A stretch of DNA of 64,000 nucleotides from Pyrinomonadaceae bacterium (GTDB lineage Bacteria > Acidobacteriota > Blastocatellia > Pyrinomonadales > Pyrinomonadaceae), in NCBI GenBank assembly GCA_021228405.1, contig JAJQRF010000003.1, forward strand, positions 89,581 through 153,580, in the 5' to 3' direction. Under the pieces are notes generated by a model. The model did not search any database, had not been told where the DNA came from, and saw only the letters and a list, made by a program, of their open reading frames with translations. Both the position numbers and the translations under genes were made by a program. Shown piece by piece: positions 1 through 64,000 of the stretch; within the stretch, counting starts at the first letter, position 1; each line of letters opens with the position of its first letter.

Positions 1-8
1 AGCGAAAA

Positions 9-30
9 GCCGCCTGAAGGCGGGACTCTG
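9..30 (-). terminator. Rho-independent-like terminator after hisS
   Basis: Read on the minus strand, a CCGCC-TTCA-GGCGG hairpin is followed by CTTTTCGCT. It lies about 50 bp past the hisS stop codon. The T-tract is short, so termination strength is uncertain. Confidence 0.5.
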
Positions 31-74
31 AACTCGCTTCAGTCATTTATGAGATAGATTTTAGTAAAAACGAT

Positions 75-1502
75 TCAAAAAAGAATCTTTTCCGCAAGCG
101 ATTCTCTTTCGACGGATTCCTGTTCGCCCGTCTGCATATTTTTGAACGAGATTTGAACTTCGGAATTTTCGTTTTGCTTTAACAGACACACGAACGGGAC
201 TTTGATCTGTTCGGCATATTTCATCGGTTTCGCCTTTTGGCTCGCTTCGGGATAAACGAGAACGCGCAGATTCTTTTCGCGCAGTTCGGCAGCGAGTTTT
301 AAAGATTCGCCGACCAGATTTTCGTCAAAACAAGCGATCATCACATCAGCCGAATCGATCGAAAGTTTACCTGCCTTCACCAATTCGTCAAACATTCCGC
401 GTTCTTCCATCACGACGAGAATGCGTTCCAAACCCAAACTGAAACCGCAAGCCGGAATCTGTTCCTTCCCAAACATCCCGATCAACCCATCATACCGCCC
501 GCCGCCGCCGAGACTTCCCGCCAAATCGGGAACATTAATTTCAAAAATCGCGCCTGTGTAATATGATAAGCCGCGAGCTAGATTTGGATTAATTTCTACT
601 CTTCCTTCTGCTGGTGTATTTTTAACTAAACTTAAAATTTGTTTTAGAGATAAGAGTGCTTCTTGTCCAGACTTATTTTCTCCCATAAACTCAGTTAAGT
701 GTGTAAAAATGGCGGTATTCAAGACTTCTAACTCTTCCGCGCTGAATCCTCTTAATTGTGCTTCTGGAAAATCAAGATATTTATCAATTACTATTTCTGT
801 TAAATTGGCAAACTGTATAAAAAGTTCTTTTGTCTTCTCTTTAGTCAGAACATTTCGATTTTCGAGTTCTTGTAAAACGCCTTCATTACCAATTTTGTCG
901 CGCTTATCAAGGGCGATGAGAGCATCTGAATATTTTTCCTCTTGAACTCCACAAACTTCCAACATTCCACGCAAAATTTCTCTATGATTTAAGTTAATTA
1001 TAAAATCTTCAAATCCCAATCTCTGTAAAATCTCGCTCACAGCCGCGCAAAGTTCGGCTTCGACGATCATTGATTTTGAGCCGATTGCGTCAACGTCGCA
1101 TTGGTAGAATTCGCGGAAACGCCCGCGTGCGGGACGGTCGGCGCGCCAGACGGGTTGGATTTGGTAGCGTTTGAAAAATTTCGGGAGTTTGTCCTTGTAA
1201 TTGGCGACGACTCTTGCGAGCGGAACGGTCAGATCGTAACGCAGCGCGAGATCGGAAAGACCTTTTTCGCCTGCGGAAACGTCGAGCTTTTCGCCGCGTT
1301 TGAGAATTTTGAAAATAAGCTGATTCCCTTCTTCGCCGTATTTGCCCATCAGCGTTTCGAGATTTTCGACCGACGGCGTTTCGAGCGGTTCAAAGCCGTA
1401 TTTCTGATAAACTTCCTTGATAACGCCGATGACGTATTCACGTTTGCGAATATCCGCCGGTAAAAAATCGCGCATTCCCCGCGCCGGTTGTGTGTTGCTC
1501 AT
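75..1502 (-). CDS. hisS: Histidyl-tRNA synthetase
   Basis: Class II aminoacyl-tRNA synthetase that charges tRNA-His in the cytoplasm. The 475 aa include motif 2 (FYQCDVDAIG), the histidine-specific box LARGLSYYTG, motif 3 (GFSLGLERIL) and a C-terminal anticodon-binding domain ending near the stop. The ATG start gives MSNTQPARGMRDFLP, the usual HisRS N-terminus. The middle of the gene (about 560-1030, roughly residues 158-315, the insertion-domain region) is visibly richer in A/T than both flanks, which suggests mosaic origin. A minus-strand hairpin follows the gene. hutH lies upstream on the same strand behind a long inverted-repeat spacer, so they need not be co-transcribed. Confidence 0.97.
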   Translation of the reverse strand: MSNTQPARGMRDFLPADIRKREYVIGVIKEVYQKYGFEPLETPSVENLETLMGKYGEEGNQLIFKILKRGEKLDVSAGEKGLSDLALRYDLTVPLARVVANYKDKLPKFFKRYQIQPVWRADRPARGRFREFYQCDVDAIGSKSMIVEAELCAAVSEILQRLGFEDFIINLNHREILRGMLEVCGVQEEKYSDALIALDKRDKIGNEGVLQELENRNVLTKEKTKELFIQFANLTEIVIDKYLDFPEAQLRGFSAEELEVLNTAIFTHLTEFMGENKSGQEALLSLKQILSLVKNTPAEGRVEINPNLARGLSYYTGAIFEINVPDLAGSLGGGGRYDGLIGMFGKEQIPACGFSLGLERILVVMEERGMFDELVKAGKLSIDSADVMIACFDENLVGESLKLAAELREKNLRVLVYPEASQKAKPMKYAEQIKVPFVCLLKQNENSEVQISFKNMQTGEQESVERESLAEKILF

Positions 1503-1513
1503 AAATTAATTTA

Positions 1514-1604
1514 CTGCCTACGAAATACATGAAAAGGACGAAAAAAAGAAAAAAGAATATATAGTTTTTGTTTTATTTTCGTTTCTTTCGTTTATTTCGT
1601 GGGC
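1514..1604. repeat. Long imperfect inverted repeat between hutH and hisS
   Basis: The left arm (about 1514-1548) and right arm (about 1571-1604) are near-complementary and built from CACGAAA/TTTCGTG-like words ending in a GCCYACGAAAT/ATTTCGTGGGC edge. The same sequence family recurs at 58696-58777. It fills the spacer between two minus-strand genes and could fold into a long hairpin. Confidence 0.8.
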
Positions 1605-1618
1605 AAATCTTTTTCTTT

Positions 1619-3241
1619 TTACTTTTTCAGATTACTTTCCGCAATCGAAACGAAATTATCGTAATTATCGGCTAAATCCTGAATGTCATCAAATATGAAG
1701 CGGTCTTCGTAGAGAAAATTTCCGTAATTAAATGCGGGAATCGCAAATTTTACCTCGTCGTAAAGCTCGCCCGTCGCTTTCGCAAAGGTTGCCTCGACAC
1801 CGAATTTCATAAACTGATTTTGACGGATTTCCGCCGCGTGATGCGCGGTCAGGATCGCAATCGTAACGATTTTTTTGACGTTTCCTAAGATTTCGACCGC
1901 TTGCCGTCCTGCAATCGTGCCCATCGAAACGTGGTCTTCGGTATTGGCGGAGGTCGGGATCGAATCGGCGGACGCGGGATGCACGAGGACTTTGTTTTCC
2001 GAAACCAAAGACGCGGCGACGTATTGCGGAATCATCAACCCCGAATTGATGTGCTGATCGTCGTAAACCAGAAACGGTTCGAGCAGATCGTTCGTCGCTT
2101 TATCGACCAGTTTATTGATCTGGCGTTCGACGATATTACCGACTTCGGCAATCGCCAGCTTGAGATAATCGAGCGCGAGCGCGAGCGGCTGACCGTGAAA
2201 ATTTCCGCCCGAAATGATCTCGTCCTCATCGACAAAAATGATCGGATTATCGACGACGGCGTTGATTTCGCCCGCAAAAATCTCCTTCGCGTGATTCAGG
2301 GCGCGAAGGCTTGCGCCGAAAACCTGCGGGATACAGCGGAATGAATATGCGTCCTGCGGTTTTACTTTGAGTTTGGCAAGCGCGTCGAATTTTCCCGCGA
2401 GAGTTTCGGGTTCGATCCCGATATAAGTCGAATTTTCGGTGAACGATCTGATCCAACGCGCGACTTCCGATTGTTCGGCGTGATTGCGGACGGCGTGAAT
2501 CTTTTCGTCAAAAGCGGTTTTTCGCGCACAGTAGGCTTCGAGCATCAGCGAAGATGTCAGCGTCGCAAGCTTTAACAGACGCTCGAATTCGTAGACCGCG
2601 AAAACGCCCAAAGCCGCCATCACGGTCGTGCCGTTGTTGAGCGCGATGCCTTCCTTGTAACTGAGTTCGATGGGTTTTAGTTTCTTTTCCTTGATCCCGG
2701 GAAGCGAAAACATTTCGTTCGTTTTAAATTCCGTTCCCTGAAATTCGACGTAGCCTTCGCCGATCAGTGCGAGAGCCATATGCGAAAGCGGGCACAGATC
2801 GCCGCTTGCGCCGACCGAGCCTTGTTCGGGGATGAGCGGATGAATTTCGTGATTGAGAAAATTCTGCAATTGGCGGACGGTTGTTTTATGAACGCCCGAA
2901 AAGCCTTTCAAAAGCGTGTTCAGACGGATGAGCATAATCGCGCGGACGATGTATGTCGGAAACATTTTCCCGACTCCGCACGAATGCGAACGCAGGAGGT
3001 TGACCTGCAATTGTTTGGCGCGTTCGGGCGGAATGATCTTTTCCGCGTTCGGTCCGAAGCCCGTCGTGACCCCGTAAATGACCTCTTTATTTTTTACTTT
3101 GCCGTCGATATAATCGACGCTTTTCTGAACTTTGTCGAGATTTCCGAGTTCGACCTGAGCGTATTTGCCGTTTTCCCCGAGCGCGATTTTCACGACTTGC
3201 TCAACCGTCAAATCGTCGCCCGTAATCAATATTTTTTCCAT
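1619..3241 (-). CDS. hutH: Histidine ammonia-lyase
   Basis: Catalyses L-histidine to urocanate plus ammonia, the first step of histidine degradation. The 540 aa are somewhat longer than typical HutH (about 510). The Ala-Ser-Gly triad that cyclises to the MIO electrophile is visible in GSVGASGDLCPLSHM, and the family segments YGVTTGFG and ALNNGTT are present. No hutU, hutI or hutG neighbour is seen, so the pathway genes must lie elsewhere if present. The related tyrosine ammonia-lyases and aminomutases share this fold. HutH is the best call, but substrate specificity is inferred from family resemblance. Confidence 0.9.
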   Translation of the reverse strand: MEKILITGDDLTVEQVVKIALGENGKYAQVELGNLDKVQKSVDYIDGKVKNKEVIYGVTTGFGPNAEKIIPPERAKQLQVNLLRSHSCGVGKMFPTYIVRAIMLIRLNTLLKGFSGVHKTTVRQLQNFLNHEIHPLIPEQGSVGASGDLCPLSHMALALIGEGYVEFQGTEFKTNEMFSLPGIKEKKLKPIELSYKEGIALNNGTTVMAALGVFAVYEFERLLKLATLTSSLMLEAYCARKTAFDEKIHAVRNHAEQSEVARWIRSFTENSTYIGIEPETLAGKFDALAKLKVKPQDAYSFRCIPQVFGASLRALNHAKEIFAGEINAVVDNPIIFVDEDEIISGGNFHGQPLALALDYLKLAIAEVGNIVERQINKLVDKATNDLLEPFLVYDDQHINSGLMIPQYVAASLVSENKVLVHPASADSIPTSANTEDHVSMGTIAGRQAVEILGNVKKIVTIAILTAHHAAEIRQNQFMKFGVEATFAKATGELYDEVKFAIPAFNYGNFLYEDRFIFDDIQDLADNYDNFVSIAESNLKK

Positions 3242-3296
3242 TTCGTTGTTAAGAAGCCGTCAGATTTCAGATAGCTAAAGTCCAATAAAAGTATCC

Positions 3297-3338
3297 GAAA
3301 ATAAAAAGGCAGTCAAACAAGACCGCCATTTTTATTAG
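3297..3338. terminator. Terminator-like hairpin upstream of hutH
   Basis: AATAAAAAGGC is followed about 12 nt later by GCCATTTTTATT, giving an A/T-flanked GC hairpin of the bidirectional terminator type. It would end minus-strand transcription coming from the repeat spacer or the gamma-carbonic anhydrase gene. Confidence 0.4.
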
Positions 3339-3510
3339 CTGAAATCAATTTTACACGAATTTATTTTTTATTCATCCATAGTTAACAAATCGGCGATATT
3401 TTCTATTCGCAGAGATGAATTTAAGATTTCTGCGCGCGAATAAACACGAATAATTCGCGAAAAGGAAATGAACCGAAACCCGTATCATTGAAATAATGAG
3501 TTTAGCCGCC

Positions 3511-3714
3511 TGACAGATGCTCATATCGGATGACAGATGCAGAAAACACGTGACAGATGCTCTTATCACTCCGACAGATGCTCATATCACGTGACAGATG
3601 CCTTCCGCAGTCTGACAGATGCTCATATCACGTGACAGATGGTCATATCAGTCCGACAGATGCCTTCCGCAACGTGACAGATGCTTATATCACGTGACAG
3701 ATGCTCATATCGGA
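3511..3714. repeat. Array A: ten units of 20-21 nt with TGACAGATG core
   Basis: Units begin at 3511, 3531, 3551, 3572, 3592, 3613, 3633, 3654, 3675 and 3695, with spacings of 20 or 21 nt (mean about 20.4). Each starts with TGACAGATG or CGACAGATG. The second half comes in a few versions: CTCATATCACG-like, CCTTCCGCA-like, and one CAGAAAACACG. The 20/21 alternation rules out a maintained reading frame. The array sits in the hutH/gamma-carbonic anhydrase spacer and is followed by two CAAACT-NN-AGTTTG palindromes. Confidence 0.9.
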
Positions 3715-3748
3715 TTGAAAATAATTTGAAAAATTGTGTTGAAATGTC

Positions 3749-3768
3749 GAACAAACTTCAGTTTGTTC
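3749..3768. repeat. Palindrome CAAACT-TC-AGTTTG
   Basis: GAACAAACT-TC-AGTTTGTTC has 9-bp perfect arms. It lies 35 bp past array A and belongs to a small family also at 3824, 18088 and 18749. Confidence 0.8.
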
Positions 3769-3823
3769 ACTTCCAAGACCAAAAGAAGTTATATTTTTCA
3801 ATGATTTCGATGGTTATGCGGAT

Positions 3824-3843
3824 AGACAAACTGAAGTTTGTCT
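3824..3843. repeat. Palindrome CAAACT-GA-AGTTTG
   Basis: AGACAAACT-GA-AGTTTGTCT has 9-bp perfect arms and sits just past the 3' end of the minus-strand gamma-carbonic anhydrase gene. A hairpin here could act in termination, although no T-tract follows. Confidence 0.8.
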
Positions 3844-3856
3844 GACTTTGAAGGTA

Positions 3857-4357
3857 TTAATACATTCCGGTCAGAGTAATGTAGTTTTGCCAGAATTTTT
3901 GCAGGTTTTCGATCTCTTCGCCGGACAATTCGCGTTTCACCCGCGCCGGCGAACCGAGTACGAACGAGCGTTCGGGAATGACGGTGTTCGGCGTAACCAG
4001 ACTTCCTGCCGCGATCAACGAATATTTTCCGATCCGCGCACCGTCCAGAACGGTTGCGCCGATGCCGATCAAACTTCCCTTTTCGATATAACAGCCGTGA
4101 AGCGTGACGCTGTGCCCGACCGTCACTTCTTCCTCGACGACGGTCGGAAAATCATTGCGCGAAACGTGGATGATCGTGCCGTCCTGAATGTTGGAACGCG
4201 CGCCGATGCAAATGTAATTGACATCGCCGCGCAAAACGCAGTTATACCAGACGCTCGCCTGTGCGCCGATCTCGACATCGCCGATAATCACCGCATTTTC
4301 AGCGATGAACGCGCTTTCGTGAATTTTCGGCGTGATATTTTGGAAAGTTTTTATCAT
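3857..4357 (-). CDS. Gamma carbonic anhydrase family protein (left-handed beta-helix)
   Basis: The 166 aa show repeated hexapeptide periodicity (for example AVIIGDVEIGAQASVWYNCVLRGD), the left-handed beta-helix of the gamma-CA/PaaY/YrdA family. Candidate metal-ligand histidines appear in IIHVSRND and VTVGHSVTLHGC, in the usual order. Members are trimeric, and some hydrate CO2 while others are inactive or act in acyl-CoA metabolism. Activity therefore cannot be assigned. The gene stands alone on the minus strand, convergent with nothing, and its 3' end runs into a palindrome and array A. Confidence 0.88.
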   Translation of the reverse strand: MIKTFQNITPKIHESAFIAENAVIIGDVEIGAQASVWYNCVLRGDVNYICIGARSNIQDGTIIHVSRNDFPTVVEEEVTVGHSVTLHGCYIEKGSLIGIGATVLDGARIGKYSLIAAGSLVTPNTVIPERSFVLGSPARVKRELSGEEIENLQKFWQNYITLTGMY

Positions 4358-4481
4358 TTTTCAGTATTAAAATTTTTGCACATTCCGATTTATTCAGGCA
4401 AGCAAATTGAAAGTTCGGTTTCGTTCGTGGCAAACTTTTAGAACTGAAAATTAAATCTTGCAGTAAAGAAAATTTCAAATT

Positions 4482-5096
4482 ATGGCAAAAAAACCGAAGA
4501 TTCTGGCTTTCGCGGGAAGCCTGCGTGAACACTCCTACAACAAACGCGTTTTGAAAACGGCGATCGAAGGCGCAAAACGTGAAGGCGCGGAAGTAACCTT
4601 CCTCGATCTAAAGGATTATCCGATGCCGATCTACGATGAAGACGACCACAAACAACACGGTTTCGACGAAAACGCGCTCCGTTTTCAGGAGATTTTAAGC
4701 GCGCACGACGGGCTTCTGATCGCGTCGCCCGAATACAACGGCTCGCTTCCCGGCGGACTGAAAAACGCGCTCGACTGGGCTTCGCGTCCGAGCGATAAAT
4801 TTAAAATGGGCGAAGTTTTCAGGGGAAAAGTGGCGGCGATCATTACCGCTTCCCCCGGAAGCTTCGGCGGTATCCGCTGTCTGGTTCATCTGCGCGGGAT
4901 TCTTTCCGTCTTGGGCATCAACGTTCTTCCCTCGGAAATCGCGGTTTCGTTCGTCAATAAAATGTTTGACGGCGCGGACGACGCGATGACCGACGAAAGA
5001 ATGAAAAACTTGCTCGAAAATCTCGGCGCGTCGCTTGCCGAAATGCTCCGAAAAACTCACGGCGAGATCGAAGTCGTGAGCGATACGAGCAGTTAG
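4482..5096 (+). CDS. NADPH-dependent FMN reductase family protein
   Basis: The 204 aa form a flavodoxin-like fold. The N-terminal FMN-phosphate loop is LAFAGSLREHSYNKR, and SPEYNGSLPGGLKNALDW is the hallmark FMN-binding segment of the YieF/ChrR/azoreductase-type family. These enzymes reduce flavins, quinones or metal ions such as chromate using NAD(P)H in the cytosol, and the physiological substrate cannot be read from sequence. The gene is monocistronic, diverging from the gamma-carbonic anhydrase gene across a 124-bp spacer. Confidence 0.88.
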   Translation: MAKKPKILAFAGSLREHSYNKRVLKTAIEGAKREGAEVTFLDLKDYPMPIYDEDDHKQHGFDENALRFQEILSAHDGLLIASPEYNGSLPGGLKNALDWASRPSDKFKMGEVFRGKVAAIITASPGSFGGIRCLVHLRGILSVLGINVLPSEIAVSFVNKMFDGADDAMTDERMKNLLENLGASLAEMLRKTHGEIEVVSDTSS

Positions 5097-5488
5097 CGGC
5101 AAAATCGGTTCTGCATTTTCGGAGGTGATATTCACTTTACAATATCGCCTCATTTCAAAATTTACACATTTTCGTAAGAGTTTTAAGCCTATCTGCAAAA
5201 TTTTGATTGACGTTCGGTCATTTTTTTGCTAAAAGAAAGTGTTCATTCTTTTATAATTTTATTCAGAACTGGCGAAATCGTCTGGTGTTGGGAACGGTAT
5301 TTTCCAAACGCTTATCGTAAACTTTGAAAAATATATACAGTCATAAATTGGTTCGCGGTAATTCATTCAGATACGATTCGTTATTGATAACTCCTTTATC
5401 CGTCCTTATTTTTAAGGTATTAAATCTAAAACTGCTTCTAAAAAGAAGTCGAATTATTCCCGTTTTTAGCTTTGAGGAGGGCTTATAA
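5097..5488 (+). other. 392-bp upstream spacer of the M36 peptidase gene
   Basis: No gene is seen. The spacer is A/T-rich, with a weak promoter-like pair around 5207-5235 and a strong GAGGAGGG ribosome-binding site just before the ATG at 5489. The long leader may hold the main regulation of the secreted protease, but no riboswitch or clear operator is recognisable. Confidence 0.5.
5207..5235 (+). promoter_or_regulatory. Possible sigma-70-type promoter
   Basis: TTGACG and TAAAAG are separated by 17 nt. The -35 match is good and the -10 weak. It lies about 250 bp upstream of the M36 peptidase start. Confidence 0.25.
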
Positions 5489-8400
5489 ATGCAAAAAAAT
5501 TACAAAGCAGAGACTCGTAGAAGTCTTCTGCTGAGTTTAGTTGTTTTGGGATTGTTTGCGGTATTAGCGATTTTACCGTATCAATTCCGTTCGGAGGCGA
5601 ACAGTACGAAAGGAAAAGGTCTGATCCAGCGCACTGAAAGCCACGATAATGGTTTACCGAATTATGATATTCGTGAACAAAAAAGTGAAGAAGTAGCTGA
5701 CGCGTTGGTCAGATTCCGCGAAAAAGCCGGAAAAGACGCATCGGCAGTTGCCGCATCGCGCGAAGATTTCGTCCGCGGTGAAGAAGCGTTGAAACAACGC
5801 GTTCCGACTTTGAAGGTCGAATATAACAATGACATTCGCATCCCCGAAGTTATTGCTCCCGATGTCGCAAAGGGTCGCAATTTCCTGACGGGCGCAAACA
5901 ACGGCAAACGCTCGGAAGTTCTGCGCGAATTTGTCAAAGATAACAATTCACTGGTCGGCATCAGCGAAACTCAGGCAGATGCCTTGAAAGTGACGGCTGA
6001 CTATACGAATCCCGACGGCAATCTTTCGTTTGCGCATCTTGAGCAACGCATCAATAACATTCCCGTTTTCCGCGGCGAAGTTAAAGCCGGTTTCACCAGA
6101 GCCGGCGAAATCGTCCGCGTTATCAACAATCTGGCTCCGGGACTCGATTACGCAAGAGTTTCGACCGAATTCGGCGATCCGCTGAACGCGGTCAGAGCCG
6201 CCGCCGGACATATCAATGTCGACACTGCCAAATTGGACTTAACGCGCAATTCAGCCGCTTCGGACGATTTGAAAGTGACCTTCGGACAAGGCGACTGGGC
6301 AACCACCGCCGAAAAAATGTATTTCCCGACCGAACCGGGCGTTGCTGTTCCGGCATGGCGCGTTTTGGTCTGGTTGCCGAACAATGCTTATTACGTCATC
6401 GTCGATGCCGAAACGGGTATGATGATGTGGCGCAAAAACATTACGGAAGATCAAACACAAGCGTCAACCTATAATGTTTACACGAACACCAATGCGATGA
6501 TTAATGCGGCGGACAGCCCTGCTCCGTTGTCGCCCGGACCCGTTGACCCGGCTCTCGGCACACAAGGCACGATCATCAGCCGCAATAACGTCACCCGTAT
6601 CGGTAACGAATCGCCTTATACCTTCAACAACAACGGTTGGATCACCGACGGCGGCAATACCACCGACGGTAACGCAGTTGAAGCAGGTATCGACCGCGAC
6701 GGCGTAAACGGTGTCGATGCTCCGCAAACCGGAAATCCGACCAGAACGTTTACCACGACGGGTCCGGCTTGGAACCCGCCGCCGGGAAGCCCGACACCGG
6801 GCGACGATCCTTTGAGCGCACAGGCACAACGCGGTGCGGTCATCCAAATGTTCTACGTGATGAACCTTTATCACGATGAACTCTATCGCTTAGGCTTTAC
6901 CGAACAGTCATTCAACTTCCAAAACGACAACTTCGGTCGCGGCGGAGCGGCGGCTGACCGTGTTTCGGCTGAAGGACAAGATTCATCGGGAACAAATAAC
7001 GCAAACTTCTCGACCCCGGCAGACGGCGGTCGCGGACGTATGCAGATGTTCCTCTGGACAGGTCCGACCCCGGATTATGACGGAACGACCGATGCCGACG
7101 TTATCATTCACGAAGTAACGCACGGAACATCGAACCGTTTGCACGGCAACGCGGCAGGTCTTTCGACGAATATGTCGCGCGGTATGGGCGAAGGTTGGTC
7201 AGACTTTTATGCTCACGTTCTGTTGAGCGAACCGACCGATCCGGTCAACGGCGTTTACTCGCTCGGCGGCTATGCGACGTTCCAGATCACGGCAGGCTTT
7301 ACCGGAAACTATTATTACGGTATCCGCCGTTATCCGAAAGCACCGATCGCTTTCACGGGCGGTCCCAACAACAAACCGCATAACGCATATACATTCAGCT
7401 ATATCAACAATGACTGTAACACCCGTTTGAACAACACGAACTTTGCATTTGCCAGAGGTCCGATCGGTGTTACGACTTGCGACCAGGTTCACAACATCGG
7501 TGAAATCTGGAGTTCGGCTCTGTGGGAAGTTCGCACGCTTTTCGTGGCACGTTTGGGTTGGGCGGTCGGAAACCGCAAAGCTCTCCAGCTCGTCACGGAC
7601 GGTATGAAACTTGCTCCGATCGGTCCGACGCTTCTCCAGGAACGTGATGCGATCATCGCTGCCGCGACTGCAAGTTCAGCCGCGCCGGAAGCAGCCGCAG
7701 ACGTTACCGATATGTGGAACGGATTCCGCGCTCGCGGAATGGGCTTCTCGGCGAGAGTTACCAACGCCGGATCAGGTGCTAACGATGCGGTCGTGGTTGA
7801 CGGCTTCGATTCGCCGAATGCTTTAATCACCGATCCGTTTACGGTTAGTGATGCAACAGGCGACAATGACGGCTACCCCGAACCGGGTGAAAATCTCGTC
7901 TTGACCGTTCCTGTTACCAACACGACCGGCTCAACCGTCACGGGTGTTAGCGTTACGCTCACCGGCGGCGCAACAGTCAGCTACGGCGACATCGCCAACG
8001 GCGCAACTGTTACCAGAACATTCAACTATACGGTTCCGGCAGGCGCGGCTTGCGGAAGCCTCCATGTAGTTACTTTCAGTTTGACGAGCGCAGTCGGCAC
8101 GAACACCGGAATTACCCGCAGTTTCCGCCTCGGCAGAGCTAACGGAGCATTCAACACTGCAAACATCGTCATCAACGATAATGCGGGTGCAACCCCGTAT
8201 CCGTCAACGATCAATGTTTCGGGCATTTCGGGACCTGCCAACGTTCGCGTTGCATTTACCGGATTGAATCATACCTTCCCGGATGACATCGATATGCTTC
8301 TCGTCGGTCCCGGCGGACAGAAGATGGTCATTATGTCAGACATCGGCGGCACGAACGATTGGGTCAACACCGACATCACTTTGAGCGATGCGGCGGCGGC

Positions 8401-9496
8401 TAACTTGTCCGATTCGGGTGCAAACCCGGCGGGTTCGTATAAACCGACCAACGTTGACACGACGACGGATGTCTTCCCGGCTCCGGCACCTGCTTCGCCG
8501 TATGAAAATCCGGCTCCGGCAGGAGCGGCAACCTTCGCTTCCGTTTTCGGCACCGACGGTGCAACAATGAACGGAACGTGGAGCTTGTATGTCCGTGACG
8601 ACGTAGGTATCGATACAGGTAACATTTCAGGCGGATGGGGACTCCTGTTCAACTCGCCCGACTTTATCTGTGAATTGGCACCGACCGCAGGAAAAGCGAG
8701 AGCGGACTTTGACGGCGACGGCAAAACCGATCTGTCGGTCTTCCGCGGCGCGACCGGCGACTGGTTCCTCCAACGTTCGACGGCAGGTTTTGCGGCGGTC
8801 AACTGGGGTGTTTCGAGCGACATCATCGTTCCCGGCGACTACGACAACGACAACAAGACCGACACCGCTGTTTTCCGCGGCGGCAACTGGTTGATCCTGC
8901 AATCGTCGAACAACACGCTGTCGAGCGTCACCTGGGGTACTGCGACCGACAAACCCGTTCCGGCAGATTATGACGGCGACGGCAAGACGGACGGCGCAGT
9001 CTTCCGTTCATCGAACAACACGTGGTATATCCTGAAATCGTCGGGCGGCACGTCGTTCATCCCGTGGGGACAAGCGGGCGATGTCGTCGTGATGGGCGAC
9101 TTTGACGGCGACAACAAAGCCGATCAAACCGTCTTCCGCGGCGGACAGTGGATCACGAACAAATCGTCGGGCGGGGTTTCGATCACCGGCTGGGGATTGG
9201 CAAGCGACAAACCTGTTCCGGCAGATTACGACGGCGACAACAAGGACGATCTGGCGGTCTTCCGTTCATCGGACAGCACGTGGTATATCCTGAAATCGTC
9301 AGGCGGCACGTCGTTCGTTCCGTTCGGAATTTCGACGGACATTCCGGTTCCGGGCGACTATGACGGCGACGGCAAGGACGATCAGGCTGTCTACAGAAGC
9401 GGCACGTGGTATCTGAACCGCTCGACGGGCGGCTTCGCATCGGCGGCATTCGGTGTTCCGACCGACCGCACCGTTCCCGCCGCTTATATCCCGTAA
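5489..9496 (+). CDS. Secreted M36 (fungalysin) metallopeptidase with P-domain-like and FG-GAP repeat C-terminus
   Basis: The 1335 aa begin with a signal/anchor segment (about residues 10-35, LLLSLVVLGLFAVLAILP), followed by an FTP/PepSY-like propeptide. The M36 catalytic zinc site is HEVTH (H541-H545) with the downstream ligand in EGWSDF (E568). A CARDB/Ig-like segment comes next, then a proprotein-convertase P-domain-like region (about 890-1060) and six or seven FG-GAP/VCBS repeats of roughly 45-50 aa (about 1070-1335), each with a D-x-D-G-D-G calcium-loop motif and a conserved Trp. The enzyme probably acts outside the cell on proteins. A very good RBS precedes the ATG and a strong terminator follows. 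Two other genes in the window (35213, 54675) carry the same repeat type. Confidence 0.93.
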   Translation: MQKNYKAETRRSLLLSLVVLGLFAVLAILPYQFRSEANSTKGKGLIQRTESHDNGLPNYDIREQKSEEVADALVRFREKAGKDASAVAASREDFVRGEEALKQRVPTLKVEYNNDIRIPEVIAPDVAKGRNFLTGANNGKRSEVLREFVKDNNSLVGISETQADALKVTADYTNPDGNLSFAHLEQRINNIPVFRGEVKAGFTRAGEIVRVINNLAPGLDYARVSTEFGDPLNAVRAAAGHINVDTAKLDLTRNSAASDDLKVTFGQGDWATTAEKMYFPTEPGVAVPAWRVLVWLPNNAYYVIVDAETGMMMWRKNITEDQTQASTYNVYTNTNAMINAADSPAPLSPGPVDPALGTQGTIISRNNVTRIGNESPYTFNNNGWITDGGNTTDGNAVEAGIDRDGVNGVDAPQTGNPTRTFTTTGPAWNPPPGSPTPGDDPLSAQAQRGAVIQMFYVMNLYHDELYRLGFTEQSFNFQNDNFGRGGAAADRVSAEGQDSSGTNNANFSTPADGGRGRMQMFLWTGPTPDYDGTTDADVIIHEVTHGTSNRLHGNAAGLSTNMSRGMGEGWSDFYAHVLLSEPTDPVNGVYSLGGYATFQITAGFTGNYYYGIRRYPKAPIAFTGGPNNKPHNAYTFSYINNDCNTRLNNTNFAFARGPIGVTTCDQVHNIGEIWSSALWEVRTLFVARLGWAVGNRKALQLVTDGMKLAPIGPTLLQERDAIIAAATASSAAPEAAADVTDMWNGFRARGMGFSARVTNAGSGANDAVVVDGFDSPNALITDPFTVSDATGDNDGYPEPGENLVLTVPVTNTTGSTVTGVSVTLTGGATVSYGDIANGATVTRTFNYTVPAGAACGSLHVVTFSLTSAVGTNTGITRSFRLGRANGAFNTANIVINDNAGATPYPSTINVSGISGPANVRVAFTGLNHTFPDDIDMLLVGPGGQKMVIMSDIGGTNDWVNTDITLSDAAAANLSDSGANPAGSYKPTNVDTTTDVFPAPAPASPYENPAPAGAATFASVFGTDGATMNGTWSLYVRDDVGIDTGNISGGWGLLFNSPDFICELAPTAGKARADFDGDGKTDLSVFRGATGDWFLQRSTAGFAAVNWGVSSDIIVPGDYDNDNKTDTAVFRGGNWLILQSSNNTLSSVTWGTATDKPVPADYDGDGKTDGAVFRSSNNTWYILKSSGGTSFIPWGQAGDVVVMGDFDGDNKADQTVFRGGQWITNKSSGGVSITGWGLASDKPVPADYDGDNKDDLAVFRSSDSTWYILKSSGGTSFVPFGISTDIPVPGDYDGDGKDDQAVYRSGTWYLNRSTGGFASAAFGVPTDRTVPAAYIP

Positions 9497-9525
9497 AACC
9501 AAAACGAAGCTGAATTTTGCTTCAA

Positions 9526-9570
9526 TAAAAAAAGGCAGACATTTATTGAATGTCTGCCTTTTTCCTTTTT
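9526..9570 (+). terminator. Rho-independent terminator after the M36 peptidase
   Basis: AAAAGGCAGACATT pairs with AATGTCTGCCTTTT around a short loop, with A-tract and T-tract flanks. It can work in both directions. Confidence 0.9.
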
Positions 9571-9671
9571 TGACTATCCGATTTGGTCTTTCTATTCTCA
9601 AATTATAAAATGACAGAATCACTGCTCCCTCGAATTTTGCATAAATTCACATAAATATACTTGCAGGTCTA

Positions 9672-10070
9672 ATGAAACAATCTGATAAAAATGTCGAAAA
9701 CGAATATTCGATAACTTTTGAGAAGCGAACCGAATATTTGTATGTTTACGTCACGGGTGAACATGATACTTTTGAAATTTCTTACAATTACTGGCGGAAA
9801 GTTGCCGAATTTTGCAAACAAAACGATTTCAAAAAGGTCTTGATAGAAGAAGACATTCCCGAATCCGGTTCGATGGCTGATGTTTATAAACTTGCAACGG
9901 AACTTCCATTGATGGGATTTTTGGGCGTGCGCGTGGCGTTTGTCGACCGCTATGCGGAACAGCAAGACTTAAATGAGTTCGGCGAGCTCGTCGCCGTTAA
10001 TCGCGGACTTTTCGGAAAAGTTTTCAACAATTTCGAGGAAGGAGAAAAATGGCTGATCGCCTTGCCTTAA
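9672..10070 (+). CDS. Small SpoIIAA/STAS-like hypothetical protein
   Basis: The 132 aa have no signal peptide or membrane span. The pattern resembles the SpoIIAA-like fold: an N-terminal beta-strand pair, a long helix containing WRKVAEFCKQNDFKKVLIEED, a central ESGSMADVYKLATELP, and LGVRVAFVDRYAEQQDLNEFGELVAVNRG. In that family such proteins are often annotated as STAS-like domains of unknown role. This assignment is by pattern only. The gene is a single unit between a terminator and an inverted-repeat spacer, convergent with the HD-GYP gene. Confidence 0.7.
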   Translation: MKQSDKNVENEYSITFEKRTEYLYVYVTGEHDTFEISYNYWRKVAEFCKQNDFKKVLIEEDIPESGSMADVYKLATELPLMGFLGVRVAFVDRYAEQQDLNEFGELVAVNRGLFGKVFNNFEEGEKWLIALP

Positions 10071-10115
10071 AAGTTCTTCAAAGTTCATAAGAAAAGCAGA
10101 AATTAACCTTATAAG

Positions 10116-10206
10116 TTAAACGCGGATTGAGCTGATTAGGCAGATTGTTGCAGATTAATTTTATAAAAATCCGCATTTATCCGCTCGATTCGCACAATCC
10201 GCGTTC
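10116..10206. repeat. Imperfect inverted repeat between convergent genes
   Basis: Arms beginning AACGCGGATTG and ending CAATCCGCGTT enclose GCAGATT/AATCCGC-like words. It occupies the spacer between the convergent SpoIIAA-like and HD-GYP genes and may serve as a bidirectional terminator. Confidence 0.65.
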
Positions 10207-10221
10207 AAATTTTAGTTTTTA

Positions 10222-11481
10222 TTAGTCCAAACTGGTCAGGGTCAGCGGCGAGCTTGAATTTATACCGTTCAGCGCATTTTTCAGAAGCGGAACGATGCCT
10301 TCGGCTTCCATATATTCTCTGCCGAGCAGTTTGCGGAAACGTCTTTCTTTAGCTTCGCCGGTCAATTCTTTGAGCATTCCGCGACAAAAAGCCGTGACCA
10401 GTTCTGGCGCGAATTGTTTTCCGGCGTTTCTCTGTAAATCTTCGATAACTTCATTTGCAACACGGCGGCGTTTGTAAGGGCGGTCGGTCGTCATCGCATC
10501 GAACGAATCGGCTAAATTTACTATTTTGGCAATATACGGGATTTCCTTATCGATCAATCCGTCGGGATAACCGCGCCCGTCGAGCCGCTCGTGATGATAC
10601 TTGGCGGCAAGCGGAACGTCCGTATAAGGATGATGAATCGGGAGCAAAATTTCATAACCGACGGACGGATGCTTGTTTAATTCGGCTGACTCTTTGGCGT
10701 TGATGCGATACGGCGCGTTGATGATATTTCGTTCGACCGTTAATTTTCCGACATCGTGCAGATAACCCGCGACCGCCGCTCCTTCGACCTCGTTTTCGTC
10801 CCAACCGAGTTCTTCGGCGATGATTTCCGAATATTTTCCGACGCGCACCGAGTGCCCTTCGGTGTATTTATCTTTGTAATCGATAGCGGCGGCAAAGGCT
10901 TTAACCGTGTCTTTATAGGTCATTCGCAGATCGTCGTAAAGCTTGCGGTTTTCTTCGGCGCGGCGTTCGAGTTCCGCCATCAGATTGCGCTGTGAAATAC
11001 CGACACCGATATGCTGTGCCATCGCGCAGATGATTTCCTTATCATATGAATTATAAGGCTCGCCGTTTGCTTTTTCGCCCAAAAGCACGACACCGACGAT
11101 CTCATCGCGCACGATCAAAGGCACGAGCAGTTCGAGCTTGCGGTTTTCAAAACTGTGATCGTAAATCTGGAAAAAAGGTAGAACTTTTGCTTGCGAAACC
11201 TCGATCGGAAACAAGCCGTTCGTCAAAAACTGTCGTTCGTCTTCGTAGCAAAGCGACAAGCTCAATGGAAATTCCTCACCCAAACCGCGCATCACGATCA
11301 TATTCAGTTCGTGCGCGTAACGCGAATAACGCGCCACGCCGCCGCGCATAATCGCCAGACTTCCGAGCAGAAGATGCAATGAAGTCCGCATCATTTCCTG
11401 AAAATTCTGTTTGTGCGCGACCTCGTTGCCGAGTTCCGCCAAGGCTCCGAAGGTATGGATAAGTTTTTTCTGATTTTCCAT
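10222..11481 (-). CDS. GAF / HD-GYP cyclic-di-GMP phosphodiesterase-type response protein
   Basis: The 419 aa comprise an N-terminal GAF domain (about 15-165), a linker coiled coil (about 165-190) and an HD-GYP domain (about 195-375). The metal-binding HD is in YLHDVGKL. The signature HHERLDGRGYPDGL holds the GYP triplet that marks cyclic-di-GMP (or cGAMP) hydrolases. It is probably cytosolic. The gene is last in a minus-strand block of GGDEF, ATPase/RsbW-like and STAS genes. A hairpin separates it from the STAS gene, so it may also be expressed on its own. Confidence 0.92.
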   Translation of the reverse strand: MENQKKLIHTFGALAELGNEVAHKQNFQEMMRTSLHLLLGSLAIMRGGVARYSRYAHELNMIVMRGLGEEFPLSLSLCYEDERQFLTNGLFPIEVSQAKVLPFFQIYDHSFENRKLELLVPLIVRDEIVGVVLLGEKANGEPYNSYDKEIICAMAQHIGVGISQRNLMAELERRAEENRKLYDDLRMTYKDTVKAFAAAIDYKDKYTEGHSVRVGKYSEIIAEELGWDENEVEGAAVAGYLHDVGKLTVERNIINAPYRINAKESAELNKHPSVGYEILLPIHHPYTDVPLAAKYHHERLDGRGYPDGLIDKEIPYIAKIVNLADSFDAMTTDRPYKRRRVANEVIEDLQRNAGKQFAPELVTAFCRGMLKELTGEAKERRFRKLLGREYMEAEGIVPLLKNALNGINSSSPLTLTSLD

Positions 11482-11498
11482 TATTTAGCTGAAATAAA

Positions 11499-11537
11499 AT
11501 GAAAAGAACGCCGCAAACTTTTCGTTCGAGGCGTTTT
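11499..11537 (-). terminator. Hairpin between STAS and HD-GYP genes
   Basis: On the minus strand, AAAACGCC and GGCGTTCTTTT form a stem around about 17 nt and are followed by T-rich sequence. It probably attenuates read-through from the STAS gene. Confidence 0.55.
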
Positions 11538-11541
11538 GATT

Positions 11542-11856
11542 TTAATTCAAAGTAACGTGGTTGGTTAGCCCGAGCATTTCAAATAGCTGAATTGTGTCGC
11601 TGTTCACATCGGAAAAAACGACATCCGCTCCGGCATCGGAAGCGGCATCGATCACGCCCAGCAAGATCGATACTCCGATGCTGTTCACGATTTCCGTTTC
11701 GGAAAAATTAACGACCAGTTTTTTACAGCCTGATTCGAGCTGGCGGCGGCATTCACGCTCGATCTTTTCTCCGGTCAATTTGTTTAAATAGTTGTTGGCA
11801 AATACAGTTGCCGTTTCACCTTCGCTCTGGACGGGTATCTGAATAGTTGTTTCCAC
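11542..11856 (-). CDS. STAS-domain anti-sigma factor antagonist (RsbV/SpoIIAA type)
   Basis: The 104-aa single STAS domain matches the usual antagonist length. VNSIGVSILLGVID occupies the position of the D-S-S/T-G motif, where the partner kinase phosphorylates a serine or threonine. Translation probably starts at GTG (11854-11856). The gene lies 70 bp after a gene whose C-terminus is an RsbW-type kinase domain, the natural partner in a partner-switching module. No sigma factor gene is adjacent, so the regulated output is unknown. Confidence 0.88.
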   Translation of the reverse strand: METTIQIPVQSEGETATVFANNYLNKLTGEKIERECRRQLESGCKKLVVNFSETEIVNSIGVSILLGVIDAASDAGADVVFSDVNSDTIQLFEMLGLTNHVTLN

Positions 11857-11926
11857 TTTATTTGTGCTTTCTCGGTTAGATTTAAGACTCGAAAGCTAAA
11901 GTAATCCTTTAAGCGGATTTTGTCAA

Positions 11927-14128
11927 CTAATTTTGCAGATATTTCGTCATCGAAATGCGCGTTCCGTCATCCATCTGCTCGAACTTCACGTCGTCCATCA
12001 AGGTTTTCATCAATTTCAAGCCCCAACCGCGTCTGCCTTCGTCGGGACTTATTTCGTGCGGTTTTTTATTACTAAAGCGCAAACCGCGATTTGAAATCGT
12101 GATAACTATTTTGTCGTTTTCGACCGTAAATTTCTGATAAATCTTACGGTCGGGACTCAAAGAATGTTCGGTCGCATTGATGCAGGCTTCGACCAGAGCG
12201 GTCTTGATCTGATTGATCGCTTTCGGTGTAAACGAATGACGGCGGGCGATTTCTTCGACCGTCTGCGCGGCGATCATTTCCGTGTCTTCGCCCATCGGCA
12301 CGACCATTTCATATTCGTTCGCTTTGAGTTTTTCGCCGAGAACGTCTTTTGCGCCGAGATAATTTATTAAAAGTTCGATCTGTTTGCGCGACGAACCAAA
12401 CGCGTTTCGATTTTTCAAAATGTCAATCGCTTCGGGCGAAAAACCTTCGGGCGCAACGAGCCAAATCTTGTAATTGAGAAAATTGCACATCAGCGCGACA
12501 ATCTCCAAACGGTCGCACCAAAATTCGGTTAATTCTTTGTTCGCTTCGAGTTTTGAATCGATTTCGGCGGCAATCCAGACGGTTTCGTCTTCGTCCGTGT
12601 AATCGCATCTTTGAAATCCGAGCGCGACCGCCGAACGTTCCTTTTCGATCGAATGTTGGATTTGCGGATAAAAAGCGACCGTGTTTGCCGTGTAAACAAT
12701 CTGCGGCAAATCGATCTTTTCCGTTTCACCGTTTAAGGCTTTAAAGATTTCTTCATCGGTCGCGCCTTTCAGTTCGTCGCGGAAACTGCTGTAATCGATC
12801 AAAGAAAACGGGATTTGCTGGCAATTGAAAACGGTCAGAAGCTCGCGCAGACCGATTGCCGAATTGCGGCGGTAATATTTCGACATCAAAATCGGTGCAC
12901 GTTTAAGAAAAAGCGAAAGCATTTCGCCGACCGTTAAAGCGCGGTTTTCCGACATAATTTCGAGCCTGAAACGCGCCGTCACGTAATCGCTCAAAATATC
13001 GTTGTCGCTCATCGCTTCGACCATATTCGTCGTGACGCGAATCATCTCGTTGGCGTTCAAAAAGTTCATCGCACGGTAAAAATTAGCACCGTTGAAACCG
13101 ACGCGGGTTTGCCACGAATCGATCGGCGTTTTTTCTTTTTCGAGCGTCAGCGAATCATACAAAAGTCCGAGAATGTTGCGTTGCGTTTCAGCATTCGGCG
13201 AAATTTCCTCAAAAACGCGCTCGAAATGTTTGCTGATCCTGCCGCCGAAAAGTTCGTTCGCATAAATCTGCTGAACGCGCTGAAAACTTTCCAGACTTCC
13301 GCCGTTTTGACTCGCGGATTTTACCAGATATTCGATAAAAGCAGGATTTCCCTGAAACTGCGTCGCGACCAGATCGCGCGTTTGATTGTTTATTTTAACG
13401 TTATATTTTGCGGCTAAGGTTTCCGCCAAAAGTCCCGCGTCGGAAAACGAAAGCGGCGAAAGCAGTAAACTTTCGTAATTTTCCTTATTTTTGCCGAACA
13501 GAAAACGCCGTCTGCCCGATAGAACGAAAGGAATGTCGGCGCGGCTGAAAACATCCTGAAGTTCGCCGATAAAGTTCGTTTCTTCGGAAAAATGTGCACA
13601 ATTGTGGAGATCGTCGATCATCACAAAAGTTCTGACACCGTGCGCGGCGGCGCGAAGCGGTGCACCGAGTGCTTGACGAATCAGCGTTTGCTCGTCATTA
13701 AGGTAATTTTCGCCCTGGTAAGTTTCAACCAGACGGTCGATCCAAACGCCGTCCGAAGGCAACGCGATCTCGCTTAATTCGTTAATGTCGCCGACAAAAT
13801 TATTGATTCCCGCATCCTGACGGCGAAACGCGACGATCTGCGTGAGAAAATCGTGCAAAAATCTCAAAACGCAGTGAGTGACGCTGTGATCGGTGCTTTT
13901 GACGGCAAAATAGATCGGAAGGATCTCGCCGTTTTCATAAAAAAGCTGGTCGTAGGTTTGTTTGAGAAGCTCCGAAGCACCCGACGAAGGGGCGGATAAA
14001 AGCAGAAAGCCGCGACTTGAGTTTTCGCTTTTGGCGTGCCGCAAAAGCACGTCCAGTTCCTGCGTTCTGCCGATAAATTCTTCGGCGGAAACGTTTGCCA
14101 GATTTTTTCTACGCTGTGATTCAATCAT
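11927..14128 (-). CDS. AAA-like domain protein with C-terminal RsbW-type histidine-kinase-like ATPase
   Basis: The 733 aa start with an AAA/orc1-like ATPase region (about 15-330). Its P-loop position reads SAPSSGASE, lacking the invariant Gly-Lys, while FVMIDDLHN fits a Walker B. A long helical middle follows. The C-terminus (about 590-730) is a GHKL domain, with VEACINATEHS as N-box and GRRGWGLKLM as G-box, typical of RsbW anti-sigma kinases. It may combine a degenerate sensor ATPase with a kinase that phosphorylates the STAS protein encoded next. It lies between the GGDEF and STAS genes on the same strand. The ATPase fold is a pattern-based call, whereas the RsbW part is firm. Confidence 0.82.
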   Translation of the reverse strand: MIESQRRKNLANVSAEEFIGRTQELDVLLRHAKSENSSRGFLLLSAPSSGASELLKQTYDQLFYENGEILPIYFAVKSTDHSVTHCVLRFLHDFLTQIVAFRRQDAGINNFVGDINELSEIALPSDGVWIDRLVETYQGENYLNDEQTLIRQALGAPLRAAAHGVRTFVMIDDLHNCAHFSEETNFIGELQDVFSRADIPFVLSGRRRFLFGKNKENYESLLLSPLSFSDAGLLAETLAAKYNVKINNQTRDLVATQFQGNPAFIEYLVKSASQNGGSLESFQRVQQIYANELFGGRISKHFERVFEEISPNAETQRNILGLLYDSLTLEKEKTPIDSWQTRVGFNGANFYRAMNFLNANEMIRVTTNMVEAMSDNDILSDYVTARFRLEIMSENRALTVGEMLSLFLKRAPILMSKYYRRNSAIGLRELLTVFNCQQIPFSLIDYSSFRDELKGATDEEIFKALNGETEKIDLPQIVYTANTVAFYPQIQHSIEKERSAVALGFQRCDYTDEDETVWIAAEIDSKLEANKELTEFWCDRLEIVALMCNFLNYKIWLVAPEGFSPEAIDILKNRNAFGSSRKQIELLINYLGAKDVLGEKLKANEYEMVVPMGEDTEMIAAQTVEEIARRHSFTPKAINQIKTALVEACINATEHSLSPDRKIYQKFTVENDKIVITISNRGLRFSNKKPHEISPDEGRRGWGLKLMKTLMDDVKFEQMDDGTRISMTKYLQN

Positions 14129-14267
14129 CTTTGTTCAGACGGTTTCCAGCCTTGCGAAAAGCAAAGCTTCGCCGTCAAATCTCTTTAAGAATGTTGGGAG
14201 TCCTATTTGAAACTTTTCATTATAACGAACCTTAAGGTAAAACTGTCCGTTTTTTCGGTTTCTATTC

Positions 14268-16469
14268 TTAGAAACCATTATTCGCGCTGAAATTCCCGTC
14301 TAATTTTTCGTAAACCTGTACATTATTTCTGCCTTTGCGCTTGGCTTCAAACAAAGCCTTGTCCGCCGCCAGAATCAAGGTCTGCGGCGAGTTCAGTTCA
14401 TACGAACAAGTGGCGACACCGATGCTGATCGTGACCTTGCGGTTCGGGAAAACCGTTTCGTCGATGCGCTGACGGATGCGTTCGGCGATCGTTTCGGCTT
14501 CTTCACCTGTCGTTTGCGGAAGCAGGATCGAAAATTCCTCGCCGCCGTAACGCGCCGCCACGTCCGCGCCGCGCAGATTGACGCGCATTTCGGAAGCGAC
14601 GATCTTCAGGGCTTTATCGCCTTCGGGATGACCGAAAAGATCGTTATAAGCTTTAAATTCGTCCACGTCGATCATCATAAAACTCATCGGATAACCGTGA
14701 CGGTTCGAGCGTTTGAGTTCTTCCGTCAAACGTTCTTCGAGATAGCGGCGGTTCAAAAGTCCGGTCAGAACGTCGGTCACGGAAAGCTGTTCAAACTCTC
14801 CGGCTTTATCCTTCAGCAGTTCGCGGTCGATCGCAACGGCGATCTGCGGCGCGATCGCCTGTAATAATTCCAGATCGAATTCGCTGAAAGTTCCGCTGTC
14901 GGCGCGGTCGGTAAAATTGAGCACGGCAATTTTGCGTTCGCCGAGCGAGATCGGGTAACTGATGAAAGATTCGGTTCGGTATTTGCGCGGCGCGGGCGAA
15001 GTGTTAAGATCGGATTGACGCATATCCGCGACGATCATCGGTCTGCCTTCGCGCAAAACTATCTTGGCGACGCGTTCGCCGATCTTTTCGAGCTTCGTTA
15101 AATCTTCAACGACACCGACGGCGGCTTTCGCTTCGAGTTCGTCCGTTTTTTCGTTATAAACCAGCAAAGAGGCACGTTCGGCTTTCAGCATTTCGGCGGA
15201 GATTTGCGTCAGCATCAGCCAGAAATCTTCGGAGTCTATTTTTTTCAGATTTTCGTTAAATTTCCCGACCGATTCGCGCATCAGATCGCGCTGTGAAAGT
15301 TCCTCGCGCAAACGCAGAATCTCCAATTCCGAGGCGACCGTCTGACAAAAACGCGCAAGTTGTTTTTTACGCGCACGGTTTTCGATGTGATCGCCGACGA
15401 CGAGCGCGCTGCGGACTTCGCCGCCGACCGCGATCGGGAAAAGATTTATCGTCTGCGTTTCGCCGGTTTCTTCGTGCGGTTTGCGTTCGCGCATTTCGAG
15501 CGAAGATTCGTTTCCGGCGGCTTCCAAAAGACGTTCATCATCGGCGGGAACAGCGATCTGCACCTGACGTTTTTCAAGACTGCCGATAGCGAGCACCGTA
15601 ACCAGACGGTTTTCCTTTCTTTCGAGCCAGATCATCGAAGTCAGCCCGTAACGTTTGGCGAGAAAATCCAAAACGGCGATGCAAGCCTGTCGGTATTCCA
15701 ACTTTAACAGCGAACCGAAAAGCGAACGCCACGAAGCGATCTCTTCGGCTTCTTCGCGGTTTTTGCGGGCTATTTTCTCGTAATTTTCGGAATTATCGGC
15801 GGCGTTTTGCTGAAATTCTTCGACCAGACGCGCGATTTCTTCGGCTTGCGAAACGGCGTTTTCCTTTTTTCCGGTTTCGGGTTCCGCATCAACGTCTTTT
15901 AGTTCTTCGACGCTCGTTTCCGTTTCATCACCAACGGTTTCGGTGTTTTCGGTTTCCGCAACGGGCGGCGCATCTTCAATATTCGCAAAATTTCTTTTCG
16001 CTTCATCGTCCAGTTTGCCGATCTTGATCGCGACTTTCTCGGCGGGCTGTGTCGAGCTTCCCAGAAGCACATTGTCGAAAAATTTTGTCGGCGGAAAATC
16101 CGTCCAATCGCCTGAAATAGCGCGTTGGGTCGCCTGCCGGTAATTGTTCGCTTTGAGAAAGTTTCGTCCGACGATGGCGACGAGCGATTTTTCTCCCGCT
16201 TTAAAAGGAACTGCCAGACAATTTAATCCCGCATAACATTCATAGCTGACGGTTTCACCTGCTTCGTGCGCTTTTTTAAACGCTTTGCCGCAATATTCGG
16301 CGCAGTCGGGTGCAAACTCTTTTGAAGAATAAAGCTCGCGGCACATCGAGTTATTGTTCGCTTCCGCCGCCACGAAATTGTTTTCATCGACGACGGAAAT
16401 CGCCAGCCCGCTTTCGTCGGCAAGTTTTTCAACCATCGATTTCTGAGTGTTTTTTCGGCTATCGCTCAT
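14268..16469 (-). CDS. Diguanylate cyclase with PocR-like sensor and GAF domain
   Basis: The 733 aa begin with a PocR-like sensory domain (about 15-125) containing CRELYSSKEFAPDCAEYC and ECYAGLNCLAVPF, cysteine-rich as in that family. An acidic linker (about 165-205) and a coiled-coil stretch follow. A GAF domain spans about 385-555 and a C-terminal GGDEF domain about 565-715. The active-site motif is GGEEF (642-646), and an RxxD inhibitory site (RGAD) lies five residues before it, so product feedback is expected. It makes cyclic-di-GMP from GTP. It heads the minus-strand signalling block, with a divergent DJ-1/PfpI gene upstream. Confidence 0.9.
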   Translation of the reverse strand: MSDSRKNTQKSMVEKLADESGLAISVVDENNFVAAEANNNSMCRELYSSKEFAPDCAEYCGKAFKKAHEAGETVSYECYAGLNCLAVPFKAGEKSLVAIVGRNFLKANNYRQATQRAISGDWTDFPPTKFFDNVLLGSSTQPAEKVAIKIGKLDDEAKRNFANIEDAPPVAETENTETVGDETETSVEELKDVDAEPETGKKENAVSQAEEIARLVEEFQQNAADNSENYEKIARKNREEAEEIASWRSLFGSLLKLEYRQACIAVLDFLAKRYGLTSMIWLERKENRLVTVLAIGSLEKRQVQIAVPADDERLLEAAGNESSLEMRERKPHEETGETQTINLFPIAVGGEVRSALVVGDHIENRARKKQLARFCQTVASELEILRLREELSQRDLMRESVGKFNENLKKIDSEDFWLMLTQISAEMLKAERASLLVYNEKTDELEAKAAVGVVEDLTKLEKIGERVAKIVLREGRPMIVADMRQSDLNTSPAPRKYRTESFISYPISLGERKIAVLNFTDRADSGTFSEFDLELLQAIAPQIAVAIDRELLKDKAGEFEQLSVTDVLTGLLNRRYLEERLTEELKRSNRHGYPMSFMMIDVDEFKAYNDLFGHPEGDKALKIVASEMRVNLRGADVAARYGGEEFSILLPQTTGEEAETIAERIRQRIDETVFPNRKVTISIGVATCSYELNSPQTLILAADKALFEAKRKGRNNVQVYEKLDGNFSANNGF

Positions 16470-16709
16470 CTGCTTTTGAGTAAAAATCTCTTTCGGGTAG
16501 ATGCGGCTCGCGCATCCGCCGTTTGTATAAGAGATTCTGCATATACTTGCTTAATATATTCAATCGGTTTCGATTTTCAAGAAAAAATATGCAGTCAATT
16601 TTTCTTTATCTAATTATGGCACAGAACTTGTTTTCATTACTATGCAAACACTGTGCTGAACGAAAACGAAACAGTTAAGTTTCATTGTGCAGAAAGGATT
16701 AAACATTAT

Positions 16710-17282
16710 ATGAACGAGAAATTAAACGGAATAAAGGTAGCAATATTGGCAACGGACGGATTCGAGCAAAGCGAATTGTTTGAACCGAAGAAGGCTTTAG
16801 AAGAAGCGGGCGCGGAAGTTTCGGTCGTTTCGCTTGAAACGGGCGAGATCACCGGCTGGAACGAGAAAAACTGGGGCGATTCGATCGCGGTCGATCTGAC
16901 GGTCGCAGAAGCAAACGCGGCGGACTTCGACGCATTACAGCTTCCGGGCGGCGTATTCAATCCCGACAAACTGCGGATGAACGAAAAAGCCGTCGCCTTC
17001 GTCAAAGCGTTTTTCGAGGCGGGCAAACCCGTCGCGGCGATCTGTCACGCGCCGTGGACGCTGATCGAAGCCGGGGTCGTCAACGGCAGAACGGTTACTT
17101 CGTGGAAATCTTTGCAGACCGATCTCGAAAATGCGGGCGCGAAATGGGTCGATCAGGAAGTCGTCGTCGACAACGGCTTGGTGACGAGCCGCAATCCGCA
17201 GGACATTCCGGCATTTAATAAGAAAATGATCGAAGAATTCGCCGAAGGCGTGCATCGCAAACAGAAAACGGCGGCGCAATGA
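16710..17282 (+). CDS. DJ-1/PfpI family protein (type 1 glutamine amidotransferase-like)
   Basis: About 190 aa from the ATG at 16710, chosen because AGAAAGGA lies about 11 nt upstream and the domain begins at once (VAILATDGFEQSEL). The nucleophile-elbow cysteine is in AAICHAPW. The PfpI/YhbO subgroup includes chaperone, deglycase and general-stress proteins, and several have weak protease activity. The role here is probably stress protection. In-frame codons continue upstream to 16653, but that extension does not look like family sequence. It diverges from the diguanylate cyclase gene. Confidence 0.9.
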   Translation: MNEKLNGIKVAILATDGFEQSELFEPKKALEEAGAEVSVVSLETGEITGWNEKNWGDSIAVDLTVAEANAADFDALQLPGGVFNPDKLRMNEKAVAFVKAFFEAGKPVAAICHAPWTLIEAGVVNGRTVTSWKSLQTDLENAGAKWVDQEVVVDNGLVTSRNPQDIPAFNKKMIEEFAEGVHRKQKTAAQ

Positions 17283-17443
17283 TTTCATACAGGCGTGTTT
17301 CGATTCATATCATTCGGATTCATACAAAAATCGCAAACACGCCTATTTTATTAAGTTTCAACGCGTGGCACACAAATTGAAACAGACATTAATAACGAGC
17401 AAGGGGTAGGTAACACAAACGAACAAGGGAAGGTATTAAATTT

Positions 17444-17956
17444 ATGAACAACGAATATACGAATGCAAATACGATCGACAACGATAACGTGATTTCGACG
17501 CTGAACAATTTGATCGAAACCTGCAAGGATGGGCAGGAAGGCTTCAAACAATCGGCTGAAGGCGTTCAGAATTCCGAATTGAAAAAGGTTTTCTACGAAT
17601 ACGGTCAACAACGGGCACAATTTACGGGCGAATTACAAAGTTTGGTGCGTGAGTTCGGCGGCGATCCCGAAACATCGGGTTCGACTACGGGCGCATTGCA
17701 TCGCGGTTGGATCAATATCAAATCCGCAATCACGGGACAAGACGATGCGGCGATCTTGAACGAAGCGGAACGCGGCGAAGATGTTGCCAAAAATGCCTAT
17801 AAATCGGCGTTGGAAGAATCGCTTCCGGCAAATGTTTCGCAGATCATCCAACAGCAATACACACAAGTTCAGGCGGCGCACGACAATATTCGCGCACTGC
17901 GTGATTCTGCAAATAACATTGAGAACTCGGCTTCTCAGGGTTATGCAGGCTATTAG
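17444..17956 (+). CDS. PA2169-family four-helix-bundle protein (DUF2383)
   Basis: The 170 aa are all-helical. NDNVISTLNNLIETCKDGQEGF opens a ferritin-like four-helix bundle of the DUF2383/PA2169 type, and GALHRGWINIKSAITGQDDAAIL and AERGEDVAKNAYKSAL are typical family segments. Members are often stress-induced and of unknown biochemical function. An AGGGAAGG RBS precedes the ATG and a strong terminator follows, so the gene is monocistronic. Confidence 0.88.
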   Translation: MNNEYTNANTIDNDNVISTLNNLIETCKDGQEGFKQSAEGVQNSELKKVFYEYGQQRAQFTGELQSLVREFGGDPETSGSTTGALHRGWINIKSAITGQDDAAILNEAERGEDVAKNAYKSALEESLPANVSQIIQQQYTQVQAAHDNIRALRDSANNIENSASQGYAGY

Positions 17957-17992
17957 TCAGACACGACTCTTTTTCATTTTTTTTAGACTCCG

Positions 17993-18023
17993 AAAAAAGG
18001 CTTGATTTCACCAAGCCTTTTTT
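17993..18023 (+). terminator. Rho-independent terminator
   Basis: AAAAAAGGCTTG and CAAGCCTTTTTT pair around a 7-nt loop, ending the DUF2383 transcript. Confidence 0.92.
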
Positions 18024-18430
18024 ATTTTGGATTTTGGATTTTGGATTTTGGATTTTTAATCTTGAATCTGAAACTGTATTTAAGGTCGGACAAACTTCAG
18101 TTTGTCCCTTAACACAGCCCATCCAAAATATCGAAAAAACCGCGCCGCCCGTTCAATTGCGGAAAGAAACAAACTAAAGTTTTTTCGACGCTTTAAAGTA
18201 TCTGATAAAATGCGACCACGAAGAAACGCGTCAAACAATTCAAGACTCACAACTCACGATTTAAGACTCAAAGTTCAGAATTCCAATCCAAAATCCAAAA
18301 TCTAAAATCCCAAATCCGATTGCATTTCCACGCGATTTTTGTTAAATTTCCTGTCAAATAAATAATTAATAAACAGTTTGCGACAATCTTAGCCATAATT
18401 TTCGATTGTCGTGATAAAACATTTGATTTT
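18024..18430. other. Repeat-rich spacer before array B
   Basis: No gene is seen. The spacer holds a tandem TTTTGGA run (18028-18058) whose complement, CCAAAATCC words, returns at about 18282-18312. It also holds a perfect CAAACT-NN-AGTTTG palindrome at 18088-18107 and a degenerate copy near 18166-18185. Confidence 0.6.
18088..18107. repeat. Palindrome CAAACT-TC-AGTTTG
   Basis: GGACAAACT-TC-AGTTTGTCC has 9-bp perfect arms and is of the same family as the palindromes beside array A. Confidence 0.8.
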
Positions 18431-18451
18431 TTATTTTAAATAATGGTCTTT

Positions 18452-18766
18452 GACATCAAAAAGATAGCTTTCGACATTTAAATAATCGAATCCGACATTT
18501 AAATAATTCGACTCAGCATTAAAAAAATCGAACTCAACATTTAAATAATTCAAATCAACATTTAAATATTCGTTCTCGACGTTTAAATAATTCAAATTGA
18601 CGTTTAAATAATTGAATTCGACATTTAAATATTCGTTCGTGACATTTAAATAATTCAAATCGACACGAAAGAAATTCAAATCGACGTTTAAATAATTCAA
18701 ATCAGCATTTAAATAATTCAAATCGACGCACAAATAATCTTGCTCAGATTTCAAACTTTAGTTTGA
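18452..18766. repeat. Array B: fifteen units of exactly 21 nt, A/T-rich
   Basis: Units begin every 21 nt from 18452 (18473, 18494, and so on to 18746). The consensus is GACATTTAAATAATT followed by CRAATC. Several units differ by substitution but none by length. Because 21 is a multiple of three, the minus strand stays open as heptads of the Y-L-N-V-D-L-N type. That frame has only a TTG start and no RBS, so I treat it as DNA repeat and not as a gene. The last unit runs into a CAAACT-TT-AGTTTG palindrome. Confidence 0.92.
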
Positions 18767-18768
18767 AA
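18749..18768. repeat. Palindrome CAAACT-TT-AGTTTG at the end of array B
   Basis: TTTCAAACT-TT-AGTTTGAAA has 9-bp perfect arms and overlaps the last array B unit. Confidence 0.8.
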
Positions 18769-18883
18769 ATCCAAAACAAGCCATATTTTTAGTTTTATTT
18801 CGGCTCGCAGAGCATTTTTTTCTTAATAACCAATGTTTTCTTAATTAAAACCTAAGAAATATAGCCTATCGGAGGAAAATAAA

Positions 18884-19594
18884 ATGAATGTAAAAATATT
18901 AAACAAACGTCAGGAAGCAAAACTTAATTCTTTCGATCTCCTGATCGAATATTTCGATGAAAACCCTTTGATCGTCAATGAAAATGCCGCCTTTAAAGCC
19001 GCCGTTGAGGAAGTAAAGCCGCTGATTGCCGAGGTCAAAGCGAAAGCACCGGAAAGTGCCGCCGTGACCGAAGGCATCACGACCGGCAAACGCAATTTGA
19101 AGGATGCGGTTGTCAATAAAACTGCGGCAATCGGCGGTTCGATCTACGCTTTTGCCGCTAAAAACGGCAATGATGAAATGAAAGCCGCCGTCAGTTTTAC
19201 CAAAACCGAACTGAAAACGCTGAAAGACGGAGAGCTTGCCCTGCGCTGTCAGGCACTGCATGATCTGGCACTCGCAAACCGCGCCGAACTCGAGCCTTTC
19301 GGCGTAACGACCGCCAAATTGACCGAACTGCAAACAGCCATCGACAACTACGCGCAATCCGTCCCGAAACCGCGCGCCGCGATCACGAGCCGTTCCGTGC
19401 TGAAAGCCGAAATCAAACAGCTTTTCGTCCGCCTGGACAGCATTTTCGATGAACAACTGGACAAATTGGTCGAAAATTTCACCGAAACGCACCCAAGTTT
19501 TGCCGCTAACTACCGCGCCAAACGAAAAATAATCGACCCGCGCCGAAACAAAAAGAAAAACGGCGAAAACCCGATCGTCAGTCCGCCAACGTAA
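18884..19594 (+). CDS. Hypothetical helical protein
   Basis: The 236 aa have no signal peptide, membrane span or recognised domain. The protein is largely helical and charged, with alanine-rich central helices (about 40-190, for example AAIGGSIYAFAAKNGNDEMKA) and a very basic C-terminus (about 215-232, KRKIIDPRRNKKKNGENP). A clear GGAGG lies 9 nt before the ATG, so it is very likely expressed. It sits between array B and a terminator, next to the restriction-modification pair. The basic tail could suggest nucleic-acid contact, but this is speculation. Confidence 0.75.
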   Translation: MNVKILNKRQEAKLNSFDLLIEYFDENPLIVNENAAFKAAVEEVKPLIAEVKAKAPESAAVTEGITTGKRNLKDAVVNKTAAIGGSIYAFAAKNGNDEMKAAVSFTKTELKTLKDGELALRCQALHDLALANRAELEPFGVTTAKLTELQTAIDNYAQSVPKPRAAITSRSVLKAEIKQLFVRLDSIFDEQLDKLVENFTETHPSFAANYRAKRKIIDPRRNKKKNGENPIVSPPT

Positions 19595-19633
19595 AAAAAT
19601 ATGAAATAAAAGCGGAAAAAATCAACCCGAATC

Positions 19634-19665
19634 AGCGCGGACAAATATTTGTCCGCGCTTTGTCT
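19634..19665 (+). terminator. Rho-independent-like terminator
   Basis: AGCGCGGACAAAT and ATTTGTCCGCGCT form a nearly loop-less palindrome followed by TTGTCT. It separates the helical protein gene from the restriction-modification genes. Confidence 0.75.
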
Positions 19666-19721
19666 AATCAATAGATCGAACTTAAAATACAAAGACAAAA
19701 TTGCCATTTTTCTTAAAATAA

Positions 19722-20588
19722 ATGAATAAAGATGAAATATTAATTGCACTTCAGAAAGAAGTCGAAAACTACAACAAAATTATCGCAACCGATAAAGGAG
19801 ATTGGATCGTCAAAGGTTTTATTGACATCTATAAAAACATTTACACGATCTCGATCGATACGAAAGTTGTTTCAAAAGTTATCGAACTGCTTCTCATACC
19901 CGCGTTTGAGTCTTTTGCAAAGAGAAACGATCTAACACTCGAACTGCCTCCGCAACAAAACTTTTATCCTGATCTTACCTTTATTTCAAATAAATCAGGT
20001 GAAAAGTTTGCGGTCGATATTAAAAGCACTTTCAAAGACGCAGGTAATAAAATTAAGAGTATGACACTGGGGGCTTTTACGGGCTATTTCCGCAACAGAG
20101 AAAGTATGAAAAATACTCTCTATCCATACGGTTCTTACTCGGCACATTTGGTTTTAGGCGTGATTTACTCTCAAAATGAATCGGTTCAAAACGAGAAAAC
20201 AATTTACAGTTTAGATGAAATTGAAAATATCGAATCGGTCATTAAGGATTTCAGATTTTTCGTTCAGCCGAAATACAAAATTGCTTCGGCAAGTCCGGGA
20301 AGCGGAAACACTAAGAACATCGGTGCCGTAAACAACTTAGAAAAATTGATTAATGGTGAAGGTATTTTCGCGGAGTTGGGAGAGGAAATATATGATGATT
20401 ACTGGATGTATTTCCTTACCAAAGATATGGCAAAAACATTAGATATTCCCAGACCTTATACAAACTTAAAAACTTATTTAGAGTATAAACAGCGCGGAAT
20501 TGATATACTTCAAGAGCATAAAGAAGAGATTGAACAACTTGATGCAGAAGCCGAAGCAAACGAAAGCGAATCAGAGAGTGATGAGTAA
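19722..20588 (+). CDS. EcoRV-type type II restriction endonuclease
   Basis: The 288 aa align along most of their length with EcoRV as I know it. The catalytic set is E55 (VIELL), D84 (YPDLTF) and D99/K101 (VDIKST), matching EcoRV E45, D74, D90 and K92. The Q-loop PPQQN is kept, and the recognition loop GSGNT (193-197) is identical. Predicted target is GATATC with a blunt cut. The protein is longer than EcoRV (245 aa) by an acidic C-terminal tail whose end overlaps the methylase start by 8 bp. The region is A/T-richer than its surroundings, consistent with transfer. No GATATC was seen in the window. Confidence 0.93.
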   Translation: MNKDEILIALQKEVENYNKIIATDKGDWIVKGFIDIYKNIYTISIDTKVVSKVIELLLIPAFESFAKRNDLTLELPPQQNFYPDLTFISNKSGEKFAVDIKSTFKDAGNKIKSMTLGAFTGYFRNRESMKNTLYPYGSYSAHLVLGVIYSQNESVQNEKTIYSLDEIENIESVIKDFRFFVQPKYKIASASPGSGNTKNIGAVNNLEKLINGEGIFAELGEEIYDDYWMYFLTKDMAKTLDIPRPYTNLKTYLEYKQRGIDILQEHKEEIEQLDAEAEANESESESDE

Positions 20589-21504
20589 AATAATAGTTCC
20601 GCCAATCAAAAGTCAGGGTATCAAAACCAAATTAGTTCCCTGGATAATGGAAGTTGCGAAAGTTGTAAACAAGAAAAGATGGATTGAGCCTTTTCTCGGA
20701 ACAGGTGTGGTTGCCTTTAACTCGGGATTTCAGGAAGGAATCCTGAACGACATAAATCCGCACATCATAAATTTCTATCGGCAAGTTCAGAACGGAGAAA
20801 TAACGCCGTTGAAAGCGAAAAGTTTTTTGGAGATCGAAGGTAGAAAACTTTCGGAGGCAAACGAGGAAGGTTACGAACATTTTCGTTATATACGCGACCG
20901 TTTCAATCAGGATTTCGATCCGCTCGATCTGCTTTTCCTTTCGCGTGCGGGTTTTAACGGAATGATGCGATTTAACAGCAAAGGATGTTGGAATATTCCT
21001 TTTTGTAAAAAACCTAATCGCTTCAATCAATCTTATATAACTAAAATCGTAAATCAGATTGCCAACGTGAAAAATGTTATTACCAACAAATGGGAATTTA
21101 AGAATAAAAATTTTACGGAAATTATTTCGCTGGCAGATGAAAACGATATGCTCTACTGCGATCCGCCTTATTTTGGAAGATATGTTGATTATTACAACGG
21201 TTGGACAGAGCGCGATGAAGAAATTTTATTTGAGATGCTTTCACAAACAAAAGCAAATTTCATACTTTCGACCTGGCATCACAACGATTGGCGGGAAAAT
21301 ACGATGATTAAAAAGTTATGGAATAAATTCAATATAGTTACGAAAGATCATTTTTATCATTCGGGCGGTAATCTCGAAAATCGTAAATCAATCGTTGAAG
21401 CTTTAATCTGCAATTTCGAGATTAAACGAATTAGTCAGCATAATCACGAAGCCGCCAACAAAAAACAATCTGCTCAAATTTCATTATTTCAGACATTCAA
21501 CTAA
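20581..21504 (+). CDS. EcoRV-type adenine-N6 DNA methyltransferase (Dam-like)
   Basis: About 307 aa from the ATG at 20581, chosen because the protein then opens with the M.EcoRV-like IIVPPIKSQGIKTKLVPW. The AdoMet motif is EPFLGTG (36-42) and the catalytic DPPY lies at 194-197. NGMMRFNSKG and STWHHNDWREN are also shared with M.EcoRV. It would methylate adenine in GATATC and protect the host from the endonuclease encoded just upstream. The order is endonuclease then methylase with an 8-bp overlap and no visible controller protein, so translational coupling is likely to set the balance. Confidence 0.94.
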   Translation: MSKIIVPPIKSQGIKTKLVPWIMEVAKVVNKKRWIEPFLGTGVVAFNSGFQEGILNDINPHIINFYRQVQNGEITPLKAKSFLEIEGRKLSEANEEGYEHFRYIRDRFNQDFDPLDLLFLSRAGFNGMMRFNSKGCWNIPFCKKPNRFNQSYITKIVNQIANVKNVITNKWEFKNKNFTEIISLADENDMLYCDPPYFGRYVDYYNGWTERDEEILFEMLSQTKANFILSTWHHNDWRENTMIKKLWNKFNIVTKDHFYHSGGNLENRKSIVEALICNFEIKRISQHNHEAANKKQSAQISLFQTFN

Positions 21505-21540
21505 ATGATTTTTCAGACCGAAACCGAACGTTAAGAAAGA

Positions 21541-21616
21541 ACAGTGGATAGTTGATAACTGATAGTCAATAACTGATAACTGTTTTTTCACTATCCACTA
21601 TCAACTATCAGTTATT
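21541..21616. repeat. Inverted repeat of TAACTGATA words between convergent genes
   Basis: CAGTGGATAGTTGATAACTG and its complement CACTATCCACTATCAAC flank a TTTTTT centre. The arms hold tandem TAACTGATA words. The repeat lies between the methylase and oppF-like gene ends, suited to bidirectional termination. Similar words recur at 33113-33200 and 41720-41775. Confidence 0.7.
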
Positions 21617-22708
21617 CTCTATATACGGATGTTCGGGCGAAATGCGGATGCAGGCGGCGAAATGGTTCGGTTTGATTTCGGTTAATTGCGGGACGATCTG
21701 CGAACATTCGGCAATCGCAAACGGGCATCGCGTGTGGAAATGACAGCCCGACGGCGGGTTGATCGGCGACGGCACATCGCCTTTCAGGATGATGCGCTCG
21801 CGCTTCGCTTCAACTTCGGGGTCGGGCACGGGAACGGCTGAAATCAACGCTTTCGTGTAGGGCATCAAAGGGTCGGCGTAAACGTCTTTGCCGTTTGCGA
21901 GCTCGACGATCTTTCCGAGATACATCACCGCGACGCGATCGGACAAATGACGGACGGCGCGGAGGTCGTGCGAGATGAAAAGATACGTCAGATTTTTTTC
22001 CGATTGGAGCTTTTCCATCAGATTCATAATCTGCGCCTGAATCGAAACGTCTAAAGCGGAGATCGGTTCGTCGGCGACGATGAATTCGGGATCGACCGCG
22101 AGCGCGCGCGCAATGCCGATGCGCTGACGCTGACCGCCCGAAAATTCGTGCGGATAACGCTTCACGAAACGCCGCGACATCCCGACCGTTTCCATCAATT
22201 CCTGCACGCGTTCTTCGACCGAAAGACCGTTGGCAAGATTAAAAGTGCGAATCGGTTCGCCGATGATCTGCCCGACGTTCATTCGCGGATTTAAGCTGGC
22301 ATACGGGTCTTGAAAGATCATTTGCAGATTTTTCCGCTGATCGCGCATCGCCCTTTGTGAAAGATGCGCCAAATCCTTGCCGTTATAAAAAACCTGTCCG
22401 CCCGTCGGTTCGGTCAGCCGCAAAATAGCCTTGCCGAGCGTCGATTTCCCGCAACCCGATTCGCCGACCAGCCCCAAAGTTTCACCGCGCCGAATATCGA
22501 GCGAAACGCCGTCAACCGCTTTGACAACTTTTTTACCCGAAGCTTGAATCTTCACATCGTTCGCTTCGGAAGGCTCGGAAACAGGCATCGCACCGCGAAA
22601 ACCGCGAAAAGTTTGTGCAATGAGCGAGCCTAAACCCGCACCGCCTGTTTTATAATGAACCTTTAAATCCTGAATCGAAATTAAATTTTCCACGTTAGTT
22701 TCCGTCAT
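21608..22708 (-). CDS. Peptide ABC transporter ATP-binding protein (OppF/DppF type)
   Basis: The 366-aa ABC ATPase has Walker [10 protein letters not shown], signature [15 protein letters not shown], Walker [13 protein letters not shown], and the C-terminal oligopeptide-transporter segment with the cysteine cluster [14 protein letters not shown], usual for Dpp/Opp ATPases. An insertion of about 40 aa (about 30-60) lies between the first strand and Walker A. It is the last gene of the operon and overlaps the preceding Uma2 gene by 14 bp. It should pair with the OppD-like ATPase (23390-24409) to power import of oligopeptides. Confidence 0.93.
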
Positions 22709-23393
22709 TTTGTTTTTTTAATTCGGCAATTTCTTTTTCAAGCTGCTCGATCTTGTTTTGTGCAATTCTTTCCTTCGCTGCGAGTTCTTGAATGGTCGGC
22801 AAAAATTCGATCTTTTCGTGATCGAAAAACTTCAAAGTCAATCCGTCGTCAACCAATTCGAGATTCAAAAGCGGACTGTAAACGCGGTTGTTCTTCGTTT
22901 CGACCGCTTCATATTCGCCGTTTTTCAAATGATACGCCATCAAAGGATTCGGCAAATAGCTTCGTTCGGGATCGTAAACATAATATTCGCTTACGCCGAG
23001 CCTTTCGTATAGTGCATATTTGACGCTGATGTCTTTTTGCCAGGTGCTTTCGGATGCAATCTCGAAAATGATCGAAGGCGCAACTTTTTCCTTCCACAAT
23101 TCATAAACGCGGCGCGGCGTGTTTTTAACCCCGAAACAAATCATCAGATCGGGCGCAACGAATCTTTTCGGCTCACCTTCTTCGTAATAAAGCATAATAT
23201 CGCCCGTCACGAAAACGTCCTTCCGCCACGCAAAAAACAGTTCGAGCATCTGCGCCAAAGTATTGATAAACCAAAAATGAATCGAATTTTGCCCCATTTC
23301 AGTTCCATCCGTTTCGGGATAATAAACGTCTGCTTTCTCAGGCGGATAATAAATCGGCGTTTTTTCCAATCCGGTAAAAACATCTATACTCAT
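22695..23393 (-). CDS. Uma2-family PD-(D/E)XK-like protein
   Basis: The 232 aa belong to the Uma2/DUF820 family, a restriction-endonuclease-like fold of unknown biological role. The core shows [25 protein letters not shown] with the acidic PD position, then [12 protein letters not shown] and [22 protein letters not shown]-terminal coiled coil ends in [14 protein letters not shown]. It overlaps the upstream OppD-like gene by 4 bp (ATGA) and the downstream OppF-like gene by 14 bp, so it is translated as part of the transporter operon. Function in peptide transport is not evident. Confidence 0.88.
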
Positions 23394-24409
23394 AACTTCT
23401 CTCTTTCAGCCACCGATTCGGCGTAAACTTCCTTTGCAAAATGGCACAAAGAACTGTGATTTTCGTTGATCTGCACAAACGGCGGATATTGCGAACGGCA
23501 AATGGCTTCGGCGCGTTCGCAACGTTCGGCAAACGGACAACCCGGCGGAAGATGCGCCACGTCGGGCGGAAGTCCGGGAATCTGATAAAGTTCTTTTCCC
23601 TGCTCGTGCGCCGGATCGGGAACCGATTTTAACAAACCTTTCGTGTATGGATTGGCGGGAGTCGCAAACAATTCCTTCGTCGGTGCTTGCTCGAAAACCT
23701 TTCCGGCATACATTACGATGATCTTTTCCGTCATTCCCGCGACCACGCCGAGATCGTGCGTGATGAGAATCACGCTCGTTCCCATCCGTTCTTTCAAATC
23801 CTTGATAAGCTCGAGAATCTGCGCCTGAATCGTGACATCCAAAGCGGTCGTCGGTTCGTCGGCGATCAATAATTCGGGATCGCACGACAAAGCCATCGCG
23901 ATCATTACGCGTTGGCGCATCCCGCCCGAAAATTCGTGCGGATAATTGTCGATGCGGTTTTCCGCGTCGGGAATTCCGACCGTTTTCAGCATTTTTATCG
24001 CGTGTTCGCGGGCTTGCTCCTTCGTGTGTCCGAGATGCAGACGCGTGACTTCCATTAATTGCGTCGAGATTTTCAGAAACGGGTTGAGCGAAGTCATCGG
24101 GTCTTGAAAGATCATCGCAATGCGTTTGCCGCGAATCTTGCGGACATCATCAATTGAAAGTTTGCGCACGTCGATGCCGTTGAAAATAATGTCGCCGCCG
24201 ACAATCTTTCCCGGCGGTTCGGGAATCAGGCGCATCACCGAAAGATTCGTGACCGATTTCCCGCTGCCCGATTCGCCGACGATGCCGAGCGTTTCGCCCT
24301 TTTTCAATTCAAACGTGATGCCGTCAACCGCCTTTACCACGCCGTCTTCGGTCTGAAAATAAGTTTTCAGATCATTAACCGATAAAATTGTCCCGTTAGT
24401 TTCGATCAT
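23390..24409 (-). CDS. Peptide ABC transporter ATP-binding protein (OppD/DppD type)
   Basis: The 339-aa ABC ATPase has Walker [10 protein letters not shown], signature [15 protein letters not shown] and Walker [15 protein letters not shown]-terminal oligopeptide/dipeptide domain contains [14 protein letters not shown], whose cysteines in some homologues bind an iron-sulphur cluster. It overlaps Uma2 genes by 4 bp at both ends (ATGA junctions), showing tight translational coupling. It acts at the inner face of the membrane with the OppB/OppC-like permeases encoded upstream. Confidence 0.94.
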
Positions 24410-25062
24410 TTATTTGCTTGTAACCAATCCTGAAAATCCGATAAAACTATAAATTGCTGTTCCGTCTGACCGCGTTTGAGATATTCGGTCAAAACTCCGC
24501 TCGTTAAGATCGGCAATTCTTCGCTTCGTTCGATCTCTTTGTATTCGTTCGTTTCCTGCAATTTGAAAATCTTTAATCTTTCGCCGTTATATTGCCAAAA
24601 TTCGGAAATGCCGAAATCCGCATAAATCCGAAATTTATCGTCCGACGGATGATGAACGTCGATTTCGCCGACAATATCAGGCGCAAGTTCCAACTCTTTC
24701 GGCACGTAATCTTTTGTTTGATGAATATCGGCTTTGCTCACGAAAAACGAAAGATCGGGTTCGACACCGTAATGCAGACGCTCGGAACGCATCGTCGCTT
24801 TGCCTGTCGAGATAACATTTATCCGCAAAGCCATTCCTGCAAACCGAATGAAATCATAAAGTAAACTCGTCAATAATTCGTGTAATTCCGTAACAGGCAT
24901 AATTGTCAAAGTTCCTCGGTCATAGGTTAAATGAACGGGCGAAGATTCTCCGATCTCTTCCGAAATTTCTTCGTAAGTGTGCCAATCAATGCCGACATAC
25001 TGCATCGGATGTTTCAGACTTACCAACGCTTCTCTCGAAAATGTGACTTCTGCCGTAACCAT
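24406..25062 (-). CDS. Second Uma2-family protein in the transporter operon
   Basis: The 218 aa have the Uma2/DUF820 core: VHLTYDRGTLTIMPVTELHE, GVEPDLSFFV with the acidic PD position, ELAPDIVGEIDVHHPSDDK and YADFGISEFWQY. It is distinct in sequence from the Uma2 gene at 22695-23393, so this is not a recent duplication. It overlaps the OppD-like gene by 4 bp. The PD-(D/E)XK fold predicts possible nuclease activity, but Uma2 proteins have no settled function. Its repeated placement between transporter genes is odd. Confidence 0.88.
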   Translation of the reverse strand: MVTAEVTFSREALVSLKHPMQYVGIDWHTYEEISEEIGESSPVHLTYDRGTLTIMPVTELHELLTSLLYDFIRFAGMALRINVISTGKATMRSERLHYGVEPDLSFFVSKADIHQTKDYVPKELELAPDIVGEIDVHHPSDDKFRIYADFGISEFWQYNGERLKIFKLQETNEYKEIERSEELPILTSGVLTEYLKRGQTEQQFIVLSDFQDWLQANK

Positions 25063-25065
25063 AAA

Positions 25066-25596
25066 TTATTTAACTTCTTTGCACTGTCTGATGCCCGAAT
25101 TTTCGACGATGTCGATCACCGTAACGGTTTTCTTGCCCTTGTAATTTGCGTAAAAAAAGCTCACGCCTTTATATTCCAAACCGTCCTTGTTTTTACCGTA
25201 GATTCGGTAAATGTCTTCGAGCGTGCTTTTGCCCAAAACTATTCCTTTTGCGGTCTTGACCTGGAAAGGAGCACGCATTTCGATGTCGAAAATTTCCTTT
25301 TTCGTGTCGGCTTGGCACGAATAAAACGCTAAACCGAGTTTCGGGTAAACGATCGCAGTCGAATATTTGCCGTATTTTTTCGTTTGATAACTTTTTCCGA
25401 ACTTTTTGATAACATCCGCCGCCGTCGATCTGCCGACGCGGATTCCTTCGATGCCGACTCCTTCCTTTGCAACCTTTATTTTACTGCTTGTTTTATCCTT
25501 CGATGTGTCTTTTGGTTTGCTTTGCGCTTCGGCTGAAACTACAAAAAAACAACTCGCCAGAATCGTCAAAGCTACTGCAAAATAGCTTTTTTTCAT
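25066..25596 (-). CDS. Secreted hypothetical protein
   Basis: The 176 aa start with a signal peptide (about 1-25, KSYFAVALTILASCFFVVSAEAQ, cleavage after AEA). The mature part has two similar halves built on IRVGRSTAADVIKKFGKSY and IVLGKSTLEDIYRIYGKNK, a pattern of paired small domains seen in secreted proteins of unknown function. It lies 3 bp from the Uma2 gene and 56 bp from the OppC-like permease, within the same operon. It might be a periplasmic accessory, but nothing in the sequence shows this. Confidence 0.75.
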   Translation of the reverse strand: MKKSYFAVALTILASCFFVVSAEAQSKPKDTSKDKTSSKIKVAKEGVGIEGIRVGRSTAADVIKKFGKSYQTKKYGKYSTAIVYPKLGLAFYSCQADTKKEIFDIEMRAPFQVKTAKGIVLGKSTLEDIYRIYGKNKDGLEYKGVSFFYANYKGKKTVTVIDIVENSGIRQCKEVK

Positions 25597-25652
25597 TCAA
25601 ATCTCCTGTCATTATTTATTTCAAAAATCAGGGGCATTCAATTTGTAAAACT

Positions 25653-26615
25653 CTAGAACTTGCGCGTCTGCGGATCGAGCGCGTCGCGCAGTCCGTCGCC
25701 CAAAAAGTTGAGCGAAAAGAGCGTCAGAGCCATCGTCACGCCCGGGAAAATAAGTTGCCACGGGTAAATGGCGACGTTTTTGATGCCGTCCGCCGCCAGA
25801 CTTCCCCACGAAGCGAAAGGCGGCTGAACGCCGATTCCCAGAAACGACAAAAACGCTTCCGTGAGCATCACGCTCGGAATCGTCAAGGTCGCGTAAACGA
25901 TCACGGGACCGAGCGTATTCGGAACGAGATGACGGAAAATAATCGCAAACGTCGAAACGCCCGTCGCCCGCGCCGCCATCACGAATTCCTGATTTTTCAA
26001 ACTCAGAATCTGCCCGCGCACGACGCGCGCCATCGTCAGCCACGAAACCAGCCCGAGTGCGAAAAACAACAGAAATATCTGGCTCAATCCCTGATTTCCT
26101 TCGCCGCCGATCTTGTCCGACAATATTTTTATCCATTCGGGCATATTCGACCCGCCGAAAACCGAAAGCAGAACGATGACGATCAGAATATACGGAATCG
26201 AATAGAGAATATCGACGATTCGCATCATCAGATTATCGATCGAACCGCCTAAATATCCCGCGATCGCACCGTAAGAAACCCCGACAATGAGCGAAACGAT
26301 CGTCGAAATGATGCCGACCATTAGCGAAATCCTGCCGCCTTGCAGAACACGCGCTAAAATATCGCGTCCGGCATCATCCGTTCCCATCGGATGTTGAAGC
26401 GACGGCGGAAAAGATTTAACCAGTTCATTTTCGGGCGGAATGTAATAATAAGTATATCCGGTTGCCCATCTGATGATTGCCGGACCGATGATGACCGCGA
26501 TTATCATTACGATCATCACGATCAAACCGAAAACCGCCAGTTTGTTTTTCAGCAGACGCTTCCACGCATCTTTCCAAAGCGATGTTCCTTTTACCGTTGT
26601 TGTATTCTCTGCCAT
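25653..26615 (-). CDS. Peptide ABC transporter permease (OppC/DppC type)
   Basis: 320 aa from the ATG at 26615, giving MAENTTTVKGTSLWKDAWKR. This is the typical OppC N-terminal cytoplasmic segment, followed by the first membrane span (AVFGLIVMIVMIIAVIIG). Six spans in total are expected. The cytoplasmic EAA loop that contacts the ATPase is around VSTFAIIFRHLVPNTLG. It lies 5 bp after the OppB-like gene. An in-frame extension upstream to 27041 overlaps the OppB gene and is not real. Confidence 0.94.
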   Translation of the reverse strand: MAENTTTVKGTSLWKDAWKRLLKNKLAVFGLIVMIVMIIAVIIGPAIIRWATGYTYYYIPPENELVKSFPPSLQHPMGTDDAGRDILARVLQGGRISLMVGIISTIVSLIVGVSYGAIAGYLGGSIDNLMMRIVDILYSIPYILIVIVLLSVFGGSNMPEWIKILSDKIGGEGNQGLSQIFLLFFALGLVSWLTMARVVRGQILSLKNQEFVMAARATGVSTFAIIFRHLVPNTLGPVIVYATLTIPSVMLTEAFLSFLGIGVQPPFASWGSLAADGIKNVAIYPWQLIFPGVTMALTLFSLNFLGDGLRDALDPQTRKF

Positions 26616-26620
26616 AAAAT

Positions 26621-27535
26621 CTACTCGTAGCGAATGCGCGGGTCTAAAAATCCGTAGGAAATATCGACCAAAAGATTGAAAACCATAATCAAGATCGAAA
26701 GAAAAGCAACGATGCCGAGAATCAAGGGTTCGTCGCGGTTCAAAACGGCTTGAATAAAAATATTGCCCAATCCGGGAATCGCAAAAACCTTTTCGACAAC
26801 AACCGTTCCCGCCAGAAGTCCGGCAAGCGCGGGACCCGTAAAAGAAACGACCGGAATCAACCCGCCGCGCACCGCGTGCCGCAACAAAACGGTTTTCTCG
26901 TCCAAACCTTTCGCACGCGCCGTGCGAATGTAATCGGAACGCAGAACTTCGAGCATTCCCGCACGTGTCAAACGTGCAATGTAAGCCGCGTAAATCGCCG
27001 ACAAAGTGATGACCGGCAAAATAATTCCCGACAAACTCCAACGCGCCGGCGGAAGCCAGTAAAGCCAGAGCGAAAATATCAGAACGAGAATCGGACCCAG
27101 AACGAAATTAGGCACGGAAAGTCCGAGCATCGCAAGCGACATCGAACCGTAATCGAATCCCGAATTCTGCTTGAGCGATGCAATGATCCCAGCCGTCAAA
27201 CCGATCGCAAGCGCGAGAATGTAAGCCAATAAACCGATAATCGCCGAATACGGAAAAGACCGCCAGATCAGTTCGTTGACCGTTTCGCGTTCGTATTTCA
27301 GCGAATTGCCGAAATCGCCGCGCACCGTGTTCCAGAGCATAATCCCGTATTGCTGATACCACGGTTTGTCGAGTCCGTATTTTTTCTTGATATTTTCCTC
27401 GATCGCGGCAGGTAATTTTTTCTCGCCCGTGTAAAAGTTTCCGGGCGCGATGCGCACCAAAACCCACGTCAGCGTAATGACCAGCAACGCCATCGGAATT
27501 ATCAAAAGTAATCTGCGAATGATGAAACTTAGCAT
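26621..27535 (-). CDS. Peptide ABC transporter permease (OppB/DppB type)
   Basis: The 304 aa show the standard OppB start MLSFIIRRLLLIIPMALLVI as the first membrane span, the TLTWVLVRIAPGN motif and five further spans. The EAA loop is DYIRTARAKGLDEKTVLLRHA. It forms the membrane channel together with the OppC-like protein. Its start overlaps the end of the small coiled-coil gene upstream by 1 bp, and the OppC gene follows after 5 bp. Confidence 0.95.
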   Translation of the reverse strand: MLSFIIRRLLLIIPMALLVITLTWVLVRIAPGNFYTGEKKLPAAIEENIKKKYGLDKPWYQQYGIMLWNTVRGDFGNSLKYERETVNELIWRSFPYSAIIGLLAYILALAIGLTAGIIASLKQNSGFDYGSMSLAMLGLSVPNFVLGPILVLIFSLWLYWLPPARWSLSGIILPVITLSAIYAAYIARLTRAGMLEVLRSDYIRTARAKGLDEKTVLLRHAVRGGLIPVVSFTGPALAGLLAGTVVVEKVFAIPGLGNIFIQAVLNRDEPLILGIVAFLSILIMVFNLLVDISYGFLDPRIRYE

Positions 27536-27867
27536 TATTTTTTCCCTTTATTACTTTTTCCGTTTCCGTCGCTGAAAAACTTTTCCGCCATAAAAATTAC
27601 GGCGTTAAGACGTTCATCAGTTTCCCGTAAACGATTATCGGTTTCCTTTTGAGATTCGCGCAATTCTTTGATTTCCGCAGATATTTGCGCGATATTTTTC
27701 CCCTGTTCGACGGTCGAGTTATACAAATTAAGCGAAACTCGCTCCAATGTTCCGAGCCGTTTTTCGGCTTCTTTATGGGCTTCTTGAAGTTTTTGAATGT
27801 CGGCTGAAAATTGTGCTTGATTATTCAAGATAAACTCCATAGTTCTTTCCAGTTTTTCATCATCCAT
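27535..27867 (-). CDS. Small coiled-coil protein in the opp operon
   Basis: The 110 aa are nearly all coiled coil (MDDEKLERTMEFILNNQAQF, then repeated heptads through LRESQKETDNRLRETDERLN), ending in a basic tail. No signal peptide or membrane span is seen. Short coiled-coil proteins of this pattern are often encoded beside Uma2 genes or transporters in Cyanobacteria and Acidobacteriota; that association is from general familiarity. It sits between the substrate-binding protein gene (5 bp) and the permease gene (1-bp overlap). Confidence 0.75.
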   Translation of the reverse strand: MDDEKLERTMEFILNNQAQFSADIQKLQEAHKEAEKRLGTLERVSLNLYNSTVEQGKNIAQISAEIKELRESQKETDNRLRETDERLNAVIFMAEKFFSDGNGKSNKGKK

Positions 27868-27871
27868 AAAA

Positions 27872-30343
27872 TTATTCTCCCATTGTCGCTTTCAAGGCTT
27901 TGAGTTGCGCTTCGACCTGCGGATCGGTGACGTTCATAATGTTTTCAACGTCCGTATCCCATTTGTTCGGGTCGCGTTCGATATAGACGAACTTCCAGGC
28001 GAAAAGCGTTCCCGGATTCGGATAAAGTCCTTTGACATAAGGTTTTTTCATCCAGTTCGTCGCCGTAATCATAAGCGGCATCGAGGGCAATTTGTCCAGA
28101 ACGTAATATTCCGCCCGCGCCATTTTTTCATAACGCTTTTGCGGGTCGAGTTCGGCGTTCGCATCGTCGAGCATTTTGTCGTAGGTCGCGTCCTGAAAAC
28201 CCGAACCGCCGTCATTTTGTGCGCCGTATTGCAAGCCCAGAAACGTGTATGGGTCCATATAGTCGCCCGACCATAAACTGATCGCCATTCCCTGATATTG
28301 CAAAGCGTTTCGATGCGGTAAAAAGGTCTTAAATTCCATATTCTGGAGCGGAACGGTGATTCCTATGTTCTGTTTCCATTGTGCCTGAACGAATTCGGCG
28401 ATTTGGCGGTTCGATTCGTTGGTGTTGAAGGTCAGAGAAACTTTATCGGTCGGAAAAGCCGGACACGAAAACGTGTTGCCGCTTTGCTGGACGGGAAAAC
28501 CCGCTTCGCCGAGCAGTTTGCGCGCAAGTTCGGGGTTGAACTGCTTCTTTTGTTTTTCCCAATCTTCAGGCGAAATCTTCTTCTCCTGCCTGATCTCTTC
28601 GCCGACTTTTGCCATCGCTTTGTCGTAATCGGGGAAAATTCCCGAAGGCGATTGATAATAGAGCGGCTTCGAGGTTTTGCGGAATTGCGCCAACGATTCG
28701 CGGTTGACCGCCAGACTGAAAGCCTGACGCACTTTTTGATTATCGAACGGCGGTTTCGTCACGTTAAAGCTGTAATATGAAGTCGCATTTTCGGGCAAAT
28801 TCATATATTCGTCCTTGTATTGCCTGACTTCCTCGACCCACGAAGCCGGCACGGTGTGATTCAGAAAAGCATCGACCGAACCCGCTTTGTAAAGATTTAA
28901 CTGAGTTGCCTGTTCCTCGACCGGATAAAATTCGATGCCGTCGAGCCGCACATTTGCCGCATCCCAATTATTCGGGTCACGCTCGACGATCAAACGGTCA
29001 TACGGAATGTGCTCTTTAACTTTAAATGAACCGTTCGTCACGATATGTTCGGGTCGCGTCCAGTCATTTCCCCATTTTTCGATGACGTGCCGCGGCACAA
29101 GGCGGAAAAACTGATGCGTCAAAAGTCCGAGGAAAAACGGCGCGGGTTGGCGCAAAGTGATGCGGACGGTGTAATCGTCAACCGCTTCGATGCCGATGTC
29201 CTCACCTTTGACGGGAACGAGCGAAACAGGCACGAGTTCGTCGGGAAAAGATTGTTCGAGCCACACGCGATTTGCATAGAACAGCTTGCCGAGCGGTTTC
29301 TTTTTGGTTTTGGCTTTCTCGGCGATCTTCGCTTCGTCGGTCATCTGCGCGATCTCTTCATCGATCTTCTGATTTGCCGTTTCGCGTTTCTTATTTTCCG
29401 CCGCGACCGCATCAGCCAGTTTTTTGGCGGTCGGCGACCAGTTTACCTGCGCAAACCAATCCTGCGCGAAAAACCAGTTCGCGTCCGCCGCTTTGTTCAA
29501 ACCGTCTGCCAGAGTTTGTTTCGCCGCGTCCGAACACGCCGCTTCGGTGGCGCAAGCAAGCGCGTCGGGCGCGATATTCGCGCTCAGATATTTTGTCAGC
29601 GGATCGCCCGCGCTTTTAATCTTATTCGCCAAAGACGGCGCATTTTTCAGATCGGCAGTGGTAAATTTGAAGAATTCCTTTAATTTCGGATCCGGTTCGA
29701 CGGTTTGAGCCTGTTTGAGCGGACTTCCGTCGATCGTCAGACGGTCGGGCGATTGCAGAAAGCGGCGAGTATCGGTTTCGGTGCCGAAAGGAGTTGGCGT
29801 TTCCGGCGCGGCGGGAGCTTCGGCAACGTCGTCCTGCGTGATGAATTTACCGTTTCGCTCGATGAAAACCTGACCGCCGTTAAAGGCTTCGGCGTATTTG
29901 ATAAAATACCCGAGCGAAGCCGTGCGCGAAGCCGTTTCGGGATCGAAGCCGCGCCGGAAACTGTAAACGAAATCGTTCGCGGTGATCGGCGTGCCGTCGC
30001 TCCATTTGCCGTTTTTGCGCAGATTAAAAATAAATTCGTCAACTTTCGGCGAAACTTTCCAGCTTTCGGCAAGCGACGGAATCGGCTGTAAGGTTTTTGG
30101 ATCGTATTCGACCAATCCTTCAAAAAGCGCGCCGTAAATGCGGGCTTCGGGCTGACCCGACGAGATGTGCGGGTCGAGCGATTCGCTTTCCGAGCCTGAA
30201 ATGTAGCGCAGGACGTTATCCTTCGGAAGTTGTGTTTTTCCGAAATAACGATTGTTTGCCGAACTTGCACAGCTTATTAAAAAAGACGATAAAAGAAAAA
30301 TTGCCAAGATCGAACGAAATCTGTAAAAACCAATCCGCGCCAT
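27872..30343 (-). CDS. Oligopeptide ABC transporter substrate-binding lipoprotein, extra-long
   Basis: The 823 aa form a family-5 solute-binding protein (OppA/DppA). The signal ends in a lipobox (SFLISC), giving a membrane-anchored lipoprotein. The usual motifs are present: YISGSESESLDPH, ARIYGALFEGLVEYDP, WSDGTPITANDFVYSFRR, VRQAFSLAVNRE. Typical OppA is 530-560 aa; about 200 extra residues (roughly 160-350) are inserted after the FVYSFRR region, with Pro/Ala-rich and Lys/Glu-rich stretches. It delivers peptides to the OppB/OppC channel. A second binding-protein gene lies upstream. Confidence 0.92.
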   Translation of the reverse strand: MARIGFYRFRSILAIFLLSSFLISCASSANNRYFGKTQLPKDNVLRYISGSESESLDPHISSGQPEARIYGALFEGLVEYDPKTLQPIPSLAESWKVSPKVDEFIFNLRKNGKWSDGTPITANDFVYSFRRGFDPETASRTASLGYFIKYAEAFNGGQVFIERNGKFITQDDVAEAPAAPETPTPFGTETDTRRFLQSPDRLTIDGSPLKQAQTVEPDPKLKEFFKFTTADLKNAPSLANKIKSAGDPLTKYLSANIAPDALACATEAACSDAAKQTLADGLNKAADANWFFAQDWFAQVNWSPTAKKLADAVAAENKKRETANQKIDEEIAQMTDEAKIAEKAKTKKKPLGKLFYANRVWLEQSFPDELVPVSLVPVKGEDIGIEAVDDYTVRITLRQPAPFFLGLLTHQFFRLVPRHVIEKWGNDWTRPEHIVTNGSFKVKEHIPYDRLIVERDPNNWDAANVRLDGIEFYPVEEQATQLNLYKAGSVDAFLNHTVPASWVEEVRQYKDEYMNLPENATSYYSFNVTKPPFDNQKVRQAFSLAVNRESLAQFRKTSKPLYYQSPSGIFPDYDKAMAKVGEEIRQEKKISPEDWEKQKKQFNPELARKLLGEAGFPVQQSGNTFSCPAFPTDKVSLTFNTNESNRQIAEFVQAQWKQNIGITVPLQNMEFKTFLPHRNALQYQGMAISLWSGDYMDPYTFLGLQYGAQNDGGSGFQDATYDKMLDDANAELDPQKRYEKMARAEYYVLDKLPSMPLMITATNWMKKPYVKGLYPNPGTLFAWKFVYIERDPNKWDTDVENIMNVTDPQVEAQLKALKATMGE

Positions 30344-30536
30344 ATATTCGATGCTCCTTTTGCCGAAACCTTCAATAACTGAATGACAGATAAAACTTCT
30401 GGAGAGAAAGTCCGAAAACTTATTTTTGCTGCCCTAAAGTTATCACGTTATAAGTTTTATACGCAAGAAATTCAGGTTCGGGTTTTATTTTTTAGGGATT
30501 TGGCTTACAAAAAACGAAAGCTTCGGATTTTGTGTT
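30344..30536 (-). other. 193-bp spacer between the two binding-protein genes
   Basis: No gene or clear terminator is seen. The RBS for the downstream binding protein (AAAAGGAG, 30354-30361 on the plus-strand complement) lies near its start. A promoter for the downstream operon could lie here. Confidence 0.35.
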
Positions 30537-32498
30537 TTAGGATTCGCTTTTCTTGTTTTTCGGTTGCCAGTTATTATCGATGCGGACGGTTTTGAGCGAC
30601 GGAGCATCGAGAGTATTGATGTCGAACCCTTGAATATAGGGTTTGACCAATGAATAAGAAGTCGGGAAATAAAGCGGGATCGCGGGAAATTCGACGATCG
30701 CTTCTTCTTCGGTCAGGATGAGATTTCCATCCCCGGTTTCGAGAGTTTCGCCGCTCAGATGTTTTTCTTCCGCCGCTAACGGCGTTAATTCATCCAGCGG
30801 TTTTTCAGCCGGATTCGGTTTCGGGTTCACACCTTCGCCGGACGGCGGATTCGGCATTTCCGTTTTGTTTTCCTGGTTATTGATCTTCTTTTGCGGTGCG
30901 AAAATAGCGATCATATTTGCCGTTTCGTCCGAGGTCGGAAGCACGATTCCGCGTCTTAAAAGATCGTATTCGCCGCTTTGTCTGACCGTTTCGATCTCGC
31001 TGTTTTCCTTGACGACGATCTCGGTTTCGACGTTGAGATTATCTCTCCACATTTTCGCCACCGAACGCGCGATTCTTTGCTGAACGTCGTTGCGATTGAC
31101 GACCAGAAACACTTTCGGAAAGTTTTCGCCTTCGGGAAAACCTGCCGCCGCCAAAAGATTTTTGGCTTTTTCGACATCCTGCGTCAGTTTCAGGTCTTTG
31201 TCGTGAAACGGCAGAAAGTTAAACGCGGGTTTGGTCGCGCCTTCCATTTCGCCTTCGGTCAGGCGTTCGCGCTGAATCGAGATGGCGAGGGCTTCGCGGA
31301 TGCGCCGATCATCGAACGGGGCTTTTTTGCGGTTGAATTCGTAAAAGTTCAACGCGCTGTGCGTCGTGCGCTGAAAGTCGTCAAACGGTTGTAGAAGTTT
31401 CAGCGCGAGCGGCTCGAAATTCGCGTTCGTGATCGCGTCCAGATCGCCTTTGCGATACGATTCGAGAGCTTTTTCGGCATTTTCCGCGGGCACGAAACGG
31501 ACTCTTTCGAGTTCGACCTCATCCTTGTTCCAGTAACTCTCGGAACGGTCGAGCGTGATGCCGTCCGCCGCGAACGACACGATCTTAAATGCGCCGTTCG
31601 TGACGATGTTCGCGTTCAGTTTCTCCGCTTCAAACTCTTTTCCGTCGCCGAATACGGGACGAAAGATCGGGTGCGCGACCAGACGCGGGAAATCCTTGTC
31701 GGGTTCGATCAGGGAAACTTCCAGCGTAAATTCGTTGACGGCTTTGAAACCGTATTCGACTTTTGCCTTCGTTTCGTTTTTCGGCTTTTGCGGCGGTTCA
31801 AGCGGCGCGGCATTGGCGTTGGCGATGTTCGGCGTTTCCGTTTTCGTCACGTTTGCCGATGAATTTGCATTGCTCTGATTCTGCAACGCCGAAAGATTCT
31901 GCAAGGGCAATTGACTGAAAAGGGATTCGGTGTTCGCATCGGGCAGTTTTATTTTCTCGCTTTCCTTTTCGGACGGCATCCCGACGATGTTTTTCAGCAG
32001 ACTGCGATGCGTGATCTTTTCGTTCATTGCCGCGAGGCGTTTCCACGAACGCACAAAATCTTCCGCCGTGACCGCTTTCCCGTTCGTCCATTTCGCATCG
32101 CGGCGCAGTTTGAATGTCCACGTCCTGAAATCGTCCGAGGCGATCCATTCGGACGCGACCGCCGGAACCGCCTGTAAAGTTTTCGGGTCGGTATCGGTCA
32201 AGCCTTCGTAAACGGCGCGGACGAGATCGGACTCGGGCGCGGCGGAAGCCAGCGCGGGGTCGAAACTTTTCGGCAGTTTGCCGTTGCTCCAACGAAATTC
32301 CTTTTTCTCGGGCGGCGCGGTTTCGGCGTAGAACGGCTCGGTTTTCGGCGTTTCGAGTTCACTGCAAGCGGTGAAAAAGACAACGGAGAACAAAAGTGAA
32401 AAAGCGAAAAAGCGAAAAAGCGAAAAGGTGAAATTCGGTGCGAAAAATCTCTTTCCCGCCCTTTCGCCCTTTCGCCCTTTCGCCCTTTCATCTTTCAT
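30537..32498 (-). CDS. Second peptide ABC transporter substrate-binding lipoprotein
   Basis: The 653 aa also form a family-5 binding protein (FRWSNGKLPKSFDPA, LVRAVYEGLTDTDP, WTNGKAVTAEDFVRSWKR, IREALAISIQRERL). The lipobox is weak (FFTAC). An Asn/Ala/Pro-rich linker is inserted around residues 200-245, and there is a low-complexity Pro/Asn stretch near 545-575. The signal-peptide region is encoded by 8-nt tandem repeats (see the repeat at 32398-32490). It lies 5 bp after coaE on the same strand, so it may start a coaE-opp transcript. It probably broadens ligand range of the same transporter. Confidence 0.88.
   Translation of the reverse strand: MKDERAKGRKGERAGKRFFAPNFTFSLFRFFAFSLLFSVVFFTACSELETPKTEPFYAETAPPEKKEFRWSNGKLPKSFDPALASAAPESDLVRAVYEGLTDTDPKTLQAVPAVASEWIASDDFRTWTFKLRRDAKWTNGKAVTAEDFVRSWKRLAAMNEKITHRSLLKNIVGMPSEKESEKIKLPDANTESLFSQLPLQNLSALQNQSNANSSANVTKTETPNIANANAAPLEPPQKPKNETKAKVEYGFKAVNEFTLEVSLIEPDKDFPRLVAHPIFRPVFGDGKEFEAEKLNANIVTNGAFKIVSFAADGITLDRSESYWNKDEVELERVRFVPAENAEKALESYRKGDLDAITNANFEPLALKLLQPFDDFQRTTHSALNFYEFNRKKAPFDDRRIREALAISIQRERLTEGEMEGATKPAFNFLPFHDKDLKLTQDVEKAKNLLAAAGFPEGENFPKVFLVVNRNDVQQRIARSVAKMWRDNLNVETEIVVKENSEIETVRQSGEYDLLRRGIVLPTSDETANMIAIFAPQKKINNQENKTEMPNPPSGEGVNPKPNPAEKPLDELTPLAAEEKHLSGETLETGDGNLILTEEEAIVEFPAIPLYFPTSYSLVKPYIQGFDINTLDAPSLKTVRIDNNWQPKNKKSES
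32398..32490. repeat. 8-nt tandem repeats in the 5' end of the binding-protein gene
   Basis: About three copies of GCGAAAAA (around 32400-32430, plus strand) and four copies of GGGCGAAA (around 32455-32490, minus strand). They encode the basic N-region and the Phe/Leu-rich hydrophobic core of the signal peptide. As 8 is not a multiple of 3, copy-number change would shift the frame. Confidence 0.8.
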
Positions 32499-32503
32499 AA
32501 GTT

Positions 32504-33103
32504 TTATAACACTCTCAATTGCTCAAAGATTTCAATAACTTGCCGCCGCGTATCTTCAAAACCCTTTGACGTGTCGATCAGATAATCGGCAAACTTTTTC
32601 TTTTCTTCCTGCGGCATTTGGGCGTTGATGCGCTTTAATGCTTCGGCTTCGGAAAAGCTGTTTCGCTTAATAAGTCTGTCTAATTGTATCGCGAAATCGC
32701 ACCAAACGACAATCAGTTTCGTAAATCTTTTGTAACCGCCCGACTCGATCATCAGAGCCGCATCGACGATCGCAATGCCGTCGGGTTTAAGCCTTTCGCA
32801 CTGCGCCAGCCATTCGTTCTGCGCCTCGAAAACGAGCGGATGCACGATCGAATTCAACAGCAGACGTTTTTCTTCGTCCGCAAAGACAATTCCAGCCATC
32901 TTAACGCGGTCGAGTTCGCCGTTTTCCTGCAAAACTTCCGCGCCGAATTTCTCGATAATCAATGCCAAGCCTTTAGAATTAGGCGCAACGACCTCGCGCG
33001 CCGTCTGATCGGCATCCAAAACGAACGCGCCGAGTTCGCGAAACACCTCGCAGACGAACGATTTCCCGACCGCGATCGAACCTGTCAGACCGACTTTTAA
33101 CAT
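32504..33103 (-). CDS. coaE: Dephospho-CoA kinase
   Basis: The 199 aa match the normal CoaE length. The P-loop is GLTGSIAVGKSFV, and the acidic DADQTAREV and IVHPLVF segments are the family landmarks. It catalyses the last step of coenzyme A synthesis, ATP-dependent phosphorylation of dephospho-CoA at the 3' hydroxyl. It lies 5 bp before the peptide-binding-protein gene on the same strand and after a TAACTGATA-type inverted-repeat spacer. Confidence 0.95.
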   Translation of the reverse strand: MLKVGLTGSIAVGKSFVCEVFRELGAFVLDADQTAREVVAPNSKGLALIIEKFGAEVLQENGELDRVKMAGIVFADEEKRLLLNSIVHPLVFEAQNEWLAQCERLKPDGIAIVDAALMIESGGYKRFTKLIVVWCDFAIQLDRLIKRNSFSEAEALKRINAQMPQEEKKKFADYLIDTSKGFEDTRRQVIEIFEQLRVL

Positions 33104-33112
33104 AGAATTTAA

Positions 33113-33200
33113 GTGAGAACTGATAACTGATAACTGATAACTGATAAATTAAATCATTCGTTTTCCACTATCACTTCTCAGTTCTCACTTCTCACTTCTC
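33113..33200. repeat. Inverted repeat of AACTGATA/TCTCACTT words
   Basis: AAGTGAGAACTGATAACTG and its complement CAGTTCTCACTTCTCACTT face each other across tandem AACTGAT copies. The repeat lies between the MazG-like gene end and coaE start. It shares its words with the repeat at 21541-21616. Confidence 0.65.
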
Positions 33201-33501
33201 TTAAGTGTCGTTTGGCTAATTTTTCGACATTAAACTCAGCGATTTCGGCAAGCGTCAAGCCTAATTCGTCGGCACAGGCGGAGATATACCAGAGCACGTC
33301 GCCGAGTTCGTCTTTCAGCCTGGCGCGGGTTTCGTCCGTAACCGTGCCGCCGTGATCGCGTTGGATTTTCTTGACAATATTCGCAACTTCGCCCGCTTCG
33401 CCCGCGAGTCCGAGCGTCGGATATTCGAGATTGCTTAAACGATTCGGATACAAAGCCGTCTGCTTGGCTTCCGATTGATATTCTTCAAACGATAATTTCA
33501 T
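33178..33501 (-). CDS. MazG-like nucleotide pyrophosphohydrolase
   Basis: About 107 aa from the ATG at 33501, where the family sequence begins (MKLSFEEYQSEAKQTALYP). It is a single all-alpha MazG domain with the metal-binding pattern GLAGEAGEVANIVKK (ExxE) and LKDELGDVLWYISA (ExxD). Such enzymes hydrolyse (d)NTPs to monophosphate plus pyrophosphate as house-cleaning. An in-frame extension to 33570 lies in degenerate repeat DNA and is not favoured. Its promoter would have to lie in or near array C. Confidence 0.9.
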   Translation of the reverse strand: MKLSFEEYQSEAKQTALYPNRLSNLEYPTLGLAGEAGEVANIVKKIQRDHGGTVTDETRARLKDELGDVLWYISACADELGLTLAEIAEFNVEKLAKRHLREVRSEN

Positions 33502-33532
33502 AATTTGCTGATAGTTCCCGCAACGATCGAAT

Positions 33533-33868
33533 GATTTTCCAATCGCGGGAAACGAAAACTTTTTACGCACCGATGATTGCCTGAAAAGATAAAGCGATGA
33601 TCGAATTTTCCCAAAGGATTATTCAATAATCCCGAAAGATTATGCTTTACGCTCACGAGATTACTCAATAATCTTGCAAGATTTGCCTTTGCGCTCACGA
33701 GTGCAAAGCATAATCTCACGAGATTTGTCTTTACGCTCGTGAGCGTAAAGCGTAATCTTTCGAGTGCAAAGCATAATCTTTTGAGCGTAAAGACTAATCT
33801 CTCGAGCGTAGAACATAATCCTTCAAGCGTAGAAGATAATCTTTCGAGATTATTCAGGTTCTTTTTAT
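33533..33868. repeat. Array C: sixteen units of exactly 21 nt with flipped orientation
   Basis: Units start every 21 nt from 33533 to 33848. The first four are degenerate and the rest are clear from 33617. Words such as GCGTAAAGC-ATAATCT occur on one strand in the right half (from 33743), and GCTTTACGC/AGATTATGC in the left half, so orientation inverts at about 33738 while the phase is kept. The array fills the promoter side of the MazG-like gene. Open frames on both strands are by-products of the 21-nt period. Confidence 0.88.
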
Positions 33869-34158
33869 ACTTACGTTTTCAGACGGTTAAAAGCCGTTCT
33901 TCGCCGAAGGCGCAAATAGCCGCGTCGTTGACGGCGCGGTCAGCGTTTTTAAGCTCACAAAAGGGCGTTTCAACGTCCTTTTCTTTCGGCTTAAGCCGTT
34001 TGCAAGCACGTTAAAACGCGCTCTTTATTTTTATTTTCAAACCGACCGCGCCGTAAACGGACGCGGCTATTTGCCGCGAAGCGCGGAAAACCTGCTTCAA
34101 TGGACTGATTAAGATTTCAATATAACCTTATAATCAAACGACAAAACTTTGTTCGCCC
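33869..34158. other. Structured spacer between array C and folD
   Basis: No gene is seen. The arms 33912-33941 and 34044-34074 are inverted repeats (GCAAATAGCCGCGTC pairs with GACGCGGCTATTTGC, and ACGGCGCGGTC with GACCGCGCCGT). They enclose further hairpins: AAAGGGCGTT/AACGTCCTTT, the perfect palindrome CGGCTTAAGCCG, and AGCGTTTT/AAAACGCGCT. This gives a branched structure of about 160 nt. Confidence 0.75.
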
Positions 34159-35088
34159 TTAACGCAATCTTCGCATCTTCGCGGCTTCGACCGTGTTCTT
34201 CATCAGCATTGCGATGGTCAGCAGACCGACACCGCCGGGCACGGGCGTGAAATTTCCTGCCTTCGCGTGCGCGTCCTTCGGATTCACGTCGCCGACGATG
34301 GTAAAGCCGCGTTTTTCGATGGTGTTCAGACGTTTTCCGAGTTCCGTTTCGTCGAACATTTCGCTTGCCGCGTCTTTGTCCGAAAAATTATTGATGCCGA
34401 CATCGATCACGGTCGCGCCTGTCTTAATATGCCCGGCGCGGATAAAATTCGCGCGTCCGACCGCCGCGACGAGAATATCTGCTTGCGTGGTGATCGCGGG
34501 CAAATCTTCCGTCCGCGAATGGCAGATCGTGACCGTCGCATCTTCCTGCAAAAGCAGCTGCGCCATCGGCTTTCCGACGATGTTGCTCCGTCCGACGACG
34601 ACCGCGTGTTTGCCGCGCATCGGAATGCCGAAGCGTTTCAGGATTTCGATGACTCCGGCGGGCGTGCACGGAACGAGTGCCTTTTGACCTTGCGAAAGTT
34701 TCCCGACATTGACGGGATGAAAACCGTCAACGTCCTTTGCGGGATCAATCGCTTCGAGAATTTCCTTTTCGTCGATATGTTTCGGCAAAGGAAGCTGAAC
34801 CAAAATCCCGTCAACGTCGGCGCGTGCGTTCAATTCTTCGACGATTTTCAGCAAATCTTCCTGCGAAACGTCCGCCGCAAGATGCCGATGCCCGGAAACG
34901 ATGCCCAATTCCTGCGAAGTTTTGACCTTGTTCCCGACATAAACCGCCGAAGCCGGGTCTTCGCCGACACGCACGACGACCAAACACGGACTGATTCCGT
35001 GATCTTTCTTCAGCCGTTCGACCTCTTCCGCAACTTCGCGCTTGATGGATTCCGCTATTTCTTTTCCGCTTAAAATTTTCGCTGACAT
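34159..35088 (-). CDS. folD: Bifunctional methylenetetrahydrofolate dehydrogenase/cyclohydrolase
   Basis: About 309 aa from the ATG at 35088 (MSAKILSGKEIAESIKREV). An alternative ATG at 35115 adds nine unlikely residues. It interconverts 5,10-methylene-THF, methenyl-THF and 10-formyl-THF. Family segments include YVGNKVKTSQELGI with the catalytic lysine, DGILVQLPLPKH, the NADP site GRSNIVGKPMAQLL and the C-terminal PVPGGVGLLTIAMLM. It is a single-gene unit on the minus strand, diverging from an FG-GAP protein gene. Confidence 0.96.
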   Translation of the reverse strand: MSAKILSGKEIAESIKREVAEEVERLKKDHGISPCLVVVRVGEDPASAVYVGNKVKTSQELGIVSGHRHLAADVSQEDLLKIVEELNARADVDGILVQLPLPKHIDEKEILEAIDPAKDVDGFHPVNVGKLSQGQKALVPCTPAGVIEILKRFGIPMRGKHAVVVGRSNIVGKPMAQLLLQEDATVTICHSRTEDLPAITTQADILVAAVGRANFIRAGHIKTGATVIDVGINNFSDKDAASEMFDETELGKRLNTIEKRGFTIVGDVNPKDAHAKAGNFTPVPGGVGLLTIAMLMKNTVEAAKMRRLR

Positions 35089-35212
35089 AAAAACAATAAT
35101 TTTACGGAAATTCATTCGGATTGTCAGTTTTACATTCGTGAATTAAAAAATTAGGCAAAAAACGGATTTCGATTTAGTCTGTAGAACATAAGTTTCAAAG
35201 ATTCGTTTTTTA

Positions 35213-36178
35213 ATGCAAAGGTTTCGTATGTCGCGTTTTCAAAAAATACTCACGTCTTTTTCTATTAGTCTGATCTTTTTCATTTCGGCACCGCAAGCCT
35301 TTGCATTTCCCAATTTCGATTTCGACGGAAAAGCCGATTTCGCGGTTTTTCGCCCGACCGATAAAAACTGGTATTCGCTTTCGAGCGAACTGAAAACTTT
35401 TGCCGCCGTCCAATGGGGCGCGGAAAACGACCAACTTGTGCCCGCCGATTACGACGGCGACGGGCTGACCGACGAAGCCGTTTACCGCAACGGAAGCTGG
35501 TTTATCCGCAAAAGCCGCGACGGGGAGTTTTTTTCGGTAAACTGGGGCGCAAACGTGCAGGTTCCCGGCGGTTACGTCGCCGACGAACCCGTTGCGGGCG
35601 ATTTCGACGGCGACGGCGTTTACGACATCGCGGTTTTCCGTCCCGCCGACGGAACCTGGTATGTTTTGAGATCGACGAGCGGTTTCAGCCAGAATTATCC
35701 GCTTATCTTTAAATGGGGAAAGCTCGGCGACATTCCCGTTCCGGCTGACTACGACGGCGACGGCAAGACCGATCTCGCCGTTTTCCGTTACACCGAAACG
35801 CGCTGGTATATCCTCGAAAGCCGCACGGAAAAACTGCACGCAGTTCAGTTCGGCAGTGTCGGCATCGATCGGCTCGTCCCGCACGATTATACGGGCGACG
35901 GCAAAGCCGACATCGCCGTTTATCGTCGCGGAAACTGGCTTATCCTGAGAAGCGACGACAACCGCGTGGAAAATCAATTCTTCGGCGAAGCCGGCGACCA
36001 GCCCGTTCCCGCCGATTACGACAACGACGGAAGCACCGATTTCGCGGTTTTCCGCAACGGCGACTGGTTCATTCTAAACAGTTCGGACGGCGCGTTCGCC
36101 TCGATCAGATTCGGGCAAGCCGGCGACATTCCGCTCGCTTTTCTCGACGCGAAACCGAGCATCGTCGGCGTTCCGTAA
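35213..36178 (+). CDS. Secreted FG-GAP/VCBS repeat protein
   Basis: The 321 aa begin with a signal peptide ending ISAPQAFAFP. The ATG at 35228, with AAAGG seven nt upstream, is a good alternative start, giving MSRFQK. The rest is about six repeats of roughly 45-50 aa with D-F-D-G-D-G-type calcium loops followed by A-V-F-R and W-Y/W-F-I positions, forming an integrin-like beta-propeller. No enzymatic domain is present. Homologous repeats form the C-terminus of the M36 peptidase and the protein at 54675. Likely surface or extracellular; ligand unknown. A terminator follows. Confidence 0.9.
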   Translation: MQRFRMSRFQKILTSFSISLIFFISAPQAFAFPNFDFDGKADFAVFRPTDKNWYSLSSELKTFAAVQWGAENDQLVPADYDGDGLTDEAVYRNGSWFIRKSRDGEFFSVNWGANVQVPGGYVADEPVAGDFDGDGVYDIAVFRPADGTWYVLRSTSGFSQNYPLIFKWGKLGDIPVPADYDGDGKTDLAVFRYTETRWYILESRTEKLHAVQFGSVGIDRLVPHDYTGDGKADIAVYRRGNWLILRSDDNRVENQFFGEAGDQPVPADYDNDGSTDFAVFRNGDWFILNSSDGAFASIRFGQAGDIPLAFLDAKPSIVGVP

Positions 36179-36191
36179 GATTTCAAGTTTT

Positions 36192-36289
36192 GGAACGCGG
36201 ATTCGGCAGATCGGGCGGATCGACGCGGATTTATTTCAATATTTAATAGAATCAGCGCAAATCTGCCGAATCCGCCCGATCCGCGTTCC
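36192..36289. repeat. Long inverted repeat after the FG-GAP gene
   Basis: GGAACGCGGATTCGGCAGAT pairs with ATCTGCCGAATCC...GATCCGCGTTCC across an A/T-rich centre, with arms of about 36-39 nt made of GCGGAT/GGCAGAT-like words. Its words resemble those at 10116-10206 and 57850-57946. Confidence 0.75.
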
Positions 36290-36305
36290 TTATCTTTCAA
36301 CTTTC

Positions 36306-36336
36306 GAGAGTCTTTTACAGGCTCTCTTTTTTCTTT
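36306..36336 (+). terminator. Rho-independent terminator
   Basis: GAGAGTCT and AGGCTCTC form a stem around TTTAC, followed by TTTTTTCTTTTC. It closes the FG-GAP gene unit. Confidence 0.75.
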
Positions 36337-36362
36337 TCGAGATAAAAGTTAAAATTTAACTG

Positions 36363-38819
36363 ATGAATGGATTCAAATTATTTTTGCTGTCGATTGTGCT
36401 CGCGGCTTTTTCAGTTAACCTTTTCGCTCAGAAAACGCCATCCGAAAAGATTCTCCAAGCGGTTGAAAAGAGGAATTATCAAGCCGCGCTTACGGAACTC
36501 GACGCGCTCAAAAAGGCAAATAAAAATCTTTACGATCTGAACAATTACGACTATCTCGCCGGACGATTATACGAAAAAACGGGCGATTTCGCGGCGGCGA
36601 TGGCAAATTATCAAACCGTCGCAAATCGAAACTCGATCCTCAAACAATACGCGCTCTGGCATCTTTCGCAGATCGCGCGTTCGAGCGGAAATCTCCTGCT
36701 CGAACGCTTGTATCTCGAAGAAATCCGCCTTTTCGCGCCCGACAGTCTGTTGATCGAAGCCGTTAAAACGCGCATTCCGCGCAGTTATTTTGAAAGCCGC
36801 GAATACGAAGCCGTCATCCGTCTTTTGAACGATCAGCCGAACGCCGGAAACGTTTCCGCAACTCAAAAACCGCCCGAACCGAACCCGAACGAAGTCCGCT
36901 TACAGCGCGAAAATCTCGTCTTTCTCGCGCAAAGTTATCTGCAAAGCGGAAAAGCGAACGAAGCCCGCGAAGCGTTTACGAAGCTGACCAACAATCTGCC
37001 GAATCCGGCACAGCCCGACGATTACGCGCTGGCAGGTGCGAAAGGTTTGGATATGCTCGATGTCGGAAAGGAAAATTTCGGGAAAAAAGCTCCCGCTTTG
37101 ACGGATTTCGAGCATCTTCGGCGCGCGCTGATATATCAATTCAACCGCGATTTCACCGACGCGCGGATTCACTACAAAGCCATCATCGAAAATCACCCGA
37201 CGAGCGGAAATGTTCCCGACGCGACTTATCAGATCGGGCGCGGTTATGTGCAGATGGGCGAATTTGTCGAAGCGATCAATTGGTTTGAACGCGTTTTGGA
37301 ACAATTTCCCGAGCATCCCGTTTCAAAAGACGCGCTCAGTCAAGCCGCTTCCGCCTATTCACGCGTCAACAAACCGAAGGAAGCGATCACGCGCTATCAA
37401 AGATTCATCGAAAAATACGCGGATGCCGAAAATCTCGACCGCGCTTATCTGAACATCATCGACATCAACCGCGATAACGGCGAAAACACCGACGCGCTCA
37501 AATGGACGGCGAAAACGCAGGAAGTCTTTAAAGGAAAACTCCCCGAAACGCTCGCGCTCTTTGCGCAGGCGAAAACGCATATGGTGCAGAACGATTGGCA
37601 AAACGCGCTCGTCGATCTGGATAAACTGCTCAATGTTGCCGATCTCGGCGGAACCCGTGTGCCGGGCGGAACGAACAAAGCCGAGATAACTTTTATGAAA
37701 GGTTTGGTGCTCGAAAACCTCAAGCGTTTCGGCGAAGCCCTGGAAGTTTATCTCTCGATTCCCGACGGTCGCAACGAATATTACGGCTGGCGGGCGACCG
37801 AAAGATTGAAATTGCTCGCCAACAATGAAGAAGTGAAACCGCTCATTTCGCAAAAACTTTCCGAATTGACGAAAAACATCGAACAGCGCAACGCCGAAGC
37901 ACAGCGAAAAGCGGCGCAAGCCGTTCTGCGTTTGAACGATAATGCGGACATCCGCGCCAAGATGCTCGAAATAATCAAAAAAACTTATACGACACTGCCC
38001 GAATATCAGAAGGTTCCGAGTTTCAAATTAGTAGAATTCGGCAGAAAGGAATTAAAGGAAAAGAAAACCGAAAAGTCTTCGGAAAACATTCATCGCCAAT
38101 TAGCCGACGAGCTTATCTTTCTGGGAATCTACGACGAAGGAACGCCCGAACTCGAAAAATCATTAACCGCGAGCAACGAACCGCGCCCAACGAACAACGA
38201 TTTGAATTATACGCTGGCGGTTTTCTACAAACGCGGCGAAATGGCGCATCGCGCGGTCGGATTTATCGAGCCGCTCTGGAAGAATATTCCCACCGATTAC
38301 GCGGTTGAACTGATTCCGCGCGACCAAGCCGAACTGCTTTACCCTGCGCCGTATGTCGATTCGCTGATTCGTTACGCGCCCGAAAGAGATGTCGATCCGC
38401 GTTTCGTGCTTTCGATTATGCGTCAGGAATCGCGTTACCGCGCCGACGTAAAATCCTACGCGGCGGCGCGCGGTTTGATGCAGTTCATTTCGACGACCTC
38501 GAACCGCATCGCCAAGACGCTCAACCGTGACGATTTCAAACAAGATGAACTCTATAATCCGCCGACCGCGATTCTTTTCGGTTCGCAATATCTGGCTGAT
38601 CTTTTCAAACTTTTTCCGAACCAGCCGCAAGCCGTCGCCGCCGCCTATAACGGCGGCGAAGATAACGTCAGGCGTTGGATGCTCCGCTCCAAATCGGACG
38701 TGGCGGACAAATATGTGCCCGAAATCGTCTTTTCGCAGTCAAAAGATTATGCTTATAAAGTGCTGGCAAATTATCGCGTCTATCAGTTAATTTATGACGA
38801 AAATTTACAACCGAGATAA
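36363..38819 (+). CDS. TPR-rich lytic murein transglycosylase (Slt70-like)
   Basis: The 818 aa begin with a signal peptide (FKLFLLSIVLAAFSVNLFAQ). A long superhelix of TPR-like repeats spans about 25-620. The C-terminal SLT domain (about 650-810) has the catalytic glutamate in IMRQESRYRADV, GLMQFISTTSNRIA and AAAYNGGEDNVRRWM. It cleaves peptidoglycan glycan strands with 1,6-anhydro product formation in the periplasm. It is longer than E. coli Slt70 (about 645 aa), mainly through extra TPR units. Followed 72 bp later by the SCO1 gene; co-transcription is possible. Confidence 0.92.
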   Translation: MNGFKLFLLSIVLAAFSVNLFAQKTPSEKILQAVEKRNYQAALTELDALKKANKNLYDLNNYDYLAGRLYEKTGDFAAAMANYQTVANRNSILKQYALWHLSQIARSSGNLLLERLYLEEIRLFAPDSLLIEAVKTRIPRSYFESREYEAVIRLLNDQPNAGNVSATQKPPEPNPNEVRLQRENLVFLAQSYLQSGKANEAREAFTKLTNNLPNPAQPDDYALAGAKGLDMLDVGKENFGKKAPALTDFEHLRRALIYQFNRDFTDARIHYKAIIENHPTSGNVPDATYQIGRGYVQMGEFVEAINWFERVLEQFPEHPVSKDALSQAASAYSRVNKPKEAITRYQRFIEKYADAENLDRAYLNIIDINRDNGENTDALKWTAKTQEVFKGKLPETLALFAQAKTHMVQNDWQNALVDLDKLLNVADLGGTRVPGGTNKAEITFMKGLVLENLKRFGEALEVYLSIPDGRNEYYGWRATERLKLLANNEEVKPLISQKLSELTKNIEQRNAEAQRKAAQAVLRLNDNADIRAKMLEIIKKTYTTLPEYQKVPSFKLVEFGRKELKEKKTEKSSENIHRQLADELIFLGIYDEGTPELEKSLTASNEPRPTNNDLNYTLAVFYKRGEMAHRAVGFIEPLWKNIPTDYAVELIPRDQAELLYPAPYVDSLIRYAPERDVDPRFVLSIMRQESRYRADVKSYAAARGLMQFISTTSNRIAKTLNRDDFKQDELYNPPTAILFGSQYLADLFKLFPNQPQAVAAAYNGGEDNVRRWMLRSKSDVADKYVPEIVFSQSKDYAYKVLANYRVYQLIYDENLQPR

Positions 38820-38891
38820 GCGATTTTGCTTTTAGGAAAATTGCAATTTTAATTTTTTATTCATAATCTGAAAAATATTCAACCTAAATTT

Positions 38892-39779
38892 ATGCGTTAT
38901 TTAATTACATTTTTAACTGCAATTCTTTTATTGTCGGCTTGCCAGAAAACGCCAACGCCGACCGCGTCGGAAAACGCCAAACGCTATCCGTTCAAGGGAA
39001 AGGTAATTTCGGTCGATAAGGTCAAGAAAAAAGCGAAGATCGAACACGAAGAGGTCAAAGGTTTTATGGAACCGATGACGATGGATTTCCCGATTCACGA
39101 AGACTGGGTTTGGGACGACCTCGTTCCGGGTGTCGAAATGGAAGCCGAACTGGTCGTCGACAACACCGGAAAAGACCCGTATTGGCTCGAAAAGATTCGC
39201 ATTTCCGCCGCGCCGAATGCCAATGTGCAAGTTCCGCCGATCAACGAAAATTTCGCGCAGATCGGCAAGGAAGTTCCCGCGTTTTCATTGACGAATCAGG
39301 ACGGGGAAAAATTTAGTTTGCGCGATTATCGCGGCAAAGCGACGGCGATCACGTTCATTTACGCGCAATGCCCTTTGCCCGACGCGTGCATCAGAATGTC
39401 GACGCATTTTTCCGATCTGGCAAATAAATTAAAGGACGATGCCGAATTGAAGGACAAAATCCGGCTCGTGAGCGTTTCGTTCGATCCGGCACGCGACACG
39501 CCCGAAAAATTGAAGCAATACGGACAAGGCTATCTCGGCAAAGACGCGAAGCCCGATTTCACGATCTGGCAGTTAGCCGTCGGAAACGACCAGGAAGTAA
39601 AAGCAATCGCCGATTTTTTCGGGGTTCGTTATCAGGTTGACGAGCAGGACAAAACGCAGTTCACGCATTCGCTCATCACGGCGGTCATTTCGCCCGAAGG
39701 AAAAGTGACGAAGATTATGAAAGGAACCGATTGGTCGCCCGACGATCTTTTGAAGGAATTGCAATCATCGATAAAATAA
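38892..39779 (+). CDS. Lipoprotein with CusF-like copper-binding domain fused to SCO1/SenC
   Basis: The 295 aa have a lipobox LLSAC near residue 18. An N-terminal CusF-like/PF11604-type domain (about 30-105) shows YPFKGKVISVDKVKKKAKIEHEEVKGFMEPMTMDFPI, with the Met-rich metal positions. A SCO1/SenC thioredoxin-like domain follows (about 120-290), with a CPLPDAC copper/redox motif and a downstream conserved His in QFTHSLITA. SCO proteins load copper into cytochrome c oxidase subunit II. It is predicted to face the periplasm. The next gene encodes a UBP zinc finger. Confidence 0.9.
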   Translation: MRYLITFLTAILLLSACQKTPTPTASENAKRYPFKGKVISVDKVKKKAKIEHEEVKGFMEPMTMDFPIHEDWVWDDLVPGVEMEAELVVDNTGKDPYWLEKIRISAAPNANVQVPPINENFAQIGKEVPAFSLTNQDGEKFSLRDYRGKATAITFIYAQCPLPDACIRMSTHFSDLANKLKDDAELKDKIRLVSVSFDPARDTPEKLKQYGQGYLGKDAKPDFTIWQLAVGNDQEVKAIADFFGVRYQVDEQDKTQFTHSLITAVISPEGKVTKIMKGTDWSPDDLLKELQSSIK

Positions 39780-39809
39780 AACAAATAATTTCGAGAAAAG
39801 GAAGAAAAA

Positions 39810-40082
39810 ATGCAAAATTGTAAACATATCAGCGAAATCAAAGATGTTACGCCGAGTGCCGAAGGCTGTGAAGATTGCCTGAAGACCGGCGGACGTTGGG
39901 TTCATCTGCGTTTGTGCGAAATCTGCGGTCACGTCGGTTGCTGCGATTCGAGCCCGAACCAGCACGCGACCAAACATTTTCACGCAACCGATCATCCGAT
40001 CATCAAATCCTTTGAAAAAGGCGAAGATTGGGGCTATTGCTACGTTGACGATATGTTTTACGAAACGCTTCCGAAAATTTAA
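39810..40082 (+). CDS. UBP-type zinc finger protein
   Basis: The 90 aa are almost entirely a zf-UBP domain: CKHI near the start, CEDCL, LRLCEICGHVGCCDSS and HATKHFHATDHP, with conserved Cys/His ligands for about three zinc ions. In eukaryotes this domain binds ubiquitin C-termini. Bacterial stand-alone versions are common but of unknown role. AAAAGGAAG precedes the ATG. It follows the SCO1-like gene by 30 bp and probably shares its transcript. Confidence 0.88.
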   Translation: MQNCKHISEIKDVTPSAEGCEDCLKTGGRWVHLRLCEICGHVGCCDSSPNQHATKHFHATDHPIIKSFEKGEDWGYCYVDDMFYETLPKI

Positions 40083-40093
40083 GAAACTATTAA

Positions 40094-40198
40094 CCACAGA
40101 TAAACACGGATGGACACAGATTTATAAATCAGATTTACTGAAAATGAATAAATGTTAGTATCATTTTCTTATCCGGGTTTATCTGTGTTCATCTGTGG
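40094..40198. repeat. Long inverted repeat of CACAGATAAACAC words
   Basis: CCACAGATAAACACGGATG pairs with ATCCGGGTTTATCTGTG, and the GGACACAGA end pairs with TCTGTGTTC-like sequence, around an A/T-rich centre. The element lies between two plus-strand genes, and the right arm ends at the next gene's start region. Such CACAGAT...AACAC spacer words are common in bacterial genomes with repeat-rich spacers. Confidence 0.75.
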
Positions 40199-40213
40199 AT
40201 GAATTATAAAGTT

Positions 40214-41095
40214 ATGACGAAAATTTTACTGCAAACGACGATTCCGTTTACCGAAAACGATTGGCACATCGGCAGATTTTCGCTTTTGCACGAACATCTT
40301 GCTTCGTTAAAAGACAAAAACGGCGATGCGCTTTATGAGATAGTTGCGCGTGATATTGAAAAGGACGAAGACGGCAACGATCAGGTTCTGAGCCGCCTCG
40401 ACGAATCCGACTTCGATGAATTGTGGCTTTTTGCGGTCGATGTCGGCAACGGTCTGACGAAAGCCGATTGCGCCGGAATCACGAAATTTCGACAGCGCGG
40501 CGGCGGGATTTTTTCGACGCGCGATCATCAGGATTTGGGTTCATCGCTCTGCACGATCGGCGGCATCGGCGCGGCGCATTATTTTCATTCCAAACAGAAC
40601 GATCCCGATATTGAGCGCAATTGCCGCGACGATCAGGACACGCGCAACATCGATTTTCCGAACTATCATTCGGGTGCAAACGGCGATTATCAAACGATCA
40701 AAGCGGTCGGTGAAACGCACGAGCTTTTGAAAAGAGTGGACAGTTCGGCAATCGAATATTTCCCCGCGCATCCGCACGAAGGCGGTGTCGGCGTTCCCGC
40801 CGACGGCGATGCGGCGCGTGTCGTCGCTACCGGAAAAAGCAAAGTTTCGGGAAACGATTTCAATTTGATCGTCGCGTTCGACCGAAAAACCGATAAACAC
40901 GGAAATTCGTGCGGTCGCGGAATCGCCGAATCGAGTTTTCATCATCTCGTCGATTATAACTGGGACGTTGCGAAAGGCTGTCCAGATTTTGTCGAAGAAG
41001 CTCCGGGCGACGGATACGAAAAAAATCCGTCCGCGCTCGAAGACATCAAAACTTACGCGGCAAACTTGGCAAAATGGCTCGCGCCTGAAAGGTAA
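40214..41095 (+). CDS. Hypothetical protein, amidotransferase-like
   Basis: About 293 aa from the ATG at 40214; the ATG at 40199 lies inside the inverted-repeat arm and is less likely. No signal peptide is present. A Rossmann-like start MTKILLQTTIPFTENDWHIGRFS is followed by DFDELWLFAVDVGNGL and ITKFRQRGGGIFSTRDHQDLG, a layout recalling ThuA/class-I glutamine-amidotransferase folds. It lacks an obvious nucleophile Cys elbow. ESSFHHLVDYNWDVAKGCP near the end is distinctive. Function unknown; the fold is a pattern guess. Confidence 0.8.
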   Translation: MTKILLQTTIPFTENDWHIGRFSLLHEHLASLKDKNGDALYEIVARDIEKDEDGNDQVLSRLDESDFDELWLFAVDVGNGLTKADCAGITKFRQRGGGIFSTRDHQDLGSSLCTIGGIGAAHYFHSKQNDPDIERNCRDDQDTRNIDFPNYHSGANGDYQTIKAVGETHELLKRVDSSAIEYFPAHPHEGGVGVPADGDAARVVATGKSKVSGNDFNLIVAFDRKTDKHGNSCGRGIAESSFHHLVDYNWDVAKGCPDFVEEAPGDGYEKNPSALEDIKTYAANLAKWLAPER

Positions 41096-41107
41096 GTGAT
41101 GATTTTT

Positions 41108-41201
41108 GCCCGCGAATAACCGCGAATGAACGAGAATTTATGTTTGTTTGAAAAGTTCCATTATTGCTTTTATTTGTGTCTATTCGTGTTTATTCGCGGG
41201 C
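41108..41201. repeat. Long inverted repeat of CGCGAATAA words
   Basis: GCCCGCGAATAACCGCGAAT pairs with ATTCGTGTTTATTCGCGGGC across about 40 nt. It sits between two plus-strand genes, ending at the thioredoxin-like start. A single related arm with CGCGAATAAACACGAATAA occurs near 3428-3456, beside array A. Confidence 0.75.
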
Positions 41202-41210
41202 AAAATTTTT

Positions 41211-41723
41211 ATGAATAGCTTTTCGACTTCAATCATTTTAATAATCCTCTGCCTGTCTTTCGCGCTTTCGGTTTCGGCGCAAACGGTCACGAAAATCGAC
41301 GGCGCGGGTTTACGCAAACTTTTACCGAATAAAGAAAACAAGAAACCCGTTTTGCTGAATTTCTGGGCGACGTGGTGCGGTCCGTGCCGGGTCGAATTTC
41401 CCGAACTGGTCGGGATCGATAAGGATTTTCGGACGAAAGGTTTGGACGTAAAATTAGTTTCGGTCGATAATTTCGCGCTTATCGATTCGGTCGTTCCCGA
41501 ATTTTTAGTGCAATACGAAGCGACACGGATTCCTGCCTTTCTGCTCGACATTCCGAACGATTCAGAGCGTCTTCGCGCGATTCGCCGCATCGCGCCGCCC
41601 GTCCGCAATGGCATTCCACTGACCTTGCTTTACGACGCAAACGGCAAGCTCGTCTATCGCAAAAGCGGGGTCATCAACGCTGTGACGCTTCGCGCCCAAA
41701 TCTCAAAAGTTTTGGTTAAGTGA
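41211..41723 (+). CDS. Secreted thioredoxin-like (TlpA/ResA-type) protein
   Basis: 170 aa from the ATG at 41211, chosen because it gives a clean signal peptide (SIILIILCLSFALSVSAQ). The earlier in-frame start at 41148 lies in the inverted repeat. The redox centre is WATWCGPCRVEFP, and the cis-Pro region is GIPLTLLYDANGKLV. It is a periplasmic disulfide reductase/oxidoreductase of the TlpA family, probably in cytochrome c or envelope thiol maintenance. The partner is unknown. Confidence 0.9.
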   Translation: MNSFSTSIILIILCLSFALSVSAQTVTKIDGAGLRKLLPNKENKKPVLLNFWATWCGPCRVEFPELVGIDKDFRTKGLDVKLVSVDNFALIDSVVPEFLVQYEATRIPAFLLDIPNDSERLRAIRRIAPPVRNGIPLTLLYDANGKLVYRKSGVINAVTLRAQISKVLVK

Positions 41724-42102
41724 TAAGTGATAAGTGATAACGGATAACGGATAGTTTTTCGTTCTCACTTATCAACCCCTTTGCGGGCATTGCTCGTTTC
41801 GGGGACAGCAAAGGGCAATACTTGTGCGGGCAAAGGGGTTGCCCTTTGCTCACAATAAAGCATTTCGAGAAGGCTTTCAACGCGTTTTTAATTTACCTGA
41901 AATCTGCCGTAAATTGCTGTAATTTAAGGAAAATACTTCGACTAATTTAAGGATAATGAAATCTTATTTATACAAACGGACGTTTTTGTATTGAAGTAAC
42001 ATTGAAAAAATATTATGTTTTAATCAAAGATTTTTTGGTGTCCTTAAGACATTAAACTTCAAACCCGTTGAAAAAATCAAAATCAAAGAGGAATCGAAAC
42101 AG
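41724..42102. other. 379-bp spacer with interlocked inverted repeats
   Basis: No gene is seen. It starts with AAGTGATAAGTGATA words. Two inverted repeats then interlock: CAACCCCTTTGC (41773-41784) with GCAAAGGGGTTG (41830-41841), and GCAAAGGGCAA (41808-41818) with TTGCCCTTTGC (41839-41849), a pseudoknot-like order. The remainder (41850-42080) is A/T-rich leader to the oxidoreductase gene, ending in the RBS AAAGAGGAA. Confidence 0.7.
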
Positions 42103-43896
42103 TTGAAACCGACAGATATTAAAGACCCTGAGTATTTTCATAAAGTGGTTGATTGCCAATATGCGTGTCCCGCGCATACGCCCGTGCCGGAATATATCCG
42201 TCTGATCGCGCAGGGGAAATATACGGAAGCCTATATGATTAATTGGGATTCCAACGTTTTTCCGGGCATTCTGGGCAGAACCTGCGACCGTCCGTGCGAA
42301 CCGGCTTGCCGACGCGGACGCGTCGAAGAAGAACCCGTTGCGATCTGCCGTTTGAAACGTGTCGCCGCCGACAATAAAGACGAAGTCAAACACCTGATGC
42401 CGCAGGGACCTTTCGCGCCGAACGGCAAGAAAATTGCGCTGATCGGCGCAGGTCCGGCTTCGCTGACCGTGGCGCGTGACCTTGCGCCGCTCGGCTACGA
42501 GATTCATCTTTTCGACGAACAGATCAAAGGCGGCGGGTTTATGGTCAGCCAGATTCCTTCGTTCCGTCTGCCCGTTTCGGTTTTGGATGAGGAAGTAAAT
42601 TACATTCTCGACCTCGGCATTTACACGCATTTCAAACATTATGTTGACAGTTTGAAAGGCGTTTTGGAGAAAGATTACGACGCAATTTTCGTCGGAACGG
42701 GCGCACCGCGCGGCAAGGATTTGCCGAAATTGCCCGGACGCTGGGAAACGGATGGGAAAAATATTCACATCGGTATCAACTGGCTCGCATCGGTCGCGTT
42801 TGAACACACGAAAGCGATCGGCAAAAAGGTTCTCGTCATCGGCGGCGGAAATACCGCGATGGATTGCTGTCGAACTTCGCGCAGATTGGGCGGCGAAGAT
42901 GTCAAAGTCGTCGTGCGTTCGCCGTTCGCGGATATGAAAGCATCGCCGTGGGAAAAGGAAGACGCGATGCACGAAGACATCCCGATCTTCGACAATCACG
43001 TTCCGAAATCTTTCGTTGTCGAAGACGGAAAACTAAAAGGAATGACTTTTGAAAAAGTCGAAGCGAAATACGACGAAAACGGCAAACGTTCGCTCGTTCC
43101 GACGGGCGAAGCGGACGTTTTCTTTGAATCCGACGACGTTATTTTAGCTATCGGGCAAGACAACGCTTTCCCCTGGATCGAACGCGATTGCGGCGTGGAA
43201 TTCGGCGAATGGGATATGCCGATCGTTGACCGCGTAACTTTTCAATCGACGCACCCGAAAGTTTTCTTCGGCGGCGACGCGGCTTTCGGTCCCGAAAACG
43301 TCATTACCGCCGTCGCTCACGGACACCAGGCGGCGGTTTCGATTCACCGCCTGTGTCAGGGCGAAGACGTGAACGACCGTCTGCCGCCGACGGTCAATCT
43401 GCACAGCCAGAAAATGGGCATTCACGAATGGGCTTACGACAGCGACATCGCTCACGACAAACGCTACATCGTCCCGCAAGCCGATAAGTCGATCACGCTC
43501 AAAGACCGTAAAAAGGAAGTCGAACTGGGTTTCGACCCTTTGACCGGATTCAAGGAAGCCGAACGCTGTCTGAACTGCGACGTGCAGACGGTTTTCTCGG
43601 AAGTAAAATGTATCGAATGCGATGCCTGCGTCGATATTTGCCCGACCTCGTGCATCACGTTTACGCACAACGAAGAAAACGAAATGCAGTTGCGCGAAAA
43701 ACTGAAAGTTCCCGCGCTCAATCTGAAACAGGATTTATACGTTTCCGACACGCTGAAAACCGAACGCGTAATGGTCAAAGACGAAGACGTTTGCCTCCAT
43801 TGCGGTTTGTGTGCAGAACGTTGTCCGACCGCCGCTTGGGATATGCAGAAGTTTTTCTATAATGTCACGAAAACCTACACGGGTTGCGGAAAATAA
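42103..43896 (+). CDS. FAD-dependent oxidoreductase with ferredoxin domains, partner of the 2-oxoacid oxidoreductase
   Basis: The 597 aa resemble glutamate-synthase small-subunit/NfnB-type flavoproteins. N-terminal cysteines occur in CQYACPAH and CDRPCEPACRRG. The FAD site is GAGPASLTVARDLAPLG and the NAD(P) site GGGNTAMDCCRTSRRLGG. The C-terminus carries two 4Fe-4S motifs (CIECDACVDICPTSC and CLHCGLCAERCPTA). Start is TTG at 42103 with AAAGAGGAA about ten nt upstream. It probably moves electrons between NAD(P)H and ferredoxin for the alpha and beta subunits encoded downstream. Confidence 0.9.
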   Translation: MKPTDIKDPEYFHKVVDCQYACPAHTPVPEYIRLIAQGKYTEAYMINWDSNVFPGILGRTCDRPCEPACRRGRVEEEPVAICRLKRVAADNKDEVKHLMPQGPFAPNGKKIALIGAGPASLTVARDLAPLGYEIHLFDEQIKGGGFMVSQIPSFRLPVSVLDEEVNYILDLGIYTHFKHYVDSLKGVLEKDYDAIFVGTGAPRGKDLPKLPGRWETDGKNIHIGINWLASVAFEHTKAIGKKVLVIGGGNTAMDCCRTSRRLGGEDVKVVVRSPFADMKASPWEKEDAMHEDIPIFDNHVPKSFVVEDGKLKGMTFEKVEAKYDENGKRSLVPTGEADVFFESDDVILAIGQDNAFPWIERDCGVEFGEWDMPIVDRVTFQSTHPKVFFGGDAAFGPENVITAVAHGHQAAVSIHRLCQGEDVNDRLPPTVNLHSQKMGIHEWAYDSDIAHDKRYIVPQADKSITLKDRKKEVELGFDPLTGFKEAERCLNCDVQTVFSEVKCIECDACVDICPTSCITFTHNEENEMQLREKLKVPALNLKQDLYVSDTLKTERVMVKDEDVCLHCGLCAERCPTAAWDMQKFFYNVTKTYTGCGK

Positions 43897-43937
43897 ATTC
43901 ATAGAAACTATTTCGTTAATATTTGAGAATTATTTAT

Positions 43938-44582
43938 ATGGAAGATTTTATTTCGCCAAAGCTTTTGCTTAGTCTGAATTTTCGAGAAACTTATTTAGAA
44001 ATTTCTTCAACCGATAAAGACTATCAAAAACTTTTTGATTTTGGAGGACAGATTAGTGTTCTATTTGATAAATCTGAAATCAAGAATGATCCAAATACTG
44101 TGGCAATACTTGATGATTTGCTTGGTGCTATCTATTGCTTGATTCTAGCTAAATATCATAATTTCAAAGATAGAAGTGATCAAAAAATTGAAAATGAAGT
44201 TATACCAACGAGAGCAGAACAAATCAAAAAGGGTGATGTAAGAATCGAGGGCGCATGGATCGCTGGTTGGCATTTCAATAGTTCACTTTTTCGGATTGCA
44301 GCAATTTATCATAGACTCTTGAAATTAATAGAAGGTAGTACAAGCAAAGATTATAAAGATAAACTTTTAAAAAATGTAAAGAAATCTTATAAAAATTGGA
44401 CAGGAGAAGATTGGTCAAAAATTAATACAGAAGCAATTCACGAGGAAGTCAATACACTCAAACATGGAATTCAAGGCTTATATTTTGCTAGAAATGTAAC
44501 ATTTCAGCATGCTCTAACAAGTATTAGCGATTTGCTTAAACTTATTGAAGCTTGGAGTAATGCTAACCATAATTCCAACTGA
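43938..44582 (+). CDS. A/T-rich orphan gene within the oxidoreductase locus
   Basis: About 214 aa from the ATG at 43938. No signal peptide, membrane span or recognised family. It is helix-rich with many Asn, Lys and Ile residues. IYCLILAKYHNFKDRSDQK and GAWIAGWHFNSSLFRIAAI look like core helices. Base composition is strikingly A/T-rich and codon use (AAA, AAT, ATA) differs from the neighbouring oxidoreductase genes. It separates subunit genes usually adjacent in such loci, which suggests recent insertion of a foreign gene. Function unknown. Confidence 0.8.
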   Translation: MEDFISPKLLLSLNFRETYLEISSTDKDYQKLFDFGGQISVLFDKSEIKNDPNTVAILDDLLGAIYCLILAKYHNFKDRSDQKIENEVIPTRAEQIKKGDVRIEGAWIAGWHFNSSLFRIAAIYHRLLKLIEGSTSKDYKDKLLKNVKKSYKNWTGEDWSKINTEAIHEEVNTLKHGIQGLYFARNVTFQHALTSISDLLKLIEAWSNANHNSN

Positions 44583-44607
44583 GGTTGAATACTTAGCAAT
44601 TTTCTAA

Positions 44608-46407
44608 ATGAGCGAAACTAAAATAAACGATTTTGTAGTCAGATTTGCCAACGTCAACGGGACGGGTTCAGCGAGTGCGAACGCGCTTTTCACGAAGGCG
44701 GTTTTCCGGATGGGAATTCCCGTCACGCCGAAAAATATTTTTCCGTCGAACATCCAGGGCTTGCCGACGTGGTATGAAGTGCGCGTTTCGGAAAAAGGTT
44801 ATTTGGGCAGACGCGAAGGCGTTGATTTTATGGTCTGCGTCAATCCGCAGAGTATGAAAAAAGACGTTGCGGACGTGAAAGCAGGCGGATATTTCTTGTA
44901 TGACAGCAGTAAACCGCTTCACGCGCAATACATCCGCGAAGATATAAATTATATCGGCATTCCGCTGATGGAGCTTTCCAACAACGCGTATTCCGATGCG
45001 CGGCAACGCCAGCTTTTCAAAAACATCATTTACATCGGCGCACTCGCCGCGCTTTTCGACATCGAATTCAGCGTTTTGGAAGATCAGGTCGGCGAACAGT
45101 TCAAAGGCAAGGAGAAACTCATCGAACCGAACATCAAGGCTTTGAAAATGGGCGTTGATTACGTGCACGAAAACTTTGAATATCCGCTTCCGATCCGGCT
45201 CGAAAGACGCAATCTGATCGGCGACCGGATTTTGATGGGCGGAAACACGGCGTGTGCGCTCGGCGCGATCTACGGCGGCGCGACGGTTGCCGCGTGGTAT
45301 CCGATCACGCCTTCGACTTCCGTGGTCGATTATTTTACGAAATACGCCGAAAAATACCGCATTGACAAGGAAACGGGCAAAAAGAATTTCGCCATTGTCC
45401 AAGCCGAAGACGAGCTTGCCGCGATCGGAATGGTTCTCGGCGCAAACTGGAACGGTGCGCGGTCGTTTACCGCCACGAGCGGTCCCGGTCTTTCGCTAAT
45501 GAACGAATTTCTGGGTCTGGCATATTTTTCGGAAATCCCGACGGTTTTGATCGACGTTCAGCGCACCGGACCTTCGACCGGAATGCCGACGCGCACACAA
45601 CAATCCGATATTTTAGAAGCCGCCTACGCTTCGCACGGCGATACGAAACACGTTTTGCTGTTTCCCGCTTCGCCGCGTGAATGTTTTCAGATGACCGCCG
45701 CTTCCTTCGATCTTGCGGAAAAACTGCAAACGCCCGTTATCTTGATGACCGATTTGGATTTGGGAATGAACGACCATATCTCAAAGCCTTTGACGTGGGA
45801 CGACGCGCGCAAATATGATCGCGGCAAGGTTTTAAGCGCGGAACAATTGGAAAAACTGGAACGATACGGGCGTTATCTGGACGTTGACGGCGACGGAATT
45901 CCCTATCGGACGATTCCCGCGACGCACGACACCAAAGGCGCGTTCGTAACACGCGGAAGCTCGCGCGACGAATACGCCGTTTACACCGAAGACAGCCCGA
46001 CCTATCAGCGCAATATGGATCGGCTCGCCAAAAAATTCGAGACGGCAAAAAAACTCGTTCCCGCGCCTGAATTTTTGCAAAGCGGGAACGCTTCAAAATA
46101 CGGCGTGATTTTTTTCGGAACTTCGACCTACGCGGCGGAAGAAGCCGTCGAACTTTTGAAAGAAGAAAACCTCATCCTCGACGCAATGCGCCCGAAAGCG
46201 TTCCCGTTCGGCAAAGAATTCGTCGATTTCGTCGAAGCGCACGAAAAAGTTTTCGTCATCGAACAAAACCGCGACGCGCAATTCAAAAGTTTAATGATGA
46301 TCGAACTGGGAATTAATCCCGAAAAATTAATTTCAATCCTGAATTACGACGGAATGCCGATCACGGCTGATTTTATTTTTAATCGGATTAAAGAGAATTT
46401 GTCATAA
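44608..46407 (+). CDS. korA: 2-oxoacid:ferredoxin oxidoreductase, fused gamma-alpha subunit
   Basis: The 599 aa have an N-terminal gamma domain (about 1-190, FANVNGTGSASANALFTKA) fused to the alpha subunit (about 205-599, ALGAIYGGATVAAWYPITPS). It works with the TPP-binding beta subunit encoded at 47664 to oxidise a 2-oxoacid (probably 2-oxoglutarate) to acyl-CoA and CO2, reducing ferredoxin. The exact substrate cannot be decided here. Its last 59 bp (46342-46400) recur at 47110-47168, bracketing a small accessory island before the beta gene. Confidence 0.92.
   Translation: MSETKINDFVVRFANVNGTGSASANALFTKAVFRMGIPVTPKNIFPSNIQGLPTWYEVRVSEKGYLGRREGVDFMVCVNPQSMKKDVADVKAGGYFLYDSSKPLHAQYIREDINYIGIPLMELSNNAYSDARQRQLFKNIIYIGALAALFDIEFSVLEDQVGEQFKGKEKLIEPNIKALKMGVDYVHENFEYPLPIRLERRNLIGDRILMGGNTACALGAIYGGATVAAWYPITPSTSVVDYFTKYAEKYRIDKETGKKNFAIVQAEDELAAIGMVLGANWNGARSFTATSGPGLSLMNEFLGLAYFSEIPTVLIDVQRTGPSTGMPTRTQQSDILEAAYASHGDTKHVLLFPASPRECFQMTAASFDLAEKLQTPVILMTDLDLGMNDHISKPLTWDDARKYDRGKVLSAEQLEKLERYGRYLDVDGDGIPYRTIPATHDTKGAFVTRGSSRDEYAVYTEDSPTYQRNMDRLAKKFETAKKLVPAPEFLQSGNASKYGVIFFGTSTYAAEEAVELLKEENLILDAMRPKAFPFGKEFVDFVEAHEKVFVIEQNRDAQFKSLMMIELGINPEKLISILNYDGMPITADFIFNRIKENLS
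46342..46400 (+). repeat. 59-bp direct repeat, copy 1 (korA 3' end)
   Basis: Begins AATTACGACGGAATGCCGAT and runs to within 7 bp of the korA stop. It matches copy 2 (47110-47168) at 57 of 59 positions. Coding content is NYDGMPITADFIFNRIKEN. Confidence 0.93.
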
Positions 46408-46437
46408 CTTTTTGAAAGGAGCATTATTGATATTTGA

Positions 46438-46671
46438 GTGTTTGAAGTCATCAGCGACATCAAAAATATTGAAATAATCGCCATCGGAAGCAGTATTCGG
46501 GACATCGAATGGTTGAGAAAAACTTACGGAAGCGGACGTTGGCGAAAGCTGAAAGGCTTTGCACGAATTCGTTTTCTCGATGACGGTGAAGAATTCGATG
46601 CCGAAATTCATTGGTATGAAGCGCACGGCATCGGAAAAGTTGAAATGAAAATCAAAGAACTTTTCGATTAG
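46438..46671 (+). CDS. Small conserved accessory protein (toxin-antitoxin-like context)
   Basis: 77 aa from GTG at 46438, since a stop codon lies just upstream in frame. AAAGGAG lies 16 nt before it, a little far. RWRKLKGFARIRF and AEIHWYEAHGIGKVEMKIK match a small conserved family common beside toxin-antitoxin genes in Cyanobacteria and other repeat-rich genomes; this is from general familiarity, not a search. It lies between the two copies of the korA 3' end and is followed after 6 bp by another small gene. Possible toxin or accessory; function not established. Confidence 0.68.
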   Translation: MFEVISDIKNIEIIAIGSSIRDIEWLRKTYGSGRWRKLKGFARIRFLDDGEEFDAEIHWYEAHGIGKVEMKIKELFD

Positions 46672-46677
46672 AAAATT

Positions 46678-46902
46678 ATGGAAGAGAAACCCCAATTTGC
46701 GATTTGTGTCAAAAATGACGATTATCCGGCTTCGCTACAACTATGGAAAGTTTATCGTGTTTTACCGGATGAAAAAGGCGCGAAGCGCAAAATGATTCGC
46801 GTCATTGACGAATCGGGCGAAGATTATCTTTTTTCGGCAAGCTATTTCGTTACTGTCGAATTGCCGCAAGAAGCAGAATCCGCACTTTTAGCTTTGATTT
46901 AA
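46678..46902 (+). CDS. Small conserved hypothetical protein
   Basis: 74 aa, probably a small all-beta (SH3-like) fold: FAICVKNDDYPASLQLWKVY, VLPDEKGAKRKMIRVIDESG and DYLFSASYFVTVELP. I recognise this as a recurring small protein of unknown function often next to short accessory genes. It starts 6 bp after the previous gene and ends 5 bp before the frameshifted antitoxin-like gene, so all three form one small unit inside the repeat-bounded island. Confidence 0.72.
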   Translation: MEEKPQFAICVKNDDYPASLQLWKVYRVLPDEKGAKRKMIRVIDESGEDYLFSASYFVTVELPQEAESALLALI

Positions 46903-46907
46903 TTGAA

Positions 46908-47098
46908 ATGAAGAAGCAATATGATTTTTCAAAAAGCGTAAGAGGCAAATTTTATTTTCCCGATGCCGAGTTTAATTTAACTATCTAGAACCTGAAATTG
47001 AGGAGTTCATTCAAAAACCGGCACCCGAAGAAAATGTCGAAAGAAGCCAGATCGTCAATCAGCTTTTGAGAAAAGACAAGGAAATTATTGAGATTTAG
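46908..47098 (+). pseudogene. Frameshifted antitoxin-like gene
   Basis: The first frame starts at ATG 46908 and gives MKKQYDFSKSVRGKFYFPDA before stopping at 46988. The continuation lies in another frame from 46982 (YLEPEIEEFIQKPA, then QIVNQLLRKDKEIIE, stop at 47098). Joined, the two parts look like the short antitoxin family starting M-K-x-x-Y-D-F-S-K and containing V-x-Y-L-E-P-E plus a C-terminal L-L-R-K-D helix. A small deletion at about 46979-46982 would explain the break. Probably inactive, unless the sequence has an error. Confidence 0.7.
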
Positions 47099-47109
47099 TT
47101 TTGATCTAT

Positions 47110-47168
47110 AATTACGACAGAATGCCGATCACGGCTGATTTTATTTTTAATCGGATTAAAGAAAATTT
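47110..47168 (+). repeat. 59-bp direct repeat, copy 2 (second korA tail)
   Basis: Begins AATTACGACAGAATGCCGAT. It stays in the korA C-terminal frame and ends LA-stop at 47175 instead of LS-stop. One of its two differences from copy 1 changes Gly to Arg. Confidence 0.93.
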
Positions 47169-47180
47169 AGCCTGAAATAA

Positions 47181-47639
47181 ATGTTCAAGGGTAAACGAGG
47201 TAATTATTTTTGGATTCAATGGGAAAAGACAAATCTTTCTGACTTACTTTCGGCGTTTCCTGAAATCGTTATTAATAAATATTTGGTTAATACATCTTTT
47301 GACAGCGGTTCTTTGACGCTTGGCGATGAAGAAATAAAAAGTGGTTGGCGCAAATATCAGCAACTTGCTTTGAGTCCGCCGATTACTAATGCCTCTGACA
47401 TTCCCGGTTATGGTTACGACGAGTGGTATGTTTTTGAATCACCAAAGACTTTTGAGAATTACGAAGTATTTATAAATTATTGGTGTTTTTCGCTTGAAAA
47501 TTTCAATTCTGAAATCCGAGAATCATTTTGGCGACAGATCGAACAGATAAATCCCGAATCGTTTCTTGCTGAAGGAGATTATTTGGTTTGTGTAACGAAA
47601 AACGAGTCGCTTTTTGAACGAATTACTAATTGGAAATAA
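47181..47639 (+). CDS. Hypothetical protein downstream of the korA repeat
   Basis: 152 aa without signal or membrane segments, rich in aromatic residues (NYFWIQWEKTNLSDLL, YGYDEWYVFESPKTFENYEV, INYWCFSLENFNSEI, SFWRQIEQINPESFLAEGDY). The aromatic-acidic, compact pattern is like small immunity proteins, but I cannot assign a family. It starts 6 bp past the copy-2 korA tail stop and lies 24 bp before the beta-subunit gene. Composition is A/T-richer than the oxidoreductase genes. Confidence 0.7.
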   Translation: MFKGKRGNYFWIQWEKTNLSDLLSAFPEIVINKYLVNTSFDSGSLTLGDEEIKSGWRKYQQLALSPPITNASDIPGYGYDEWYVFESPKTFENYEVFINYWCFSLENFNSEIRESFWRQIEQINPESFLAEGDYLVCVTKNESLFERITNWK

Positions 47640-47663
47640 GAAAGAATTTGAAACTAAAATTTT

Positions 47664-48716
47664 ATGTCATATTTACGTTCTAAATTTCGCCATCCGCATT
47701 TGCCTAAAAACGATCTGGGCTACACGGTTGATTATTATGAAGGCTCGCTTTCGACACTGTGCGCGGGTTGCGGACACGATTCGATTTCGGCGGCGGTTGC
47801 GCAGGCTTGTTTTGAATTGAACATCGAGCCGCACAAGGTCGCAAAGCTTTCCGGCATCGGCTGTTCGTCGAAAACGCCCGCATATTTTTTGAACAATTCG
47901 CACGGTTTCAACTCGGTTCACGGGCGAATGCCGTCGGTCGCGACGGGCGCGAATCTGGCGAATAAGGATTTGATCTATCTCGGCGTTTCGGGTGACGGCG
48001 ATACGGCTTCGATCGGGATGGGACAGTTCGTCCACGTCGTGCGCCGCAATCTGAATATGGTTTATATCGTGATGAACAACGGTTGCTACGGACTCACGAA
48101 AGGACAGGATTCGGCGACGGCGGACGCGGGCTCGAAAAACAAATCGGGACACGTTAATCTTTTTGAATCGATCGATCTGGCAAGTTTAGCGATCGAACTC
48201 GGCGCAACGTTTGTCGGGCAGAGTTTTTCGGGCGATAAAGACCAGCTGATTCCGCTCATCAAAGCCGCGATGTCGCATCAGGGCTTTGCATTTCTGAACG
48301 TCATTTCGCCTTGCGTCACCTTCAACAACAATCCCGGCTCGACCAAATCCTACGATTACGTCCGCGAACATATGGAAGCGACTTCGACGTTCGATTTTGT
48401 GCCGCTCGCAAAAACCATCAACACAAGTTACGACGAAGGCACGACGATGGATCTGACGATGCACGACGGAACCGTGATTCATCTGAACAAAGTGTCGAAA
48501 GAATGGAATCCGCTCGACCGTTTTTCAGCCATCAACGCGATGCAGGCGGCAAAATCGAAAAGCGAGATACTGACAGGTTTGCTTTATATGAACGGCGACC
48601 ACAAAGATTTACACGCGCTTCTCGACACGAGCGACACGCCTCTGAACAAACTGACCGAAAAAGATTTGTGTCCGGGTTCGGCAATTTTGGAAAGTATAAA
48701 TGAGAGTTTGCGGTAA
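47664..48716 (+). CDS. korB: 2-oxoacid:ferredoxin oxidoreductase, beta subunit
   Basis: The 350 aa form the thiamine-diphosphate-binding subunit. The TPP motif is GDGDTASIGMGQFVHVV followed by MNNGCYGLTKGQ, and cysteines in TLCAGCGHDS and SGIGCSSK are candidate cluster or active-site residues. It pairs with the fused gamma-alpha protein encoded about 1.25 kb upstream. Subunit genes are normally adjacent, so the island between them is secondary. The threonine aldolase gene follows by 9 bp and may be co-transcribed. Confidence 0.93.
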   Translation: MSYLRSKFRHPHLPKNDLGYTVDYYEGSLSTLCAGCGHDSISAAVAQACFELNIEPHKVAKLSGIGCSSKTPAYFLNNSHGFNSVHGRMPSVATGANLANKDLIYLGVSGDGDTASIGMGQFVHVVRRNLNMVYIVMNNGCYGLTKGQDSATADAGSKNKSGHVNLFESIDLASLAIELGATFVGQSFSGDKDQLIPLIKAAMSHQGFAFLNVISPCVTFNNNPGSTKSYDYVREHMEATSTFDFVPLAKTINTSYDEGTTMDLTMHDGTVIHLNKVSKEWNPLDRFSAINAMQAAKSKSEILTGLLYMNGDHKDLHALLDTSDTPLNKLTEKDLCPGSAILESINESLR

Positions 48717-48725
48717 TTGGTTTTA

Positions 48726-49760
48726 ATGATTGATCTAAGAAGCGACACAGTGACAAAACCGACGGCGGAGATGCGCCGCGCGATGGCGGAAGCGGAAGTC
48801 GGCGACGATGTTTACGGCGAAGACCCGACCGTTAATCTTTTGCAGGAAAAGGCGGCGGAAGTTTTCGGGAAAGAAGCCGCGCTGTTTGTGCCGACGGGTT
48901 CGATGGGCAATCAGATCGCCGTTAAATTGCACACAAAGCCCGGCGACGAAGTTATTATCGAAGAGCGCGGACATATTTTTAATTACGAAATGGGAACGCC
49001 GGCAGTCGTCGCGGGCGTGATGATTCGCCCCGTGCGGGCGGCGAACGATAACGGAATGCTGACTTGGGCGGAAATCGAATCGGCTTTGCACATCGATCAG
49101 CCTTATTACGCTTGTCCGACGGGATTGATTTGTTTAGAAAACACAAGCAATTTCGGCGGCGGAAGCGTAATGTCTGCCGAACAAACCGACGAAATTTGCG
49201 AAAACGCGCATAAATTAAAATTGCCCGTTCATCTCGACGGCGCACGGATTTTCAATTCGGCGGTCGCGCAGAATGAAACGGTTGCGAATCTTTCAAAATC
49301 GGTCGATTCGGTGCAGTTTTGTCTTTCAAAAGGCTTGGGCGCGCCCGTCGGTTCGATGCTTTTGGGGAAGAAAGATTTTATCGCGGAAGCAAAAGTTTGG
49401 CGTAAACGATTCGGCGGCGGAATGCGTCAGGTCGGGATTCTCGCGGCGGCAGGAATTGTTGCTTTGGAAGAATCGCCGAAACGTCTGCACATCGACCACG
49501 AAAACGCGAAAAGATTAGCCGAAGGCGTGGCAAATCTGAAAGGAATCTCGATCGATGCGGAAAGAGTTCAGACGAACATCGTCATCTTCGACGTTTCCGA
49601 AACAGGTAAAAATTCAGTGCAGATCGTCGAAGAACTGAAAAAGGAACATATTTTTGCAATTCCGTTCGGCAATGCGATTAGGATGGTCACGCATTGCGAC
49701 GTTTCAAGCGACGACATCGAAAAAACACTCACGGTTTTGGATAAAATCATTCAAGCTTAA
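48726..49760 (+). CDS. ltaE: Low-specificity L-threonine aldolase
   Basis: 344 aa from the ATG at 48726, beginning [20 protein letters not shown], the family hallmark. It is a PLP fold-type I enzyme that splits L-threonine or L-allo-threonine to glycine and acetaldehyde. The PLP lysine is in [16 protein letters not shown], with [12 protein letters not shown] near the start and HLDGARIFN for the PLP-nitrogen Asp. It follows korB closely, with a strong terminator after it. Confidence 0.94.
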
Positions 49761-49781
49761 TTCAAAAAACTGCCATTCAAT

Positions 49782-49824
49782 AAAAAATAAGCCGCAATTA
49801 CTTAATAGTTGCGGCTTATTTTTT
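49782..49824. terminator. Bidirectional Rho-independent terminator
   Basis: AAAAAATAAGCCGCAA and TTGCGGCTTATTTTTT pair around 11 nt, placed between the convergent threonine aldolase and 588-aa protein genes. Confidence 0.93.
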
Positions 49825-49839
49825 ATGTTTTCAAATAGT

Positions 49840-51606
49840 TTAATTCAAAGGAATCCCGCTGACCGTTCCGAAGGTCTGGGCAAATTCGTTTCCTTCGGCA
49901 AATGAATCTCTGATCTCGGAAACGAGCCGTTTGATAAATTCTTCGGGATTATCGATGCCGAGTTTTTCGGCAAATTCCCTGCTCAGATTTTCGAGTTCCT
50001 GTTGCGTCATATTGTCGTGAATGCGCCCGCCGATCTCGTCCGTGATCGCGCCGAGCAAACCGCCGACCGCCGGATTTGCCGGAGCGTTTCCAGCCGTTCC
50101 GCTGACGACATTAACGACAAATCCGAACCAGGCAGTTCTTTTCGCCGCTTCATTCGGCAATGAATCGGCGTAATCCTTAAAAGCCGCGCCCGCCAAACCG
50201 AAAAGATGTCCCATCACGTTCGCCGCTTCGTTGCGGCTCAGAGGCGTGTTGCCGTCTTTACTCAAAAGTTTTAAGTAGTTTTGATCGTTATTTTCGATTG
50301 CCGTCGAAATTTCTCTCATTTTCGAGCCGAGAAACTGCACGACATCGTTTGCTTTTGATGAAGGTTCGCTCGAAAAGACGACCGAACGGAAAAAGTTTTC
50401 CAAACCCTGTCCCTTGAGAAAATCGATGCCGTTCGTATATTTTCCGTCGCCGTAACTCGATTTCAGGATCGAGTTAAAATCCTTCATAAAAATATCTGCC
50501 AAACCGTCTTTGAAATTCGCGTCGCCGTTATACTTTTCCGCCGCGTCGCCCGTCAGATTTCGCGTGACGGCGTTGAAAACGGCAACCCGCGTGTTCGGCA
50601 AAGCAAACGAATGCGTCGAGAGAGTTTTCAGCAAAGTGCCGACGTTGTCGAAATTTTCCCGCGCCTGACCGTCGGGCGGCAAAAGCCACTGATCCAACTT
50701 CATCGCACGGCTGAAAAGTTCCTGCAAACCGCTTTCGCCGAGCGAATAACGCAAGCCGTTCAATTTTGCGGCTTGATTATAATCGGGTGTCGAAGCGATC
50801 GTGTGCGTTGCCATCGCAGCGAGAAAATCTTTCGCTTCATTCTGATTTTCGCCGTCGACATTCAACGGCAAATTTCCCGTCGCCAGATTTGCCGTCGATT
50901 CGGCAAACATATTTTTCAGGCTCAAACCCGCCGAATCGTTGCTGACATTGGAAATCGCTTCCGTCAAAAACATCGCCGCGCCTTTGTGAATACTGCCGTC
51001 CGTGACGGCGACTTTGCCCAAGAGCGCGTCCATATCGCCTTCGGTCAAATATCCGCCGCGATTCAGCGTTTGCAATGAACTGCCAAGCAAATCTCTTTCC
51101 CGTTCACCTGCGGGCGGGAGGCTCGAAACCGTATCCTGGATCAATTCGGCAGTTTTGTCCGTGCCGAGCGTTTGATAAAAGCGATGCAACCATTCGGCAT
51201 CGTCCTTGTGCTGGTCGAGCGCACGGTAAAACATCGCCTGCGCCATCGGACCGTCGTTGTCTTTGATTTGTTCCGCCGTCAGTTCGGGAACTTCCGTTCC
51301 GGGTGTCGTAAAATAAGCCTCCGCCGCCGGAACGCCTTCAGGTGTCGTAAAGGTTTTCGGCTTTGAAGCCGTTTGCCTTGTTCTTTCAGCCGCCGCTTCC
51401 GCCCGATCCGCGCTTAACGGTCTGAAATTGGCTTCCAAAGTATTATTCAATTTGAAACGCGCATAATTTTCGCTCGTGCGCCGATCGCCGATCACCGAAT
51501 TGCGGTTATCCGCCGAATGAATTTCCGTTTTTTGAATGACATTTTTCGGTTTTTCGACTTCCGATTTTGCACTTTGTTTGTTTGAACTGACACCTTCGAT
51601 TTTCAT
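49840..51606 (-). CDS. Large hypothetical protein, no recognised domain
   Basis: The 588 aa have no signal peptide and no membrane span. The N-terminal 60-110 residues are polar, Lys/Ser/Asn-rich and probably disordered. The rest is mainly helical with repeated short units (FYQTLGTDKTAELIQDTVSS; GYLTEGDMDALLGKVAV), and WFGFVVNVVSGTAGNAPANPAVGG lies toward the C-terminus. The disordered head plus helical body, without secretion signal, is like some effector or large cytosolic toxin-related proteins, but nothing shows this directly. Monocistronic on the minus strand, diverging from cmk. Confidence 0.8.
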   Translation of the reverse strand: MKIEGVSSNKQSAKSEVEKPKNVIQKTEIHSADNRNSVIGDRRTSENYARFKLNNTLEANFRPLSADRAEAAAERTRQTASKPKTFTTPEGVPAAEAYFTTPGTEVPELTAEQIKDNDGPMAQAMFYRALDQHKDDAEWLHRFYQTLGTDKTAELIQDTVSSLPPAGERERDLLGSSLQTLNRGGYLTEGDMDALLGKVAVTDGSIHKGAAMFLTEAISNVSNDSAGLSLKNMFAESTANLATGNLPLNVDGENQNEAKDFLAAMATHTIASTPDYNQAAKLNGLRYSLGESGLQELFSRAMKLDQWLLPPDGQARENFDNVGTLLKTLSTHSFALPNTRVAVFNAVTRNLTGDAAEKYNGDANFKDGLADIFMKDFNSILKSSYGDGKYTNGIDFLKGQGLENFFRSVVFSSEPSSKANDVVQFLGSKMREISTAIENNDQNYLKLLSKDGNTPLSRNEAANVMGHLFGLAGAAFKDYADSLPNEAAKRTAWFGFVVNVVSGTAGNAPANPAVGGLLGAITDEIGGRIHDNMTQQELENLSREFAEKLGIDNPEEFIKRLVSEIRDSFAEGNEFAQTFGTVSGIPLN

Positions 51607-51746
51607 AAGTCCTCCGACGTTCCGATTTTTATTTTATTTCTAAATTAAGTTATCGGCTTGTTTTGCAAACTGTTTCGTCTTTTTTCGGCACAATTTTAAA
51701 GTCCGATTTTAGACATAAAACATAAAATCAAATAAACTTAAATCCG

Positions 51747-52436
51747 ATGATAATTGCCATTGACGGACCTTCGGGCGCAGGAAAATCAACGCTCGGGAAA
51801 ATGCTTGCCAAGAAATTCGATCTGCTTTACCTCGACACGGGCGCAATGTATCGCGCGGTCGGATTGGCTGTTTTAAATGCCGGAATAAGTTTTGAAGACA
51901 CCGAAAAAGTTGCCGAGATCGCCCGGAATTCAAAAATAAAACTCGTCGGCGAACCTGAAAATCTGCAAATTTTTCTGAATGATGAAGACATTACGACCGA
52001 AATTCGCACGAACGAAGTCGGACAGGCGGCTTCGATCGTTTCGACGATTTCGGAAGTCCGGCGCATTTTGGTCGGACATCAGCGAACCTTGGGCGAAACA
52101 TCGAAAAACGGTGCGGTTTTGGACGGGCGCGACATCGGAAGCGTCGTTTTCCCGAATGCCGACGTTAAGTTTTTTCTGACCGCCAAACCCGAAGCGCGCG
52201 CGCGTCGGCGTTATGAAGAAGATTTGGAAAAAGGTCGTGCCGTTTCATATGAACAAACCTTTGCCGAGATCAAAGAGCGTGACGAACGCGACGTTTCGCG
52301 CAAAGATTCGCCGCTGATGATCGCCGAAGATGCCGTCGTCATCGACACGAGCGAGCTCGATCTTTCGGAAGTTTTTGCCCAGATGTTGCAAATTCTGCAA
52401 GAAAAATCTTCAAACGCCGCGTCGAATTTGACTTAA
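51747..52436 (+). CDS. cmk: Cytidylate kinase
   Basis: The 229 aa match the usual Cmk size. The P-loop is IAIDGPSGAGKSTLGKML, the substrate loop LYLDTGAMYRAVGL, the DGRDIGSVVFPNADVKFFL segment is diagnostic, and the lid arginines lie in ARARRRYEEDLEKG. It converts CMP and dCMP to the diphosphates with ATP. tRNA-Arg follows 39 bp downstream on the same strand. Confidence 0.96.
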   Translation: MIIAIDGPSGAGKSTLGKMLAKKFDLLYLDTGAMYRAVGLAVLNAGISFEDTEKVAEIARNSKIKLVGEPENLQIFLNDEDITTEIRTNEVGQAASIVSTISEVRRILVGHQRTLGETSKNGAVLDGRDIGSVVFPNADVKFFLTAKPEARARRRYEEDLEKGRAVSYEQTFAEIKERDERDVSRKDSPLMIAEDAVVIDTSELDLSEVFAQMLQILQEKSSNAASNLT

Positions 52437-52475
52437 AACTTTTCAATAGTTAAGATTTCTATTCGTTCTTTTTAT

Positions 52476-52549
52476 GCTCCCGTAGCTCAGTTGGATAGAG
52501 CAACAGCCTTCTAAGCTGTGGGTCGCACGTTCAAGTCGTGCCGGGGGTA
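52476..52549 (+). tRNA. tRNA-Arg (anticodon TCT)
   Basis: The cloverleaf is complete: acceptor GCTCCCG/CGGGGGT with two G-U pairs, D-arm GCTC/GAGC, anticodon stem ACAGC/GCTGT with loop CTTCTAA (anticodon TCT) and T-arm GCACG-TTCAAGT-CGTGC. No CCA is encoded. Confidence 0.95.
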
Positions 52550-52559
52550 TTCAATTTTA

Positions 52560-52645
52560 GATTTTGGATTTTGGATTTTTGATTGTAAGATATATATCGG
52601 ATTTGGGTTGAATCCAAAATCGGCGATCCAAAATCCAAAATCAGA
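52560..52645. repeat. Inverted repeat of TTTTGGA words between two tRNA genes
   Basis: GATTTTGGATTTTGGATTTT faces AAAATCC...CCAAAATCCAAAATC about 40 nt on. The same words occur at 18028-18058 and 18282-18312. Confidence 0.65.
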
Positions 52646-52649
52646 ATAT

Positions 52650-52726
52650 GGCGGCTATAGTTCAGTGGTTAGAGCGCTTGATTGTGGTTCAAGATGTCGT
52701 GGGTTCAAATCCCACTAGCCGCCCCA
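52650..52726 (+). tRNA. tRNA-His (anticodon GTG)
   Basis: The acceptor is GCGGCTA/TAGCCGC with the extra G at position -1 opposite C73, as required for tRNA-His. The anticodon stem CTTGA/TCAAG carries loop TTGTGGT (GTG), and the T-arm is GTGGG-TTCAAAT-CCCAC. CCA is encoded, unlike the neighbouring tRNA-Arg. Confidence 0.95.
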
Positions 52727-52857
52727 TTAATTTCCTTCCATAACTTCCCCGCAATTCATTTGTAATTTACCGCCTAAAAAACATATAATCATTTGAAATT
52801 TTTGTATTTTTATTTCAAACCAATGCACTGTATATTAGGGCATTTTCAAAATCCATT

Positions 52858-54402
52858 ATGAAAACTCTGAAAATTATCTTTTGCTCGTTATTAATGCTTT
52901 TTGCGGTCAGTTTCGTTTTCGGTCAAAAATCGAAAAAAATATTCGTCGAAAATGAAGTGTTGGTGAAAATGAAAGGCGGTGTTTCCCTTTCGGCAATGAC
53001 CAATGCCAGTAACAAGCTCGGTGCAAGCCTGGTCGAAACGCTCGGCGACACGGCTTGGGTAAGAATAAAATTGCCCGATAATTTGACGGTTGAAAATGCA
53101 CTTGCGGAATACAGGAATTTTGAAGAAGTCGAAGCGGTTCAGCCGAATTTTTACTATCATTTGCTCGTCACGCCGAACGATCCGCAGTTTACCAGTACGG
53201 GAATGTGGGGATTGGCGAAAATTTCCGCGCCATCGGCTTGGGATTTCACGACGGGAAGCTCGGCGGTCGTGGTTGCCGACATCGATACGGGCTTGCGCTA
53301 CACGCACGACGATCTGGCGGCAAATGCGTGGACGAATCCGGGCGAAATTCAAAACAACGGCGTTGACGATGACGGAAACGGCTTCGTCGATGATTTTTAC
53401 GGGTGGGATTTTTTCTATAACGATTCAAATCCGATCGATGACGCGGGCGGACACGGAACGCATACGGCAGGCACGATCGGGGCGGTCGGAAACAATCTGG
53501 TCGGTGTCACGGGCGTAAACTGGAACGTCAAAATTATGCCGATCAAAATTTACAGTCCGGTCGGCACGGATTCGACCTCGGCAATGCTCGTGAATGCTTA
53601 CAACTACGTGAGAATGATGAAAAATCGCGGTGTGAACATTCGCGTGACGAACAATTCTTACGGCGGTTGCGGCGAGGCTTGCGGATACGATCAGGCAACC
53701 AAAGACGCGCTCGATGCAATGGGCAACGCGGGAATTTTGAATGTTTTCGCCGCCGGAAACGATAACCGTAATATCGAAACAACTCCTTCATTTCCGGCAA
53801 GCTATACGAGTCCGACGGTTTTGTCGGTTGCGTCTTCGACCTCGACCGACGTGCGTTCGAGCTTTTCAAATTACGGCGTTGTGAGCGTCGATCTTGCCGC
53901 GCCGGGTTCATCGGTTTTGAGCACCTATGCCAATTCAAACACGAGTTACGCGACTTTGAGCGGAACTTCGATGGCGACTCCGCACGTCACAGGCGCGGCG
54001 GCACTGCTTTCGGCATATAATCCGTCGCTTTCGCCCGCTTCGTTAAAGGCGACGCTGATGAACACGGTCGATCCTTTGTCGAACTGGACGAGTTTCGTAA
54101 AAACCGGCGGCAGATTAAACGTCGCACGCGCTTTGCAAAATCAAACGGTTTGCACGTTTTCGTCGCCCGATGCGTCGAAAACCATTTCGAGAAACGGCGG
54201 AACTTTTACGATCAGCATCAATGCTCCGCAAAACTGCGATTACGAAGTAAAAAGCAATGTAAGTTGGATCACCGTGACAACTACCGCTCCGTTAAGCGGA
54301 AACGGAACGGTTTCGTTAAATGTTGCGCCGACTCCGAAAGCAAGCCGTTCGGGAACGATCTCGATCGGCGGACAGGTTTATAAGATCACGCAACTTCAAT
54401 AA
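52858..54402 (+). CDS. Secreted subtilisin-like serine protease (S8) with BACON-like C-terminus
   Basis: The 514 aa open with a signal peptide (KIIFCSLLMLFAVSFVFGQ). An inhibitor-I9-like propeptide (about 30-95, with VLVKMKGGVSLSAMTNAS) precedes the catalytic domain. The triad is Asp in VADIDTGL, His in GGHGTHTAGT and Ser in LSGTSMATPHVTGA, with Asn in FAAGNDN as oxyanion hole. A C-terminal BACON-like domain (about 430-514, ISRNGGTFTISINAPQNCDYEV) is probably for carbohydrate or mucin contact. Likely extracellular. It stands alone after the tRNA-His gene. Confidence 0.93.
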   Translation: MKTLKIIFCSLLMLFAVSFVFGQKSKKIFVENEVLVKMKGGVSLSAMTNASNKLGASLVETLGDTAWVRIKLPDNLTVENALAEYRNFEEVEAVQPNFYYHLLVTPNDPQFTSTGMWGLAKISAPSAWDFTTGSSAVVVADIDTGLRYTHDDLAANAWTNPGEIQNNGVDDDGNGFVDDFYGWDFFYNDSNPIDDAGGHGTHTAGTIGAVGNNLVGVTGVNWNVKIMPIKIYSPVGTDSTSAMLVNAYNYVRMMKNRGVNIRVTNNSYGGCGEACGYDQATKDALDAMGNAGILNVFAAGNDNRNIETTPSFPASYTSPTVLSVASSTSTDVRSSFSNYGVVSVDLAAPGSSVLSTYANSNTSYATLSGTSMATPHVTGAAALLSAYNPSLSPASLKATLMNTVDPLSNWTSFVKTGGRLNVARALQNQTVCTFSSPDASKTISRNGGTFTISINAPQNCDYEVKSNVSWITVTTTAPLSGNGTVSLNVAPTPKASRSGTISIGGQVYKITQLQ

Positions 54403-54674
54403 CCAATTCAGGATTTTGTTATTTGAATTGTTCGGTTTTTTTTATTTTTTGTAAAAGTTCGGCGGCTTTCCAACTTTTATTAATTTGGGTGCGTCTAAAG
54501 CTCTGACCAGTTCAGGCGGACTTTTACAAGAAGGAATTTGTCGAAGATACGATTTTCTATTGCGTTTTCTTGCATCGTAAACGGAAGAAGTAGTATATTT
54601 GACATTCTTAAACTTTTTGGCGTTGCTTCGCCCAAACCTTTTGTAAAATTTTTAAGAAAAAGGATATAGAAATA
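54403..54674 (+). promoter_or_regulatory. Spacer with promoter for the FG-GAP gene
   Basis: No gene is seen. TTGCAT (54570-54575) and TATATT (54594-54599) are separated by 18 nt and look like a sigma-70-type promoter. An AAGGA RBS (54660-54664) precedes the ATG at 54675, giving a leader of about 70 nt. Confidence 0.4.
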
Positions 54675-55646
54675 ATGAGAAATATTTTGACCATTAGCGG
54701 CAAATTCAGTGTGCTTTTTGCCTGTATTTTAGTTTTAACGGTTTCATCGTTTGCCCAGCTTAGTTTGCGTAAGGCACTGGACGTTGATGCCGACGGAAAA
54801 GCCGATTTTACGGTCTTTCGCCCGAGCAACTCCAATTGGTATACATTGAAAAGCAGCAATGGCGGGTTCGTGTTTCAACCGTTCGGTTCGGCAAATGAAG
54901 ATTATATGGCACCCGGCGATTTTGACGGCGACGGCAAAGGCGATGTTTCGGTTTGGCGCGACACGAACGGCGGCTGGTATCGGATCAATAGTTCGACAAA
55001 CACTTTTACGGCAGTAAATTTCGGCACGACCGGCGATGAACCGATCGCGAGAGATTACGACGGCGACGGCAAAACCGATGTCGCCGTTGCCAGACGCACA
55101 AACGGCGCGATCATCTGGTATGGACTGAGAAGCACGGACGGAAGCCTGATCGCCGCTCAATTCGGAAACTCGACCGATTTTACTGCACCGGGCGATTATG
55201 ACGGCGACGGCAAATTCGATTTCGGCGTTCAGCGTCCCGGCGCAACCGCTTCGGCTCAGGCAACTTTTTACATCTTGAAATCCAGCGACAACGGTTTGAT
55301 CGTTGCATCGTGGGGATTGAGCAACGATCTGGTCGTTCCCGGCGATTATGACGGCGACGGCAAGACCGATATTGCGGTGGTGCGTGAAGGCGCAACTTCG
55401 GCAACTCCGTTGGGTTGGTATATTCTGCAAAGCTCGAACGGCGCGTTGAAAGCCGCCAATTTCGGCAACACGGGAACTGATCTGAACGTTCAGAACGATT
55501 ATGACGGCGACGGTAAAACCGATGTCGCAGTCTGGCGCGACAGCAATTCGACATTTTATGTTTTGAAGAGCACGGACAACGGTTTGATCGTAACCCCGTG
55601 GGGCGCACCGAGCGATTTCCCGGTGGCAAGCTACGACACCCATTAA
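54675..55646 (+). CDS. Secreted FG-GAP/VCBS repeat protein
   Basis: 323 aa with a signal peptide ending SSFAQ (about 1-32). The mature part is six or seven repeats with D-x-D-G-D-G-K calcium loops, W-Y-x-L/W-Y-I positions and A-V-x-R, forming an integrin-like beta-propeller. It is closely similar in design to the protein at 35213 and to the C-terminus of the M36 peptidase, though units differ in sequence. No catalytic domain is present. Probably extracellular or surface; function unknown. A strong terminator follows. Confidence 0.9.
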   Translation: MRNILTISGKFSVLFACILVLTVSSFAQLSLRKALDVDADGKADFTVFRPSNSNWYTLKSSNGGFVFQPFGSANEDYMAPGDFDGDGKGDVSVWRDTNGGWYRINSSTNTFTAVNFGTTGDEPIARDYDGDGKTDVAVARRTNGAIIWYGLRSTDGSLIAAQFGNSTDFTAPGDYDGDGKFDFGVQRPGATASAQATFYILKSSDNGLIVASWGLSNDLVVPGDYDGDGKTDIAVVREGATSATPLGWYILQSSNGALKAANFGNTGTDLNVQNDYDGDGKTDVAVWRDSNSTFYVLKSTDNGLIVTPWGAPSDFPVASYDTH

Positions 55647-55666
55647 TTTGCTGACAGGTCAAAAAG

Positions 55667-55705
55667 TAAAAGGTTGAAGACCGTTTCAAGTCTTCAACCT
55701 TTTTG
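55667..55705 (+). terminator. Rho-independent terminator
   Basis: AAAAGGTTGAAGAC and GTCTTCAACCTTTTT form a stem with an 8-nt loop. Confidence 0.93.
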
Positions 55706-55739
55706 TTTATTTAAATTTTGTAGTAATTTTCTAATTTCG

Positions 55740-56747
55740 ATGGAAAATTTTTCAGAAACAGTCAAAAATGCTTTTCCGCAAAAGAAAATTGTCATTGTCG
55801 GCGATCTGGTTGCCGACCAGTTTTTGCGCGGCACGATTGCGCGTGTTTCGCGCGAGGCTCCTGTCTTTATTCTCCGCCACGACGAAACAGAAACGCTCGG
55901 CGGCGGCGCGGCAAATGCGGCGGTCAACGTTGCCTCGCTGAATGCCGAAGCCGTTTTGATCGGGTTGGTCGGCGAAGATTTGAACGGGAAAGCCCTGCTT
56001 GAAAAACTGCGTGGCGAAAATGTAAATTGCGATTTTGTAGTTGCATCGGAATCCTTTCAAACGACGACGAAAGTTCGCGTTCTGGCGGGACAGCATTATG
56101 CGGCAAGACAGCAGGTTATTCGCATCGATTACGAAAATAAGACCGAAATCTCTGCCGAAATCATTGAAAAATTAAAGGCAAATCTGATCTCGTCAACTGA
56201 AAACGCCGACGCGATCATCATTTCCGATTACGATTACGGTGTCGCCAATTCGACGATCGCCGAAACTGCCGGAAAAATTTCCGCTGAAAAACGAATTCCC
56301 ATCTTGATAGATTCGCGTTTCCGTCTAAGCGAATTTTCCGGGGCAACGACCGCTACGCCGAACCAGGATGAGGTCGAACAGATTTTGGGCAAAGATTTTA
56401 CCGATGACGATTGCCGCAAACTTTGCGAAAAATTAGGATTCGATTCACTGCTCGTGACCTGCGGAAATAAGGGAATGATGCTTTTTGAAAAGGACAAAAC
56501 GCCTTTGCGCATCGAGGCAGTCGGCGCGAAGGAACCGGTTGACGTGACGGGTGCGGGCGACACCGTGATTGCGGTTTACGCGCTCGGACTCGCTTCCGGC
56601 TTGAACTTTGCGGACAGTGCCGGGCTTGCCAATCACGCGGGCGGAGTCGTCGTGATGAAAAAAGGAACGGCTTCGGTGACGAAAGACGAACTGCTTGCGT
56701 CAATCGAAAAATACAAATTTCCCGGACATAAAACTCAAACCTTATGA
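55740..56747 (+). CDS. rfaE1: D-glycero-beta-D-manno-heptose-7-phosphate kinase
   Basis: About 335 aa from the ATG at 55740 (MENFSETVKNAFPQKKIVIV). It is a PfkB/ribokinase-family sugar kinase like the N-terminal half of HldE. GDLVADQFLRG and LGGGAANAAVNVA are sugar-binding segments, and DVTGAGDTVIAVYALGL contains the catalytic base Asp and anion hole. It makes heptose-1,7-bisphosphate for ADP-heptose and lipopolysaccharide core. It overlaps the adenylyltransferase gene by 4 bp (ATGA). In-frame codons upstream lie in the preceding terminator. Confidence 0.94.
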   Translation: MENFSETVKNAFPQKKIVIVGDLVADQFLRGTIARVSREAPVFILRHDETETLGGGAANAAVNVASLNAEAVLIGLVGEDLNGKALLEKLRGENVNCDFVVASESFQTTTKVRVLAGQHYAARQQVIRIDYENKTEISAEIIEKLKANLISSTENADAIIISDYDYGVANSTIAETAGKISAEKRIPILIDSRFRLSEFSGATTATPNQDEVEQILGKDFTDDDCRKLCEKLGFDSLLVTCGNKGMMLFEKDKTPLRIEAVGAKEPVDVTGAGDTVIAVYALGLASGLNFADSAGLANHAGGVVVMKKGTASVTKDELLASIEKYKFPGHKTQTL

Positions 56748-57226
56748 AAAGTTTTGCAGAGATCGCAAACCGCGAAGATTTAGTGGAAAAGGTTGCCGAA
56801 TTACGCCGATCTGGTGCAAAGATCGCGTTGGCAAACGGCTGTTTCGACCTTTTTCACGTCGGTCATATCCGTTACCTGGCAGGCGCGAAAGAGCTTGCCG
56901 ACATTCTTATTGTCGGTATCAATTCAGATGAACAGGTCAAAAAATTAAAAGGCGAAAACCGCCCTTTTATGCCCGATAAAGAACGCGCCGAGATCATTTC
57001 TTCGCTTCGTTTTGTCGATTGCGTCACGATCTTTGACGAACCGACCGTCACCGAACTGCTTCGCGCCGTCAAGCCCGATTTTCACGCCAAAGGAACCGAC
57101 TACACGGTGGATTCCGTCCCCGAACGCGAGATCGTCCGCGAATACGGCGGACAAACCGTCATTGTCGGCGACCCGAAAGACCATTCTTCGACGGATTTGA
57201 TACAATTAGTAAGCGGTAAGCCGTGA
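56744..57226 (+). CDS. rfaE2: D-glycero-beta-D-manno-heptose 1-phosphate adenylyltransferase
   Basis: The 160-aa nucleotidyltransferase matches the C-terminal half of HldE. IALANGCFDLFHVGHIRYL holds the HxGH motif and DHSSTDLIQLV the C-terminal ATP-binding region. It joins AMP from ATP to heptose-1-phosphate, giving ADP-heptose. Split kinase and transferase genes are normal in many phyla, and the 4-bp overlap shows coupling with rfaE1. No gmhA/gmhB or rfaD neighbour is seen. Confidence 0.95.
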   Translation: MKSFAEIANREDLVEKVAELRRSGAKIALANGCFDLFHVGHIRYLAGAKELADILIVGINSDEQVKKLKGENRPFMPDKERAEIISSLRFVDCVTIFDEPTVTELLRAVKPDFHAKGTDYTVDSVPEREIVREYGGQTVIVGDPKDHSSTDLIQLVSGKP

Positions 57227-57298
57227 GCAGAAATAAAAGGTTCAATAATCCGTGTAAATTTAACAACTGCTCGCGGCTTACCGCTCACTGCTCACTGT
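57222..57298. repeat. Inverted repeat of CGGTAAGC/GCTTACCG words
   Basis: GCGGTAAGCCGTGAGCAG faces CTGCTCGCGGCTTACCGCTC across an A/T-rich centre. It lies between the rfaE2 stop and the next gene. Confidence 0.65.
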
Positions 57299-57302
57299 TT
57301 TT

Positions 57303-57875
57303 ATGTGGAAATCGCGCACGAAAACCGATTTGATGATCGAAGTTTGGGAAGCACTCGACTGCGAAAATATCGGCGAAAAAGAGATCGTCGCCATTGAAGA
57401 CGCTGTTCGTGAGCGTTTTGGCGCGAACGCAGTCGATTCGCCGATGAAAATTGCGCGTTTGCTGGCTGACGAAGGTGCGGAATTACGTCACGCGGAGATT
57501 CTCGCGCTCGATGTCGAACGCCGACTCGAATCGCCCTATGACGCGATGTTTCGGAATATCTTAAAGTTTTCCGATTTCAAGCAAACCTTAATTTCGCTTC
57601 GCCAACTCGAAAATCTGCGTCAAAAGTTTTTGCGCGAAAACGACAAGGAAGGCTTACGGCTCGTGCGCGAAACGGCTCTGAAGGGCAAAAACCGCGCTCA
57701 GATGGTTTCACAGAACAAGCGTGTCGATGCCCGAAAACGTGCCGAAAAAGCCGAAATTACCGAATGGTTTTCGATCTGGCTGCAATCGCCCGAAGTTTTT
57801 GAAAACTGGGTTCGGCTCAGACAAAATTCAAAGGATTTTAAAGATAAGTTTGAAACAACGATCGACGCGGATTGA
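57303..57875 (+). CDS. Hypothetical helical protein
   Basis: 190 aa, cytosolic and highly helical and charged. MWKSRTKTDLMIEVWEALDCENIGEKEI opens it, a basic helix (about 120-150, RETALKGKNRAQMVSQNKRVDARKRAEKAEI) follows, then EWFSIWLQSPEVFENWVRLR. No recognised family. It lies after the heptose genes and before rsmE on the same strand, with palindromic spacers on both sides. The basic central helix might contact RNA or DNA, but this is a guess. Confidence 0.8.
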   Translation: MWKSRTKTDLMIEVWEALDCENIGEKEIVAIEDAVRERFGANAVDSPMKIARLLADEGAELRHAEILALDVERRLESPYDAMFRNILKFSDFKQTLISLRQLENLRQKFLRENDKEGLRLVRETALKGKNRAQMVSQNKRVDARKRAEKAEITEWFSIWLQSPEVFENWVRLRQNSKDFKDKFETTIDAD

Positions 57876-57946
57876 AACGGACTTTTTTTTAGTTTATTAA
57901 CTCTTTGAAAAAATCCGTTCTAATCCGCGTCGATCGTTGTTTCAAA
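57850..57946. repeat. Long near-perfect palindrome before rsmE
   Basis: The left arm (57850-57890, TTGAAACAACGATCGACGCG then GATTGAAACGGAC and a T-run) pairs with the right arm (57908-57946, A-run, TCCGTTCTAATCCGCGTCGA, TCGTTGTTTCAA) over about 38 bp. The left arm overlaps the end of the upstream gene. The T-run makes it a plausible terminator. Confidence 0.8.
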
Positions 57947-57958
57947 TCTTCCCCAAAT

Positions 57959-58684
57959 ATGCGTCGTTTTTTTGCTCCGAAAGAAAATTTCAATTCCGAA
58001 AAAGTTTTATTAAGTAACGATGAAACAAAGCATTTACGCGATGTTCTGCGTCTGCGCGCCGGTGAACAAGTGCAGGTTTTCGACGGTGAGGGAAAGGAAT
58101 TTCTGTGCCTGATCGAAAGCATTTCCAAAAAGGAAACGGCTTTGAAGATAGTCGAAGAGATTTCGCCTTCTGCGCCGAAATCCGTTTTGAATTTAACGCT
58201 CGCGGTCGCGCTTTTGAAGGGTGAAAAATTCGATCTGGTCGTGCAGAAAGCCGTCGAGCTGGGCGTAAATATCTTTGTTCCGCTCGTGACGAAAAGATGC
58301 GACGTGAAGTTCAAAAACGCGCCGGATTTTAATAAAAAACTCGAAAGGCTGAACCGCATCGCGCTCGAAGCCTGTAAACAATCGGGTCGTGCCGATCTCA
58401 TGAGAATTTCCGGGTTGGTTGATTTTCAAAAGTTTATCGAATCAGCCGAAGGCGCGAAGGTTTTGTTTTCCGAGCGCGGCGGCGCAGGTTTCGCGGATAT
58501 AGAACCCGCCAAAAAAATAACCGCCGTCATCGGTTCTGAGGGCGGTTGGGAAGATTTCGAGATCGAAGCGGCGCAAAGTAAAGATTTTCGGATAATCACC
58601 TTCGGCGGTAGAATTATGCGCGCTGAAACGGCGGCGATCTCGGTCGCCACGATCTTACAGCATCGCTTCGGGGATTTGAATTGA
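57959..58684 (+). CDS. rsmE: 16S rRNA (uracil-1498-N3)-methyltransferase
   Basis: About 241 aa from the ATG at 57959 (MRRFFAPKENFNSEKVLLSN). An in-frame start at 57905 lies in the palindrome arm and is unlikely. RsmE has an N-terminal PUA-like domain followed by a SPOUT knot. Visible marks are KHLRDVLRLRAGEQVQVFDG, VQKAVELGVNIFVPLVTKR, SEGGWEDFEIEAAQ and GGRIMRAETAAISVATIL. It methylates U1498 of 16S rRNA with AdoMet. Confidence 0.95.
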   Translation: MRRFFAPKENFNSEKVLLSNDETKHLRDVLRLRAGEQVQVFDGEGKEFLCLIESISKKETALKIVEEISPSAPKSVLNLTLAVALLKGEKFDLVVQKAVELGVNIFVPLVTKRCDVKFKNAPDFNKKLERLNRIALEACKQSGRADLMRISGLVDFQKFIESAEGAKVLFSERGGAGFADIEPAKKITAVIGSEGGWEDFEIEAAQSKDFRIITFGGRIMRAETAAISVATILQHRFGDLN

Positions 58685-58695
58685 ATAAAGAATCT

Positions 58696-58777
58696 GCCCA
58701 CGAAATACACGAAAATCACGAAAAAAAGAAATTCACTATTCTGTTTTATTTTCGTTCTTTTCGTTTATTTCGTGGGC
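58696..58777. repeat. Long inverted repeat, same family as 1514-1604
   Basis: GCCCACGAAATACACGAAAA pairs with TTTTCGTTTATTTCGTGGGC across about 16 nt. Both arms share sequence with the repeat between hutH and hisS. It lies between convergent genes and could terminate both. Confidence 0.8.
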
Positions 58778-58786
58778 AAAATCTAC

Positions 58787-59350
58787 TTAAAGATCGGTTT
58801 TTCTAGGCGCGGCGGGACGATAATAAGCGTTTCCGCGCGCCTTCATTTCGGCTTTTTTGCCGAGCGTGTGAATGGCTGATTCGAGCAATTCGTTCGTATC
58901 GATCAGGAAATTTGCCGTTCCCGTGACCTCGACTTCGCGATCTCTGAATTGGATAATCATATAATTTTTGGTCTTTTTCAGGAGCCCGCCGCCGATTCCC
59001 GCGCCGAAAACCGGCACTGCGCTGATGGCTCTGCCCGTTCCCGACTGAACTTTTTTCGAGCTTGGCGACACGATCAGCATCGTTTCATAGGGAATTGCGA
59101 ACATTTCCTTTTTGTCTTCGCCGTAGAAAACCAGACGTTCGTTCACATCGTCAAATTTGAGCGTTCCGTGCGCTTTTCCTTCGTAGCCGAACATTCCGCC
59201 TTCGTAGCGCGCCTCAAAAGATTCGGGCGCGGGCTTTACGTCAGCCGCAGGTTTTGCATCGGAAGTTTTTTCCGGCGGACGCGGTTGCGCGGAAACTGCC
59301 GAAGCAAACGAAAACAAGCCGAAAGCAAGTAAAAATAATACTTTTTTCAT
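58787..59350 (-). CDS. Secreted hypothetical protein
   Basis: 187 aa with a signal peptide (about 1-22, VLFLLAFGLFSFASAVSAQ). A proline/alanine-rich segment (PRPPEKTSDAKPAADVKPAP) leads to a beta-rich domain (about 50-165): RYEGGMFGYEGKAHGTLKFDD, RLVFYGEDKKEMFAIPYE and NYMIIQFRDREVEVTG. This resembles PH-like or GRAM-like beta-barrels, but no family can be named. It is convergent with rsmE across an inverted repeat. Confidence 0.78.
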   Translation of the reverse strand: MKKVLFLLAFGLFSFASAVSAQPRPPEKTSDAKPAADVKPAPESFEARYEGGMFGYEGKAHGTLKFDDVNERLVFYGEDKKEMFAIPYETMLIVSPSSKKVQSGTGRAISAVPVFGAGIGGGLLKKTKNYMIIQFRDREVEVTGTANFLIDTNELLESAIHTLGKKAEMKARGNAYYRPAAPRKTDL

Positions 59351-59402
59351 AATTTTTATCCTGAAGTTTTGGAAATTTTTATCGAAATTTTGAATCTCAA
59401 AC

Positions 59403-59993
59403 TTATAGACGCATCCCGCCCATAGTTCGTTGCCAAGCCAGCGTTTGTTTTAAAACGCCGAGCCGCTGTTTGTCCGATTCGGAGCAATCGAGCGTCAGTT
59501 GGGCGATGATCGCTTCGAGCAGTGGAACGGCGAAAAGTCCGGCGTGGGCAACGATCTGTGAGTAATAATGTATTTGCAGACAATCGTTTTCGTCCGTGTG
59601 AAATTTTTTCACTTCGTCCGCTTCGATCTTGAAAACTTCCTGTCCCGCCGGAACGACGCGGCGCGGCACACCGTGCACGATCTTTCCCGTTTCGTCTTTT
59701 ACGCCGAGCAGTAAAATGCCGACCAGAAAGCCCTGTTCGTTCAAATAATCGGGGCTGAATGAACCGAGTTCGGGTTTCGGCGAAAGACGCGGACCAAAGC
59801 TCGCATAATCGGGGTTGACGAGCATCGAATTGTAAATAACGCCGACGATTTCTTCGCGCTCCATCGGCAGATTGACGAACTGGGCAAAACCGTAATCTTC
59901 AAACGAAGGCGGATTTGCCGCGTCGAGTTCGTCGATGATCTGCGCGACGTAATCGATATGAGAATTAGATTTAATGATCTTTGCGATTTTCAT
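59403..59993 (-). CDS. Hypothetical cytosolic protein
   Basis: 196 aa, no signal or membrane segment. IIKSNSHIDYVAQIIDELDA at the start is followed by a beta-rich region, FVNLPMEREEIVGVIYNSMLVNPDYASFGP, and PRRVVPAGQEVFKIEADEVKKFH. LQIHYYSQIVAHAGLFAVPLLEAIIAQL and a C-terminal helix CSESDKQRLGVLKQTLAWQR follow. The arrangement recalls small proteins often encoded next to NurA/HerA-type ATPases, and a NurA gene lies about 740 bp upstream on the same strand. That link is an inference from position. Confidence 0.75.
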   Translation of the reverse strand: MKIAKIIKSNSHIDYVAQIIDELDAANPPSFEDYGFAQFVNLPMEREEIVGVIYNSMLVNPDYASFGPRLSPKPELGSFSPDYLNEQGFLVGILLLGVKDETGKIVHGVPRRVVPAGQEVFKIEADEVKKFHTDENDCLQIHYYSQIVAHAGLFAVPLLEAIIAQLTLDCSESDKQRLGVLKQTLAWQRTMGGMRL

Positions 59994-60200
59994 TCGGTAA
60001 ACTATTTTCTGTTGAAACTACGGGCTTCGGAACGCCTTTCCGGAAATCTATCCGCAAAAATCGGGTTCCGAAACCGCATTTTTCTGCTTCGACCCCGAAT
60101 GTTCCGGCTTCAAACTTCAATCTTCGCGTTCGGAACTCCGCCTGATGAGTTTTGAACTTAAGTCGTCGGGTTCCAAACCAGACAAATGCGGCTTTTTACC
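59994..60200. other. 207-bp spacer with scattered TTCGGAAC/GTTCCGAA words
   Basis: No gene is seen. Related words in both orientations occur near 60025, 60064, 60106, 60128 and 60169 without fixed spacing. Confidence 0.45.
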
Positions 60201-60728
60201 TCAAAATTGCCGTCCGAGGTTCGGCACGACATACAAAAGCCACCAGAGAAGCATTTGCACGGACAACACGACAAAGCTCAGACCGATACTTATCAAAGCG
60301 AGTTTCTTACCGCCGAGCTTCGGATGCTTGACGGCGACGGCATAACCGAAACCGCCGACCACGAAAGTGAACGGGATGAACAAAATTCCCAGATAAGGAA
60401 CCATCGAATAAACCAGACACGCCCAAGCCGTATGCGCGACCTGATTTTCATTTTTTTCAAATAAATCCTCTTGTGTTTCCGTTTCTTCGACCTCAAATCC
60501 GAACGATGTTCCCTGCAAATTATAGGACGAGCGCAGATTATCGAGCGGTTCGTAATCTTCAAACAAAATCTTTCCGCAAGTATTGCAAAACCTTGCGCTT
60601 TGCCGCATCACTTCAGCACCGCAAGCCGAACATATTTTCTTCGCGGAAAGCGGGAAAACCGACGCGGAAAACGACTGACGGGTTTGCGACCGTTTTTCAT
60701 TTTCCATTGTCCGTTTTCCGTTTTCCAT
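60201..60728 (-). CDS. Zinc-ribbon membrane protein
   Basis: 175 aa. A zinc ribbon (CSACGAEVMRQSARFCNTCG, about 33-52) precedes an acidic linker and two membrane segments: TAWACLVYSMVPYLGILFIPFTFVVGGFGYAVAV and LALISIGLSFVVLSVQMLLWWLLYVV. The first 25-30 residues come from repeated GGAAAA-like DNA and are poorly constrained; a later ATG (7th codon) may be used. Its start overlaps the NurA stop by 1 bp, so the two are coupled. Function unknown; the zinc ribbon may be a protein-contact module. Confidence 0.8.
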   Translation of the reverse strand: MENGKRTMENEKRSQTRQSFSASVFPLSAKKICSACGAEVMRQSARFCNTCGKILFEDYEPLDNLRSSYNLQGTSFGFEVEETETQEDLFEKNENQVAHTAWACLVYSMVPYLGILFIPFTFVVGGFGYAVAVKHPKLGGKKLALISIGLSFVVLSVQMLLWWLLYVVPNLGRQF

Positions 60729-61939
60729 TATCTTCTTCTGCCTTTGCTCGCGTTTTTGCGCGACACACTGAAATTCAGTTTTTCACGATTGGCAAAGTCT
60801 TGTAAAGCCCGAAGAAAAATTTCGCGGTCGCGGACGGTGATAACGGCGGTTTGGTCGGCGGTTTCGAGCGGATACGGATAACCCAGACCGATCACGCATT
60901 CGGCGCGAACCGTGTTCAAAACTTCTTCGAGCAAACCTTCCTCGTAAACCCACGCGGGAATGTCCAAACGCGCGGGCGCATTATCCGAGGTCGTTTGCAG
61001 ATAAACGAAACCGACGAGCGATCTGCCCGTTTCAGGTTCGATAAAAGCCTTCAAGCCTTTGCGGTCGGAATAGCAAAAACACGTGCGGTCGCCCCAGTTT
61101 TCAAGGATCGGCGCAAAATTTTCGATCTCCGAATGCAGGATCGTCGCATCGTAGAGCGTTTTTTTGTCGGCGTTTTGTTTATCTGAAAAAGCGTCGAGCA
61201 AATGGATCAGATCGCGCGAAAAACTGCGGTCAACGTAGCCGACGAGCGGAACTTTCGCGTCACGGGAAAGCCTCACCAGATTAACGACGGCACGAATAAA
61301 ACTATTTTGCAGATCGGTTTGCGGAAGCGAAAAAGAAACGAGCAGAGTGTTGTCGAAAAATGCCAGCGGCATTTTTTCGCCGCGTTCCTGCCAGCCTTTT
61401 TTCCTGCTCAAAAACTCCGTCGTTTTCTGCACTTCCGCGTGAAAGCGTTTTTCACCGACACGCGTTTCTGGGTTCATCGGCTCTTCCTGCAATTCGAGCA
61501 AAACCTTCGGCGAAAGAATCTCGAAATAAGCATTTTTCTCGTATCGCTGTGCGTCGTTATGCGGATTTTCAAACCAGCCGATCTGAATCGCACCGACGGG
61601 CAAAGACGTATCTTTTTCCGCGTAAATCTGGCTTCCGTCCGCCGCAAAGGTCGTGCGGTTTTGCAAAATTTCATTCGCCCAAGCGCGCGCTTCTTCGTGA
61701 TTTTTCCACGTTTCGGAAAATGAAAAAGTGAAATTATCGTTTTTCAATTCGTCCGCAGGAATCGCCCCGATGTTTTCGTGACGCGCCAGCTTTTCCTGCA
61801 AAACTGCAAATTCGGTCTGTTCGAGCCGCCGCAGAGCGTCGAGATAAAACGCCAGATCGGTCGCCTGTTCGCGGGCGTAAAGCTGAAAATCTTCGCGCTG
61901 TTGATGAAGCTCGCTCGTGAGCAATTCGCGGTAAAGCAT
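60728..61939 (-). CDS. NurA-domain 5'-3' nuclease-like protein
   Basis: About 403 aa from the ATG at 61939 (MLYRELLTSELHQQRED). An upstream TTG at 61957 gives a less likely start in the terminator. The NurA domain (about 60-390) opens with FAADGSQIYAEKDTSLPVGA, whose DGS motif has the catalytic Asp, and later acidic positions lie in VPLVGYVDRSFSRDLIHLL. NurA nucleases usually pair with the HerA ATPase in end resection, but no herA gene is seen here. It overlaps a zinc-ribbon membrane protein gene downstream. Confidence 0.87.
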   Translation of the reverse strand: MLYRELLTSELHQQREDFQLYAREQATDLAFYLDALRRLEQTEFAVLQEKLARHENIGAIPADELKNDNFTFSFSETWKNHEEARAWANEILQNRTTFAADGSQIYAEKDTSLPVGAIQIGWFENPHNDAQRYEKNAYFEILSPKVLLELQEEPMNPETRVGEKRFHAEVQKTTEFLSRKKGWQERGEKMPLAFFDNTLLVSFSLPQTDLQNSFIRAVVNLVRLSRDAKVPLVGYVDRSFSRDLIHLLDAFSDKQNADKKTLYDATILHSEIENFAPILENWGDRTCFCYSDRKGLKAFIEPETGRSLVGFVYLQTTSDNAPARLDIPAWVYEEGLLEEVLNTVRAECVIGLGYPYPLETADQTAVITVRDREIFLRALQDFANREKLNFSVSRKNASKGRRR

Positions 61940-61955
61940 TTTCAAATTGTAATGC

Positions 61956-61996
61956 AAAAAGGCTCGAATTGAAATCGTTCAATCAAGCCTTTTATT
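61956..61996 (-). terminator. Rho-independent terminator after gpmI
   Basis: On the minus strand, AAAAGGCTTGATTGAA pairs with TTCAATTCGAGCCTTTTT around CGAT. Confidence 0.9.
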
Positions 61997-62008
61997 GAAA
62001 AATAAAGT

Positions 62009-62094
62009 CAGAACTATCTGCGGTAGCGGATGGGTGAAATCTTAATTTCTCAATCTTTTACCTGTAACCCGTCCGCTACCGCAGGCGGTTCTGA
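62009..62094. repeat. Inverted repeat with CTGCGGTAGCGGA arms
   Basis: TCAGAACTATCTGCGGTAGC pairs with GCTACCGCAGGCGGTTCTGA, and CGGATGGG with CCCGTCCG, across about 35 nt. It lies between gpmI and the NurA gene. Confidence 0.75.
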
Positions 62095-62108
62095 CCTGTA
62101 TGTCAAAA

Positions 62109-63662
62109 TTAATGTTCGACGCGCAAGTCTTTTCCGGTCATTTCTTCGGGTTTTTCGATGCCTAAGATTCCTAAAATGGTCGGTGCAATGTCTTCGAGTG
62201 CGCCATCCTCGCGGAGTTTCGTTCCGTTCGCGTGTTCGTCGACGAGATGAAACGGGACAGGGTTTGCGGTCGGCAAAGGATTCGGTTCGCCCGTCAAAAT
62301 GTCCGCCATTTCCTCGCAGTTTCCGTGCGACGAGGTGACGATTGCCACGCCGTCGATCTCACGGATTTTTTCCAGAATTCCGCCCAAACAAGTATCGACG
62401 TATTGCACGGCTTCGATGGTTTTTTCGAGATTTCCCGTTTGTGCGACCAGATCGGGTGCGGGCAGATTGATGATAAAAACGTCATTTTCGCCTGCATCCA
62501 GACCGCGCAAGAACTTGTCGGTAATTTTGAAACTGCTCATTTCAGGCTGAGTTTCATACGTCGCAATTTTCGGCGAAGGCACTAAGATGCGTTGTTCGCA
62601 AGGGTGTTCGACTTCCGCGCCGCCGTTGAAAAAATAGGTCACGTGCGGGTAACGCTCGGTTTCCGTGACGCGGCAATTCAAAACGCCGTTTTCGGCGAAA
62701 ACCTGCGCGAGCACGTTCATCTCGGATTCGGGACGAAACGCGACCGGCAGATTGAAACTGCGGTCGTATTCGGTCAGGCAAACGGCGTGAATGATCGGTT
62801 TGCTCAGTGATGAAATATCGTTCGGGTCTTGGACGGCAAGCGATTTGACGAGCTGGCGCATCCCGTCCGAACGGTGATTGAAGAAAAAGACGACATCGCC
62901 GTTTTTGATCGTCGTTAAAGGCACGCCGGGTTCTTTTTCCAAAACGATCGGCGCGATAAATTCGTCGGCAATTCCGCGCAGGAACGAGCTGCGAATCGCC
63001 GAAACCGCATCCGAAGCACGTTCGCCTTCGGCGTGGACGAGCATCGTGTAAGCACGCGCCGTGCGTTCCCAGTTCTGGTTGCGATCCATCGCGTAATAAC
63101 GCCCGCAGAGCGTGGCAATGCGTCCGAGCCCGATGTCCGCCAGTTTGATCTCGATCGCTTCGGCGTAAATGTCCGCCGTGCGCGGCGCAACGTCGCGCCC
63201 GTCCAGAATGCCGTGCAGAAAAACGTCCGTAAAGCCTTTGACCTTTGCCATCCGCAAAAGTGCGAAAAGACTTTCGGGCATCGAATGGACTTCGCCGTCG
63301 CTCATCAATCCGATCAGGTGAATCGTCGAATTATTCGCTTTTGCAACCTCGAAGGCGTTTTCCAACACTTGGTTTTCAAAAAATTTTCCCGTCGCCACCG
63401 CCGACGCAATCCGTGAAACGTCCGTCTGCACGATGCGACCCGCGCCGATGTTCAAGTGTCCGACTTCGGAGCTTCCCGCCGAATCGGGCGAAAGTCCGAC
63501 GCGCATTCCCGCCGCCGAAATATTCGTTTTCGGGTATTTCGAGCAGATTTCATCGTAATAAGGCGTATGCGCGAGCGCGATGGCGTTGCCTTCACGTTTC
63601 GGTGAAAAACCCCAACCATCGACAATTATCAGCGCGAGCGGTCTTTTATTTCCGTTGTTCAT
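62109..63662 (-). CDS. gpmI: 2,3-bisphosphoglycerate-independent phosphoglycerate mutase
   Basis: 517 aa from the ATG at 63662 (MNNGNKRPLALIIVDGWGFS), the usual iPGM length. Upstream in-frame ATGs to 63722 add 20 unlikely residues. Metal-binding and catalytic marks are IVDGWGFS, the nucleophile Ser in DSAGSSEVGHLNIGAGR, LHGILDGRDVAPR, GRYYAMDRNQNWER, FFFNHRSDGMRQL and TSSHGNCEEM. It interconverts 3- and 2-phosphoglycerate in glycolysis with two Mn2+. Monocistronic on the minus strand with a terminator after it. Confidence 0.95.
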   Translation of the reverse strand: MNNGNKRPLALIIVDGWGFSPKREGNAIALAHTPYYDEICSKYPKTNISAAGMRVGLSPDSAGSSEVGHLNIGAGRIVQTDVSRIASAVATGKFFENQVLENAFEVAKANNSTIHLIGLMSDGEVHSMPESLFALLRMAKVKGFTDVFLHGILDGRDVAPRTADIYAEAIEIKLADIGLGRIATLCGRYYAMDRNQNWERTARAYTMLVHAEGERASDAVSAIRSSFLRGIADEFIAPIVLEKEPGVPLTTIKNGDVVFFFNHRSDGMRQLVKSLAVQDPNDISSLSKPIIHAVCLTEYDRSFNLPVAFRPESEMNVLAQVFAENGVLNCRVTETERYPHVTYFFNGGAEVEHPCEQRILVPSPKIATYETQPEMSSFKITDKFLRGLDAGENDVFIINLPAPDLVAQTGNLEKTIEAVQYVDTCLGGILEKIREIDGVAIVTSSHGNCEEMADILTGEPNPLPTANPVPFHLVDEHANGTKLREDGALEDIAPTILGILGIEKPEEMTGKDLRVEH

Positions 63663-63823
63663 ACTCGTTCCAATCGTGACGTTCCAATTTTCGTTAATAT
63701 TGCTAAACATTTCTTGATTCAATCAGCTTTGACTTAACGAAAACCGGCGAACACATCTAATTTTAGTTTGTAAATTTGCTGCCTGACCGGACTTCCTTTT
63801 CGATTATAAACCGAAACGTAAAA

Positions 63824-64000
63824 TTAGTAAGCATTCGGCGCAGGTTTTTCCATCCAGCGTTCGGGAAATTTCAATCCGTGAAAGCCGAATTGTTCGTAAA
63901 GCGTATGTGCGTCCTTCGTCGCCAAAATCCAACGGCGTAAGTTTTGAAGTTCGGGATACTCGACGATCGTTTCCATCAGCCATTTGCTCAAACCTTTCCC
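63824..64000 (-). CDS. GNAT-family N-acetyltransferase, C-terminal part
   Basis: The gene enters from beyond the right edge; the 58 C-terminal residues are in the window, ending FPERWMEKPAPNAY-stop. GKGLSKWLMETIVEYP is the GNAT acetyl-CoA loop and helix (R/Q-x-x-G-x-G/A-like position), and WILATKDAHTLYEQFGF is the beta-strand and YxxxGF signature. It probably transfers acetyl from acetyl-CoA to an amine, substrate unknown. The start lies outside the window. Confidence 0.85.
   Translation of the reverse strand, partial: GKGLSKWLMETIVEYPELQNLRRWILATKDAHTLYEQFGFHGLKFPERWMEKPAPNAY

Follow-up and report, generated by a model that had tools for sequence, protein, structure and literature searches.

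The window, that is, the whole 64-kb stretch of DNA that was analysed, contains a pair of restriction-modification (R-M) genes on its forward strand, and several restriction words are missing from it from end to end:

19722..20588, + strand: R, an EcoRV-family Type II restriction endonuclease of 288 aa, predicted to cut GATATC (from Pfam, phmmer and residues)
20581..21504, + strand: M, an M.EcoRV-like adenine methylase of the D12 class (from Pfam, identity to the NC_005019 methylase and, for its start, the alignment of homologues)
1..64000, no strand: stretch without GATATC, GGCC, TTCGAA, GACGTC, GGCGCC, AGATCT, CTGCAG or ATGCAT (from word counts)

The R protein, encoded by the open reading frame at 19722-20588, matched the whole domain of PF09233 (Endonuc-EcoRV; 5.6e-108, 360 bits with a cut-off of 25, model positions 2-244 of 244), and its residues 28-234 were aligned by phmmer with the solved EcoRV chains at around 1e-34. 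It keeps E55, D84, D99 and K101, together with QQN at 78-80 and GSGNT at 193-197, thereby conserving the catalytic residues and the two recognition loops. In EcoRV the catalytic residues are E45, D74, D90 and K92, and the corresponding loops serve in recognition. The M protein matched PF02086 (MethyltransfD12; 5e-42, 145 bits). Its frame is open along 20500-21504, from a TTG at 20500, and translation probably starts at the ATG at 20581, with an overlap of 8 bases with the end of R, because most homologues align only from around residue 19-37. Of 30 homologous loci in other genomes, 25 have a relative of M close to R, and M is present in all 11 genomes of the class Blastocatellia that hold R, one of which (G109) has it on a separate contig. 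Judged by sequence, the pair is thus an EcoRV-family endonuclease with its Dam-type cognate methylase, an orthodox Type II system. The target of R is predicted to be GATATC, because its residues and loops are kept, M and the methylase of the EcoRV plasmid NC_005019 share 51.9% identity (over 87%), and M relatives accompany R in most loci. The preliminary description of this DNA had reported the pair, its coordinates, the residues and motifs listed above and the predicted target; genes, coordinates and residues are as it gave them, and the target stands as a prediction from the residues.

The EcoRV endonuclease of the E. coli plasmids (NC_005019) belongs to the same family as R, with 32.3% identity over 80% and the same catalytic residues and loops. 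The arrangement is different, with R and M head to tail on one strand in the window and on opposite strands (R minus, M plus) in NC_005019. The location differs as well, the E. coli system being on a small plasmid and the window pair on a 516-kb contig of a genome purged of sites. The EcoRV-type cassettes of Bacteroidota (for example L083, L107 and L084) have the same R-M order as the window. The cassette is flanked by a gene that ends at 19594 and by an ABC-transporter gene (21608-22708). Scans of the cassette for repeats, promoters and terminators found nothing marking a mobile element. Directly 3' of the methylase (21529-21627) there is an imperfect inverted repeat with 44-base arms, 70% complementary, and short tandem GATAGTTGATAACT units, and just upstream of the gene preceding the cassette, at 18431-18754 on the minus strand, a 107-aa open reading frame built from repeats of a NYLNVDLNYLNV-like unit, which is either a gene or a repeat array. 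The window also carries two tRNA genes, Arg(tct) and His(gtg), at 52475-52726 on the plus strand.

As claimed in the preliminary description, GATATC is absent from the window. Dinucleotide shuffles gave an expectation of 12.5 ± 3.7, a maximal-order Markov model 12.2 and base composition 17.0, so that the 15-18 sites proposed earlier agree with base composition and exceed the Markov value. The earlier count by eye of around 45-50 GATAT strings was somewhat low, the real number being 54, and its observation that none precedes C was right: the next base is T in 29, G in 14 and A in 11. In the window ATAT is followed by C in 53 of 235 cases, which gives a probability of around 1e-6 for none in 54, and the sibling words AATATC (29), CATATC (12) and TATATC (12) are common, as had been said. 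Strong avoidance was further confirmed at the genome level, with 35 GATATC in 5,719,470 bases (5.72 Mb, 20 contigs) against around 982 expected, the Markov value of an 864-kb sample (148.4) scaled up, in such a way that around 3.6% of the sites are left. In the sample itself the ratio of observed to expected (O/E) was 0/148. The sample excludes four stretches chosen for holding GATATC and the other fetched R-M loci, a bias that does not affect GATATC, GATATG and AGATCT as counted over the whole genome. For GATATC in the genome, maximal-order Markov O/E served as the measure of avoidance, in place of the Kr of Karlin used by Rusinov 2015.

The surroundings (4 kb) of 34 of the 35 remaining sites were compared with 700 background windows. 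GC was below 0.43 around 15 of the 34 sites (50 of 700 in the background), and at least four other avoided sites were found near 17 of them (65 of 700), taking into account that a single A/T-rich island (C7:603-623 kb) carries seven GATATC sites and that sites within one island are not independent. DNA that appears to be imported is thus enriched in leftover sites, though the GC is ordinary around 19 of the 34. Three A/T-rich stretches, probably imported (C7:603001-623000, L016; C7:637000-647000, L064; C13:1-60000, L020, L080 and L081), contain a good number of the words that the genome otherwise lacks, with TTCGAA, CATG, GTAC and GATATC in most of them and GGCC at zero.

Fifteen restriction words, GATATC among them, were found at 0.15 of expectation or less in the 864-kb sample. 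Besides GATATC, the emptiest were GGCC (2/2802, around 0.1% of expectation), GRCGYC (1/939), TTCGAA (3/827), RGCGCY (7/703) and AGATCT (3/271), followed by ATGCAT (1/73), GCCN5GGC (3/189), GTCTC (18/299, 0.062), CATG (109/1443), CTGCAG (13/165), GTAC (73/892), CTCGAG (19/199), TGATCA (29/287) and GTCGAC (48/320). The expectation for GCCN5GGC assumes independent halves; at other spacings, GCC and GGC showed O/E of 0.39-0.64 (0-2) and 0.81-1.35 (3, 4 and 6-12). Words fitting GGTNACC (4/94) and GCTNAGC (6/122) were also low among the spaced ones. The voids are of specific words, which we take to be targets of known restriction enzymes. Hexamers below 0.25 of expectation in the sample included 13 of the 57 palindromes with enough expectation and only 4 of 1967 testable non-palindromes, and the 64 hexamer palindromes taken together had an O/E of 0.53. 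Among the A/T-only palindromes of the window, O/E was close to 1 for TATATA (0.93), ATATAT (0.96), AATATT (0.93), TTATAA (1.15), ATTAAT (1.10) and AAATTT (0.93), and lower for TTTAAA (0.77) and TAATTA (0.59).

The methyltransferases of the genome were also surveyed, and 28 matches to four families were found, which we grouped in 20 loci. Twenty proteins encoded there were scanned with Pfam, which detected endonucleases of the HindVP, Alw26I, BglII and BglI families and a DpnI; the Alw26I match falls below the NCBIfam cut-off. We assume for them the specificities of the type enzymes, GRCGYC for HindVP, GTCTC for Alw26I, AGATCT for BglII and GCCN5GGC for BglI. For all five endonucleases with a site suggested by their family, EcoRV included, that site is at 0.062 of expectation or less. 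The BglI-like enzyme was found first and its word was counted afterwards, and this word turned out to be the lowest of the spaced palindromes screened; the voids of the genome can therefore be read as a list of the specificities of its enzymes. DpnI is methyl-directed, and GATC showed an O/E of 0.95. A DpnI-family endonuclease lies beside a short D12 methylase fragment (C19:46544-46738 and L069:4742-5530), with GATC unavoided.

No enzyme was found in the Pfam and NCBIfam scans of R-M-locus proteins for GGCC, the emptiest word, TTCGAA or RGCGCY. Six putative endonucleases beside methylases (L066, L067, L070, L073, L078 and L079) matched no restriction family in Pfam or NCBIfam, and are candidates for these three voids. 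When five of them (L067, L070, L073, L078 and L079) were searched against plasmids with tblastn, three gave no match, L078 gave distant unannotated matches and L073 proteins called hypothetical. At C18:506392-506736 (L065:4881-5240) a C5 methyltransferase truncated to its N-terminal third lies next to a protein with a C-terminal NO VEIN domain, possibly the fossil of a lost R-M system.

The preliminary description had considered that avoidance of unrelated palindromes to the same degree would speak against its reading. In the letter this is what was found, as the avoidance of GATATC does not exceed that of GGCC, GRCGYC, TTCGAA, RGCGCY and AGATCT; but the equally empty words are not unrelated to restriction, because endonucleases fitting GRCGYC, AGATCT, GTCTC and GCCN5GGC sit in the genome. 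With four other voids having fitting enzymes of their own, the GATATC void cannot therefore be read as the mark of the EcoRV-type system alone.

The imported look of the two genes, already pointed out, was borne out by their composition, with a GC of 0.363 in the cassette and 0.478 in the window, and a GC3 of 0.36 and 0.41 where four neighbouring genes have 0.57-0.62. In a tree of 34 R rows (midpoint root), the window R falls inside a clade of 11 rows together with ten from Bacteroidota (SH-aLRT 100), and nine rows from its class-mates form three groups apart from it. L104 (frame change), L108-L112 (partial or broken), the copy of G109 and a second one of G040 were not included in the tree, and the L083 stretch used in it has one stop. 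Identities of the window R were 63-82% to the ten Bacteroidota proteins of the clade, 39-58% to the class-mates, 85% over 202 residues to a Runella copy outside the tree, and 63% over 151 residues to a fragment labelled Acidobacteria (L110). These data indicate that the cassette, judged from its composition and the position of R, is probably an import from a Bacteroidota-like source. As a separate observation, no relative of the window M was found in the 19 kb examined around the EcoRV homologue of Flavobacterium soyangense (L088:8387-9208).

The cassette carries none of 16 host-avoided words, whereas nine homologous R+M cassettes of Bacteroidota hold 8-23 (mean 13.8), in such a way that the probability of finding none is around 1e-6 at the mean and around 3e-4 at the lowest value, 8. 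The nearest neighbours in the tree, two Flavobacterium copies of very low GC, hold 1 and 4 such words, a weaker test in which the R part only was compared. The other R-M loci have 0-5.7 host-avoided words per kb (0 in the DpnI locus and L067) and the A/T-rich islands 1.6-8.8. The rest of the window has 1.09, and the cassette is thus no richer in them than the host DNA that surrounds it. The lack of words in the cassette argues for some residence, the words having been purged before the composition drifted, or for arrival from another purged genome; a filtering of DNA at entry is a third, less likely way. Word loss may thus outrun the change of base composition in an imported gene. The preliminary description had proposed long residence of the system or its repeated loss and gain. 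Long residence of this allele alone is less well supported than repeated gain and loss, because the window R sits in the Bacteroidota clade, apart from the nine class-mate rows.

GATATC, GATATG and AGATCT were then counted in 162 whole genomes of Blastocatellia, with an index defined as the ratio of GATATC to the two-strand mean of GATATG. PF09233 was found in 11 of them, and the ten with an unbroken gene had indices of 0.03-0.46. The eleventh, G109, had 1.56, and its gene shows a frame change at a contig end, either a true break or an assembly error; this genome shares DNA (34 of 34 60-mers) with a contig of Chloracidobacterium sp. UBA6041, assigned by NCBI to Acidobacteriota, Blastocatellia. 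The median index of the 151 non-carriers was 1.37, and 18 of them were below 0.3. Neither R nor M was found in these 18 genomes, some of whose assemblies are 71-79% complete and may have missed a gene. At E <= 1e-30, M was present in 12 of the 162 genomes, 11 of them the R-holders. The other, G161 (L211), has an M.EcoRV relative without an R match, possibly an orphan methylase, and a normal index of 1.13; an orphan methylase was thus discarded as the origin of the GATATC loss in carrier-free genomes, since this is the only M holder without R. The methylase match of G156 contains four TGA.

The GATATC index was correlated with AGATCT density over the 162 genomes (rho 0.74), over the 133 with neither an EcoRV nor a BglII enzyme (0.67) and over 44 genera with neither (0.66). 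In samples of 12 low-AGATCT relatives, 6-25 hexamer palindromes were below 0.25 of expectation, against 1-2 in three g22 genomes; the sampled genomes of the class fall in two states, palindrome-avoiding and not. Among low-AGATCT genomes the median index was 0.16 in carrier genera and 0.44 in carrier-free genera (P = 0.001 per genus), and the EcoRV enzyme therefore seems to add to a general avoiding state. A preference for avoider genera is only suggested (7 of 8, against 30 avoider genera of 53 overall, P = 0.06). Within genera the effect of carriage was mixed, being clear in g13 (0.07 vs 0.53-2.0), slight in g43 and nil in g5, and in g30 one of the two carriers had the lowest index.

Other comparisons did not fit a simple rule. 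PF09195, the BglII family, occurs in 23 of the 162 genomes, and its holders show no significant drop in AGATCT per Mb (P = 0.065), with seven carriers in g22 and two in g52 in the normal AGATCT range of their genera. The BglII family may include several specificities, and for this reason the comparison, with no clean replication of the EcoRV result, is weak evidence either way. R-M richness was also considered as the cause of the two states, and its link, followed through PF01555, is weak: the number of matches gave a rho of -0.31 with the GATATC index and of -0.23 with AGATCT per Mb, and their density showed no link with AGATCT (P = 0.13). Avoiders had a mean of at least 6.3 matches per genome and the others at least 3.3, figures based on the best 16 candidates at most per genome, which undercounts rich genomes. 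In the 30 loci with EcoRV homologues in other genomes, GATATC was found 49 times against 100.9 expected, a loss that is not specific, as it ranks sixth of 64 palindromes with five others lower.

Taking these data together, we consider it likely that the EcoRV pair is an import, and that the GATATC void is one of at least 15 left in this Blastocatellia lineage by numerous orthodox Type II systems, both current and former. The system, Bacteroidota-like in its sequence, would cut unmethylated GATATC, and adenine methylation would protect the chromosome. A lag in methylation, or the loss of a system, would lead to self-cutting at the cell's own sites, in such a way that site-less variants would win and, through many gains and losses of systems, words would vanish from the genome. 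The resident EcoRV system would maintain, and probably deepen, a GATATC void also found in lineages without EcoRV. We infer that EcoRV-type systems arrived repeatedly in the lineage, with residents earlier than the present one, and that the present cassette was purged in turn. The initial interpretation is thus partly supported.

Among the other explanations, we regard as possible, if rather unlikely, that poverty in words came first, with past R-M systems emptying some Blastocatellia genomes of most restriction words, a self-reinforcing state in which new systems, including Bacteroidota EcoRV alleles, could establish themselves with hardly any cost from self-cutting. Intact EcoRV genes would then be restricted to palindrome-poor genomes, as in 10 of 10 cases here, and avoidance would be both cause and result of the gain of R-M systems.

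It is doubtful, too, that the resident EcoRV allele alone emptied GATATC over a long stay, the other voids being separate stories of other resident enzymes. The low index of all ten intact carriers, below that of other avoiders, and a cassette without any of the words tested would fit this explanation, but an imported allele of foreign base composition would not; moreover, 18 of 151 genomes with neither R nor M are as low or nearly so, and GATATC and AGATCT fall jointly where both enzymes are missing. EcoRV as the single cause is therefore insufficient, given the other voids and the carrier-free avoiders.

Very little probability is given to an entry filter, by which only DNA already free of host words would pass the many enzymes, the cassette would look purged without residence and imports would keep the genome clean. 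The word-free cassette of foreign composition, the equally clean DpnI locus and L067, and the lack of GGCC even in site-rich islands are in its favour, but two A/T-rich islands with 6.7 and 8.8 sites per kb indicate that site-rich DNA does enter, and a filter cannot empty an old core genome. Equally improbable is a selection against palindromes per se, by structure, repair or another nuclease and with no part for R-M, which the pooled O/E of the hexamer palindromes and whole genera that are poor in palindromes but lack the matching enzymes tested would suggest, but which is at odds with the uneven avoidance among palindromes, with most A/T-only ones near expectation, and with the purge of asymmetric (GTCTC), degenerate (GRCGYC and RGCGCY) and spaced (GCCN5GGC) sites.

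Avoidance through self-cutting, and the traces that lost systems leave, have been described before. In Rusinov 2015 (PMC4687349) the avoidance of sites of orthodox Type II systems, detected in around half of 1774 cases, is attributed to self-cutting at incompletely methylated sites, and is argued to outlive the systems, with traces where they are absent; GATC is described as an exception, being often avoided. According to PMC11324026, loss of EcoRV plasmids leads to SOS induction and killing in E. coli. The present case fits the self-cutting mechanism described in both sources. With the avoidance reported in PMC4687349 it shares the under-represented cognate sites, the traces without a system, the inclusion of asymmetric and degenerate sites and an unavoided DpnI site. 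It differs from what is described there in the near-total emptiness of many words simultaneously, and in the pairing of an R-M gene of foreign appearance with a site that is almost gone, which goes against the general trend of that paper but is reported there for Helicobacter pylori. A literature search covering a minority of subscription journals found no paper on the loss of restriction words in Blastocatellia. Site avoidance of this kind is already known, and this strong example contributes its extent, the enzyme-by-enzyme match and the two states of the class. The case shows how complete the loss of restriction words can become, with a few per cent of GATATC left in the genome and around one thousandth of GGCC in the sample.

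Avoiding and non-avoiding genera occur side by side in the class, which makes the order of avoidance and R-M gain testable. In two genomes of g22 (G088 and G087, L186-L191), GTCGAC is nearly gone (2/30 and 2/33, in 60 kb each) despite almost no other avoidance of hexamer palindromes.
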